DNA from: Dongia mobilis
Lineage (GTDB): Bacteria; Pseudomonadota; Alphaproteobacteria; Dongiales; Dongiaceae
Assembly (NCBI RefSeq): GCF_945906275.1
Contig: NZ_CAMDRA010000013.1
Coordinates: 1-39,490, forward strand
Length of the DNA stretch: 39,490 bases
Direction: 5' to 3'
Part shown: one piece after another, positions 1 to 39,490 of the stretch
Position numbering within the stretch: position 1 is the first letter of the stretch
Layout: the number at the start of each line of letters is the position of its first letter
Program-made: the position numbers and the translations under genes
The notes under the pieces: generated by a model
Told to the model about the DNA's origin: nothing
Database searches by the model: none
What the model saw: only the letters and a program-made list of their open reading frames with translations

Positions 1-597
1 CGTCACATGGGCGGGGAGGCCCACGGTCAGTTCCGGATCGTCGATGACGATCGAGGGCATCATCTTCGGGTGGAAGATGATCTTCTTGGTATGCGTGCTC
101 TCATCGGTGATGACGGAGGCGCGGCCCACTTCCGAACCGGTGCCCGAGGTGGTCGGCACGGCGATGATCGGCGCGATGCCGGCGGGGTTGGCGCGGGTCC
201 ACCAATCGCCGATATCCTCGAAATCCCACATCGGGCGTGTCTGGCCGGTCATGAAGGCGATGGTCTTGGCGGCATCGAGGGCCGAGCCGCCACCGAACGC
301 GATGACGCCATCATGCTCGCCGTCGCGATAGACCTTGAGCCCGTCCTCGACATTCTTTGACACCGGGTTGCCCTGGATCTCGGAGAAGAGGCCGGTGGGA
401 ATCCCGGCTGCTTCGTTGCGGGCGATCGCGTCCTTGATCATGGGGAGGCCGGCCAGGCCCGGATCGGTCACGAGCAGCGGGCGCTTCAGGCCCAAGGCCT
501 TGCAATGGTCGGGCAATTCCTTGATGCGGCCGCAGCCGAACTTGACGGTGGTGGGATAGTTCCAATTGCCCCTGAGGGCGGCGGCGTCCTGGCTCAT
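1..597 (-). CDS. Iron-containing alcohol dehydrogenase, N-terminal part (cut by window edge)
   Basis: The frame is open from an ATG at 597 down to base 1, giving 199 residues with no stop, so the C-terminal half lies outside the window. It starts MSQDAAALRGNWNYPTTVKF, and carries the GGGSALDAAK nucleotide-binding loop and the PTTSGTGSEV motif typical of group III Fe-dependent alcohol dehydrogenases. The metal-binding Asp/His residues would lie in the missing part. An AAGGA lies about 9 bases before the ATG. Family members reduce or oxidise small alcohols and aldehydes with NAD(P); the substrate cannot be told. A TAGAAT on the minus strand near 643-648 could be a -10 box, but no clear -35 goes with it. 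The family call is firm. Confidence 0.9.
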   Translation of the reverse strand, partial: MSQDAAALRGNWNYPTTVKFGCGRIKELPDHCKALGLKRPLLVTDPGLAGLPMIKDAIARNEAAGIPTGLFSEIQGNPVSKNVEDGLKVYRDGEHDGVIAFGGGSALDAAKTIAFMTGQTRPMWDFEDIGDWWTRANPAGIAPIIAVPTTSGTGSEVGRASVITDESTHTKKIIFHPKMMPSIVIDDPELTVGLPAHVT

Positions 598-751
598 GGC
601 CCGTGATCCTTGGCTGATGATGGTGACGTTGAATCGGCCGGCATTCTAGCCTTGTTTCCACATTGGAAAAGGGGAGAAAAGAGGCTTTGGCTGGCGCAAA
701 TGGGGGAACGGCCATGCGGTGCGGAGATGGCTTCGCAGGCGCAATAGAAGC

Positions 752-985
752 CTATTTGCTGAAGTCCTGCCGCCGTTTCCATTCCGCGACTGCGTCGGCC
801 ATGGTCTTGGGCTTGCCGTCCTTCAGCCAGGCCATGAAGGGCCGGTCGAATTTGAAGGCGGCGCCGCATTGCGCCAGAAAAAACCGCCGCACATTCTGCG
901 TGTTGCGGTAGCTGCCGGTGATCGGCGTCGCGGGCGTGATCCTGCTGCTGTGCCAGTCGAAAGTATCGGGGGCGGATTTGCTCAT
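752..985 (-). CDS. DUF6434 domain small protein
   Basis: A 77-residue protein consisting almost entirely of one small domain with WHSSRITPATPITGSYRNTQ, NVRRFF, QCG, FKFDRPFMAWLKDG and an ending like AVAEWKRR. I recognise this as the DUF6434 domain, found alone or attached to SAP-type domains; its biochemical function is unknown to me. The start ATG overlaps the stop of the upstream transporter by four bases (ATGA), so the two are probably co-translated from one mRNA. No signal peptide or membrane segment is visible. Family call moderately sure, role unknown. Confidence 0.8.
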   Translation of the reverse strand: MSKSAPDTFDWHSSRITPATPITGSYRNTQNVRRFFLAQCGAAFKFDRPFMAWLKDGKPKTMADAVAEWKRRQDFSK

Positions 986-1869
986 GCAGCCTTTGCCTTT
1001 CGTTCGCCCAGCATGACGATGACACTGGCGGCGACGATGAGGGCGGCGCCGATCAACCCCGTTGGCGTGGGCAGGTCCTGCCAGATCAGGTAGCCGAGGA
1101 TCACCGCCCAGACGAGAGCGGTATATTCCGTGGGGGCGATTACCGAGGCCGGGGCGTGGCGGAAGCTTTCATAGAGCAGGTACTGGCCAAGGCCGCTGGC
1201 AAAGCCCAGGCCCACCATCAGCGTGCCGTCGAACAGGCTCGGCGTCTGCCACAGAAAGGGCAGGGTGGCCGCGGAAATGATGGCGAACAGGCCGTTGGTG
1301 AACAGCATCTGGTTGATGGTCGGCTCGATATGCATGATCTTCCGGACCAGGATGGTGGCGAAGGCCCAGAGGCTCGCCGCCACCAGCACAAGGAGGGCCG
1401 GCCAGATCTCCGGCCGCCCGGTCGGGTTGGCGGCGATGGCAACGCCGACGAAGCCGACGATGACGGCAATCCAGCTGGCTGGGGTCACCTTCTCGCGCAG
1501 CAGCATAATCGACATCACGGTGACGAAGATGGGCGCCGCGTAATAGAGCGTCACCAGATCGGCCAGGGCCAGTTCCTTGGCGGCAGTGTAATAGCAGAGC
1601 CAGGCGCTGAGCAGCAGGGCTGCGCGCAGCAGCAGGCCGACCTTGTTGGTGCTGCGGGCGACACCGGCGATACCGCGCCGCCCGCCCACAATGAGGCTGA
1701 TCATTGTCACCGTCAGGCTGCGCACGAACAGGATCTGGAAGATCTGGTAATCATGCATCACCAGCCATTTCACGATCGCATCCTGACCGGAAAAGATGCC
1801 GTAGCCGCAGATGGCCAGGATCACGCCCCATTGGGCATTTTCGATGAGCTTGGTGGGAGGAGGGGTCAA
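982..1869 (-). CDS. DMT/EamA-family transporter
   Basis: An integral membrane protein of about 295 residues with roughly ten hydrophobic helices in two EamA repeats. Typical pieces are the LYYAAPIFVTVMSIMLLREK stretch in repeat 1 and APTEYTALVWAVILGYLIW in repeat 2. I chose a TTG start at 1869 because AGGA sits six bases upstream and the first helix follows shortly after; an in-frame ATG at 1950 would add 27 residues that look non-membranous and is the alternative. Members export metabolites or amino acids, but substrate cannot be predicted. It overlaps the DUF6434 gene by four bases. A second EamA transporter lies at 35788-36705. Confidence 0.85.
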   Translation of the reverse strand: MTPPPTKLIENAQWGVILAICGYGIFSGQDAIVKWLVMHDYQIFQILFVRSLTVTMISLIVGGRRGIAGVARSTNKVGLLLRAALLLSAWLCYYTAAKELALADLVTLYYAAPIFVTVMSIMLLREKVTPASWIAVIVGFVGVAIAANPTGRPEIWPALLVLVAASLWAFATILVRKIMHIEPTINQMLFTNGLFAIISAATLPFLWQTPSLFDGTLMVGLGFASGLGQYLLYESFRHAPASVIAPTEYTALVWAVILGYLIWQDLPTPTGLIGAALIVAASVIVMLGERKAKAA

Positions 1870-2049
1870 GATGAATCCTGGTTCAGGCAAGAAACCGCGC
1901 CGAGGCTGAAGATTACACCCTCCCCAGAGCCTGCGATTCGGCGCTAACATTGACCGGCGCAACGTGTCTTGTCGAGGGTGGTCCTGGGCTGGAAGCGCAA
2001 TCAGGCGTTGCGGGCCGGTTCGCCGCCATGCCGCAAAGGGGAGAAATCG

Positions 2050-2466
2050 ATGCCGGCCAAATCCGGGGATATCGACGCAGAAATAAGCCACGACGGTGGC
2101 TGCGAGTGCGGGGCGCTGCGCTACCGCGTGACCGGTGCCGCCTATGGCAGCGGCTATTGCCATTGCCGCATCTGCCAGCGCACCAGCGGGGCGCCGGCGC
2201 AGGCCTTTGCGCGGATCCTGGCCGAGCAATTCCGCTACACGAAGGGGGAACCAATGGTGTTCCAGTCGAGCGATCACGGCCAGCGCGAATTCTGCGCCAT
2301 CTGCGGCAGCCAGCTCCTCTATCGTGGCCGACAAGCGCCCCATGATGTGGCGTTCAACACGCCGACCCTCGATGATCCGGAAGCCTATCCGCCCCGCGAG
2401 CATGTCTGGCGCCGCAGCCGGATCTCCTGGTTCGAGACCGCCGACAAGCTGCCGCGCAAGGAATAG
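2050..2466 (+). CDS. GFA-family (glutathione-dependent formaldehyde-activating-like) zinc protein
   Basis: A 138-residue protein with the three cysteine clusters of the GFA fold: GCECGALRYR near the N-terminus, YCHCRICQ about 25 residues later, and FCAICGSQ in the second half. These normally hold a structural and a catalytic zinc. The start at 2050 has AAGGGGAG six bases upstream; a longer in-frame start at 1969 has no good ribosome site. The founding Gfa protein was proposed to join formaldehyde to glutathione, but most homologues are untested, so the name gives a fold rather than a reaction. Its neighbour, convergent on the other strand, is a TMADH-type enzyme that would release formaldehyde, which makes a formaldehyde role possible but unproven. 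Confidence 0.85.
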   Translation: MPAKSGDIDAEISHDGGCECGALRYRVTGAAYGSGYCHCRICQRTSGAPAQAFARILAEQFRYTKGEPMVFQSSDHGQREFCAICGSQLLYRGRQAPHDVAFNTPTLDDPEAYPPREHVWRRSRISWFETADKLPRKE

Positions 2467-2475
2467 CCCGCCGCA

Positions 2476-4524
2476 TCATTGCGCGGCGGCCAATCCCATG
2501 CCGCGGTCGCGCCTGGTGGCAGGATGATCCGTCGCCAGGCCGAGCTGGCGGGCGAAGCGATATCCGGCATAGACCGCATGGGCGATGATGCCCGGCGCCT
2601 CGGCATCGCCGATGCGGGTGAGGCTCTTGATGCCAGCCCCTGCGAGACGGGTGCCATCTGCCTGCAGGAGGTCGAACAGCGTCGTTTCCGGTTGCCGCGC
2701 GGTGACGGGGACAAGGCTTGCCACTTCCAGCACCGAGCCCGCGCCACCATAGAGACAATCGAGTTCCAGCCGACCCGGCGTGAAGGCGCACAGGGTCTTG
2801 TTGAAATGGCAGATGATCCCTTGCGCCAGGAGATGGGCGTGGGTGGCCGCCTGGTCGCCGGTATAGCTCATCCAGGGTGCGACAACGCCGGCACTGGTGA
2901 CGAAATGCACCTCGTGCCCGGCCTCGCGCAGCTTGTCGGCGAGACCCGCGGCGAGATAATAGCCGTCATCGTCATAGATCGCGACGGGGCCCGAAGGCAG
3001 ATTGCCGCGCATGATCTCTTCCGGTGCCACGATGGCCGGCGATGGGGAGAGCACTGGCTTGCGCAGCGAACGGCCGACACCGTCGCGGCGCCAATGGCTG
3101 CCGGTCGCACAGACGACATGGGCGGCGCCGAAGTCACGCACATCGTCGGCGCTCATCTCGCTTTCCAGGAACAGTTCGACATTTTGCATCTTGGCGATCT
3201 GGCCCAGGCGCCAATCGCGCACCCGCGCCCATTCGCGCAAGCCCGGCAGGGATGATTCCAGACTGACCCGCCCACCGGGTTGGCGCGATTTTTCAGCGAG
3301 CGCCACGTCATAACCGCGGGCGCCCAGGACACGGGCCGCTTCCAGACCGGCGGGCCCCGCGCCGATCACCAGCACGCGGTCGCCGGGCGCATCGCGCGTG
3401 ATGATTTCGGGATGCCAACCCTCACGCCATTCCTCGCCCATGGTGGCGTTCTGGGTGCAGCGGATCGGCACCGAGCGCGAATTGTGCGCATAGCAGATGT
3501 TGCAGCCGATGCATTCGCGGATGTCGTCGAAACGGCCGTCACGGATCTTGTTGGGCAAGAACGGGTCGGCGATCGACGGCCGCGCTGCACCGACGAAATC
3601 GGCGATGCCGGATTTCACCAGGCGCAGCATCGAGTCCGGTGAGGTGTAGCGGCCCACAGTGACGATCGGCCCGCTCACGATTTTGCGGATCGCCCCGACT
3701 TGGTCTTCGAGCGCGCCCTCCTTGACGAAACGCGAGGGCCCCATCTCGATGCTGTAATCATTGACGGTGAGATCCCAGATATCCGGCAGGCCGTCGAGGC
3801 TCCTGGTCATCTCGAGCCAATCGTCCTGGTCTTCGGCCAACTCGCTGTTCGACGACCAGCACAGGGCGATGGCGCATTTGTGGCCGACGGCGTTCTTCAC
3901 CTCCGCCAGAAGCTCGCGCACGATGCGGGCGCGGTTCTCCGGACTGCCGCCATATTCATCCGTGCGTTGATTTTCGCGACCGAGGAAACCGTGCAGCAGA
4001 TAGTGATGGCAGGCATAGACATAGACGATGTCGAAACCGGCGGTGACAGCGCGCTTGGCTGCGTCGACATGCCATTGGCGGATATCGGCGATGTCCTGCC
4101 GATCGAGTTCCTTGGTCTGCAGCGGGTCGCCGGTCAGCACGGGCATGCTGGTCAACGACATCGGCGGCAGGCGCGAGTTCATGTTGGCCATGCGCGCGCC
4201 GCCCAGGAACAGTTCCACGCCGGCGAGGGCGCCATGCCTGTGCACCGCCTCGGTCATCAGCGCGTGCTGGCGGATGTCGGCGTCATCCCACAGGGTCTGG
4301 ATCGGATAAGGCGCGTCGTCGGAGGTCGGATGGATGGTGTAGTATTCGGTGTTGACGACACCCCAGCCACCCTCCGCCTTCATGCCGCGCATGGCGGCCA
4401 GCGTGTGCGGCCGCTCATGCCCCATGCCGCTGCAATGCGGCACCTGATAGAAGCGGTTGGGGGCGGTCACCGGGCCGATCTTGAGGGGCGTGAACAGGAG
4501 GTCGAAACGCGGGTCGCGGGTCAT
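2476..4524 (-). CDS. Trimethylamine/dimethylamine dehydrogenase-family flavin and 4Fe-4S oxidoreductase
   Basis: A 682-residue protein with the TMADH layout: an FMN TIM barrel (about 1-340), a 4Fe-4S cluster, then FAD/ADP-binding Rossmann domains starting at VLVIGAGPAG. NRFYQVPHC places a Cys at residue 31, the position that carries the 6-S-cysteinyl FMN in TMADH. Cluster cysteines are 338, 341, 344 and 356 (CIGCNIC...CTQN). Of the TMADH aromatic bowl, Tyr60 (here 61) and Trp264 (here 250) are kept, Trp355 is replaced by Asn348, and Trp105 is Phe as in dimethylamine dehydrogenase. It therefore probably oxidatively cleaves a small amine, passing electrons to an electron-transfer flavoprotein, but the exact amine is open. 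The ATG at 4524 matches family N-termini (MTRDPRFD); AGG precedes it by 7-8 bases. A longer start at 4563 would run through the operator. Confidence 0.88.
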   Translation of the reverse strand: MTRDPRFDLLFTPLKIGPVTAPNRFYQVPHCSGMGHERPHTLAAMRGMKAEGGWGVVNTEYYTIHPTSDDAPYPIQTLWDDADIRQHALMTEAVHRHGALAGVELFLGGARMANMNSRLPPMSLTSMPVLTGDPLQTKELDRQDIADIRQWHVDAAKRAVTAGFDIVYVYACHHYLLHGFLGRENQRTDEYGGSPENRARIVRELLAEVKNAVGHKCAIALCWSSNSELAEDQDDWLEMTRSLDGLPDIWDLTVNDYSIEMGPSRFVKEGALEDQVGAIRKIVSGPIVTVGRYTSPDSMLRLVKSGIADFVGAARPSIADPFLPNKIRDGRFDDIRECIGCNICYAHNSRSVPIRCTQNATMGEEWREGWHPEIITRDAPGDRVLVIGAGPAGLEAARVLGARGYDVALAEKSRQPGGRVSLESSLPGLREWARVRDWRLGQIAKMQNVELFLESEMSADDVRDFGAAHVVCATGSHWRRDGVGRSLRKPVLSPSPAIVAPEEIMRGNLPSGPVAIYDDDGYYLAAGLADKLREAGHEVHFVTSAGVVAPWMSYTGDQAATHAHLLAQGIICHFNKTLCAFTPGRLELDCLYGGAGSVLEVASLVPVTARQPETTLFDLLQADGTRLAGAGIKSLTRIGDAEAPGIIAHAVYAGYRFARQLGLATDHPATRRDRGMGLAAAQ

Positions 4525-4550
4525 GGTGCTGCCTGGCGTGATGATCGTTA

Positions 4551-4568
4551 ACTGAATGATCATTCAGT
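4551..4568. promoter_or_regulatory. Perfect 18-bp palindrome, likely TetR-type operator
   Basis: ACTGAATGATCATTCAGT is a perfect palindrome 26 bases before the ATG of the amine dehydrogenase and directly after its candidate -10 box, so a bound protein would block transcription initiation. Length and symmetry resemble TetR-family operators (known for the family; inferred here). No TetR gene is in the window. Confidence 0.6.
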
Positions 4569-4594
4569 CTGCAGGGTTCAATTTGCCGGGTCAA
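4566..4594 (-). promoter_or_regulatory. Candidate sigma-70 promoter of the amine dehydrogenase gene
   Basis: On the minus strand TTGACC (4594-4589) is followed after 17 bases by CAGACT (4571-4566), a good -35 with a weak -10. The -10 abuts the 18-bp palindrome, which supports a repressible promoter. Weak -10 agreement keeps confidence low. Confidence 0.4.
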
Positions 4595-4597
4595 TGA

Positions 4598-4619
4598 ATT
4601 TTGAATGGCGGTTCAAAAT
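4598..4619. promoter_or_regulatory. Inverted repeat ATTTTGAA-N6-TTCAAAAT upstream of the -35
   Basis: Two perfect 8-base arms separated by six bases (TGGCGG) lie just upstream of the candidate -35 of the amine dehydrogenase. The core TTGAA-N6-TTCAA recurs with identical spacing in front of the MttB-type gene at 8628-8645, which argues for a common DNA-binding regulator. The position upstream of -35 would suit an activator. Confidence 0.5.
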
Positions 4620-4720
4620 GCAACGGCGCATAAATCTCGGTTGGTTTCGCGGCTTGATAGTGAAGGTATGGCGCGGCACAATCCGCACAATTTGGTGTCG
4701 GGCAAAAGTCGGGGCGTTCA

Positions 4721-5221
4721 ATGAAACTTGCGGGGAAAAGACGCTGGTGGCTTCGCGTGCCGCTCTTTGTCATTTGGATGATGAGCGTCGGCGTCATCGC
4801 CTTTTTGCTTACTTTGACCAATCCCACCCTCTCGCTTGGACGAAATCTTTCTGCATTGAACGAGGAAGAGACGGTCGCAGTTCTCGCCATGATCGATCAG
4901 ATGAAAATCAACAGGTACATTCCCGAGGAAGGGCCGTTGATTCTCAACGATCGCTATGATCGCAACGGCATGTTCCGCAAAGCCTGCGCAGAGCTTACCG
5001 GGCCCGTGGCCAGTGCAATGACGCGCGTAGCGCTATCGATGGGTCATGCAGAACAGACCCTGCATTGTGACGACGCGATCGGGTACATCTTCTATAAGCG
5101 AGATGGCGAATACCAAGCCGGATTCATGTGCCGCGGATGGTGTGGCAGCGGACACAGTTATAAACCGACACAAATTGGACCGGTGGTCGTGCTTTGGCGC
5201 GTGGGCGAATTTCTGATGTAG
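4721..5221 (+). CDS. Hypothetical membrane-anchored protein
   Basis: A 166-residue protein I do not recognise. Residues 1-9 are basic, about 10-32 form one hydrophobic helix (LRVPLFVIWMMSVGVIAFLL), and the remainder is soluble with four cysteines in the second half (KACAEL, LHCDD, FMCRGWCGSG) that could form disulfides outside the cytoplasm. The gene is visibly poorer in GC and rarer in strong codon bias than its neighbours, which could mean recent acquisition or weak expression. GGGGCG lies a few bases before the ATG. It stands alone, divergent from the amine dehydrogenase and convergent with mcd. I cannot assign a function. Confidence 0.6.
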   Translation: MKLAGKRRWWLRVPLFVIWMMSVGVIAFLLTLTNPTLSLGRNLSALNEEETVAVLAMIDQMKINRYIPEEGPLILNDRYDRNGMFRKACAELTGPVASAMTRVALSMGHAEQTLHCDDAIGYIFYKRDGEYQAGFMCRGWCGSGHSYKPTQIGPVVVLWRVGEFLM

Positions 5222-5248
5222 TTCTGCTTGCTGGACGCGACTTGGAAT

Positions 5249-6925
5249 CTAATTCCGCCCGCTGAGCAACCCACGTGCCACCACCTGCGCCTGGATCTCC
5301 GCCGCACCTTCGAAGATGTTCAGGATGCGGGCATCGCAGAGGACCCGGCTGATCTTGTATTCCTGGGCGTAACCGTTGCCGCCGTGGATCTGGAGGGCGT
5401 TGTCGGCGTTCGACCAGGCGACACGGGCGCCCAGCAGTTTTGCCATGCCCGCCGGGATGTCGCAGCGGCGGTCGCTGTCTTTTTCGCGGGCAGCGAAGTA
5501 GGAGAGCTGGCGGGCCATCATGGTTTCGACCGCCATCCAGGCGAGCTTGCCGTGGATGCGGGGGAAAGCATAGATCGCCTGCCCAAACTGCACGCGCTCG
5601 CGGGCATATTTGAGGCCGAGCTCCATCGCGCATTGCGCGACGCCGACGGCACGCGCGGCGGTCTGGATGCGGGCGCTTTCGAAGGTCGCCATCAACTGCT
5701 TGAAACCTTCGCCCTCGACGCCGCCGAGGAGATTTTCCGCTTTCACCTCGAACCCGTCGAAGGCGAGCTCGTATTCCTTCATGCCGCGATAGCCGAGAAC
5801 GCCGATCTCGCCGCCGCTCATGCCCTTGGCGGGGAAGGGATCGCTGGCCGTGCCGCGCGGCTTTTCCGCAAGGAACATGGAGAGGCCGCGATAGTCAGTC
5901 GAATTCGCTTCGGTGCGCGCCAGGAGGGTCATCACATCGGTGCGGGACGCGTGGGTGATCCAGGTCTTGTTGCCGGTGACGCGGTAGAGATCGCCATCCT
6001 TCACGGCGCGCGTGCGCAGGGAACCCAGGTCGGAGCCGGTATTGGGTTCGGTAAAGACGGCGGTCGGCAGGATCTCGCCGCTCGCAATCTTCGGCAGCCA
6101 ATGCTGCTTCTGCTGTTCGGTGCCGCCTAAGCGAATGAGTTCGGCGGCGATCTCGGAGCGCGTGCCGAGGGAGCCCAAGCCAATATAGCCGCGCGAGAGC
6201 TCTTCGGTCACCACGCACATGGCAAGCTTGCCCATGCCGGAGCCGCCGAATTCCTCCGGCACGGTCAGGCCGAAGACGCCCATCTCGGCCAGTTGCTGAA
6301 TGACTTCCAGCGGGATGAGGTCGTCCTTCAAATGCCACTGATGCGCGGCCTCGACATGGTCGGCAGCAAAGCTGTGGAACTGGTCGCGGACGATGGCAAG
6401 CGATTCATCATCGAGGGCCGCTTCGCCGAAATCGCCGTCGGCGATGAGGTGGGCGAGGCGCGCGCGGGCATCGGCCGAATTGCCGTGAGCCACGAGGAGT
6501 TCGGCGGCATCGAGCGGCCGCGCCGCGATGGCATCGAGGCCGAGATCTGTCAGGCGCACGATTTCGCCCTGACTCATCGGCCAGCCGCCCTTGATCTGGG
6601 CCAGATATTCGCCAAAACCGATCTGCAGGATCAACTGTTCGCGTTCGCCGAAGCGCCCGCTCTTCTCGAGGCGGCAGGCCCAGGCCAGGGATTGCTCGAT
6701 CGCCGTCACATAGGTGGCGAGCCAGGCATAGCCGTGGGCCGCGAACTGATGTGCATCGAGCGCCTTGGCGTCAACGCGGCCGCCTGCCGTGACATTGGCA
6801 TGGACGCGCGCGCGCACCGATTCCAGCACTGTCTGGGCGGCGGTAAGGCCCGACGCGCAGCAGGCAAGCAGATCGGAGAGGATCGGCGAGGGCGCCGATC
6901 CTTCCATACGCAAAGAGGCCGACAT
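5249..6925 (-). CDS. mcd: (2S)-methylsuccinyl-CoA dehydrogenase
   Basis: A 558-residue acyl-CoA dehydrogenase with the roughly 150-residue N-terminal extension characteristic of Mcd; ordinary family members are near 380-400. The C-terminal two thirds carry the family motifs FTEPNTGSDLGSLRTRAV, RIQTAARAVGVAQ, LQIHGGNGYAQEY and ILNIFEGAAEIQAQV. Mcd oxidises (2S)-methylsuccinyl-CoA to mesaconyl-CoA with FAD in the ethylmalonyl-CoA pathway of acetate assimilation. The start is taken as the ATG at 6925, which shares one base with the ccr stop (TGATG) and has GGAGG four bases upstream; a GTG one codon earlier is too close to that site. Coupling to ccr makes the assignment strong. Confidence 0.93.
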   Translation of the reverse strand: MSASLRMEGSAPSPILSDLLACCASGLTAAQTVLESVRARVHANVTAGGRVDAKALDAHQFAAHGYAWLATYVTAIEQSLAWACRLEKSGRFGEREQLILQIGFGEYLAQIKGGWPMSQGEIVRLTDLGLDAIAARPLDAAELLVAHGNSADARARLAHLIADGDFGEAALDDESLAIVRDQFHSFAADHVEAAHQWHLKDDLIPLEVIQQLAEMGVFGLTVPEEFGGSGMGKLAMCVVTEELSRGYIGLGSLGTRSEIAAELIRLGGTEQQKQHWLPKIASGEILPTAVFTEPNTGSDLGSLRTRAVKDGDLYRVTGNKTWITHASRTDVMTLLARTEANSTDYRGLSMFLAEKPRGTASDPFPAKGMSGGEIGVLGYRGMKEYELAFDGFEVKAENLLGGVEGEGFKQLMATFESARIQTAARAVGVAQCAMELGLKYARERVQFGQAIYAFPRIHGKLAWMAVETMMARQLSYFAAREKDSDRRCDIPAGMAKLLGARVAWSNADNALQIHGGNGYAQEYKISRVLCDARILNIFEGAAEIQAQVVARGLLSGRN

Positions 6926-8247
6926 CACTCCTCCGTGCAGTCTTCAAGCGTGCGACGGCCGGGACGCTTGGCCTGCACGAGCACGGCCATGTTGCCGGGC
7001 TTGTGCTTGTTCTGCCACATCTTGGTGTGGGCGGCCGGGATGTCTTCCCAGCTGAACACTTCCGACATGCAGGGGTCGATGCGGCGCTCGATGACCAGGT
7101 GATTGGCCTGGCTCGCCTGCAGCAGATTGGCGAAGTGGCTGCCCTGGATGCGCTTCTGGCGCATCCACACAAAGCGCGCGTCGAAGGTGAGGTTGTAGCC
7201 GGTGGTGCCGGCGCAGAACACGATCATGCCGCCGCGCTTCACAACAAAGCAGGAGACCGGGAAGGTCTGCTCGCCCGGATGCTCGAAGACGAAATCGACA
7301 TCGACGCCCTTGCCGGTGATGTCCCAGATCGCCTTGCCGAAGGCGCGGCATTTCTTCATGTAATCGTTATAGCCGGCGGTGTCGTCGACATCGGGGAGCT
7401 GGCCCCAGCAATCGAAATCATTGCGGTTGATGACGCCCTTGGCGCCCAGCGACATGACGAATTCGCGCTTCGATTCATCGGAGATGATGCCGATCGGGTT
7501 GGCCCCGGCCGTGGCGCAGAGCTGCACCGCCATCGATCCCAGGCCGCCGGAAGCACCCCAGATCAGCACATTGTGGCCAGGGCGCAGGATGTGCGGGCGA
7601 TGGCCGAACAGCATGCGATAGGCGGTGGCGAGGGTCAGCGTGTAGCAGGCGCTTTCTTCCCAGGTGAGATGCTTGGCGCGCGGCATGAGCTGGCGGCCCT
7701 GCACCTTGCAGAACTGCGCGAAGGATCCGTCCGGCGTCTCGTAACCCCAGATGCGCTGGCTGGGTGAGAACATCGGGTCGCCGCCATTGCATTCCTCGTC
7801 ATCGCCATCGTCCTGATTGCAATGCACGACGACTTCATCGCCGACCTTCCAGCGCTTCACCTTGGAGCCCACGGCCCAGACGATGCCCGCGGCGTCCGAA
7901 CCGGCGATGTGATACTCGGCCTTGTGCACGTCGAAGGGCGAGATGGGCTTCCCCAAACCCGCCCAGACGCCGTTGTAGTTCACGCCAGCCGCCATCACCA
8001 TGACGATGACCTCGTCCTGGTCGGGATGCGGCGTCTCGACGGCTTCGACCAGCATGGCGGTCTCGGGCGGACCGTGCCGCTCGCGGCGGATGGCCCACGC
8101 ATACATCTTTGGGGGCAGATAGCCGAGGGGCGGAATCTCGCCGATTTCATAGATGTTCTTGCCGGTGAGGGGGGCTGCCTTGGGGGCTGCCGCCTTGCCG
8201 TCACCTGCCTTGGTCTCAATTGCCACCACTTTTGCCGACTCACTCAT
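6925..8247 (-). CDS. ccr: Crotonyl-CoA carboxylase/reductase
   Basis: A 440-residue medium-chain dehydrogenase/reductase. Family marks in order are the IPPLGYLPPKMYAWAIRRER leader, AAGVNYNGVWAGLG, HIAGSDAAGIVWAVG, the acidic loop HCNQDDGDDEECNGGDP, the NADPH fold IWGASGGLGSMAVQL and VDFVFEHPGEQTFP, whose His belongs to the CO2-binding pocket described for this enzyme. It reductively carboxylates crotonyl-CoA to (2S)-ethylmalonyl-CoA, the defining EMC step. The ATG at 8247 has GGGAAG six bases upstream; longer frames to 8391 lack family similarity. It heads a ccr-mcd operon. The 415-base region to the divergent MttB-type gene must hold its promoter. Confidence 0.95.
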   Translation of the reverse strand: MSESAKVVAIETKAGDGKAAAPKAAPLTGKNIYEIGEIPPLGYLPPKMYAWAIRRERHGPPETAMLVEAVETPHPDQDEVIVMVMAAGVNYNGVWAGLGKPISPFDVHKAEYHIAGSDAAGIVWAVGSKVKRWKVGDEVVVHCNQDDGDDEECNGGDPMFSPSQRIWGYETPDGSFAQFCKVQGRQLMPRAKHLTWEESACYTLTLATAYRMLFGHRPHILRPGHNVLIWGASGGLGSMAVQLCATAGANPIGIISDESKREFVMSLGAKGVINRNDFDCWGQLPDVDDTAGYNDYMKKCRAFGKAIWDITGKGVDVDFVFEHPGEQTFPVSCFVVKRGGMIVFCAGTTGYNLTFDARFVWMRQKRIQGSHFANLLQASQANHLVIERRIDPCMSEVFSWEDIPAAHTKMWQNKHKPGNMAVLVQAKRPGRRTLEDCTEE

Positions 8248-8662
8248 GATCGCTTCCCATTCTTGCGTTAAGGCAGGGCCGGCACCTCTTGAAGCGGGCG
8301 CCTTAGCCAATGCAGCATCAAACCCATCCTGCCTTCGCGGTTGCAGCACCGTCAAGGGCTGGACGATAGAAAAGGTCGCCCATTTGGTCAAATCGGTATT
8401 GATATGGCTAACAGATAGAATAAAACGATAATTATATTACTATTTCGAACGATGCGGCGCAAAACGAACCCGAAAGGAAATCCCGGGCTTTCGACTGGAG
8501 CGCGGCTTTGATGGCAATAATCCCGCGCCCGTGCTGGAAACCGCCGCAATCCCCGAAGACTCTGCCGGTGCCAGCTGCGGTGTTTCGTCGCCCGGGCGGT
8601 TTTGCTCTTTTCTTGATTACAAAATTGATTGAACATTCATTCAATATTGAGGAGAGAATGCA
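8248..8662. other. Divergent intergenic region between ccr and the MttB-type gene
   Basis: No convincing gene lies in these 415 bases. An AT-rich stretch around 8385-8450 contrasts with the surrounding GC-rich DNA and is the most likely site of the ccr promoter, though I see no clean -35/-10 pair. A CGCCCGGGCG palindrome followed by T-rich sequence lies near 8589-8612, and an operator-like repeat is at 8628-8645. Confidence 0.5.
8628..8645. promoter_or_regulatory. Inverted repeat ATTGAA-N6-TTCAAT before the MttB-type gene
   Basis: Six-base arms flank CATTCA, ending 17 bases before the ATG and just upstream of the ribosome site GGAGAG. The core TTGAA-N6-TTCAA is identical in sequence and spacing to the repeat at 4598-4619. 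Embedded TGAACATTCA also resembles the half-sites of the palindrome at 4551-4568. Confidence 0.5.
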
Positions 8663-10162
8663 ATGCGCAGAGCAACAACGCGTCGGTCAGTCCCGGTACT
8701 GCCGGAAGGCGGCCAGGAGCGTGGCCTCCATTCCGGCGCGACCGCGCCTTACAATCCGCTGACCTCGCAGGAAGTAGACCGTATTCTCGCGGCGGCGATC
8801 TATCTGCTGGCGGAAAGCGGTGTCTGTTTCGAGCCGGGTACCGAGGCGGATTCGCTGTTGAGCACTGCGGGATGCGCCTTGAGCGGGGACGGGATCGTGC
8901 GCATTCCAGCCGATGTCACGCGCCGGGCACTGGAAACCATGGCACGCAGTGTCAAGCTGTGGAACCGGGCCGGCACCCACGCGCTCGATATCGATTGCCA
9001 TCATACCTGGTTCATTCCCGGCATGACCTGCATCAAGGCGTTCGATCCGGCGACGGGTGAGCCGCGTGACAGCTGGTGGGACGACCTTGCCATGATCACG
9101 CGCGTTGCGGATGCCCTCAGCGGCATCGACGGCGTCTGCGTCACCTGCAAGAACGTGGCCCGGTCCGACGCGGGAGGTGAGATCGACGAGTTCGTCTGCC
9201 TCGTTGAGAATACCGGGAAGCCGCTTTTCTATCTCTGCGAACAGGCAAGCTCACTGACCAAGGTGATCGACATGGCGGCCGTGATCCGCGGCGGTGCGGA
9301 TGCCTTGCGCGAGAAGCCCTATTTCCTGCAGATCGTGACACCGTTGCCCTTGAGCTATGCCGCCAGCCATATCGAGCAGATCATCATGGCGGCGCGGGCC
9401 GGGATCCCCGTTTCGACCGGCACGGTGGCCATCGGCGGTGCCTCGTCGCCGATCACGCTGGCGGGGTGCCTCGCGCATTGTCTGGCAACGGATCTTGCCG
9501 GCATGGTGCTGGCGCAACTGGCCAGCCCCGGCGCCTTCTGCATCGGCAGTTCGGACGTCAACTTCATGGAACCGGCCACGGGCGCCATCGGCAGCTTCGC
9601 ACAAGCGTCGCTTGGCGATCTGGCGGTCGCGCAGATCCGCCGTCATCTGGGCCTTCCCTCGCTGACCAGCATCGCCGGCTCCTCGGTGGCGCGCCGTTTC
9701 AACCAGGATGCGGTGTGGGAGATATCCTCGATCATGATGCAGGCTTTCTTCAGCCGGCCGGCCACCTGTCATTATCTGGGCTCGCTCGACCAGGGCCTGA
9801 CCTATTCGCTGCAGGCCCTGTTGATGTCCAACGATCTTGCTTTGCTGCTCAGAAAAATGTGGCAAGGCATTGTGGTGGATGACGAGCAACTGGCCCTCGA
9901 CATCGCGCGCGATGTCGGCCCACGCGGTAATTTCCTGGGTCAGGTTCATACGGCCCAGCATTGCCGCACGCAGGTATGGAACTCGCGCTATTTCTGGCCG
10001 AACATACCGCTGAGCAACAGCGACCGGGCTGATGCGGAATTGTTCGACCGGATCGACACCGACCTCCACCGCATCCTTGCTGAGCACAAGGTGCCGGTGC
10101 TGCCGGATGAGATCGCCGAGCAACTGTCAGCGCTCAACCGCCGGCAGGCCACCGCCGCATGA
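8663..10162 (+). CDS. Trimethylamine methyltransferase (MttB) superfamily protein, non-pyrrolysine
   Basis: A 499-residue member of the MttB superfamily, recognised by YNPLTSQEVDRILAAAIYLL, LAESGVCFE, the FIPGMTCIKAFDPATGEPRD segment and the STGTVAIGGASSPITLAG barrel region. It is continuous with no internal amber codon, so it belongs to the non-pyrrolysine branch. Characterised relatives of that branch move a methyl group from quaternary amines such as glycine betaine or proline betaine to a corrinoid protein. No corrinoid protein or activating enzyme is encoded nearby, so the partner must be elsewhere or the reaction differs. GGAGAG sits six bases before the ATG. The promoter repeat shared with the TMADH-like gene points to methylated-amine metabolism. 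The gene ends two bases before a convergent small gene. Confidence 0.87.
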   Translation: MRRATTRRSVPVLPEGGQERGLHSGATAPYNPLTSQEVDRILAAAIYLLAESGVCFEPGTEADSLLSTAGCALSGDGIVRIPADVTRRALETMARSVKLWNRAGTHALDIDCHHTWFIPGMTCIKAFDPATGEPRDSWWDDLAMITRVADALSGIDGVCVTCKNVARSDAGGEIDEFVCLVENTGKPLFYLCEQASSLTKVIDMAAVIRGGADALREKPYFLQIVTPLPLSYAASHIEQIIMAARAGIPVSTGTVAIGGASSPITLAGCLAHCLATDLAGMVLAQLASPGAFCIGSSDVNFMEPATGAIGSFAQASLGDLAVAQIRRHLGLPSLTSIAGSSVARRFNQDAVWEISSIMMQAFFSRPATCHYLGSLDQGLTYSLQALLMSNDLALLLRKMWQGIVVDDEQLALDIARDVGPRGNFLGQVHTAQHCRTQVWNSRYFWPNIPLSNSDRADAELFDRIDTDLHRILAEHKVPVLPDEIAEQLSALNRRQATAA

Positions 10163-10164
10163 TC

Positions 10165-10449
10165 TCAGAAGAGCCAGTCATAGGCGCGATAGAGACCGTA
10201 GAGGGTCGCTATGACCAATACACCCTGGAGTTTCCTGGGAACCCCATTCCAGAAGCGCTCGAAATTCCAGTCCGATCCGCGCAGGGTCCGGCGCGCCAGC
10301 GGCGCGCGCTGGATGATGGTCTGGAACATGCCAGGTTCGACGGATTGCAGCGTGTTGAACGGATCATGCTTGACCGTGAACTCGCCCTCGTCCGAGAGAT
10401 TTGTGTGCTTGATGAGATCGATCACGCCATAGGGCCAGACCGCAATCAA
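10165..10449 (-). CDS. Small hypothetical protein with C-terminal hydrophobic segment, start uncertain
   Basis: From a TTG at 10449 this gives 94 residues ending RKLQGVLVIATLYGLYRAYD plus WLF, with one possible membrane helix at the C-terminus and a conserved-looking middle (FTVKHDPFNTLQSVEPGMFQ). The frame stays open upstream to a stop at 10585-10587 and that extension (TLTNAILYNHERGSGREVTV) reads like protein, yet contains no ATG, GTG or TTG in frame. A CTG at 10551 would give 128 residues. Either an unusual start is used or a frameshift has separated the ORF from its start. I do not recognise the family. Confidence 0.5.
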   Translation of the reverse strand: MIAVWPYGVIDLIKHTNLSDEGEFTVKHDPFNTLQSVEPGMFQTIIQRAPLARRTLRGSDWNFERFWNGVPRKLQGVLVIATLYGLYRAYDWLF

Positions 10450-10649
10450 CTCGCCACCGGCGCTGATGATCTCGACGCCGGCTTTGACGAGATTGACGGT
10501 GACCTCGCGGCCCGAGCCGCGCTCATGGTTGTAGAGGATGGCGTTGGTCAGGGTCTTGATTCCATGCTGGCGGCAAAATGGTCGTCATCTTAAATGGCGG
10601 TGAGCATCTGTCATTTTGATATCCGGGCGGCCGGCAGGCAATGCCTGCG

Positions 10650-12023
10650 CTAGCGAACCGCCCAGACATGGACCAAAGGCTTGGCGCCGTCACCGAAGAG
10701 TTCAAGGACGTAGAGCAACTGGTGCTCCCGGTCATAGGCCACCGGGCCGACCCGCTGGCGCCGCTGGACACCACTGCCAATCCAGTCAGCGACCGAGAGG
10801 TCGACCGACAGGCGCAAGGATGTGTCGATCGGCAGATGGGCATAGGGCTGCGGTTGCTCGGGTTTGAGCTGGCCGGCAGCGACCTTGGCAAGGTCGGCCG
10901 GGTCGTAGAGCATGAACTCGGCCTGGAAGGCGCTGCTCCACCAGCCGCGCGCAAAATCATGACCGCTGCATTCCTTGAGGTCGCTGGGCGGGCAGTCTCG
11001 ACCATCCGCCAGCCGGCAGACCGGGTACTGGCCGACAACTTCCTGCCAGACGCAGGGCTTGCCGGGACCGGAAGGGTTGACGAAGCCATACCAAAATTTG
11101 GCACCGACCGCCTTGGTTCCGGCAAATAGCACGGCGGATTTGCCCGCTCGTGTCGTGAGCCATGCCGCGCCTTCCCATTCGTCGGGTTGCTGATAGCCGG
11201 CAAGTGCGCCTTCGATCGCCTCGGTCTCGCGCGTGTCGCGGTAGAGCAGCAGGGGGATGGCCTTGAGATGCGCGCCCGGGGCGGGGGCCGCGCCGGTGGC
11301 GTCACTCCAAGGACGGTAGGCGAACACGGCTGGGCCCATACCGGACCAGCCACCATCGCGGAAGCGGCCGGTGGCGAGTGGATAGCCGCCAACATGCTGG
11401 TCGGCCCAGTCCTGCGGAATCTCGAACAGATAGCCGCTCACACTATAGAAACTGGCATCTTCGATGAACCAGGCGCCGCGCATGCTGCCAGGGGACAGAT
11501 CGGGGTCGAACCAGCCATGGGTGGGCTGGGCAGGCTCCGGCTCGAAATGCTGGCCGAAAGCGACATGGATCCGCGGCCCGGTCGCTGTCCGGTCGAGATA
11601 GGCAAGACCGACAGTCGGCAGTTCCATCATCGCGGCGAAGGGTCGCGCCAAGGTGTCGGTGAAGCCCCGCAACAGATTGGCCTGTGCCAGCTGGTCGAGA
11701 TTTTTCGATTTGACTGGTGCGGGGATCGATACCTCGGCCAACTGGTCGCCATCCGGCACGTCGCCGGGAATGCGTTCGTGTCCGGTCAGAATCAGCGAGC
11801 CCGGAAAACCGTCGCCGGCACCGGCCGCGTCACCATGCGGATAGAAGGTCATCCCGTTTCCGGCATAGTCGAAGGTTTGCGGCCGCTCGCCTGTATCAGG
11901 CAGGCGGAAGGCGCCAAGATAGCTGAAATCGTCTGCCCGCAGCCGTGGACCGTCGGCGCCCGCAGGGCCAGAAGGTCCAAACGTGGCGACCGCAATGGCA
12001 AAGCACACGGCCAAAACACGCAT
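10650..12023 (-). CDS. Secreted protein of unknown function
   Basis: A 457-residue protein beginning with a clear Sec signal peptide (MRVLAVCFAIAVATFGPSGP, probable cleavage after AGA near residue 24). The mature part starts LRADDFSYLGAFRLPD and is rich in Gly, Trp and short beta-like stretches such as SGKSAVLFAGTK-type and QLLYVLELFGDG segments, so a beta-propeller-like fold is possible, but that is only an impression. Cysteines cluster late (KPCVWQ, PVCRLADGRDCPPSDLKECS), consistent with disulfides outside the cytoplasm. The ATG at 12023 has AAGGAGG five bases upstream, inside the sequence of a longer ATG frame from 12038. It stands downstream of the M48 gene region without evident operon partner. 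Confidence 0.7.
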   Translation of the reverse strand: MRVLAVCFAIAVATFGPSGPAGADGPRLRADDFSYLGAFRLPDTGERPQTFDYAGNGMTFYPHGDAAGAGDGFPGSLILTGHERIPGDVPDGDQLAEVSIPAPVKSKNLDQLAQANLLRGFTDTLARPFAAMMELPTVGLAYLDRTATGPRIHVAFGQHFEPEPAQPTHGWFDPDLSPGSMRGAWFIEDASFYSVSGYLFEIPQDWADQHVGGYPLATGRFRDGGWSGMGPAVFAYRPWSDATGAAPAPGAHLKAIPLLLYRDTRETEAIEGALAGYQQPDEWEGAAWLTTRAGKSAVLFAGTKAVGAKFWYGFVNPSGPGKPCVWQEVVGQYPVCRLADGRDCPPSDLKECSGHDFARGWWSSAFQAEFMLYDPADLAKVAAGQLKPEQPQPYAHLPIDTSLRLSVDLSVADWIGSGVQRRQRVGPVAYDREHQLLYVLELFGDGAKPLVHVWAVR

Positions 12024-12129
12024 CAGGCCCTCCTTCAACGGTGAACCAGCAGTAGCGAGAAGCTAATCAGTCTACGCACTGCCAGGTGGCAGCGGAATGT
12101 GTCATTTTTCCGCAGGTGGCCTGAACTCC

Positions 12130-13209
12130 TCACCTCGTCTGGCAGATGTTCTTCACCGTCTGCCACTCGGCATCGGTCATGGCGGTGGCACCCGCCGTAT
12201 CAGCCTTGGTGTAGTCAGCGCGTTCGTCGAGGCCGGGATGGCTCGCCAGCCAGTCGGGGAGGAGGCTGTCGCCGTCTGACTTCATCTTCTCTTCCATCAC
12301 CTTGAAGAACTGCGCCATGCCATCGGCGCGGAGGCCAGCCGACTTCAGGAGGTCGAGGCCTCGGAGATCGGCTTCCGCCTCCATCTTCCTGGAATAGGAC
12401 ATGATGGTGAGGAGGGTAGCCACATCGCCGGCGCTGGAACCACCCAGGATGATGCTGACCGTGGCGCTGATGCCGAGGTTGCTGATGGCGCTCTGTGTCG
12501 GATGACGGAGATCGAGATGCGCAATCTCATGGGCGATCACACCGGCCAGCATATCGGGTGAGGTCGCAAGCTCGATCAGGCCACTGGTCACCAGTACATG
12601 ATCGCCCGGCATGGCCAGCGCATTGGGTAGCTTGAGGTCGATCACATCGATGGTGATGCCGTCCTGTTTCTCGGCCGCATTCTTCTGCAATTCCGGCGGG
12701 GTGAGACGATCGACGAGGGTGCGGAGGGCAGCCTTGCCGCCATCGCCTTCGCAGATGGTGAGATTCCCGGTGATCGCCTTGTAGATATGGGCGCCGAGAC
12801 GCTGTTCCCAGGCTTTCGGCACGATCCGGGCGAGGGCGGCGCTGCCGTCGCGCCAGCCGAAATAGGTGCCGGTCGCGATGACAAGACCGGCCAGTGTCCA
12901 GACGGCGCCGACCGACCAGCCGCGCTTGATGGCGCGGCGCTGCCATTGCCCCAGATGGGGGTGCTTTGCCAGCAGGGCCTGGCGTTGCGGGGAGTCGAGG
13001 AGGACGAGGCGCGGGGCCGGATCGCTCACACGGCCGAAATTGATGCCGCCGGTCACCTTGTTGGCGTCGATCACGCGCATGTCGTCAATCGGCCAGCGTG
13101 CGAGCTCCGGAGTATCAGCAGTGCCGATGACGACGTCGCTGCCCGCCAGCCTGATGATAGCGCGGTGCGCAGTGGCGGTGCGGCCGTCGTAATAGCGATC
13201 TTCGGGCAA
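12130..13209 (-). CDS. M48-family zinc metalloprotease with N-terminal membrane anchor
   Basis: About 359 residues. The first 80 or so (EDRYYDGRTATAHRAIIRLA) form a small beta-rich domain; a hydrophobic helix follows at about 98-118 (GWSVGAVWTLAGLVIATGTY); the peptidase domain carries HEIAHLDLRH (His227, Glu228, His231) and the second-ligand region RKMEAEADLRG (about 275-284). M48 enzymes are membrane-associated proteases of quality control. The start is a TTG at 13209; no ATG fits the frame and the ribosome site is weak, so the N-terminus is uncertain. It lies downstream of the DUF898 gene on the same strand, a pairing I have seen repeatedly, although a palindromic repeat sits between them. 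Confidence 0.87.
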   Translation of the reverse strand: MPEDRYYDGRTATAHRAIIRLAGSDVVIGTADTPELARWPIDDMRVIDANKVTGGINFGRVSDPAPRLVLLDSPQRQALLAKHPHLGQWQRRAIKRGWSVGAVWTLAGLVIATGTYFGWRDGSAALARIVPKAWEQRLGAHIYKAITGNLTICEGDGGKAALRTLVDRLTPPELQKNAAEKQDGITIDVIDLKLPNALAMPGDHVLVTSGLIELATSPDMLAGVIAHEIAHLDLRHPTQSAISNLGISATVSIILGGSSAGDVATLLTIMSYSRKMEAEADLRGLDLLKSAGLRADGMAQFFKVMEEKMKSDGDSLLPDWLASHPGLDERADYTKADTAGATAMTDAEWQTVKNICQTR

Positions 13210-13233
13210 GGTTATATCATTCCCTTTACAAAG

Positions 13234-13319
13234 CCGTCATCCCCGGGCTTGACCCGGGGATCAGGTTCCGTCGCCGAAATGTTGCCGACAGATCCCCGGG
13301 TCAAGCCCGGGGATGACGG
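13234..13319. repeat. Large inverted repeat of the GTCATCCCCGGGCTTGACCC type
   Basis: Two perfectly complementary 29-base arms (13234-13262 and 13291-13319) flank a 28-base loop. The arm itself contains smaller inverted parts (CCCCGGGCTTGACCCGGGG). Sequences of this kind are dispersed palindromes in many alphaproteobacterial genomes (recalled). It lies between two genes on the same strand, where a folded RNA could separate expression of DUF898 from the M48 gene. Confidence 0.85.
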
Positions 13320-13339
13320 TGAATAAAACAGACCAGTCT

Positions 13340-14545
13340 CTACAATATCCCTGGATCAAACGCTTCCAGCAGGCCTTCGCCGAATTTCGGGCGCGGCAGG
13401 TCGGCGCGGGTGATCTCGGAGCCGTCGATTTCGCCGATGATCTCGATATTTCTGGCCAAGAATAACATGGTGCGGTGGACGGCGATCGGCAAGCCCAGGC
13501 CGAGGGTGAAGACGATGATCAGGACGTTGCCGAGATAGCGGCTCATGAAGGCCCCTGGCGTTAGCGGCGTAGCAAAGCGCAGGCCACCAAGCGCGAGCTT
13601 GTTGGTGACCTCGTGGGCCATGGCGACGTAATATGCCGCAAATACGAGAATTGCGAATGTGGCTACGATGAGATAGCCAATAATCAGCATGACAACTGCG
13701 AAGGCAACTCCACCGACAATGGTTTCATTCGGATTCCGATCGGCGGCCGTCGGGAACCAATTACTCCCGATGAATTGATTGATCCCAAGAGGCATATGCT
13801 GCTGAACCAGCCTCGTCAGTTCCCACATCATGTAAATGAGGTAGCCGACCATACCTACCGTCACCACGACGGCGAGCATTCCAAGAATGTAGGGAAGATA
13901 GAGTGATTTCGAACTGGTCTGAATGCTTGCCTTGGCGTCGCCGAAATAGGAATTGTTGAGGCGATCATCTATGAGGCGCATCTGCGCCCATGGCCACGCC
14001 AAGGTCAGTGACAGGAGCGAGAGAAACGAGAAAAACATACCCTTGATACCCCAACGCCACGCCGATCCGGTCATACCGCCGCTGATGCCGCGCCATAGGG
14101 TCCGCGTGAGGCGATAGCGCTGGGCCGCGTATTGCGCGACAAAGGTCAAATAGAGGAGGACGAAGAGCAGGCCGAACTGCAGCGCGATCAGGATGGGTGA
14201 ATCCGGCTCAACAAAAATTGCAAGGATCTGGATGCCGATCGACGCGGCGACATAGATCACCATCACGATGAGGAAGCCGATGAACAGCTCGCCGCCGGTG
14301 CCGGTATATTCGAAGCGGTCGCCGGCCAAGCTGGTATGCGACCACAGATAGCGACGCATGCGGGTCTTGCCCCAGAAGCGCCAGATAGTGAGGGTCGGAA
14401 TCATCAGCAGGATGTTCTTGATGAAGATCCAGTAGAGCTCACCGAGGCGGCCGTCATAGACAAATTGGGTATGGGGGACGAACTGGGTGCGGGGGGCGCC
14501 GGCGGATGTGCCGCCAGCCCCCGGATGCATGCCGATATCGCTCAT
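13340..14545 (-). CDS. DUF898 (YjgN-like) multi-pass membrane protein
   Basis: A 401-residue membrane protein with about seven to eight hydrophobic segments, for example FIGFLIVMVIYVAASIGIQI and YLPYILGMLAVVVTVGMVGY. The N-terminal soluble stretch is followed by FVYDGRLGELYWIFIKNILL and WRFWGKTRMRRYLW, which are marks of the DUF898/YjgN family; no transport substrate or enzyme activity is established to my knowledge. The ATG at 14545 has AGAGGA five to six bases upstream. It is the first gene of a likely two-gene unit with the M48 protease. The central part (about 13620-13960) is less GC-rich than the ends. Confidence 0.85.
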   Translation of the reverse strand: MSDIGMHPGAGGTSAGAPRTQFVPHTQFVYDGRLGELYWIFIKNILLMIPTLTIWRFWGKTRMRRYLWSHTSLAGDRFEYTGTGGELFIGFLIVMVIYVAASIGIQILAIFVEPDSPILIALQFGLLFVLLYLTFVAQYAAQRYRLTRTLWRGISGGMTGSAWRWGIKGMFFSFLSLLSLTLAWPWAQMRLIDDRLNNSYFGDAKASIQTSSKSLYLPYILGMLAVVVTVGMVGYLIYMMWELTRLVQQHMPLGINQFIGSNWFPTAADRNPNETIVGGVAFAVVMLIIGYLIVATFAILVFAAYYVAMAHEVTNKLALGGLRFATPLTPGAFMSRYLGNVLIIVFTLGLGLPIAVHRTMLFLARNIEIIGEIDGSEITRADLPRPKFGEGLLEAFDPGIL

Positions 14546-14622
14546 TCAATTCCTCTATCAAACCGATCAGCTGCGCTTATTGATAGTAGACTGGCCGTCG
14601 TGTCTCAAGCGCAGAGGGATAC

Positions 14623-14652
14623 TTGACAGCCGGGTCCCAGTCATGGCTTAAC
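14623..14652 (+). promoter_or_regulatory. Candidate promoter of the metZ leader
   Basis: A consensus -35 TTGACA (14623-14628) is followed after 18 bases by CTTAAC (14647-14652), a weak -10. Transcription would start near 14660, shortly before the SAM-II aptamer. Confidence 0.5.
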
Positions 14653-14677
14653 ATCGCTCGATGCTTGGGCTTCGGCT

Positions 14678-14734
14678 CGGGCTCCGTGGTGATTTGTGCC
14701 GGATTGCGGCCACGTTAAATCAAGCGCTAAAAGG
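14678..14734 (+). ncRNA. SAM-II riboswitch
   Basis: The leader contains the conserved SAM-II pseudoknot sequence: CCGTGGTGATTTGTGCCGG, then TTGCGGCCACGTTAAATCAA and GCTAAAAGG. TGCCGG/GCGGCCAC and the purine-rich 3' strand match the remembered consensus closely. SAM-II binds S-adenosylmethionine and turns off methionine and SAM biosynthesis genes, mostly in Alphaproteobacteria. The downstream gene is metZ, the expected target. Confidence 0.93.
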
Positions 14735-14762
14735 TCCAGGACAGCGCCCCAGGGCGCCAGAA

Positions 14763-14789
14763 CCTCGGCCTTATCGGTCGGGGTTTTTT
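14763..14789 (+). terminator. Intrinsic terminator between SAM-II aptamer and metZ
   Basis: CCTCGGCC (14763-14770) pairs with GGTCGGGG (14776-14783) over a five-base loop, with two G-U pairs, and is followed at once by six T. A further small hairpin GCGCC-CCAG-GGCGC lies at 14744-14757 just upstream. Position between aptamer and gene fits a transcription attenuator. Confidence 0.75.
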
Positions 14790-14841
14790 ATTGCCCGCGG
14801 GCCAGCGATGGTCGTGCAGGCCAGTCCAGGACGAGGCGATC

Positions 14842-16038
14842 ATGACGGTGACACGGGATATCAAGGCAAGCTGGAACGCAGCCACGAAGCTGGTGCATGC
14901 GGGGCAGACGCGCAGCCAGTTCAAGGAGACGTCGGAGACGATCTACATGACCTCCGGCTATGTCTACGGGACGGCGGAGGAAGCGGAGGCGGCGTTCGAC
15001 AACAGCCAGCCGCGCTTTGTCTATTCGCGTTTCGGCAATCCCACCGTGTCGATGTTCGAGCAACGCATGGTGGCGATCGAGGGCGCCGAGGCCGCGCGTG
15101 CCACATCCTCCGGCATGGCGGCGGTGTTCGCCTCGCTGGCCTCTCTGGTCAAGGCCGGCGACCGGATCGTGGCATCCGATGCCTTGTTCGGCTCGTGCCA
15201 GTTTATCCTCGCCGAGATCCTGCCGAAATGGGGCGTCGAAACGGTGTTCGTCGATGGCCGCGATCTTGAACAATGGAAGGCGGCACTGGCCAAACCGACC
15301 AAGGCCGTGTTCCTGGAAAGCCCCAGCAATCCGGGCCTGCGCCTGGTGGATCTGAAGGCGGTGGCGGACCTTGCCCACAAGGCGGGCGCCACGGTGGTGG
15401 TCGACAATGTGTTTGCGACACCGTTGCTGCAGCAGCCCCTGAAATTGGGCGCCGATGTTGTGGTCTATTCGGCGACCAAGCATATCGACGGGCAGGGGCG
15501 GTGCCTGGGCGGCATCATTCTCGGCACCGAGAAATACATCAACGAGACGCTGCAGCCCTTCATCCGCCATACGGGTCCGAGCCTCAGCCCGATGAACGCC
15601 TGGATACTGCTCAAGGGTCTGGAGACGCTGGACCTGCGCATCGCCAAGCAATGCGAGAGCTCGCTGAAGATCGCCCGGGCGCTGCAGGGTCACGCCAAGC
15701 TTGCGCAGGTGAGCTATCCGACGCTGGAAGGTTTCCCGCAATATGAGCTGGCGAAGAAGCAGATGAGCGGCGGCGGCACCATGCTGTCCTTCAGCCTCGC
15801 CGGCGGGAAGGCTGCGGCGTTCAAGTTGCTGAATGCGTTGGAGCTGGTGCTGATTTCCAACAATCTCGGTGATTCCAAATCGCTGGCGACGCATCCGGCG
15901 ACCACGACGCATCAGCGCCTCACGGTCGAACAGCGGGCGAAGCAGGGCATCGATGAAGGCCTGGTGCGCCTGTCGGTCGGGCTTGAGCATGCCGATGATC
16001 TCATCGACGATCTGCTCAATGCGCTGAAGGCGGTGTGA
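14842..16038 (+). CDS. metZ: O-succinylhomoserine sulfhydrylase
   Basis: A 398-residue Cys/Met-metabolism PLP enzyme. It has FVYSRFGNPT near residue 59, the glycine-rich RATSSGMAAVFASLASLVKAGD segment, the DNVFATP aspartate at about 189, and SATKHIDGQG with the PLP-binding lysine near 213. MetZ makes homocysteine directly from O-succinylhomoserine and sulfide, in the last steps toward methionine. The ATG at 14842 has GAGGCG just upstream. The SAM-II riboswitch and terminator in the leader support MetZ rather than a cystathionine lyase or gamma-synthase. It is divergent from DUF898 and appears monocistronic, ending before a strong hairpin at 16049-16078. Confidence 0.94.
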   Translation: MTVTRDIKASWNAATKLVHAGQTRSQFKETSETIYMTSGYVYGTAEEAEAAFDNSQPRFVYSRFGNPTVSMFEQRMVAIEGAEAARATSSGMAAVFASLASLVKAGDRIVASDALFGSCQFILAEILPKWGVETVFVDGRDLEQWKAALAKPTKAVFLESPSNPGLRLVDLKAVADLAHKAGATVVVDNVFATPLLQQPLKLGADVVVYSATKHIDGQGRCLGGIILGTEKYINETLQPFIRHTGPSLSPMNAWILLKGLETLDLRIAKQCESSLKIARALQGHAKLAQVSYPTLEGFPQYELAKKQMSGGGTMLSFSLAGGKAAAFKLLNALELVLISNNLGDSKSLATHPATTTHQRLTVEQRAKQGIDEGLVRLSVGLEHADDLIDDLLNALKAV

Positions 16039-16048
16039 ACGCTAAATT

Positions 16049-16078
16049 CGTCATCCTCTGCGAAAGCGGAGGATGACG
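16049..16078. repeat. Hairpin with GAAA tetraloop after metZ
   Basis: A 13-base stem CGTCATCCTCTGC / GCGGAGGATGACG (one T-G mismatch or wobble) is closed by GAAA, a GNRA tetraloop. It begins 10 bases after the metZ stop and is not followed by a T-run, so it would stabilise the mRNA end or act as a weak terminator. The arms begin with the same CGTCATCC as the repeat at 13234. Confidence 0.75.
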
Positions 16079-16105
16079 ATTGCTTTACAGGTTAGGGAGA
16101 GCGAC

Positions 16106-16522
16106 ATGGCATCCACTAACTTTCTCACCGGCCAGTGCCTGTGCGGCGCCTTGCGCTATCGCTTCGATCCCGGCAATGCCCTGGTGGATTACTGCCATTG
16201 CAAGCGATGCCAGCGCTGGAGTGGAGCGCCGGTGACGGCGTGGGCACAGGTGCCGGTGGCACAGTTCGAGATCACCGCGGGCCATGCCAAGGCATTCCAG
16301 TCTTCGCCACTCCATCAGCGGCATTTCTGTGGCGGTTGCGGCTCGTCAGTTTACATGAGTGGCGGCGAGACCATCGGCATCCTGCTGGGGACGCTGGATG
16401 ACGCGTCGTCATTGATCCCGACCGGGCATGGCTGGACGTCCGATCGGATATCCTGGTTCAAGATCGACGATCACCTGCCGCATTGGCCGAAGGATGCGCC
16501 CCACGATGCAAATGGCAGGTAG
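16106..16522 (+). CDS. GFA-family zinc protein, second copy
   Basis: A 138-residue protein with the GFA cysteine clusters GQCLCGALRYR, YCHCKRCQRWSG and HFCGGCGSSV. Its length equals that of the GFA protein at 2050-2466 but the sequences differ widely outside the motifs, so they are distant paralogues and not a recent duplication. The start at 16106 has AGGGAGAG about five to seven bases upstream; an earlier ATG at 16073 falls inside the metZ-end hairpin and is unlikely. Activity is unknown; family proteins bind zinc and some were linked to formaldehyde-glutathione adducts. Confidence 0.85.
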   Translation: MASTNFLTGQCLCGALRYRFDPGNALVDYCHCKRCQRWSGAPVTAWAQVPVAQFEITAGHAKAFQSSPLHQRHFCGGCGSSVYMSGGETIGILLGTLDDASSLIPTGHGWTSDRISWFKIDDHLPHWPKDAPHDANGR

Positions 16523-16575
16523 ATAATCACCTAGAGTTGTGCTTTCCTTCGTCGCTGACAACCAGATTTCCCTGC

Positions 16576-17295
16576 ATGAGGCGACGTTCGAGAATGCGAA
16601 AGCTGCTCTTGGTGGTGATGTTTTTGCCAGCGTTCCCCACATCCCTTTTGGCCTTAGAACTGCCGGCCGACATCGCCGCCAAATTGCCTAAGGCGGTCAC
16701 CAGCGACATAGCTGCAGAGAAGGGATTCATTGATTCCACCGTCGCCGGTGGCAAGGCGCTATACTATCAATGGGCGATCGGTGGCCAGTATGCCACAGAC
16801 GTTGCGACGACAATCACCTCGATCGAGCCCGGCCTTTTTCGGGAGGAGATCGTTACCACATCGACTGATGGCAGCATTGTCACCGAGGTGAGAATCTCTG
16901 CATTGGGTGGCCTGTTGCCGCTAATCACGGAAGAGCAGCCGAAGAACGACGCCGCGGTCGACGAGGCCCTGGCAGAATACAAAGTTGACGGGAGCCTCTT
17001 TCCGCTCGCGGTCGGCAACGAATTCGATATCTCCTGGCAGTCGGCGATTATGGGGACCAGTGAGCCCTTCATGAATTCCGAATATGAGTGCGACGTGACC
17101 AAGGTTGTCGAGGCGTCGACCTTCATGGTTGGACTCACCGGCAAGGCCGTCGAGGTGGCGTGCGAGGTCGAGTTGATGGGCAAAAATGTGGGCGACGAGG
17201 TTTACTACTATCTCGTCGATATTGGCTATTTCGTCGCCGATTCCAGCCGCAGCAAGCTCACCACGCGTTTTGACGTCAGATTTGTCGCGCAATAA
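16576..17295 (+). CDS. Secreted protein of unknown function
   Basis: About 239 residues. An N-terminal basic stretch and MRKLLLVVMFLPAFPTSLLA form a good Sec signal peptide with likely cleavage after the ALA near residue 25 of the shorter form. The mature protein has no motif I know; it has two cysteines (YECDVT, EVACEVEL) about 60 residues apart that may bond. Two starts are possible: ATG at 16576 (MRRRSRMRKLLL) and ATG at 16594 (MRKLLL); neither has a strong ribosome site. The ecm promoter begins immediately after its stop. Function not assigned. Confidence 0.65.
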   Translation: MRRRSRMRKLLLVVMFLPAFPTSLLALELPADIAAKLPKAVTSDIAAEKGFIDSTVAGGKALYYQWAIGGQYATDVATTITSIEPGLFREEIVTTSTDGSIVTEVRISALGGLLPLITEEQPKNDAAVDEALAEYKVDGSLFPLAVGNEFDISWQSAIMGTSEPFMNSEYECDVTKVVEASTFMVGLTGKAVEVACEVELMGKNVGDEVYYYLVDIGYFVADSSRSKLTTRFDVRFVAQ

Positions 17296-17328
17296 TATTG
17301 CAAATAATCGCGCCTAATATCACCGATC

Positions 17329-17358
17329 TTGCGTCAACGTCTGTCACTCTTCTATATT
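17329..17358 (+). promoter_or_regulatory. Candidate promoter of ecm-bluB
   Basis: TTGCGT (17329-17334) and TATATT (17353-17358) are separated by 18 bases, a good sigma-70 pair 36 bases before the ecm ATG. TATTGCAAATA at 17296-17306, upstream of the -35, resembles the TTTGCAAA-like sites of short-chain fatty acyl regulators of acetate and propionate genes; that link is only a suggestion. Confidence 0.5.
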
Positions 17359-17393
17359 GCGCCGCACAATAATAAGTTCGGGTGGGAGTGACC

Positions 17394-19397
17394 ATGAGTG
17401 CGGCGCCGAAGAACGAGTCGAAATCGAAAAAGGATCAGGCCTGGCTGTTCCGGACCTATTCGGGCCATAGCTCGGCCAAGGCGTCCAACGAGCTTTACCG
17501 GACGAACCTCAAGCGCGGGCAGACGGGCCTCAGCGTCGCTTTCGACCTGCCGACCCAGACCGGCTACGATTCCGACCATGTGCTGGCCAAGGGCGAGGTC
17601 GGCAAGGTGGGTGTGCCGATCAGCCATCTGGGCGACATGGTGGCGTTGTTCGACGGGCTGCCGCTCGCCGATATGAACACCTCGATGACCATCAACGCGA
17701 CGGCGCCCTGGCTGCTGGCGCTCTATATCGCCGCGGCCGAGAAACAGGGCGCAAGCCGTGCCGCCCTGCAGGGGACGGTGCAGAACGACATCATCAAGGA
17801 GTATCTTTCGCGCGGGACCTATATCTTCCCACCGGAACCCTCGCTGCGGCTGATCACCGACGTGATCAGCTTCACCTATCGCGAGGTGCCGAAATGGAAC
17901 CCCACCAATGTCTGCTCCTATCATCTGCAGGAAGCTGGGGCGACACCGGTGCAGGAACTGGCTTATGCGCTGGCGACGGCGGTGGCCGTCCTCGATCATG
18001 TGAAGGCAAGCGGGCAGGTGCCGGCGGCTGATTTTCCGCAGGTGGTGGGTCGCATCAGCTTCTTCGTCAATGCCGGCCTCCGGTTCATCACCGAGATCTG
18101 CAAGATGCGGGCCTTCACGGAATTGTGGGACGAGATCTGCCGCGATCGCTATGGCGTGGAAGATGCCAAGCTGCGGCGCTTCCGCTACGGCGTGCAGGTG
18201 AACAGCCTCGGCCTCACCGAGCAGCAGCCGGAGAATAATGTCTATCGCATATTGCTCGAGATGCTGGCGGTGACGCTCTCCAAGAATGCGCGCGCCCGCG
18301 CCGTGCAATTGCCGGCCTGGAACGAGGCGCTTGGCCTGCCGCGCCCGTGGGATCAGCAATGGTCGCTGCGGCTGCAGCAGATCGTGGCCTATGAAACGGA
18401 CCTTCTGGAGTTCGGCGATATCTTCGACGGCTCGGTCGAGATCACGCGCAAGGTCGACGCGCTGAAGGCCGAGGCGCTGGAGGAACTGGCGCGCATCGAC
18501 GCCATGGGCGGGGCGGTGGCAGCGGTTGAATCCAGCTATATGAAGCAGCGGCTCGTGGAATCGAATGCGCGGCGCCTATCGGCCATCGAGCGCGGCGATC
18601 AGACCGTGGTTGGCGTCAACAAATATACCGAGAGCGCGCCGTCACCCCTGCTCGCCGGTGGCGATGGTGGGTTCCTCGCCATCGACGACAAGGCGGAGGC
18701 GGAGCAGGTCTCCTCGCTCAAGGCCTGGCGTGCCGCGCGTGACAATGCGGCCGCGACCAAGGCGCTGGCCGCACTGGAGGCCGATGCGCGATCCGGCCGC
18801 AACATCATGGAAGCCTCGATCGGTTGCGCCCATGCTGGCTGCACCACCGGCGAATGGGGCGAGACGCTGCGCCGCGTGTTCGGCGAGTTCCGGGCACCGA
18901 CCGGTGTGGCGCGGGTAACCGTGGACCAGGGCAGCACGGCCATCGAGCAGGTACGAGCCAAGGTCGATGCCGCGAGCAAGCGATTGGGCCGGCGGATCAA
19001 GATCCTGGTCGGCAAGCCCGGCCTCGACGGTCATTCCAACGGCGCCGAGCAGATCGCGGTGCGGGCGCGGGATGCCGGGATGGAAGTGGTCTATGAGGGT
19101 ATCCGCCTCACCCCGGCACAGATCGTCAATGCGGCGCTGGAGGAAAGTGTCCATGTGGTGGGGCTCTCGATCCTGTCCGGTTCGCATATCGCCCTGGTGG
19201 GCGAGGTGATGGAGCGCATGCGGGCGCTGGGTCTGGCGGACGTACCGGTCGTGGTGGGCGGCATCATCCCGCCGGAGGATGCAAAAAGGCTGCTGGAGTT
19301 CGGCGTGGCGCGGGTCTATACGCCCAAGGATTACGATCTCAACGCCATCATGGCGGGGATCGTCTCCCTTTTGGACCAGCAATCTCAGGCGGCATGA
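17394..19397 (+). CDS. ecm: Ethylmalonyl-CoA mutase (MeaA-like), coenzyme B12-dependent
   Basis: A 667-residue mutase of the methylmalonyl-CoA mutase family. The barrel shows FRTYSGHSSAKASNELYRTN, LSVAFDLPTQTGYDSDH and NTSMTINATAPWLLALYIAA; the C-terminal B12 domain shows VGKPGLDGHSNGAEQIAVRA with the DxHxxG cobalt-ligand motif near residue 545. The length and the presence of ccr and mcd in the window favour Ecm, which converts (2R)-ethylmalonyl-CoA to (2S)-methylsuccinyl-CoA, over methylmalonyl-CoA mutase, whose alpha chain is longer (about 710-720) and has different motifs. ATG 17394 has GGGAG about six bases upstream. It overlaps bluB by four bases. Confidence 0.92.
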   Translation: MSAAPKNESKSKKDQAWLFRTYSGHSSAKASNELYRTNLKRGQTGLSVAFDLPTQTGYDSDHVLAKGEVGKVGVPISHLGDMVALFDGLPLADMNTSMTINATAPWLLALYIAAAEKQGASRAALQGTVQNDIIKEYLSRGTYIFPPEPSLRLITDVISFTYREVPKWNPTNVCSYHLQEAGATPVQELAYALATAVAVLDHVKASGQVPAADFPQVVGRISFFVNAGLRFITEICKMRAFTELWDEICRDRYGVEDAKLRRFRYGVQVNSLGLTEQQPENNVYRILLEMLAVTLSKNARARAVQLPAWNEALGLPRPWDQQWSLRLQQIVAYETDLLEFGDIFDGSVEITRKVDALKAEALEELARIDAMGGAVAAVESSYMKQRLVESNARRLSAIERGDQTVVGVNKYTESAPSPLLAGGDGGFLAIDDKAEAEQVSSLKAWRAARDNAAATKALAALEADARSGRNIMEASIGCAHAGCTTGEWGETLRRVFGEFRAPTGVARVTVDQGSTAIEQVRAKVDAASKRLGRRIKILVGKPGLDGHSNGAEQIAVRARDAGMEVVYEGIRLTPAQIVNAALEESVHVVGLSILSGSHIALVGEVMERMRALGLADVPVVVGGIIPPEDAKRLLEFGVARVYTPKDYDLNAIMAGIVSLLDQQSQAA

Positions 19398-20032
19398 CGG
19401 AACATTCTTTCGGGGCTTCGTTCCAGGCGGAATTCGAGGAACTGCTCGCCTGGCGCCGTGACGTGCGCCATTTCAGGACAGATCCGGTGCCTGCCGAAAT
19501 GGTCGAGCATCTCCTGGACCTCACCGGCCTCGCGCCTTCGGTCGGCAACGCCCAGCCTTGGCGCTTCGTCAGCGTGGACGAACCGGCGAGGCGGGCGGCG
19601 ATCATCGAGAACTTCCAGTTGGCCAATCAGGCGGCCCTTACCAATTACGACGGCGAACGTGCGGAACTCTATGCGCGGCTGAAGCTTGCGGGCTTGCGCG
19701 AGGCGCCGCGGCATTTCGCGGTGTTCTGCGACGAGACGACACCGCAGGGCCCCGGGCTCGGCCGCCTCACCATGCCGGAGACATTGCGCTATTCGACGGT
19801 GCTGGCGATCCACACGCTGTGGCTCGCGGCGCGGGCGCAGGGTCTGGGGCTGGGCTGGGTCTCGATCATCGATCCGTTGCAGGCGACGACGACGCTCGAC
19901 GTGCCGAAGAACTGGCATTTCGTCGCTTATCTCTGTCTCGGTTTTCCGGCCGGGGACCATATCGAGCCGGAATTGCAGCGCAAGGGCTGGCAATCGCGCG
20001 AGGCGCTCTGCCGCCAGGTGCTGCAGCGCTGA
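19394..20032 (+). CDS. bluB: 5,6-Dimethylbenzimidazole synthase
   Basis: A 212-residue nitroreductase-fold protein with the BluB marks RRDVRHFRTDPVP near residue 20, APSVGNAQPWRF, the LKLAGLREAPRHFAVFCD segment and LWLAARAQGLGLGWVSIIDP. BluB cleaves reduced FMN with oxygen to yield 5,6-dimethylbenzimidazole, the lower ligand of cobalamin. The start overlaps the ecm stop as ATGA, so ribosomes finishing the B12-dependent mutase can begin bluB directly. This coupling links production of the mutase to that of its cofactor base. No other cobalamin gene is in the window. It ends three bases before a convergent gene. Confidence 0.93.
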   Translation: MTEHSFGASFQAEFEELLAWRRDVRHFRTDPVPAEMVEHLLDLTGLAPSVGNAQPWRFVSVDEPARRAAIIENFQLANQAALTNYDGERAELYARLKLAGLREAPRHFAVFCDETTPQGPGLGRLTMPETLRYSTVLAIHTLWLAARAQGLGLGWVSIIDPLQATTTLDVPKNWHFVAYLCLGFPAGDHIEPELQRKGWQSREALCRQVLQR

Positions 20033-20035
20033 GGC

Positions 20036-20731
20036 CTATTGCTCCAGGGTCATGCGTTCGCCCTCGACCCGCCAGGATTTGAGGCGTCGCAGGAACTCCA
20101 TGCCAAGCAGTGAGTCCGACATCGCGACCTCGTTGACCGTGGCCGGCAAATCTTGCACCACGATGTTACCGAGGCGGAATTCGGATATGACGATGGGCGC
20201 TCCGCGCACGATGCCGTTGGCGGTTTCAGCGATCTGCGAGAAGTTGAGCTGGGCGAGGTCATAGCCGAGGCGCTCGGCCGCAGCGGGAGTCAGCACAACG
20301 TCGGTGGCGCCGGTGTCGATGGTGAAGGCGAGATCGACGCCATCGGCCTGGGCGCGCACCATGTAATGACCGTTCCCGGCGACCGGGTAGCTCATGATGC
20401 GCTCGCCATCGGCGCGGCCGTCGAGCGGCATCAGTTCCGCGCTGAAGCGGTCGCCCAGCATGCTGAACTCGCCACGGAAGGAATAGACCAGGATAAGACC
20501 GGCGAAGATCGCCACCCAGATGGCGAGTTGCGCCAAGGTCCGGTTCATATCGTAGCGCAGGCGCGCGAACATGCCGCCGCCGACAAGGGCGATCAGGCAG
20601 ACGAGATAGATGAGGCGCATGCGGTTGTCGCCATCATCCAGCACGTCGGGACAGCGCTGGTTGAGGAAAAAAACGAGGACGGCACTGCCACCCATGATCA
20701 GGACCCAGAACTGCCAGCTTCTATTCCGCAT
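20036..20731 (-). CDS. Retropepsin-like clan AA aspartic protease with N-terminal membrane segments
   Basis: A 231-residue protein with hydrophobic segments at about 7-22, 39-54 and 67-84, then a periplasmic-type domain with FTIDTGATDVVLTPAAAERL (Asp139-Thr-Gly) and the closing LLGMEFLRRLKSWRVEG typical of the TIGR02281 family of bacterial retropepsin homologues. One active-site Asp per chain implies a dimer. Natural substrates are poorly known. The ATG at 20731 has GAGGG four to five bases upstream. It appears to be a single-gene unit, convergent with bluB and divided from the von Willebrand gene by about 90 bases. Confidence 0.88.
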   Translation of the reverse strand: MRNRSWQFWVLIMGGSAVLVFFLNQRCPDVLDDGDNRMRLIYLVCLIALVGGGMFARLRYDMNRTLAQLAIWVAIFAGLILVYSFRGEFSMLGDRFSAELMPLDGRADGERIMSYPVAGNGHYMVRAQADGVDLAFTIDTGATDVVLTPAAAERLGYDLAQLNFSQIAETANGIVRGAPIVISEFRLGNIVVQDLPATVNEVAMSDSLLGMEFLRRLKSWRVEGERMTLEQ

Positions 20732-20822
20732 CAGCCCTCGCCACTACGCGCCAAACGTGTATTTGTTCGCTATTTGATGTGACCGAGGCGATGGTGTCCA
20801 GGGAAATGTTTCACCCCGCTCG

Positions 20823-22517
20823 TCACCCGCCCATGGCCTTGGTCAGTTCGACGAGTTCGATGAATTCGGCGCGCGCACCGCTGGCGTCCTCGCCGCGGCC
20901 ATCGCGGGCGAGGGTGGCGATCTGGGAGAGATCGAAGGAGCCGAGACGCTCGCCGCCTTTCAGATACTGACCGAAGGCGGCGACGGCGGCGGCGAACTTG
21001 TCATCGGCCGCGGGATCATCGGCGCGGGTCAGCCAGGAACGCGGCAAGGGCGTCTCGATGAGCTTCGAGACATCGCCCTCAGGCGCCTTGTACCGGAGGC
21101 GCAGCAAGGCGAACTCGTCGGCCCTGGTACCGGACTCCTTGGATGGCACGATGCCTTCATCCTGATAGCGCAGTGGATCGACGCTCAATCCCTTCGAACC
21201 GACGAGGGCGATCTCGTACAGGGCCGTGACACTATGGCCGGCGCCGATCTCGCCGGCGTCCTTTCTGTCATTGTTGAAATCCTCTCGGTTGAGGGCACGA
21301 TTCTCATAGCCGATGAGGCGGTATTCAGCGATGAGGGCCGGGTTGAACTCGATCTGGACCTTCACATCCTTGGCAATGGTCTGGAGGTTGCCCTGCAGGC
21401 CGTCGACCAGCAGGCGCTTGGCTTCTTTCAACGAGTCGACATAGCCGTAATTGCCGTTGCCGATATCGGCGATCTGTTCCATGAGCGCATCGTTGTAATT
21501 GCCTTCGCCGAAGCCGATCGTGCTTAAGGCTATGCCGGATTTGCGGTTCTCCTCGACCATCCCCTTCAGTTCATCGAGATCGGTGATGCCGACATTGAAG
21601 TCGCCGTCGGTCGCCAGCACGATGCGGTTGATGCCGTCTGCGATCCGGGCCTCGCGTGCCTTGGCATAAGCGAGCTGGATGCCTTCGCCGCCGGCGGTGC
21701 TGCCGCCCGCCTCCAGCCCGTCGATGGCGGCGCGGATAGTCTCCTTGTCGCTGCCGGCGGTTGGCGCCAGCGCCAGGCCTGCGGCACCGGCATAGGTGAC
21801 GATGCTGACCTTGTCGTTGGGACCGAGCTGGTCTACCAGCATCTTCATGCCGGTCTTCAAGAGCGGCAGCTTGTCGGCGTCCTGCATCGAGCCGGAAACG
21901 TCGATGAGGAACACAAGATTGGCGGCGGGACGATGGTCACGCGCTGGCTCATAGCCCTTGATGGCGACACGCAGCAGCTTGGAGTTCGGGTTCCACGGCG
22001 TGGTCATCACATCGGCATCGGCGCGGAACGGAATGCTTTGGTCGCGCGGTCCTTTGTAATCGTAGCTGAAATAGTTGAGCATCTCCTCGACGCGCACAGC
22101 ATCTGCGGGCGGCTTCTGCCCGTTCATCAGGAAGCGCCGCAGATTGGCGTAGGAGCCGGTATCGACATCAATGGCGAAGGTCGAGACAGGTGCCTCGGCG
22201 ACGCGCTTTACCGGATTGTCGTCGGTATGGGCATAGGCCTCGGTGTTCTGCTCCGGGACGGGATAGGCGCCGACTGGCGCGTAGGGCGGGCTGAAATTCT
22301 CCGGCGTGCCCGGTACGGCACCGCGCTGAATGCCGAGAGCCGCCGCGTCGGCCGCTTCATTGGCCTCCTGCGCCGGTGCCGGCTGGCTTGTGGTACTGGT
22401 TGCAGCGGCCGTTGCCGGGACGCCGCCCTCGGCGGTTTGGGTGTGCTCGCTGCCACAGGCAGCCAGGATGAGCGTTGCCGAAAGCAGAATGTGGGTCAGC
22501 AGAATTGTCTGGCGCAT
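20823..22517 (-). CDS. von Willebrand factor A lipoprotein of the YfbK type
   Basis: A 564-residue protein. The N-terminus MRQTILLTHILLSATLILAA followed by CGS has a lipobox with Cys21, so it is probably anchored to a membrane by lipid. A low-complexity Ala/Thr/Gln linker leads to a vWF-anchor segment (VSTFAIDVDTGSYANLRRFL), then the VWA domain with MIDAS DVSGSMQ and ATDGDFNVG, and a C-terminal DUF3520-like domain ending in the QYLKGGERLG and IATLARDGRG regions. YfbK-type proteins bind metal and protein partners; the exact role is unknown. ATG 22517 is preceded by AGGGG at a six- to seven-base distance. Confidence 0.9.
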   Translation of the reverse strand: MRQTILLTHILLSATLILAACGSEHTQTAEGGVPATAAATSTTSQPAPAQEANEAADAAALGIQRGAVPGTPENFSPPYAPVGAYPVPEQNTEAYAHTDDNPVKRVAEAPVSTFAIDVDTGSYANLRRFLMNGQKPPADAVRVEEMLNYFSYDYKGPRDQSIPFRADADVMTTPWNPNSKLLRVAIKGYEPARDHRPAANLVFLIDVSGSMQDADKLPLLKTGMKMLVDQLGPNDKVSIVTYAGAAGLALAPTAGSDKETIRAAIDGLEAGGSTAGGEGIQLAYAKAREARIADGINRIVLATDGDFNVGITDLDELKGMVEENRKSGIALSTIGFGEGNYNDALMEQIADIGNGNYGYVDSLKEAKRLLVDGLQGNLQTIAKDVKVQIEFNPALIAEYRLIGYENRALNREDFNNDRKDAGEIGAGHSVTALYEIALVGSKGLSVDPLRYQDEGIVPSKESGTRADEFALLRLRYKAPEGDVSKLIETPLPRSWLTRADDPAADDKFAAAVAAFGQYLKGGERLGSFDLSQIATLARDGRGEDASGARAEFIELVELTKAMGG

Positions 22518-22652
22518 GTGTGGCCCCTGTTGTCGATGTCCCCGTGATGGCGAGGATCGACTGCGACAGCGGCGAAAGCAGGACCGGATTGTGGCGAAAT
22601 CGGGGTGAGTGAAGGCTGATCTCTTCCCGATGGGAAGCCAGGCTTTACGAGT

Positions 22653-24083
22653 TTACCGCCAGTTCCGGCTGCGTCCGACAGCGTTGTGGAATTTCATGCG
22701 GTGCGCGTCGGCGATTTTGTTCCGTGGCGCAAGGTGCGCCCTGGGAGCGGGCGACGGCGGCAATGTGTCCAGCGTCGCGAGGCCAGCGCCGATGAGCGCC
22801 AATTGCGCGGTGCCGAGGCCGGTGAGTTCGGTGCTGGCGGGGATCACGATGTCGCGGTCGAGCACGTCGGCCGCGAAGCCGGCGAAGTAGCCATTGTTGG
22901 CAAGGCCACCATCGATCGAGATACGGTTGCCGACCGGTGCCAGGCGCGCCATGGCGCGCAGGACTTCGTCAGCCCGGAGAGCAATTCCTTCAAGCAAGGC
23001 CTGCATCATGTCTGCCTTGCTGGTGTCCAGGCCGAGGCCGAGCCACAGGCCGGCGGCCGATCGATCCCAATAGGGGCAGCCCAGGCCACTCAAGGCCGGC
23101 ACAAAGACGAGATTGCGCGAGAGGGCGCTGGGCGCGCTGAAGGCATCGATCTCGGCATAGTCGACGAACAGACCAAGGCTGCTGGCCCAATTGACGGCGG
23201 AGGCAGCATTGTAGACGCCGCCCTCCAGCGCATAGGTCGGGGCCGCGGTGCCCAGCCGCCAGGCAATGGTCGGCAGCAGGCCGCTCGCCACATCGCGCAA
23301 CGGCTGCGCACCGACGAGGCAGAGAGCGAAAGCGCCGGTGCCGAAGGTGATCTTGGCGTCGCCGGCAGCACGACAACCATGACCGAACAGGGCCGCCTGC
23401 TGATCAACAACATTGGCGGTAACCGGTGTCTGGCCGATGCTGCCGAAATTGTCGGCGGTGGCGCGGATCTCGGGCAGGCAGTCGATGGGCACGCCGAAGA
23501 GGTCGCACAGCACGGGGTCCCATTGCAGCGTTTCCAGGTTCATCAGGCTGGTGCGCGAGGCCGTGGTCACGTCGGTGGCGAAGGTTCCTACGAGGCGGTC
23601 CAGAAAGAAACTGTCGCTGGTGCCGAAACGGAGGCGGCCCTGTTTGTGCAGCTGCCTGGCGTCTTCGACATGATCAAGAAACCAGCGCAATTTGCTGGCC
23701 GAGAAATAGGGATCGAGCGGCAGGCCGGCGCGGGCCAGCGTCGTCTCCTCGTGGCCGGCCTGTTTCAGCCGGTCGATGACGTCATTGGTGCGCGAATCCT
23801 GCCAGACGATCGCGTTGTAGATCGGCCGTCTGGTGCGCGCATCCCAGGCGATGACGGTCTCGCCCTGGTTGGCGATGCCGATGGCCTGCGCGTTGGCGGC
23901 AGATCCGAAGCAGGAGTCGAGATGGCCGATCAGTTCTTCGGGATCATGTTCGACCCAACCTGGCGCTGGCAGGATCTGGCGATGCTCAAAGCCATCCAGC
24001 GTCTGGAAGCGGCCATCCGCGTAGAGGCGGTGAAGCTTGGTGCCGGTCGTACCCTGGTCGATGGACAGAACGAAATCGGACAT
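22653..24083 (-). CDS. FGGY-family kinase, glycerol kinase-like
   Basis: A 476-residue kinase with the phosphate-binding SIDQGTTGTK, PAPGWVEHDPEEL, IYNAIVWQDSRT, DPYFSASK, the catalytic Asp of VVDQQAALFGHG, GTGAFAL and GLGCPYWDRSAAG, all matching glycerol kinase. The residue equal to Arg83 of E. coli GlpK, which contacts glycerol, is Gly here (ANQGETVIAW instead of TNQRETTIVW), while the next Glu is kept. It may therefore phosphorylate glycerol weakly or use another polyol. It starts three bases after the stop of the FAD oxidoreductase gene and is the third gene of the set. It lacks the last roughly 25 residues of the E. coli enzyme. Confidence 0.85.
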   Translation of the reverse strand: MSDFVLSIDQGTTGTKLHRLYADGRFQTLDGFEHRQILPAPGWVEHDPEELIGHLDSCFGSAANAQAIGIANQGETVIAWDARTRRPIYNAIVWQDSRTNDVIDRLKQAGHEETTLARAGLPLDPYFSASKLRWFLDHVEDARQLHKQGRLRFGTSDSFFLDRLVGTFATDVTTASRTSLMNLETLQWDPVLCDLFGVPIDCLPEIRATADNFGSIGQTPVTANVVDQQAALFGHGCRAAGDAKITFGTGAFALCLVGAQPLRDVASGLLPTIAWRLGTAAPTYALEGGVYNAASAVNWASSLGLFVDYAEIDAFSAPSALSRNLVFVPALSGLGCPYWDRSAAGLWLGLGLDTSKADMMQALLEGIALRADEVLRAMARLAPVGNRISIDGGLANNGYFAGFAADVLDRDIVIPASTELTGLGTAQLALIGAGLATLDTLPPSPAPRAHLAPRNKIADAHRMKFHNAVGRSRNWR

Positions 24084-24086
24084 GGA

Positions 24087-25304
24087 TCACTTGCGCGGTT
24101 GCAGATCGACGGTGAGGTGATGGATGCCGGTGAGGTCGATGGCGGGGACGCGCCAGGCAATGCGCCGCTCGGGCAGCACATTGATCGGGCGCGACCAGAT
24201 CTCGCGGCCATCGGCCAGGACCCGTAGCGTGCCCCTGGTGGCGACGCGCGCACGCGCCTTGAACAGCAAGGGGTCGTAGGGGCCGCGTCCGGTGAGGCGC
24301 TGGGGATAGACATAGCTCAGGGCGCCACCAGCCTCGATGCGGATGGGCGTGGCAGCTGCTGCGAGCTTGTCCTGCAAGGCTGCATGAATGGCGTGGGCTG
24401 CGGATATCCCTTCGCGATAGCATTGACCGGCGGTCTCAATGCCGCGCAGCAGATTGCCGCTGGCGAAATAGCTCGCATCCGTGCAGCGGTAGAGCTGGTC
24501 GATGACCGGGCCGCGCGTGCCGGGATCGAGTTCAAGATGGCTCTGCGTGAGCAGGGCGCTCTCGGGGCGGAACTGGCCGGTGAAGACGATGCCGTCACAT
24601 TCGAGAGTGCGCGTGACGCCACGCCGCTGGAAGCTGACGCCTTCGACCCGGTCCTGGCCCAGAATCCGCAGGTCGCTGCAATCGGTCATGACGGGTACGC
24701 CGAAGCCGATGCGCGCCACCCAATCGCCCGGACGCCAGGCCGAGATGCGCGACCGTTCCTCGATCATCGCCACGGCCTTGACGCCGACATGGCCGAGGGT
24801 AAGCAGGCTGGAGAAGGCGACCAGTTCAGATCCGATGATGACCGGCCGCTGGAAGGGCGCCTTGCCCTGCAGATAGGCAAATTGCTGCAGGGCGCCCGTG
24901 GTCATGACACCCCAAGGGCGCGTCCCGGAAACAAGGCGCGCACTGCGCGGTGTTTCGCGCGCACCCATGGCAAGCAGGACCTTTTGTGCCTGCAGCGTCT
25001 CCAACCCGTTGGGGCCGGCCAGTTGCAGGCGCCCATTTGGCTCAAGCTTCAGCACGGTATGGCCGAGGCGCAGGTCGAGATCGCTTACCCGGTCGACCAG
25101 GCGCTTCGCGAAATCGGGGCCCGTCATCAGCTTGCCGAATTGGAGCAGTCCATAGCCGGTATGGCCGCAATGGCGTGGTATGCCGCCACCTTCGGTTTCC
25201 CGGTCGATGACGGTGATGTCCTGCACGCCCAGCCGTTTCAGTTCCGCAGCCGCGGAAAGCCCAGCGGGACCGGCGCCAAGAATGATGACGTCATGCGTCT
25301 TCAT
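24087..25304 (-). CDS. FAD-dependent pyridine nucleotide-disulfide-type oxidoreductase
   Basis: A 405-residue flavoprotein beginning HDVIILGAGPAGLSAAAELK (FAD/ADP fold), with a second nucleotide-binding-like region RPVIIGSELVAFSSLLTLG and the FASGNLLRGIETAG closing motif. Proteins of this group sit beside GlpA-like flavoproteins in heteromeric dehydrogenases of glycerol-3-phosphate or amino-acid type; the pairing, not the sequence alone, suggests this. The start overlaps the upstream GlpA-like stop as ATGA. The final 80 residues (GRGPYDPLLFKARARVATRG onward) form an additional small beta-rich domain. It probably forms a complex with its upstream neighbour, transferring electrons from substrate via FAD. 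Confidence 0.82.
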   Translation of the reverse strand: MKTHDVIILGAGPAGLSAAAELKRLGVQDITVIDRETEGGGIPRHCGHTGYGLLQFGKLMTGPDFAKRLVDRVSDLDLRLGHTVLKLEPNGRLQLAGPNGLETLQAQKVLLAMGARETPRSARLVSGTRPWGVMTTGALQQFAYLQGKAPFQRPVIIGSELVAFSSLLTLGHVGVKAVAMIEERSRISAWRPGDWVARIGFGVPVMTDCSDLRILGQDRVEGVSFQRRGVTRTLECDGIVFTGQFRPESALLTQSHLELDPGTRGPVIDQLYRCTDASYFASGNLLRGIETAGQCYREGISAAHAIHAALQDKLAAAATPIRIEAGGALSYVYPQRLTGRGPYDPLLFKARARVATRGTLRVLADGREIWSRPINVLPERRIAWRVPAIDLTGIHHLTVDLQPRK

Positions 25305-26656
25305 GGCGTGATCTTGCCTTCGGCGATGGCCATCACCCGAGCGCTGCAATAGAAGCCCTGACAGCGGCCCATCATGGCGCGGGTGCGGCGTTTCAAGCCA
25401 CCGATATCGCCAGCGGGCAAGGCACCGTCGAGGGCATTCTCGATCTCGGTCCTGGTGACCCATTCGCAGTGGCAGACGATCTCGCCGCTCAACGGCGCCT
25501 GATAGGTCCGTGGTTGCTCCTCGCAGAGATTGGGAACCGGCGTCCAGATGGGCGCGCTGTTGGCGAGACGACCGAAACTTGCGCCATAGAGGCCCGCCAC
25601 ATGCTGGGCAATGCCGAGTGCCGCGGTAAGACCGGTCGAGCGAATGCCGGCCACTGTGATCCAGCGGCGGTCAGGCTGAGCGGTGATCTGATAATCCTTG
25701 AACTGGGTGGCGGGACGGAGGCCGGCATAGACCGCGGTCACGTCGACATTGGCAAGTCCCGGCAACATCTCGATGCCGCGCGCCATCAATTGCTTGAGCG
25801 CGGCCTGATCGACCTCAGCGTGAATCCGGTCTTCCTGATCCTCCGCCGTGGGGCCAACCAGCACATTGCCGAAGGCGGTGCGGCAGATGACGATGCCCTT
25901 GGTGCGTTCGGTCGGCACCGGCAGCACGATCGCCTTGAGAAGCCGTGCCGCAGGCTTGTCGAAGACAACGAACTGGCCCTTGCGCGGCGTGATCCTGAAA
26001 GGGGCCGGGCGATTGATCGCCTCGATGATATCGCCCTGATTGCCGGCGGCATTGATGACGAGATCGGCGGTTACCTCGCCCTGATTGGTGTCGAGATGCC
26101 AGATGCCGTCGAAGCGACCGCTCTCGACCCGGCAATCGCGCAGCACGATGCCGCCATGGGCGAGGCCCTGATGGACATAGGCGAGCGGTGCCGACCAGGG
26201 GTCGATGATATGCTCTCCCGGCACATGCACCCCGCCCATGGCCTTGGGCGAGAGCAGCGGCTCCTGGCGGCGGAGTGCTTCGCGGTCGATGTGCACGACG
26301 TCGGTGACATTGTTGTCATGGGCCTTGGCGAGAATACCGTCGAGCTTGCCGAGCTCTTCCTCGTTCCAGGCGACAACCAGGGCTCCGGATTTGACCAAGG
26401 GCAGGTTGAGCTGCTCGCGCAGGCTCATATACTCGCGGTAGCCCTGCTGCATGCAGGACAGCTCAAGTGAGCCGTGGGGCGCATCGAAGCCGGTGTGCAG
26501 GAGGGCGCTGTTGGCCTTGGAAGCTCCGGAGAGGATATCGCGGCCAGCTTCCAGCAGCACAGGCTTGAGGCCACCCATGGCAAGCCGCCGGAAGATGGCG
26601 CAGCCCACCACTCCGCCGCCAATGACCACAACCTGTGTATGATTGGTGTCCGCCAA
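25301..26656 (-). CDS. GlpA-like FAD-dependent oxidoreductase with C-terminal BFD iron-sulfur domain
   Basis: About 451 residues. A DAO fold starts QVVVIGGGVVGCAIFRRLAM and continues with the SGASKANSALLHTGFDAPHG region. The last 65 residues hold a bacterioferritin-associated ferredoxin-type [2Fe-2S] domain: VCHCEWVTR and RCQGFYC give four cysteines. This architecture is that of GlpA-type subunits, which oxidise glycerol-3-phosphate or a related 2-hydroxy acid or amine. I chose a TTG at 26656 (MADTNHTQ reading) with AGGGGA nine bases upstream; a GTG at 26692 is the alternative. It is the first gene of the flavoprotein-flavoprotein-kinase set. Specific substrate is not certain. Confidence 0.82.
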   Translation of the reverse strand: MADTNHTQVVVIGGGVVGCAIFRRLAMGGLKPVLLEAGRDILSGASKANSALLHTGFDAPHGSLELSCMQQGYREYMSLREQLNLPLVKSGALVVAWNEEELGKLDGILAKAHDNNVTDVVHIDREALRRQEPLLSPKAMGGVHVPGEHIIDPWSAPLAYVHQGLAHGGIVLRDCRVESGRFDGIWHLDTNQGEVTADLVINAAGNQGDIIEAINRPAPFRITPRKGQFVVFDKPAARLLKAIVLPVPTERTKGIVICRTAFGNVLVGPTAEDQEDRIHAEVDQAALKQLMARGIEMLPGLANVDVTAVYAGLRPATQFKDYQITAQPDRRWITVAGIRSTGLTAALGIAQHVAGLYGASFGRLANSAPIWTPVPNLCEEQPRTYQAPLSGEIVCHCEWVTRTEIENALDGALPAGDIGGLKRRTRAMMGRCQGFYCSARVMAIAEGKITP

Positions 26657-26723
26657 AACTCGCCATCCCCTGCTTGGGAGGGAGTGTGCCACGGCTAGGA
26701 AAATAAATCACGCGCCCAGAAGA

Positions 26724-26850
26724 GACACCTCACCCAAAGCCCCTCTCCCCAGTGGGGCGAGGGGCTTTGGAGTGGACTCACTCAGAACCCCGTCGTCCCG
26801 CGCCGTCGGCGGAGGTCGGCATTCGCCTCCGGGCGGGGTGAGGGGGTGTC
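26724..26850. repeat. Nested multi-hairpin intergenic element
   Basis: Outer arms GACACCTCACCC (26724-26735) and GGGTGAGGGGGTGTC (26836-26850) are complementary apart from a three-base bulge. Inside are a strong hairpin (26734-26770: CCAAAGCCCCTC with GAGGGGCTTTGG plus four more pairs) and a weaker one (CGGAGG 26810-26815 with CCTCCG 26826-26831). It lies after the aldehyde dehydrogenase stop and may end that transcript, though no T-run follows on the minus strand. Resembles dispersed cruciform repeats. Confidence 0.7.
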
Positions 26851-26855
26851 TTCGC

Positions 26856-28247
26856 TCAGATCTGCGTGCGGAAGTGGAAGGATTTCGGCCGGGTCAGCAT
26901 TTCATAGCCGACGCGGGACAAGGTTGCGCCGCGACCGGAATCCTTGACGCCAACCCAGGCCAGGGCCGGATCGAGATAATCGCAGCGGTTCATGAAGACA
27001 GTGCCGGTCTCGAGCTCGTTGCCGATCTTGCGTGCGGCAATCTCATCCGAGGTCCACAGGGCCGCGGTGAGGCCGTATTTGCTGTCGTTCATCAGCTTCA
27101 CGGCCTCGTCATCGCCCTTCACCTTCATGATGCCGATGACCGGACCGAAGCTTTCTTCCGACATCACCGACATGGAATGATCGACATTCACCAGTACCTG
27201 CGGCGCCACATAGGGGGTGCCGGGTTTGTCGGCCGGGAACAGCTTGGTGTCGATGAGCGCCTTGGCGCCGTGCTTCACGGCATCGGCCACTTGGCCGCGC
27301 ACGAACTCGGCAGCCGAGGTGCGGACCATCGGCCCGAGATTGGTTGCTGTGTCGAGCGGGTTGCCAAGCTTGTACTTCTTGGTGAGATCCACAAAGCCGT
27401 CGACAAACTTGTCGTAAAGGCTCTCATGCACATAGATGCGCTCGATGGCGCAGCAGCATTGGCCGGAATTGAACATGGCGCCATCGACCAGGTTCTCGAT
27501 TGCGTGGGCGAGGTTGGCGTCGGCGCGGACATAGGCTGGGTCCTTGCCCCCAAGCTCCAAACCCATCCCCATGAACTTGCCGAGCGCTGCCTGCTGCACG
27601 GCATGGCCGCCGGCAACCGAGCCGGTGAAGTTCACGTAGGCCACTTCGGGTGCCGCGATCACTTTGGCCGTGGCGTCATGGGTGAGGACGAGATGCTGGA
27701 ACAGGCCCTTGGGCAAGCCGGCCGCATCGAAGGCCTGCTGGAAATCCTCGGCGCAAAGCGGTGTCTGGGCGGAGTGTTTCAGGACCACGGAATTACCGGC
27801 CATCAGCGCCGGGACCACGCCGTTGACCGAGGTGAGATAAGGATAGTTCCACGGCGCCACGATGAAGACGACGCCGAGCGGCTCGCGGTGCAGCACCCGG
27901 GTGAAGCCGGGTTTGTCGGTGAAGCTGACATCGGCCAGCGCTTCCGGGGCGAGATTGATCATGAAGCGGGCACGTTCTTCGAAGCCGCGCATTTCGAACG
28001 GGCTCTGCGAAATCGGCCGGCCCATCTGACGGGTGATTTCCTCCGCGTGCTTGTCCTTGCCCTTGAGAAATTCGTCGACGGCCTTGTTCAGGATCCGGGC
28101 ACGCTCGGCGATCGAGGTTCGGCGCCATTCGACCTGCGCCTTGGCGGCATCCTTGAGGACCGCGGCGATTTCAGCCGGGCTGTTGTAGGGGCGCTCGACA
28201 TAGACGGAATTGTCGATCGGCGTGATGGTCTTCTGAATGGCGGCCAT
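26856..28247 (-). CDS. Aldehyde dehydrogenase (NAD(P)-dependent)
   Basis: A 463-residue aldehyde dehydrogenase with VAPWNYPYLTSVNGVVPALM (about 130-150), LELGGKDPAYV bearing the general-base Glu, and FNSGQCCCAIERI with the catalytic Cys. The ATG at 28247 has AGG eight bases upstream; a longer start at 28271 would include the terminator tail. It lies behind the glutamine-synthetase-like gene and an APC permease, an order like the puu-type polyamine route, where an aldehyde dehydrogenase oxidises gamma-glutamyl-aminobutyraldehyde. Whether this enzyme takes that aldehyde or another (for example succinate semialdehyde) is not readable from the sequence. Confidence 0.9.
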   Translation of the reverse strand: MAAIQKTITPIDNSVYVERPYNSPAEIAAVLKDAAKAQVEWRRTSIAERARILNKAVDEFLKGKDKHAEEITRQMGRPISQSPFEMRGFEERARFMINLAPEALADVSFTDKPGFTRVLHREPLGVVFIVAPWNYPYLTSVNGVVPALMAGNSVVLKHSAQTPLCAEDFQQAFDAAGLPKGLFQHLVLTHDATAKVIAAPEVAYVNFTGSVAGGHAVQQAALGKFMGMGLELGGKDPAYVRADANLAHAIENLVDGAMFNSGQCCCAIERIYVHESLYDKFVDGFVDLTKKYKLGNPLDTATNLGPMVRTSAAEFVRGQVADAVKHGAKALIDTKLFPADKPGTPYVAPQVLVNVDHSMSVMSEESFGPVIGIMKVKGDDEAVKLMNDSKYGLTAALWTSDEIAARKIGNELETGTVFMNRCDYLDPALAWVGVKDSGRGATLSRVGYEMLTRPKSFHFRTQI

Positions 28248-28274
28248 GTGTAACCTCAGGGGTTTGGTCAAATG

Positions 28275-28312
28275 AGAAAAGCACCCGCGCTCCCCTCAGG
28301 GAAGGCGGGTGC
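28275..28312 (-). terminator. Intrinsic terminator between glutamine-synthetase-like and aldehyde dehydrogenase genes
   Basis: On the minus strand GCACCCGC (28312-28305) pairs with GCGGGTGC (28288-28281), the inner CTTCCC/GGGGAG also pairs, and TTTTCTC follows. It sits 12 bases after the GS-like stop, so the aldehyde dehydrogenase would be made from readthrough or from a separate start. Confidence 0.8.
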
Positions 28313-28323
28313 TTCTTGCAGGA

Positions 28324-29697
28324 TCAGATGATTTCGAAGTAGCGCGACAATTCCCAATCGGTGATTGCCTTGCGGAACTCGCGCTCCTCATGCTCGCGGG
28401 TGCCGGCGTGATGCTCGACGAAGGCATCGCCGAACAATTCGCGCGCAGCCTTCGACTTGCGCAGGCGCTGAGCGGCGTCCCACAGCGTCGTCGGCAGGTC
28501 GAGCTTGGCCGGATGCTTCATCTCATAGGAATTGCCGACAATGGGTGCCATCGGCTCGATCTTGTGTTCGATACCGTAGAGGCCGGAGCCGATCGAAGCC
28601 GCCAGCGCCAGGTAGGGGTTACAATCGGCGGCGGCGATGCGGTACTCGACGCGCTGCGATTTCTCGGAGCCGGGAATGACGCGAAGCGCGCAGGTGCGGT
28701 TCTCGACACCCCAGGTGGCATTGGTGGGGGCCCAGAAGCCGGGGATGAGGCGGGAGTATGAATTGACGGTGGGCGAGACCATGCCGAGCACTTCCGGCAT
28801 CAGAGTCTGCTGGCCGCCGATGAACCAGCGCATCTTGTCGGAAATGTTGTGCGGTTTCTTCGGGTCGTGGAAGACGGCCTTGCCGTCCTTGCCCTTCAGC
28901 GAAATATGGATGTGGCCCGACTGGCCGGGATAGGAGTTCGACCATTTCGCCATGAAGGTCGCCATGAGGCCGCGGCGCTGGGCCAGCACTTTCATGAAGG
29001 TCTTGAAGAGGGCACCGCGATCGGCGGCTTCCAGAGCCGAGGTGACGCCGAGAGCTGCTTCGAGCACACCCGGGCCGGTCTCCGTGTGCAGGCCTTCGAT
29101 CGGCATGCGCATCTTTTCGCACATGTCGAGAATGTCCTGGTAGAGCTCGGACCAGACGGAGTTGCGGATGACCGAATAGCCGAACCAGCCGGGAGTCATC
29201 GGCGTCAGGTTCTTGTAGTTCTTCTCGCGCACACTTTCCGGCGTCTCGTCGAACATGAAGAATTCGAATTCCAGCGCCGAGTAGACATCGAAGCCCATCT
29301 TGGCTGCCTTGGCGAGCACGCGGCGCAGCGTGCCGCGCGCGCAGATTTCTTCCGCCTTGTTGACGAACTCCGAGAGGAACAGGAGGCCGTTATCCTCCAT
29401 CGGCAGGTCGCGGCAGGTCTCCGGGATGATGCGCGCCCAGGCGTCGGGATAGGCGGTGTGCCAGCCGGTGTAGTTGAGGCCGTCGATCAACTGGTCCTGA
29501 TTGTCCCAGCCCAGCACCACATCGCAGAAACCAAAGCCGCCTTCGAGGGCGGAGAAGAACTTCGCCTTCGACATATACTTGCCGCGCAGGATGGCATCGC
29601 CGTCGAACACGCCGACCTTGATGTGCGTAAGGCCGCGCTCTTCGACGATCTTCTTGGCCTGGGCGATGGTTTTGACTTGTTCCGGTTTCAACGGCAT
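28324..29697 (-). CDS. Glutamine synthetase-family gamma-glutamyl ligase (PuuA/FluG-like)
   Basis: A 457-residue protein of the glutamine synthetase superfamily. Catalytic-domain motifs are SALEFEFFMFDE (near 138-150), TGPGVLEAALG, AKWSNSYPGQSGHIHISL, the PGFWAPTNATWGVENRTCAL run and RVEYRIAAADCNPYLALAAS. The divergence from ordinary GlnA and the aldehyde dehydrogenase and APC neighbours favour a gamma-glutamyl-amine ligase: ATP-dependent coupling of glutamate to an amine. A tandem glycine riboswitch lies in its leader, which is not the usual control for this family and suggests that the amine or its product is tied to glycine. AGGGGG precedes the ATG at 29697 by about eight bases. A terminator follows. 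Confidence 0.88.
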   Translation of the reverse strand: MPLKPEQVKTIAQAKKIVEERGLTHIKVGVFDGDAILRGKYMSKAKFFSALEGGFGFCDVVLGWDNQDQLIDGLNYTGWHTAYPDAWARIIPETCRDLPMEDNGLLFLSEFVNKAEEICARGTLRRVLAKAAKMGFDVYSALEFEFFMFDETPESVREKNYKNLTPMTPGWFGYSVIRNSVWSELYQDILDMCEKMRMPIEGLHTETGPGVLEAALGVTSALEAADRGALFKTFMKVLAQRRGLMATFMAKWSNSYPGQSGHIHISLKGKDGKAVFHDPKKPHNISDKMRWFIGGQQTLMPEVLGMVSPTVNSYSRLIPGFWAPTNATWGVENRTCALRVIPGSEKSQRVEYRIAAADCNPYLALAASIGSGLYGIEHKIEPMAPIVGNSYEMKHPAKLDLPTTLWDAAQRLRKSKAARELFGDAFVEHHAGTREHEEREFRKAITDWELSRYFEII

Positions 29698-29828
29698 TTG
29701 TGGTTCCCCCTGTTGGATCCATGAATTGGAATTTAGGCCGCAGATAGACTTGCGGCAACGATGTCTTGGAAGAAGTAAATGTGGCTCCCCGACGTCGGGT
29801 TGGTGCGGCCGGCGTGGATAGCGCCGGT

Positions 29829-30036
29829 CAGCCCCCCTCTGTCCTTGAGACTTGAGAGATTCACCGTGGCGCGATGGCCCGGTTTACTCCGTCGGTGAGG
29901 CGACGACGTCCGTCGCCCGCTTTCCAGAGATGACTTTTCCTACCTGGTCCTTTTGCCTGAGAGTTTCCGGGGGAGGTTGCTCCTTCGGCGCCGAACCGGC
30001 CGCGCAAAGAGATGCGGCCGTGCCAGTCTCTCCCGA
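29829..30036 (-). ncRNA. Tandem glycine riboswitch
   Basis: On the minus strand two glycine aptamers lie in series. The first (about 30036-29930) reads GGGAGAGACTGG, then GCGCCGAAGGAGCAA, CCCGGAAACTCTCAGGCAAA and AGGACC. The second (about 29928-29830) reads CTCTGGAAAG, ACCGACGGAGTAAACC, GGTGAATCTCTCAAGTCTCA and AGGACAGAGGGG. These match the remembered glycine riboswitch consensus of GNAAGGAGCAA and CTCTCAGG...AAGGACAGAG. Glycine binding usually turns the downstream gene on. After aptamer 2 come two GC-rich hairpins (CCGGCG/CGCCGG and CCCGACGTCGGG) without a T-run, so control may act on translation or through Rho. Confidence 0.92.
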
Positions 30037-30058
30037 GGTCGGAGGATTGTGCGCGCGG

Positions 30059-30087
30059 AGTGTGTGATTGGCCCGGAGAAAGGTCAA
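30059..30087 (-). promoter_or_regulatory. Candidate promoter of the riboswitch and GS-like gene
   Basis: On the minus strand TTGACC (30087-30082) and CACACT (30064-30059) are 17 bases apart. It lies between the terminator of the APC gene and the first aptamer, which is where a separate promoter is needed. The -10 is weak. Confidence 0.45.
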
Positions 30088-30092
30088 GTCAC

Positions 30093-30127
30093 AAAAAGAA
30101 AAAGGGAGGCAGTTTGCACTGCCTCCC
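30093..30127 (-). terminator. Intrinsic terminator of the APC permease gene
   Basis: A perfect 10-base stem GGGAGGCAGT / ACTGCCTCCC (30127-30118 and 30113-30104) closed by a four-base loop is followed on the minus strand by TTTTTCTTTTTG. It cleanly separates the permease transcript from the glycine riboswitch. Confidence 0.93.
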
Positions 30128-30154
30128 CAGTCGATTTGTTGATTTGTTGTGGGA

Positions 30155-31705
30155 TCAGCCAGCGCCACCCAGCGCCGCTTCTTCCCGTGCGATTTCAGCC
30201 TGGCGCGCTTTGACATCCGCTTCGGTGAGCGGCGGTCCAGGGAACCGGCTCTTTTCAAAGGCGAACCAGATGACGATCAGCAGGACAACGGCACCCGCAA
30301 GGAAGTAACCGACCAACTGGTAGGGCGGCTGGAAGCCGACGAAGGCCAGCACCGCGCCGCCCAGAACTGCGAGCAATGCGATCGGCTTCGACCAGACGCC
30401 GAGGTTGAACGGGCCCTTCTTCGTCCAGCTCTTGCCTTCGGCGAGGAGGCCCGCGCCGATCGGCATGATGTAGGAGACGTAGAGGAACACCGCGCAACCG
30501 GACGCCAGGATGATGTAGGCGTTGGCGTCGTTGCCGGCAACCAGACCGAGGACGAAGCACAACGCCGCGCCGACCCAGATCGCCGCACCGGGGGTGCGGT
30601 ATTTCGGGCTGACCTGACGCAGGAACTTCGAGCAACCCGGGATGCCGCCGTCACGCGCAAACGCGTAGATCATGCGCGAGAGCGAGGTCATGCCGGCGAG
30701 GGCACAGAGGTAGTTGGCGAGCACGATGCCGATTGCCAGAAAGTCTTTGACGATGTCCGGCATCAGGCTGGAGTCGAGCACGTAGAAGAACACCGACCAA
30801 CCCTTGGAGGCGCCTTCGGTCATGTCCGGCATGGCGAGCAGGACGGAGACCACCAGCAGCCAGCCGAACACGGCAGACCAGAACACGGCGGTAAGCATGC
30901 CCTTCGGCACCGCACGCTGCGCATCACGGGTTTCTTCCGAGGTATGGGCCGAAGCGTCGAACCCGGTGATGGTGTAGCAGACATGCAGCAGGCCGAGGAT
31001 GAAGGCGAACAGCAGGCTGCCCGTCGCCGGCCAAGTTTCGGCACCGGCCGGACCGGTGTTGTTGGTGAAAGTCACCAGACGCGAGAAGTCCAGTTCAACC
31101 GGCGAACCGAACAGCAGGCCGGCGATGAGGACGAACGAGACCACCATGATCAGGTAGCCCGAGAAGTCCGTCAGGATCGTCGTCGCCTTGATGCCAACAT
31201 AGTTCAGCACCGCTTGCGTGAAGGTGATGATTGCCACGGCGATGATGAGATGCGTGCCGGTGAAATCTTCCGGGTTCATGCCGAGCACGCCGACGAGGAC
31301 GAGATCCTTCAGCAGCAGATAGACACCGTAATTGACCGACGAAACGACGAACAGCAGGCCAAGCAGATTGAGCCAAGCCGTGGCCCAGCCCCAACCCTTG
31401 CCACCGAGGATCGAACCCCAATGGTAGAGACCGCCGGCCGTCGGATAGGCCGAAGCGATCTGACCCATGGCGGCTGCCACGAGCAGAGCGAACACCGAAC
31501 CGACGATCCAGCCGATGGCGATCGACCCGCCGCCGGCCGCACCGAAGGCGACCGTGTAGGCGCCGATACCGCCGGCCAGGATGCAGATGATCGAGAACGA
31601 GATCGCGAAATTCTGGAACCCGCCCATGCGGCGGGAAAGTTCCTGGGAATAACCCATGCTGTGGAGGACTTTTACGTCCTCATCATGATGACTTGGTACT
31701 GCCAT
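30155..31705 (-). CDS. APC-superfamily amino acid/amine permease
   Basis: A 516-residue transporter with about twelve hydrophobic segments. It begins with a short soluble leader ending MGYSQELSRRMGGFQNFAIS, the first helix FSIICILAGGIGAYTVAFG carries the unwound glycine-rich binding segment, and TITGFDASAHTSEETRDAQR marks the amino acid/choline transporter branch of the APC family known for GABA, choline and amino acids. ATG 31705 is preceded by GAGGGGG at eight bases. It has its own terminator, so it is regulated separately from the GS-like gene but probably imports the amine that the ligase acts on (inference from order). Substrate unknown. Confidence 0.87.
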   Translation of the reverse strand: MAVPSHHDEDVKVLHSMGYSQELSRRMGGFQNFAISFSIICILAGGIGAYTVAFGAAGGGSIAIGWIVGSVFALLVAAAMGQIASAYPTAGGLYHWGSILGGKGWGWATAWLNLLGLLFVVSSVNYGVYLLLKDLVLVGVLGMNPEDFTGTHLIIAVAIITFTQAVLNYVGIKATTILTDFSGYLIMVVSFVLIAGLLFGSPVELDFSRLVTFTNNTGPAGAETWPATGSLLFAFILGLLHVCYTITGFDASAHTSEETRDAQRAVPKGMLTAVFWSAVFGWLLVVSVLLAMPDMTEGASKGWSVFFYVLDSSLMPDIVKDFLAIGIVLANYLCALAGMTSLSRMIYAFARDGGIPGCSKFLRQVSPKYRTPGAAIWVGAALCFVLGLVAGNDANAYIILASGCAVFLYVSYIMPIGAGLLAEGKSWTKKGPFNLGVWSKPIALLAVLGGAVLAFVGFQPPYQLVGYFLAGAVVLLIVIWFAFEKSRFPGPPLTEADVKARQAEIAREEAALGGAG

Positions 31706-32052
31706 GATAAAACCCCCTCAGTTTACGGCCTCGCGCAGCGGCACTCCCCGCCGTTGGCTCTACGCTGACCTGACCCCCATCCGGATGGATGCGAGCCCTT
31801 TTCGACTCACCCGTTTCGACTCAGATGGTCGATTTCCCGCCAATCGGATGGTGGCAAGTATGCGCGGCGTAAAGAAAAAGTAAAGACGACGTTAACTTTC
31901 ACTGTCGGATCAACACGATGAGGAGGGCGTTTCGCAGGTGCAAAATTCGACCAAACGCACAACAAGGTGATATGGAGGCTGGCTGGCATACCATTAGCGG
32001 GAACGATGTGGCGGCGCTGCAACCGCGGGAAGGCCAGCAATCTTAACCACGA
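31706..32052. other. Intergenic region upstream of the APC permease
   Basis: About 347 bases with no convincing gene. A stretch near 31870-31915 is relatively AT-rich (AAAGAAAAAGTAAAG) and could hold the permease promoter. TGGCATACCA, a perfect 10-base palindrome, lies near 31984-31993. I found no good sigma-54 GG-N10-GC pair. Confidence 0.4.
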
Positions 32053-32958
32053 TCAGGTTTTTTGCCCGGCGAAATGGGCGCGGCACAGTTCGGCGAAGGC
32101 CAGCGCCCGTCTGGTCGGGCGGAGCTTCTTCAGCCGTGCCAAGCCCAGCCGCGTCGGGCGCAATTTCTCCTTGATCGGCGGGAAGACGAGCTGCCGGCCA
32201 TCCAGCGACCAGTCGCTCAAGGGGCGCGAATGCATGATCGAGAAGGAATCGGAATTGGCGACCAGGCCGCGCACCATCTCGAAGCTCGGTGTCTCGTAGG
32301 CGACGCGCGGCTGCAGGCCGAGGCCGTAGATGATCGAGAGGAAGTAGTCGCGGCTGTGCGGCAAGGCGAGGAGCACCATCGGATAGGCGATGAGGTCAGC
32401 GATGGCGACGACGCTCTTTTTCGCCAGCGGATGGTCTTTGGCGAGGATGCAATGCAGCGGTACCTCGGTCAGTGCATCGAACTCGATATCGTCATCGAGG
32501 CCGAGGTCATAGGTGAGTGCAAATTCGAACTCGCCGGCGCGCAACCCGTCGAGCACACCTTGCACGTGATGCTCGTGAAGCTTCACGCTGATCTCGGGAT
32601 GGTCGGCGGCGAGCGCGCCGATGAGGCGTGGCAGGACGAGGGGGGCCACGGTCTGGAAACAACCGATATGAAGCTCGCCCGCCACATCCTGGCCGAGGCC
32701 CATGGCGCCGAGGCGCACGTCGTCGGCGTGATCCAGCAGGCTCTTGGCATCGGTCAGCAATTCGCGCCCGGCGGCGGTGAGGCTTAAACCCTGGGCATGG
32801 TGGCGCACGAAGAGATCGACGCCAAAGCGGGATTCCAGCTCGGCAATCGCTGCTGAAACAGAGGGTTGCGAGATATTCACCCGCTGGGCGGCCAGCGTCA
32901 CGCTGCCGGTTTCGGCGGTCGCCACGAAATAGCGCAGCTGCTTCAGGGTGAATGGCAT
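32053..32958 (-). CDS. LysR-family transcriptional regulator
   Basis: A 301-residue regulator. The N-terminal winged helix-turn-helix is typical (LKQLRYFVATAETGSVTLAA, then ISQPSVSAAIAELESRFGVD, LFVR); the effector domain follows from about residue 93 (GELHIGCFQTVAPLVLPRLI). It diverges from the HpaB-type operon by 124 bases, the classical arrangement in which the LysR protein activates its divergent neighbour in response to a pathway compound. The end LKKLRPTRRALAFAELCRAH is basic. It could also influence the APC permease gene, which lies next on the same strand. The effector is unknown. Confidence 0.93.
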   Translation of the reverse strand: MPFTLKQLRYFVATAETGSVTLAAQRVNISQPSVSAAIAELESRFGVDLFVRHHAQGLSLTAAGRELLTDAKSLLDHADDVRLGAMGLGQDVAGELHIGCFQTVAPLVLPRLIGALAADHPEISVKLHEHHVQGVLDGLRAGEFEFALTYDLGLDDDIEFDALTEVPLHCILAKDHPLAKKSVVAIADLIAYPMVLLALPHSRDYFLSIIYGLGLQPRVAYETPSFEMVRGLVANSDSFSIMHSRPLSDWSLDGRQLVFPPIKEKLRPTRLGLARLKKLRPTRRALAFAELCRAHFAGQKT

Positions 32959-33082
32959 TAATAAATCCGATCCAATTCGACAGATAATAATATTTTCTCA
33001 TTGCTGCGCCGCCTGAGCAAGATGGCTGCAGCGGAGTCGTGAAAGATTCCGGCCAAAGAGGCGTGGAGCAGGGGGTAATTGC
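32959..33082. promoter_or_regulatory. Divergent control region between LysR gene and monooxygenase operon
   Basis: 124 bases. The LysR-proximal part is AT-rich (ATAATAATATTTTCTCATTG), and should hold both promoters and the LysR-binding site (T-N11-A type), but I cannot single out one site. AGGGGG lies eight bases before the monooxygenase ATG. Confidence 0.5.
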
Positions 33083-34549
33083 ATGCTGCGGACTGGTGAA
33101 CAGTATCGCGACAGTCTCAAGGACGGTCGCAATGTCTGGATCGACGGTGAGAAGGTGAAGGATGTGGCGACGCATCCGGCCTTCAAGCCGATCGTCGACA
33201 TCCGCGCCCGGATCTATGACATGGCGCATGAGGCCAAGACCAAGGGGGTCATGGCCTATCGCGACGCGACATCGGGCGAGGAAAACTGCATCGGCTACAA
33301 GCTGCCACATACCCAGGAAGACTGGCACGCCAAGCGCCGCGCCATCGACACGGTCATGCATGACATCAAGGGCTATGCCGTCCGCGTTGGCGACGAGACG
33401 GTTGGCGAGATGTGGTCGCTCTATGACGGGCGCGATGTGCTGAACGAGGTCGACCCGCAATTCTCCAAGAACATCGAGCATCATATCCAGCATGTGCTGC
33501 AATCGGATATCTTCCACGTCTCGGCCAACACCGATCCGAAGGGCGACCGATCGAAGCGGCCGCAGGACCAGGATCCCGACATGCTGCTGCATCTGGTCAG
33601 GGAGACCGATGCCGGTATCATCGTGCGCGGCGCCAAATACGAAACCGCGGCAGCCTATGCCAACCAGGCCTTTGTGAAGCCCACCATCGCCAATTGGGGC
33701 GATGACAAGCTCAGCGATCATGCGCTGGGATTCATTTGTGACATGGGTTCACCGGGGTTGAAGCATATCTGCCGATCCGGCTTCACCGGCCGGGCACCGG
33801 CGGACGATTACCCGCTCTCAAACCGCGCCGACGAGGTCGACACGCTGCTGATTTTCGACGACGTCTTTGTGCCTTGGGAGAACGTGCTGTTTCATCGCCA
33901 CACCCGGGCCGCTGCCTATATTCGCGGCACGCTGCATCGCTACAGTGCCTATCCCTTTACCATGCGTCTTCTCTATATTGCGGACATGATGCTGGGGACG
34001 GCGGCGTTCAACGCTAAGCAGACCGGCCTCGACGCCCAGCCGGCGGTGCGCGAAAAGCTCGCTTTGCTGATCCAGTATCGCGAGATGATCAACGCCCATC
34101 TTACCGCGGCGATCACCATGGCCCTGCCCAGCCCGGGCGGCCTACTGATGCCGAACCCGTCGCTGCTCTATACTGGGCGGCATGCGGCGATCAACCAGCT
34201 GCCGGCGATGATGCAACTGGCGCGCGAATTGTGCGGTGGGCAGATCTGCGTCACTCCGAGCAAAGCGACCTTCGACAATCCGGACATCAAGCCCTGGATG
34301 GACAAGTACTATACAGTCAACGAATTCTGGCAGGCGGATGATCGCCGCAAGCTGCTGGCCTTTGCGCGCGATCTCCTCAATTCCGACCGTGCGGGGCATA
34401 TGGTGACGTTCGAGCTGTTCGCCCAATCACCGCCCTTTGCACATCTCAATCATATCTATATGAATTTCGACATGTCGAACGCACTTGATTATGTGAAAGA
34501 CTGCGCCGGCCTATCCGACCGCGTCATGGACCAGTGGAAGAAGAAGTAA
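33083..34549 (+). CDS. HpaB-type flavin-dependent monooxygenase
   Basis: A 488-residue protein of the 4-hydroxyphenylacetate 3-hydroxylase family (acyl-CoA dehydrogenase-like fold). Family segments are MLRTGEQYRDSLKDGRNVWI at the N-terminus, the substrate/FAD region around IVRGAKYETAAAYANQAFV, VDTLLIFDDVFVPWENVLFH, and LARELCGGQICVTPS in the C-terminal domain. Such enzymes hydroxylate aromatic or N-heterocyclic substrates using reduced FAD from a separate reductase; no reductase gene is in the window. Its neighbours (RidA-like, DUF1028, LysR, DMT transporter) do not match the hpa aromatic cluster, so 4-hydroxyphenylacetate itself is unlikely. It begins a three-gene operon with short gaps (4 and 14 bases). 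Confidence 0.88.
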   Translation: MLRTGEQYRDSLKDGRNVWIDGEKVKDVATHPAFKPIVDIRARIYDMAHEAKTKGVMAYRDATSGEENCIGYKLPHTQEDWHAKRRAIDTVMHDIKGYAVRVGDETVGEMWSLYDGRDVLNEVDPQFSKNIEHHIQHVLQSDIFHVSANTDPKGDRSKRPQDQDPDMLLHLVRETDAGIIVRGAKYETAAAYANQAFVKPTIANWGDDKLSDHALGFICDMGSPGLKHICRSGFTGRAPADDYPLSNRADEVDTLLIFDDVFVPWENVLFHRHTRAAAYIRGTLHRYSAYPFTMRLLYIADMMLGTAAFNAKQTGLDAQPAVREKLALLIQYREMINAHLTAAITMALPSPGGLLMPNPSLLYTGRHAAINQLPAMMQLARELCGGQICVTPSKATFDNPDIKPWMDKYYTVNEFWQADDRRKLLAFARDLLNSDRAGHMVTFELFAQSPPFAHLNHIYMNFDMSNALDYVKDCAGLSDRVMDQWKKK

Positions 34550-34553
34550 GACA

Positions 34554-35081
34554 ATGACTTATAGCCACGTACGTTTGCGCAAGTTCAACACCAAGAAGAC
34601 CTATCCGGAACAGACCCTCGACAACGATCTCTCGATGTCGGTCCGGGCCGGCAACACCATCTTCCTGCGCGGCCAGGTCGGCCAGGCCCTTGATGGCTCG
34701 ATGGTCGGCGTCGGGGATGCGGCGGCCCAGTCCGAGCAGGCGATGCGCAACGTCAAGCAGTTGCTGGAAGAGCAAGGCGGGAAACTCGCTGATATCTGCA
34801 AGATCGTCGTCTATATCACCGACCCCCGCTACCGCGAGACCGTCTACAAGGTGGTCGGCAAATGGCTGAAGGGGGTCTATCCGGTCTCGACCGGCCTCGT
34901 GGTCCAGGGGCTGGCGCGGCCGGAATGGGTCATGGAAATCGACGCCTATGCGGTGATCCCGGAAAGTCGTATGAAGAAACTGGAAGAGCCGCCCGCTTCC
35001 TTGCAGTGGAAGGACACCGCCGACAAGGCGGACCGCGCTAAAAAAGCCACGAAGAAAAGGGCGGCCCGCAAAACCAGATAG
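34554..35081 (+). CDS. RidA/YjgF-family protein lacking the usual arginine
   Basis: A 175-residue protein: a RidA domain at about 1-140 with GNTIFLRGQVG, KQLLEEQGGKLADICKIVVY, ITDPRYRE, and WVMEIDAYAVIP, then a Lys/Arg-rich tail (DRAKKATKKRAARKTR). Archetypal RidA has a PAR motif whose Arg binds the carboxylate of 2-imino acids; here the equal position reads YPVSTGLVV, so Arg is absent. It therefore belongs to a different Rid subgroup and may hydrolyse another imine, enamine or carbamate. It begins four bases after the monooxygenase, so they are co-transcribed and probably act in sequence. The tail may bind nucleic acid or membrane, or be mere extension. Confidence 0.85.
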   Translation: MTYSHVRLRKFNTKKTYPEQTLDNDLSMSVRAGNTIFLRGQVGQALDGSMVGVGDAAAQSEQAMRNVKQLLEEQGGKLADICKIVVYITDPRYRETVYKVVGKWLKGVYPVSTGLVVQGLARPEWVMEIDAYAVIPESRMKKLEEPPASLQWKDTADKADRAKKATKKRAARKTR

Positions 35082-35095
35082 GGATCGGGCCCCAG

Positions 35096-35785
35096 ATGAC
35101 CTTCTCGCTTGTCGGCCGCTGCGCCGAAACCGGTATGTTCGGCGTCGCGATCACGACCTCGTCGATCGCGGTCGCCTCGCGCTGTCCCTGGGCGCGCGCC
35201 GGGGTGGGGGCGGTCGCCACTCAGAATGTGACGGATCCGCGCCTTGGCAATCAGGGCCTAGATCTGATGGCCAGGGGCATGAGTGCCCCTGAGGCCATGA
35301 ATGCGCTGATGAAAGCAGCACCCCATCCGGAGCATCGTCAGGTGACGATGATCGATGCCAAGGGGCACACGGCGCACTGGTCGGGGGCGAAGACGCTTGG
35401 CACCAACAATGTGGCGCCGGGCGAGGATTGCATCGCCGCCGGCAATCTGCTGCAGAACCCGGATGTGCCCGCCGCGATGGCGCGGGCCTTCGCGCAATCG
35501 AAGGGGCGGCATCTCGCCGATCGGCTGCTGCTGGGGCTCGAAGCCGGAATCGTCGCCGGCGGCGAGATGGGACCGGTGCATTCGGCTGGGCTCCTGGTGG
35601 TGCATGAGCAAAGCTGGCCTCTGGTCGACCTCCGCATCGATTGGAGTGACGATAGTCCGATCCGGCCGCTGAAGCGCTTGTGGGAGGATTTCCAACCGCA
35701 GATGAACGCCTATATCACCCGCGCGCTCGATCCTAACGCGGCACCTTCTTATGGCGTGCCTGGCGATATGCCGGAAGAAAAATAG
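35096..35785 (+). CDS. DUF1028 family protein (Ntn-hydrolase-like)
   Basis: A 229-residue protein with the DUF1028 marks TFSLVGRCAETGMFGVAITT, VGAVATQNVTDPRLGNQGLD, and an EAGIVAGGEMGPVHSAGLLV section. DUF1028 proteins are thought to have an Ntn-hydrolase fold and so could cleave an amide, though activity is little studied. It lies 14 bases after the RidA-like gene with GGGATCGGG-type purine sequence in between. The combination oxygenation, imine handling and amide hydrolysis would fit breakdown of a nitrogen compound. The stop is two bases before a convergent transporter gene. Confidence 0.87.
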   Translation: MTFSLVGRCAETGMFGVAITTSSIAVASRCPWARAGVGAVATQNVTDPRLGNQGLDLMARGMSAPEAMNALMKAAPHPEHRQVTMIDAKGHTAHWSGAKTLGTNNVAPGEDCIAAGNLLQNPDVPAAMARAFAQSKGRHLADRLLLGLEAGIVAGGEMGPVHSAGLLVVHEQSWPLVDLRIDWSDDSPIRPLKRLWEDFQPQMNAYITRALDPNAAPSYGVPGDMPEEK

Positions 35786-35787
35786 GC

Positions 35788-36705
35788 CTATTCCTTCGCC
35801 GAGTCTCGTCCGGATCTCAGCACGTATAGACAGCAGGTGACGACGATGGCGGAACCGGCCAGCATCATCGGCGTCGGCAGGTCGCCCCAGACGAGGGCGC
35901 CGAGCAGGACGGCCCAAACCAGGCCGGTGTAATCCAGCGGCGCCAGCATCGAAACCTGGCCATAGCGGAATGCCTGGTTGAGGCAGAACTGGCCCGCCGT
36001 TCCGGCAATGCCCACCGTCAGGAACAGCAAAGCATCGTGGAAGTCAGGTGTGCGCCAGAACCAGAACATGGCGATGCCGAGGACGATCACCACCGTCATG
36101 CCGTAATAGAACAGGATCGTGTGCGTCGCCTCCGACGAGGAAAGCTGGCGCGACGAGACCAGGGTGAAGGCCCAGAACACCGCGGAGACCAGGGCCGAGA
36201 CGGAACCCCATTCGATCATGTCGCCTTCCGGCCGCATGATGAGCAGGATGCCGACAAAGCCGGCACCAACCGCAACCCAGCGGCTGAACGAGACCTTTTC
36301 GCCCAGCAGCGGGATCGACAGCACCGTCATGAAGATCGGTGTCGCGAGGCCGATCGAGACGGCGTTGGGCAGCGGGATGAGCTGCAGCGCCACATAAAAG
36401 GTCAGCATGGTGATGAGATTGCAGATCGATCGCCACAAATGTCCTGGCAGGCGCCGCGTGCGCAGGCTGCCCAGCCCTGAAGGCGACATCCGCGCCATGG
36501 CGAGCGCGATAAAGAAGCAGATCGCATAGCGCAGAAAGGCGATCTGCGTGATGTGATAGCCTTGGTCATGGGCCAGCCATTTGACCACGCCATCCATGCC
36601 GACCAGCAGCAGCGACGAGGCCAGCATGTAGGCAACAGCGAGTCGCGGCCGGTTGCGCAGCCCTTGGACAGGAGATTCGCTGGGATTGGCGGGAGGTTGA
36701 GCCAC
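35788..36705 (-). CDS. DMT/EamA-family transporter
   Basis: A 305-residue membrane protein with about ten hydrophobic segments in two EamA repeats (AVSIGLATPIFMTVLSIPLL and LDYTGLVWAVLLGALVW). The overall plan and LDYTGLVWAV motif resemble the transporter at 982-1869 (EYTALVWAVILGYLIW), so the two are paralogues. The start is GTG at 36705; the ribosome site is weak. It is convergent with the DUF1028 gene at a two-base gap, so it is not in that operon, but could export or import a compound of the same route. Substrate unknown. Confidence 0.87.
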   Translation of the reverse strand: MAQPPANPSESPVQGLRNRPRLAVAYMLASSLLLVGMDGVVKWLAHDQGYHITQIAFLRYAICFFIALAMARMSPSGLGSLRTRRLPGHLWRSICNLITMLTFYVALQLIPLPNAVSIGLATPIFMTVLSIPLLGEKVSFSRWVAVGAGFVGILLIMRPEGDMIEWGSVSALVSAVFWAFTLVSSRQLSSSEATHTILFYYGMTVVIVLGIAMFWFWRTPDFHDALLFLTVGIAGTAGQFCLNQAFRYGQVSMLAPLDYTGLVWAVLLGALVWGDLPTPMMLAGSAIVVTCCLYVLRSGRDSAKE

Positions 36706-36784
36706 GTTGCCCGAAATGGGGTGAGGGGGTAGAGTGCGGACCGATTATGGCGGCTTCGCCGCACCCTGGCTATGGCTTTGAATT

Positions 36785-38851
36785 ATGGCGCCTTTTGATA
36801 TCGTCCCGTCGGCCTGTCCGCATGATTGCCCATCGACCTGCGCGCTGGAGGTTGAGCGGATCTCGCCGACCCGGATCGGGCGTATTCATGGGGCCAAGGC
36901 CAACACCTACACTGCCGGCGTCATCTGCGCCAAGGTCGCGCGCTACGCCGAGCGGCAGCATCACCCCGACCGGCTCGATGTACCGCTGCGGCGCGTGGGG
37001 GCGAAGGGCGTCGGCCGCGCGGCGTTTGTGCCGATCACCTGGGAACAGGCGCTGGATGAAATCGCGGAACAGTTCCAGCGCGCAGCACAGCGCCACGGGC
37101 CGGAAGCGGTTTACCCTTACTATTATGCCGGCACGATGGGGCTGGTGCAGCGTGATGGTATCTATCGCCTGACCCATGAGATGAAATATTCGCGGCAGAA
37201 GAGCACCATCTGTGTTTCGCTGTCGGATGCTGGCTGGCAGGCGGGTGTCGGTGTGATGCGTGGTGTTGATTCGCGCGAACTGGCCGAGAGCGATCTCATC
37301 GTCGTGTGGGGTGGCAATCCGGTGGCGACCCAGGTCAATGTGATGACCCATGTCGCCCGCGCCCGGAAGACACGCGGTGCCAAGCTGGTGGTGGTCGATC
37401 CCTACCGTACCGGTACGGCGGAAGCTGCCGACCTGCATCTGATACTGCGCCCCGGCACCGATGCGGCGCTGGCGGTCGCCGTCATGCATGTGCTGTTCGC
37501 GGAGGGTCTTGCCGACCGGGACTACATGGCGCGTCATGCCGACGCGCCCGAGGAACTGGAACGCCATGTGGTCGGCCGGACGCCGGAATGGGCGGCTGAG
37601 ATTACCGGTGTGCCGGCAGAGACCATCCGCGAGTTCGCGCGGCTTTATGGTCGCACGAAGAAGAGCTTCATCCGTGTCGGTTACGGCTTCTCACGCAGCC
37701 GCAATGGTGCCGTCAGCCTGCATGCCGTATCCTGCCTGCCGACGGTAACCGGCGCCTGGGCGGAGAAAGGCGGCGGGGCACATTATTCCAACCGCACCAT
37801 CTATCACATCGACAACCGGCTGATCATGGGGCTGGACCTCAAGGACAACAGCGTGCGTGAGCTCGACCAGTCGCGTCTTGGCGCGGTGCTCACCGGCAAC
37901 AAGCAGGATCTCGGCGACGGGCCGCCGGTCACGGCGATGATCATCCAGAACACAAACCCGATGAATGTCTGCCCCAACACAAAACTGGTACAGCAGGGTT
38001 TCGCGCGCGACGATCTCTTCACCGCCGTCCATGAACAGTTCATGACCGAGACCGCGGCGATGGCGGATATCGTTCTGCCGGCGACGACCTTTCTGGAGCA
38101 TGACGACATCTATCGCGCCAGCGGGCACACCCATCTGCAGGTGACGCGGAAGGTGGTCGAACCTCACGCCGAAGCGCGGCCAAATCATTTTGTGATCTCG
38201 GAACTGGCAAAGCGCCTGGGCTGCCGGCACAAGGGATTCGCGATGTCTGCGTGGGAGATCATCGACGAGACGCTGAAACTCTCCGGGCATAAGGATGCGC
38301 AGTCGCTCTATGACGCGCGCTGGGAAGATTGCGCGCTCGATTTCGAGACGACGCATTTCCTCAACGGATTTGGCCATCCCGACGGCAAGTTCCGCTTCAA
38401 ACCGGATTGGGCCGCAATCGGGCCGGATATCGACGGTTTGCCGCCTCTGCCGGATTACGCACCGATCGTCGATCTTGCCAGTGCCGAGCATCCCTTGCGG
38501 TTGGTGACGGCGCCGGCACGGCAATTTCTCAATTCGACCTTCACCATGACGCCGACCTCGCGCCAGCGCGAAGAGCGGCCGACCATCCTGCTGCACCCGG
38601 AGGACGCCAAGCGGTTTGGCATCGCTGATGGCGGCGAAGTCGATGTCGGCAACAAACTCGGTGTGATCGGTCTGCATGCGAAATATTTCGATGGCTTGCT
38701 GCCGGGTGTGGTGGTGATCGAGAGCCTGTGGGGCAATGCCGATTTCCGCGGCGGTCTCGGCGTCAATGCGCTGGTGAGCGACGTGGCCGGTAAGCCAGAT
38801 GGTGGCGCCGTTTTCCATGACACAGCGGTCTGGGTCAGGCCGGCAGCATAA
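36785..38851 (+). CDS. Molybdopterin-dependent oxidoreductase with 4Fe-4S cluster
   Basis: A 688-residue bis-MGD oxidoreductase of the DMSO-reductase family. The N-terminus has the iron-sulfur motif ACPHDCPSTC with a fourth Cys in VICAKVARY; molybdopterin regions include VWGGNPVATQVNVMTHVARA, IIQNTNPMNVCPNTKLVQQG and ADIVLPATTFLEHDDIYRAS; the last 120 residues form the MGD-binding beta-barrel domain (RPTILLHPEDAKRFGIADGG). There is no Tat signal, so it is cytoplasmic. The Mo ligand residue I cannot assign with confidence. Its reaction is unknown; COG0243 members of this size often act on small organic substrates. The next gene, mipZ, begins three bases after its stop. Confidence 0.9.
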   Translation: MAPFDIVPSACPHDCPSTCALEVERISPTRIGRIHGAKANTYTAGVICAKVARYAERQHHPDRLDVPLRRVGAKGVGRAAFVPITWEQALDEIAEQFQRAAQRHGPEAVYPYYYAGTMGLVQRDGIYRLTHEMKYSRQKSTICVSLSDAGWQAGVGVMRGVDSRELAESDLIVVWGGNPVATQVNVMTHVARARKTRGAKLVVVDPYRTGTAEAADLHLILRPGTDAALAVAVMHVLFAEGLADRDYMARHADAPEELERHVVGRTPEWAAEITGVPAETIREFARLYGRTKKSFIRVGYGFSRSRNGAVSLHAVSCLPTVTGAWAEKGGGAHYSNRTIYHIDNRLIMGLDLKDNSVRELDQSRLGAVLTGNKQDLGDGPPVTAMIIQNTNPMNVCPNTKLVQQGFARDDLFTAVHEQFMTETAAMADIVLPATTFLEHDDIYRASGHTHLQVTRKVVEPHAEARPNHFVISELAKRLGCRHKGFAMSAWEIIDETLKLSGHKDAQSLYDARWEDCALDFETTHFLNGFGHPDGKFRFKPDWAAIGPDIDGLPPLPDYAPIVDLASAEHPLRLVTAPARQFLNSTFTMTPTSRQREERPTILLHPEDAKRFGIADGGEVDVGNKLGVIGLHAKYFDGLLPGVVVIESLWGNADFRGGLGVNALVSDVAGKPDGGAVFHDTAVWVRPAA

Positions 38852-38854
38852 CAA

Positions 38855-39490
38855 ATGGCAAAATCCGGCCCGCATATCATCGTTCTGGGCAACGAAAAGG
38901 GCGGCTCCGGCAAGTCGACGACGGCCATGCATCTCATCGTCGCCTTGTTGGCGGCAGGCAAGAAGGTGGGGTCGGTCGATCTGGATGCACGCCAGGGATC
39001 GCTCACGCGCTATGTCGAGAACCGGCGCAAATCGGCGGAGGGCATGCTGACGCCCTTGCCGATGCCCGAGCATATCCCGATCAACCAGAGCAAGGCCGAT
39101 AGCCGCGACACTGCGACGCGAGAGGATGAGGCCAACCTTGCCGAGGCGCTGCAGGGCCTGTCCGGCAATGACTTCATCGTCATCGACACGCCGGGCAGCG
39201 ACAGTGCGCTGTCGCGCGCTGCCCATATCCGCGCCGATACGCTGATCTCGCCCCTCAATGACAGCTTCCTCGACCTTGATCTCTTCGGCCGCATCGAGGA
39301 TGAAGGCGCCACCATCCGCCGCCCCAGCGTCTATGCCGAGACTGTGTGGGAGCAAAGAAAGCGCCGTGCCATGGCAGGTGGCAGGCCGATCGACTGGGTG
39401 GTGATGCGCAACCGGCTCTCCAGCCTCGATGCCCGCAACAAGCGCGATATCGGCAAGTTGCTGGAGCAATTGTCGAAGCGCATCGGTTTC
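38855..39490 (+). CDS. mipZ: Division-plane positioning ATPase MipZ, N-terminal part (cut by window edge)
   Basis: 212 residues are visible with no stop. MAKSGPHIIVLGNEKGGSGK contains the deviant Walker A of ParA-type ATPases (KGGSGKST), DARQGSLTRYVENR and VIDTPGSDS (Walker B) follow. These match MipZ, the alphaproteobacterial relative of ParA that forms a bipolar gradient and blocks FtsZ assembly away from midcell. The start codon is three bases after the stop of the molybdenum enzyme gene and no strong ribosome site is seen inside that coding end, so mipZ may be read through from upstream or have an internal promoter. It is the strongest class marker here for Alphaproteobacteria. Confidence 0.93.
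   Translation, partial: MAKSGPHIIVLGNEKGGSGKSTTAMHLIVALLAAGKKVGSVDLDARQGSLTRYVENRRKSAEGMLTPLPMPEHIPINQSKADSRDTATREDEANLAEALQGLSGNDFIVIDTPGSDSALSRAAHIRADTLISPLNDSFLDLDLFGRIEDEGATIRRPSVYAETVWEQRKRRAMAGGRPIDWVVMRNRLSSLDARNKRDIGKLLEQLSKRIGF

Follow-up and report, generated by a model that had tools for sequence, protein, structure and literature searches.

A rebuilt active site in a large branch of the trimethylamine dehydrogenase family, represented in Dongia mobilis, that probably demethylates larger N-methylated compounds

The trimethylamine dehydrogenase (TMADH) family is usually understood through three or four well-studied enzymes, and a gene of Dongia mobilis raises the question of what a member with an altered substrate bowl oxidises. 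The gene occupies positions 2476-4524, minus strand, of the 39,490-nucleotide stretch analysed here (the window) and encodes 682 amino acids, with an N-terminal FMN barrel carrying a [4Fe-4S] motif and C-terminal ADP/FAD-type domains; the mechanically called open reading frame begins at 4563, and the N-terminus of the family is obtained with a start at 4524. It is clear that the product is a real flavoprotein of the TMADH/histamine dehydrogenase (HADH) family, with homology beyond chance. It matches the Oxidored_FMN (228 bits), Pyr_redox_2 and OYE-like second alpha-beta domains, and a phmmer search against the PDB aligns it over nearly its full length with 6de6 (636 bits, E-value 7e-190), 3k30 (612), 6l6j (569) and TMADH itself, 1djn (545, 2e-162). 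An AlphaFold2 model built on 33 sequences has a mean pLDDT of 88.7; with Foldseek and VIA-align 2, HADH, 6l6j and TMADH rank first, and alignment to 3k30, 6l6j, 2tmd, 1djq and 6de6 gives Z 47.0-48.1 and rmsd 2.2-2.4 over 656-676 residues. Full-length homology, the three-domain fold, the flavin-attaching Cys and four cluster cysteines are all present, and the family assignment is well supported.

Its position within the family was read from a tree of 119 rows. Contigs were scanned with an alignment of the four orthologs, and of 564 confirmed loci the 80 best were kept; because this ranking followed similarity to the query, clade counts are not a census. Both the tree and the residue counts omit L050 and also L012, L013 and L016, regarded as duplicates of L040, L041 and L119, and the genes of L120-L122 and of genome G323 lie outside the tree. 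Eighty-four rows, including the window enzyme, form one clade (SH-aLRT 100) apart from TMADH, HADH and 6l6j, while TMADH pairs with L030 (support 100), separate from the other 117 rows. The clade extends through alpha- and gammaproteobacteria, Myxococcota and Actinomycetota, and the window enzyme belongs to it by tree position and by its DYxxEMG-type loop. Three further genomes of the genus contain orthologs (77-79% identity), which sit with the window enzyme on a long shared branch (length 0.62); the genome itself has four close paralogs (49-55% identity), and L119, also from Dongia mobilis, is 52% identical and of another paralog type. A shallow check of mostly freely accessible papers found no description of this Tyr264/Glu267 clade, a weak negative; the clade is apparently a large, unstudied branch of a known family, and the novelty is limited to that.

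TMADH numbering was verified on 1djn (Cys30, Tyr60, Trp105, Tyr169, His172, Arg222, Trp264, Asp267, Trp355, Tyr442 and the cluster cysteines) before it was used to read the active site, and the roles given to these residues are in part those we presume. The original prediction held that the flavin-attaching Cys, the cluster cysteines, Tyr60 and Trp264 were kept and that Trp355 and Trp105 had become Asn and Phe. The cofactor residues are indeed intact: Cys31 (4432-4434; this and all codons below are on the minus strand) aligns with FMN-attaching Cys30, is Cys in every one of the 84 clade rows and presumably binds the flavin covalently, and Cys338, Cys341 and Cys344 (motif CIGCNIC, 3493-3513) with Cys356 (3457-3459) correspond to TMADH cluster cysteines 345, 348, 351 and 364, all four ligands being found in 119 of 119 rows. 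Tyr60 is likewise kept as Tyr61 (4342-4344), as are Tyr169 and His172 (Tyr170 and His173), and the two replacements are found as described, with Phe106 (4207-4209) in the place of Trp105 and Asn348 (3481-3483) in that of Trp355. Asn348 is the fourth residue past the third cluster Cys, where HADH carries Asp358, and was placed by this distance because MAFFT inserts a one-residue gap there. Trp264, by contrast, is lost, the aligned residue being Tyr257 (3754-3756); no shift of register restores a Trp, because the window enzyme is free of Trp between residues 250 and 366 and Trp250 pairs with TMADH Trp254. The earlier assignment of Trp264 may have been a confusion with Trp250. Two changes had gone unmentioned, that of Asp267 of the catalytic triad to Glu260 (3745-3747) and that of Arg222, which we take to contact the flavin, to Cys222 (codon TGC, 3859-3861). 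The substrate loop reads IGDIAEWGEDAGPSRF in TMADH and VNDYSIEMGPSRF in the window enzyme, and residues 251-270 are a less certain part of the model (block pLDDT 73 and 64). Tyr60 alone is thus retained from the aromatic bowl Tyr60/Trp264/Trp355 of TMADH proper; the view that the trimethylammonium bowl is altered and trimethylamine an unlikely substrate holds, and it understated the change, since both Trp264 and Trp355 of the three-residue bowl are replaced, and not one alone.

Most of these alterations are not peculiar to this enzyme but the normal state of the clade, since the clade residue counts match them. Tyr stands at 264 in all 84 clade rows and Trp in 30 of the 35 others; Glu stands at 267 in 83 (L046 has Asp), as against Asp in 33 of the 35. 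Position 355, counted as the fourth residue after TMADH Cys351, is Asp in 61 and Asn in 23 of the 84, one or the other in 30 of the 35, and Trp in only two of the 119 rows, TMADH and L030. Clade and residue changes are both well supported, and the clade-wide exchange of the catalytic Asp for Glu and of the bowl Trp for Tyr implies a different substrate set, such that these proteins should not be annotated as trimethylamine dehydrogenases. Position 105 is another matter: it is Trp in 77 clade rows and Cys in three, and Phe is confined to the four window orthologs, which also have Ile74 and Cys171 in common (Cys171 is found elsewhere in the clade too). Only Phe105, Ile74 and Cys222 thus distinguish the window enzyme or its ortholog group. 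Because the dimethylamine dehydrogenase of Hyphomicrobium also has Phe there, the window enzyme might be a dimethylamine dehydrogenase, and dimethylamine was among the substrates first proposed; yet the restriction of Phe105 to four orthologs, the differences at two further bowl positions (Tyr257 and Asn348) and the clade neighbourhoods described below, which point to larger N-methylated compounds, make this very improbable.

Cys222 is found in the window sequence alone. Arg occupies the position in 83 clade rows and all 35 others (118 of 119 in total), the three closest orthologs included, and replacement of this otherwise invariant residue could impair the window enzyme, leaving it slow or inactive; or else an error of sequencing or assembly produced the codon, as TGC can be one base from an Arg codon. 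Set against such a defect are an otherwise intact frame, 77-79% identical to the orthologs, and the retention of all other cofactor residues, and we regard a spoiled or misread copy as distinctly unlikely.

A different chemistry must also be weighed, that of HADH or of 6-hydroxypseudooxynicotine (6-HPON) amine oxidase, in which the C-N bond would be oxidised on the chain side and ammonia or methylamine, not formaldehyde, released. The two HADH structures (636 and 612 bits) and 6l6j (569), which is 6-hydroxypseudooxynicotine amine oxidase, outscore TMADH (545), the Asp or Asn at position 355 resembles HADH, and the related enzyme Pno releases methylamine according to the accessible part of one report (PMC5500553). 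In the tree the clade nevertheless stands apart from the HADH rows, it has the TMADH-like Tyr60 in 84 of 84 rows where HADH has Gln, and its genes adjoin genes of N-demethylation type. Chain-side oxidation is accordingly judged unlikely, and N-demethylation is the reading pursued here.

The neighbourhoods of clade genes are informative as to the compounds concerned. In a survey of 82 sources (80 loci, L120 and the window), open reading frames were clustered and the main clusters were typed through a single representative each; the counts are lower bounds, because many loci are short and the picking of reading frames missed genes. At least 35 sources carry a PotA-like ATPase, at least 31 permeases (named from their adjacency to the ATPase and from the L120 annotation), at least 25 a BetI-like TetR regulator, at least 21 a class III aminotransferase, at least 13 an oxidoreductase of DAO and GCV_T domains, at least 10 a Rieske oxygenase and at least six, the window included, an MttB. 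Rieske betaine-type oxygenases, BetI-like repressors, polyamine-type transporters and aminotransferases agree with the larger polar amine that was the other substrate first proposed, and this branch of the family probably demethylates larger N-methylated compounds. An annotated plasmid cluster of Parasedimentitalea combines ring-hydroxylating oxygenases, an ABC transporter, an aminotransferase, an aminomethyltransferase and a TetR regulator with an enzyme in which positions 264 and 267 are Tyr and Glu but position 60 is Phe, the residue recorded there for L120. In G323, an MttB, a TMADH-like enzyme, a Rieske oxygenase, a BetI-like regulator, two FAD amine oxidases, a GcvT-like protein and an aminotransferase occur together. 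No Rieske/aminotransferase set was seen near the window dehydrogenase gene.

A clade gene often shares its locus with another TMADH-like gene, which carries Trp264 and either Glu or Gln at 60. Such pairs of a Trp264 gene (Glu60 or Gln60) and a Tyr264/Glu267 gene, mostly adjacent, were observed in L058, L061, L062, L071, L083, L094, L096, L100, L104 and L105, and in L118 (5897-12568) two TMADH-like genes of the Glu60/Trp264 type form a tandem array with one of the Tyr264/Glu267 type. The pairing suggests two successive demethylation steps. A plasmid search with a Glu60-type paralog yielded no named function.

From these neighbours we infer, with somewhat better than even confidence, that the window enzyme is an N-demethylating dehydrogenase of a larger amine, acting after a quaternary-amine demethylase. 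In the active site rebuilt across the clade, with Tyr for Trp264, Glu for the catalytic Asp267 and Asp or Asn at 355, a tertiary or secondary amine of larger size than trimethylamine would be oxidised at an N-methyl group, the electrons presumably passing from FMN through the [4Fe-4S] cluster to a carrier, and formaldehyde and the demethylated amine would be the expected products. The first methyl of a quaternary ammonium compound would have been removed earlier, by a Rieske oxygenase in many relatives and by a non-pyrrolysine MttB in a sub-branch, perhaps including the window genome. The link to a Rieske or MttB demethylase offers a testable route to the substrate.

The candidate functional partner in the window is P0002, a non-pyrrolysine methyltransferase of the MttB superfamily (8663-10162, plus strand, 499 aa; PF06253, 195.7 bits), which has no in-frame stop and scores 237.5 against the pyrrolysine trimethylamine methyltransferase model, below its cut-off of 525. 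An MttB-like gene lies divergent from and next to a clade gene in five loci (L045, L090, L092, L107 and L109), and these head-to-head proteins share 55-67% identity with the window MttB, as against 20-34% for the other MttB matches listed from its own genome and 60 relatives. The type is rare: at E <= 1e-100 it was found in two of 385 sampled genomes of the class (its own and G323), in one of 398 sampled from the phylum (its own) and in six of 11 of the order of G323. A TMADH-like gene adjoins the MttB in each of these last six carriers, and in G323, the only one whose residues were read, this gene has Tyr264 and Glu267. Two notions about this group were discarded: pyrrolysine, since the TAG inside the match listed for three genomes is the natural terminal stop, and a role for MttB as replacement of the Rieske oxygenase in otherwise equal clusters (G323 compared with Parasedimentitalea), since the G323 cluster holds a Rieske oxygenase too. 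An aerobic demethylase of MttB type is plausible because homologs of MtgB-type glycine betaine methyltransferases occur in marine roseobacters, as stated in the accessible part of PMC12478193.

In the window the MttB and dehydrogenase genes are 4.1 kb apart, with two minus-strand genes between them: an acyl-CoA dehydrogenase with an N-terminal extension, methylsuccinyl-CoA dehydrogenase-like (mcd, 5249-6928), and crotonyl-CoA carboxylase/reductase (ccr, 6925-8391; TIGR01751, 605 bits against a cut-off of 378.55), whose reading frame runs from 8391 with its first ATG at 8247. Both are syntenic neighbours: an mcd-like gene of 87-95% identity lies between ccr and the dehydrogenase on the same strand in the three orthologous loci, and in L040 both ccr and mcd were found by tblastn. 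These three loci gave no MttB match within the 20 kb examined, and the window MttB is therefore a local addition. A partnership of MttB and dehydrogenase may exist in this genome, a weaker proposition than N-demethylation, as the long branch and the orthologs without a nearby MttB leave the link not assured for the window enzyme.

Upstream of the dehydrogenase gene lies an operator-like, perfect 18-bp palindrome, ACTGAATGATCATTCAGT (4551-4568), and its core is retained ahead of each of the four ortholog genes. Its 16-mer has one perfect occurrence in the genome, as against none for a reversed control, and three other sites at two mismatches. The only other window site within two mismatches (first-order Markov mean 0.33 per window), TGATTGAACATTCA at 8626-8639, lies 23 bp before the MttB start codon, and is no more than suggestive, because the motif was chosen after the first site had been seen. 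Assignment of this second site to ccr was rejected, as none of the three orthologous loci without MttB has it in front of ccr. The palindrome is absent from the intergenic regions of the five head-to-head MttB pairs and of G323. TetR-type control of the window genes is presumed. Taken together, a two-stage aerobic N-demethylation can be envisaged, in which a rare non-pyrrolysine, corrinoid MttB would act first and a Tyr264/Glu267 TMADH-like enzyme would then release formaldehyde, the two sharing a TetR-type operator beside ccr and mcd; the full scheme is tentative and rather doubtful.

Other genes of the window were also recorded. Genes of ethylmalonyl-CoA-pathway type, at 5249-8391 and 17382-19397, comprise ccr, the mcd-like gene and a B12-dependent mutase. 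A GFA family gene of glutathione-dependent formaldehyde-activating type (16073-16519) would fit formaldehyde release, and GFA matches of 38-66% identity occur in the three orthologous loci. An EamA transporter (982-2403) follows the dehydrogenase gene on the same strand, with a homolog within several kb in three of three orthologous loci. The run at 22656-31705 encodes an FGGY kinase, an aldehyde dehydrogenase, a glutamine-synthetase-like enzyme, an amino acid permease and FAD oxidoreductases, of which one has a BFD-like [2Fe-2S] domain, and it resembles a cluster for amine or polyamine catabolism.

Comparison with the characterised systems is instructive. TMADH (Methylophilus, 1djn) has the fold, the cofactor residues, Tyr60, Tyr169 and His172 in common with the window enzyme at 44% aligned identity, and differs by Trp264Tyr, Trp355Asn, Trp105Phe, Asp267Glu and Arg222Cys, with Arg at its Tyr442 and Glu at its Val344. 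HADH (Nocardioides simplex, 3k30; Rhizobium sp., 6de6) likewise has the fold, the 6-S-Cys-FMN cysteine and the [4Fe-4S] cysteines in common, together with Tyr and His of the triad, an acid or amide at 355 and the best PDB score, but lies outside the clade and carries Gln, Trp and Asp at positions 60, 264 and 355, where the window enzyme has Tyr61, Tyr257 and Asn348, and Glu260 in addition. The accessible part of PMC10180351 gives the triad of the Rhizobium HADH as Tyr171, His174 and Asp265 with Trp263 in the bowl, and the Nocardioides equivalents as Gln65, Trp267 and Asp358. In 6l6j (HisD/Pno) the fold and domain order are those of the window enzyme (Z 47.6, rmsd 2.3, 656 residues aligned), but Ala replaces the flavin-attaching Cys, and positions 60 and 264 are Glu and Trp; Pno acts on an N-methylamine, according to the part of PMC5500553 cited above. 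The window MttB, for its part, shares PF06253 with the MttB superfamily and differs from the pyrrolysine type in its uninterrupted frame and its score below the cut-off of that model.

Follow-up and report, generated by a model that had tools for sequence, protein, structure and literature searches.

A canonical tandem glycine riboswitch precedes a gene for a glutamine synthetase (GS)-like ligase in Dongia mobilis, and we consider it probable that the RNA, transcribed from its own promoter, switches on a GS that ligates ethanolamine, with the end product of the pathway as its signal. The window, by which we mean the whole stretch of DNA analyzed (39,490 nucleotides), is the entire contig of a Dongiales genome. 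The tandem spans 29829-30046 on the minus strand and contains two complete aptamers, as identified with Rfam model RF00504 (cut-off, 32 bits). It lies among the following elements.

30155..31705, minus strand: APC permease gene, upstream and outside the riboswitch transcript (TIGR00907, 230 bits, below the cut-off), followed by a terminator.
30103..30128, minus strand: intrinsic terminator of the upstream permease (11-bp stem and U-run, z -5.0).
30059..30087, minus strand: promoter-like site TTGACC-17-CACACT (TTGAC, the 17-nt spacing, and nnnnCT are conserved in GS leaders).
29936..30045, minus strand: glycine riboswitch aptamer 1 (RF00504, 51.7 bits, full model, E 7e-10 in a 471-base stretch).
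29829..29937, minus strand: second glycine riboswitch aptamer, with the G-run past P1 counted in (RF00504, full model 1-94; 48.7 bits and E 8e-9 in a whole-genome search).
29969..29973, minus strand: P3b C-tract of aptamer 1, which may pair in a P5 pseudoknot (from sequence; in 10 of 10 GS leaders).
29832..29836, minus strand: G-run following aptamer 2, the other possible partner in the P5 pseudoknot (from sequence; in 10 of 10 GS leaders).
29698..29828, minus strand: region from the tandem to the GS start codon, comprising the expression platform and leader, without a U-run terminator.
28324..29697, minus strand: GS-like gene (457 aa; PF00120, Gln-synt_C, 335 bits), proposed from its neighborhood to encode an ethanolamine gamma-glutamylase.

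The original prediction held that both aptamers were complete, and the Rfam run agreed, each exceeding the curated cut-off. Aptamer 2 is absent from the cmscan tables, probably because weaker matches that overlap within a clan are removed there. Judged by its sequence, the RNA is an ordinary, canonical member of the tandem class, and it is predicted to bind glycine. Comparison of 10 GS leaders showed that the core of aptamer 1 is nearly invariant and that aptamer 2 is more variable. The aptamer 2 core of the window has one changed base and reads CUCUCAAG; other Dongiales aptamer 2 sequences read CUCUCAGG in 20 of 24 cases and CUUUCAGG in the remaining 4, all of them gcvT leaders. Both the C-tract and the G-run were also present in all 15 gcvT leaders compared. 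All five leaders that lead directly into GS (window positions 29698-29940, minus strand, and loci L006, L140, L142, and L143) carry a GACGUC palindrome twice, once in the aptamer 2 P2 loop and once about 100 nt further downstream; the two copies might pair, although the sequences are few.

The promoter-like site sits 50 to 53 nt ahead of P1 in GS leaders; it is too weak in a sigma-70 consensus scan, so its support is its conservation. No intrinsic terminator was found in the expression platform in a terminator scan of the window's GS leader, and the platform folds no better than shuffled sequences (z -0.6), so a translational or Rho-dependent step would be a guess. When the five direct leaders were folded to a consensus, no pairing was supported by covariation.

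The GS-like gene is found in 15 of 17 Dongiales genomes. The tandem lies upstream of it in 10 of these 15, directly in five and with a gene for an AraC-type regulator in between in the other five; it is missing in the remaining 5 carriers. In the direct arrangement the RNA lies 137 to 190 nt from GS; in the window the tandem ends about 130 nt before the ATG. The interposed AraC-type gene is closely followed by GS on the same strand, with a gap of 47 nt in Dongia deserti, and among NCBIfam models it scores best against GbdR (141 bits, short of the cut-off, 480). Genomes differ in whether an APC permease or a TRAP binding protein gene lies upstream of the RNA, while downstream there is always GS or AraC-GS. 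Because the RNA precedes GS whichever transporter lies upstream, it is tied to GS and not to the transporter. Assignment of the riboswitch to the permease was ruled out by the differing upstream transporters and by the intervening terminator, which the original prediction had already placed there. That prediction also took the ligase as the target, and GS is indeed the first gene downstream, in an arrangement conserved in relatives apart from the five AraC-type insertions.

The comparison of GS homologues that had been suggested was extended to the best 80 GS relatives. A covariance model built from these aptamers detected no riboswitch at about 70 GS loci outside the Dongiales; among the 91 sources searched, its matches were the 10 Dongiales loci only, which ruled out the riboswitch as a general trait of the GS family. 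The one other tandem glycine riboswitch of the genome precedes gcvT and gcvP, the usual target. In a tree of tandems, most GS-type RNAs formed one group separate from the gcvT type, while the G012 pair had no clear placement. Among the papers listed by literature searches, no title or abstract opening describes a link of a glycine riboswitch to glutamine synthetase or ethanolamine, and the GS-like target is apparently previously unreported.

The GS-like protein is not a type I GlnA: it scored 223.6 bits against TIGR00653 (GlnA; cut-off, 429 bits), and the true GlnA (661 bits) is encoded at another locus of the genome. It also fell below the cut-off for gamma-glutamylputrescine synthetase (NF045547, GGputSyn; 173 versus 650 bits). 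Its relatives, 65 to 97% identical, come from 80 loci in Alpha- and Gammaproteobacteria and others. Beside GS stand an aldehyde dehydrogenase in at least 66 of these loci, an iron alcohol dehydrogenase (FeADH) in at least 61, and a class I GATase of the hydrolase type in at least 32; because many loci are cut by contig ends, such neighbor counts are lower bounds. An ethanolamine-permease-like gene (TIGR00908, 378.7 bits, just under the cut-off of 381.75) occurs in about 17 of the 80 loci and TRAP binding proteins in about 9. The TRAP binding protein adjoining GS in D. deserti (L008) matches PDB entry 4uab at 502 bits (E 1e-149; next best, 72), the structure of Csal_0678, crystallized with ethanolamine (PMC12410723). 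An ethanolamine transporter is found near GS in the relatives L007, L008, L138, L139, L142, L144, L146, and L147; the window has an APC permease, with no assigned ethanolamine transporter and no GATase next to GS. The genome has no GATase hydrolase of the L067 type and carries three PF05013 genes at other places; EutB was not found in it. PDB entry 5dm3, which we take to be the C. salexigens GS and perhaps a neighbor of Csal_0678, is related to the GS of the window only distantly (199 bits), and the ethanolamine ligase that has been assayed may therefore come from a different branch of GS.

The set of GS-like ligase, FeADH, and aldehyde dehydrogenase is present in relatives' loci, and FeADH also falls within the window, 22 kb away. 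The GS-aldehyde dehydrogenase-alcohol dehydrogenase gene order has been reported in Phaeobacter as an ethanolamine operon, induced by phosphorylethanolamine (PMC10132767), and the ethanolamine gamma-glutamylation pathway of Streptomyces and C. salexigens ends in glycine and glutamate (PMC6529630, PMC9397018). Together, the conserved dehydrogenases, the GATase-type hydrolase, and the transporters for ethanolamine suggest that the substrate is an amino alcohol and that glycine is what the pathway yields; as glycine is the expected product, a glycine sensor is sensible here, which favors ethanolamine over other amino alcohols. On this evidence, the conserved gene company probably represents a gamma-glutamyl ethanolamine pathway with glycine as its product. 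The genes downstream of GS and the FeADH gene are as follows.

28277..28316, minus strand: strong hairpin with U-run separating GS from the aldehyde dehydrogenase gene, which may act as an attenuator (-31.5 kcal/mol, z -4.4).
26856..28253, minus strand: aldehyde dehydrogenase, proposed gamma-glutamyl-aldehyde dehydrogenase (PF00171, 414 bits; the family seen near GS in at least 66 of 80 loci).
25301..26650, minus strand: FAD-dependent oxidoreductase with BFD domain, GlpA-like (PF01266, PF04324; type 2 glycerol-3-phosphate oxidase, 193 bits, below the cut-off).
24087..25358, minus strand: pyridine-nucleotide-disulfide-type oxidoreductase (PF07992).
22653..24083, minus strand: glycerol-kinase-like FGGY kinase (GlpK, 427 bits, below the cut-off of 590).
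1..597, minus strand: iron alcohol dehydrogenase, truncated where the contig ends; its proposed role is that of a gamma-glutamylethanolamide dehydrogenase (PF00465; 83% identical to the D. deserti copy).

Readthrough from GS into the aldehyde dehydrogenase gene, as originally predicted, is possible, but in the window the strong hairpin with its U-run separates the two genes. A different strong hairpin occupies the same place in L006 and none is present in L143, so riboswitch control of the aldehyde dehydrogenase is only possible.

Several other features of the window were recorded. The GlpA-like, second oxidoreductase, and glycerol-kinase-like genes (22653-26650, minus strand) come after the aldehyde dehydrogenase in most Dongiales carriers, and perhaps the glycerol phosphate and ethanolamine of phospholipid head groups are used jointly. 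In most Dongiales, as well as in L053, the GS locus has as its neighbor a LysR gene divergent from HpaB-like oxygenase, RidA, and DUF1028 genes (32053-35785). A SAM_alpha riboswitch (14676-14750, plus strand; 61.7 bits) has an unremarkable placement, ahead of a gene for O-succinylhomoserine sulfhydrylase (14791-16038). The presence on one contig of genes for crotonyl-CoA carboxylase/reductase (605 bits, above the cut-off), an acyl-CoA dehydrogenase, and a methylmalonyl-CoA-mutase-like protein (5249-8391, minus strand, and 17382-19397, plus strand) suggests the ethylmalonyl-CoA pathway. A trimethylamine methyltransferase-like gene (8663-10162, plus strand; 237 bits, below the cut-off of 525) possibly encodes a methylamine or betaine demethylase.

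We propose that the riboswitch, transcribed from its own promoter, would control the GS-like ligase, which would join glutamate to ethanolamine; oxidation by the alcohol and aldehyde dehydrogenases would then yield gamma-glutamyl-glycine, and a hydrolase would split this into glycine and glutamate, so that the RNA senses the end product. Glycine, bound mainly by aptamer 1, would stabilize the folded tandem through P5, formed by the aptamer 1 C-tract and the G-run after aptamer 2, and the folded tandem would free GS translation or Rho-sensitive elongation. Since glycine would also activate the glycine cleavage operon, the breakdown of ethanolamine and the use of glycine would increase together. 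As to direction, PMC13104608, citing Torgerson et al., characterizes ON switches by conservation of the aptamer 1 pocket and by a P5 pseudoknot that joins a P3b C-tract to a G-run after aptamer 2. A conserved aptamer 1 and both P5 partners were found together in 10 of 10 GS leaders; the nearly invariant aptamer 1 core and P5 tracts shared with the gcvT switch favor ON, and the riboswitch is most likely a glycine ON switch. An OFF switch for the same target and pathway, by which glycine represses GS through feedback, would fit end-product logic, and OFF glycine switches exist, for example at sodium-alanine symporters (PMC13104608); we regard it as unlikely, given that the near invariance of aptamer 1, the variability of aptamer 2, and the P5 partners are ON traits according to that source, and match the gcvT switch of the same genomes. 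It is very unlikely that the tandem is a gcvT-switch copy in decay, with no regulatory effect at the GS locus. Absence from 5 of 15 genomes and the changed aptamer 2 core base in the window would suit such decay, but the aptamer 1 core, promoter, and G-run are retained in 10 of 10 copies despite diverging flanks.

The substrate admits alternatives as well. The GS family is broad, and the protein also matches GGputSyn, below its cut-off, so that another amino alcohol (alaninol, aminopropanol, or serinol) or a polyamine might be ligated, with glycine merely a nitrogen or one-carbon signal. This seems improbable to us, because an ethanolamine permease and an ethanolamine-binding TRAP protein adjoin GS homologues and because, among these amino alcohols, only ethanolamine gives the glycine that the RNA senses. 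The original prediction suggested that glycine-derived amine is disposed of or stored, possibly by gamma-glutamylating glycine or methylglycines, as a glycine-sensing RNA before a gamma-glutamyl ligase might invite; this scheme leaves the conserved alcohol and aldehyde dehydrogenases with no role, and we give it very little credence. The RNA and the gene were thus correctly recognized, but the direction of metabolism was probably misread. We see an even chance that a single duplication in the Dongiales recruited glycine riboswitches to turn on the degradation of ethanolamine by way of the end product, and that half of the carriers have both the AraC-type regulator and the ligase under control of the RNA, which would be a previously undescribed product-induction circuit of RNA plus protein. 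A well-studied riboswitch class would thereby gain an apparently unreported gene target, and its ligand helps to assign a substrate to a widespread proteobacterial GS-like family. Ethanolamine is a fragment of membrane lipids, and the shared glycine signal would connect its phospholipid-derived pool with one-carbon metabolism.

The closest RNA counterpart is the gcvT tandem of the ON type (RF00504), which likewise has two full aptamers, a conserved aptamer 1, and a possible P5 pseudoknot, and of which the same genome carries one before gcvT. Here, however, the tandem precedes a GS-like ligase, and the regulated pathway would yield glycine rather than consume it. The ethanolamine gamma-glutamylation operon of Phaeobacter sp. 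MED193 and C. salexigens shares the GS-aldehyde dehydrogenase-alcohol dehydrogenase order and, as a putative further common element, a hydrolase, and an EtoX-type TRAP protein is found in Dongiales relatives; the Phaeobacter cluster differs in having a gene for an RpiR-type regulator, and the word riboswitch does not appear in PMC10132767. Although the GlnA4 pathway of Streptomyces coelicolor belongs to a distant taxon, is governed by a protein repressor (EpuRI/EtuRI), and uses a short-chain dehydrogenase at the alcohol step, it resembles the arrangement proposed here in its GS-like gamma-glutamylethanolamide synthetase, dehydrogenases, amidohydrolase, and glycine product.
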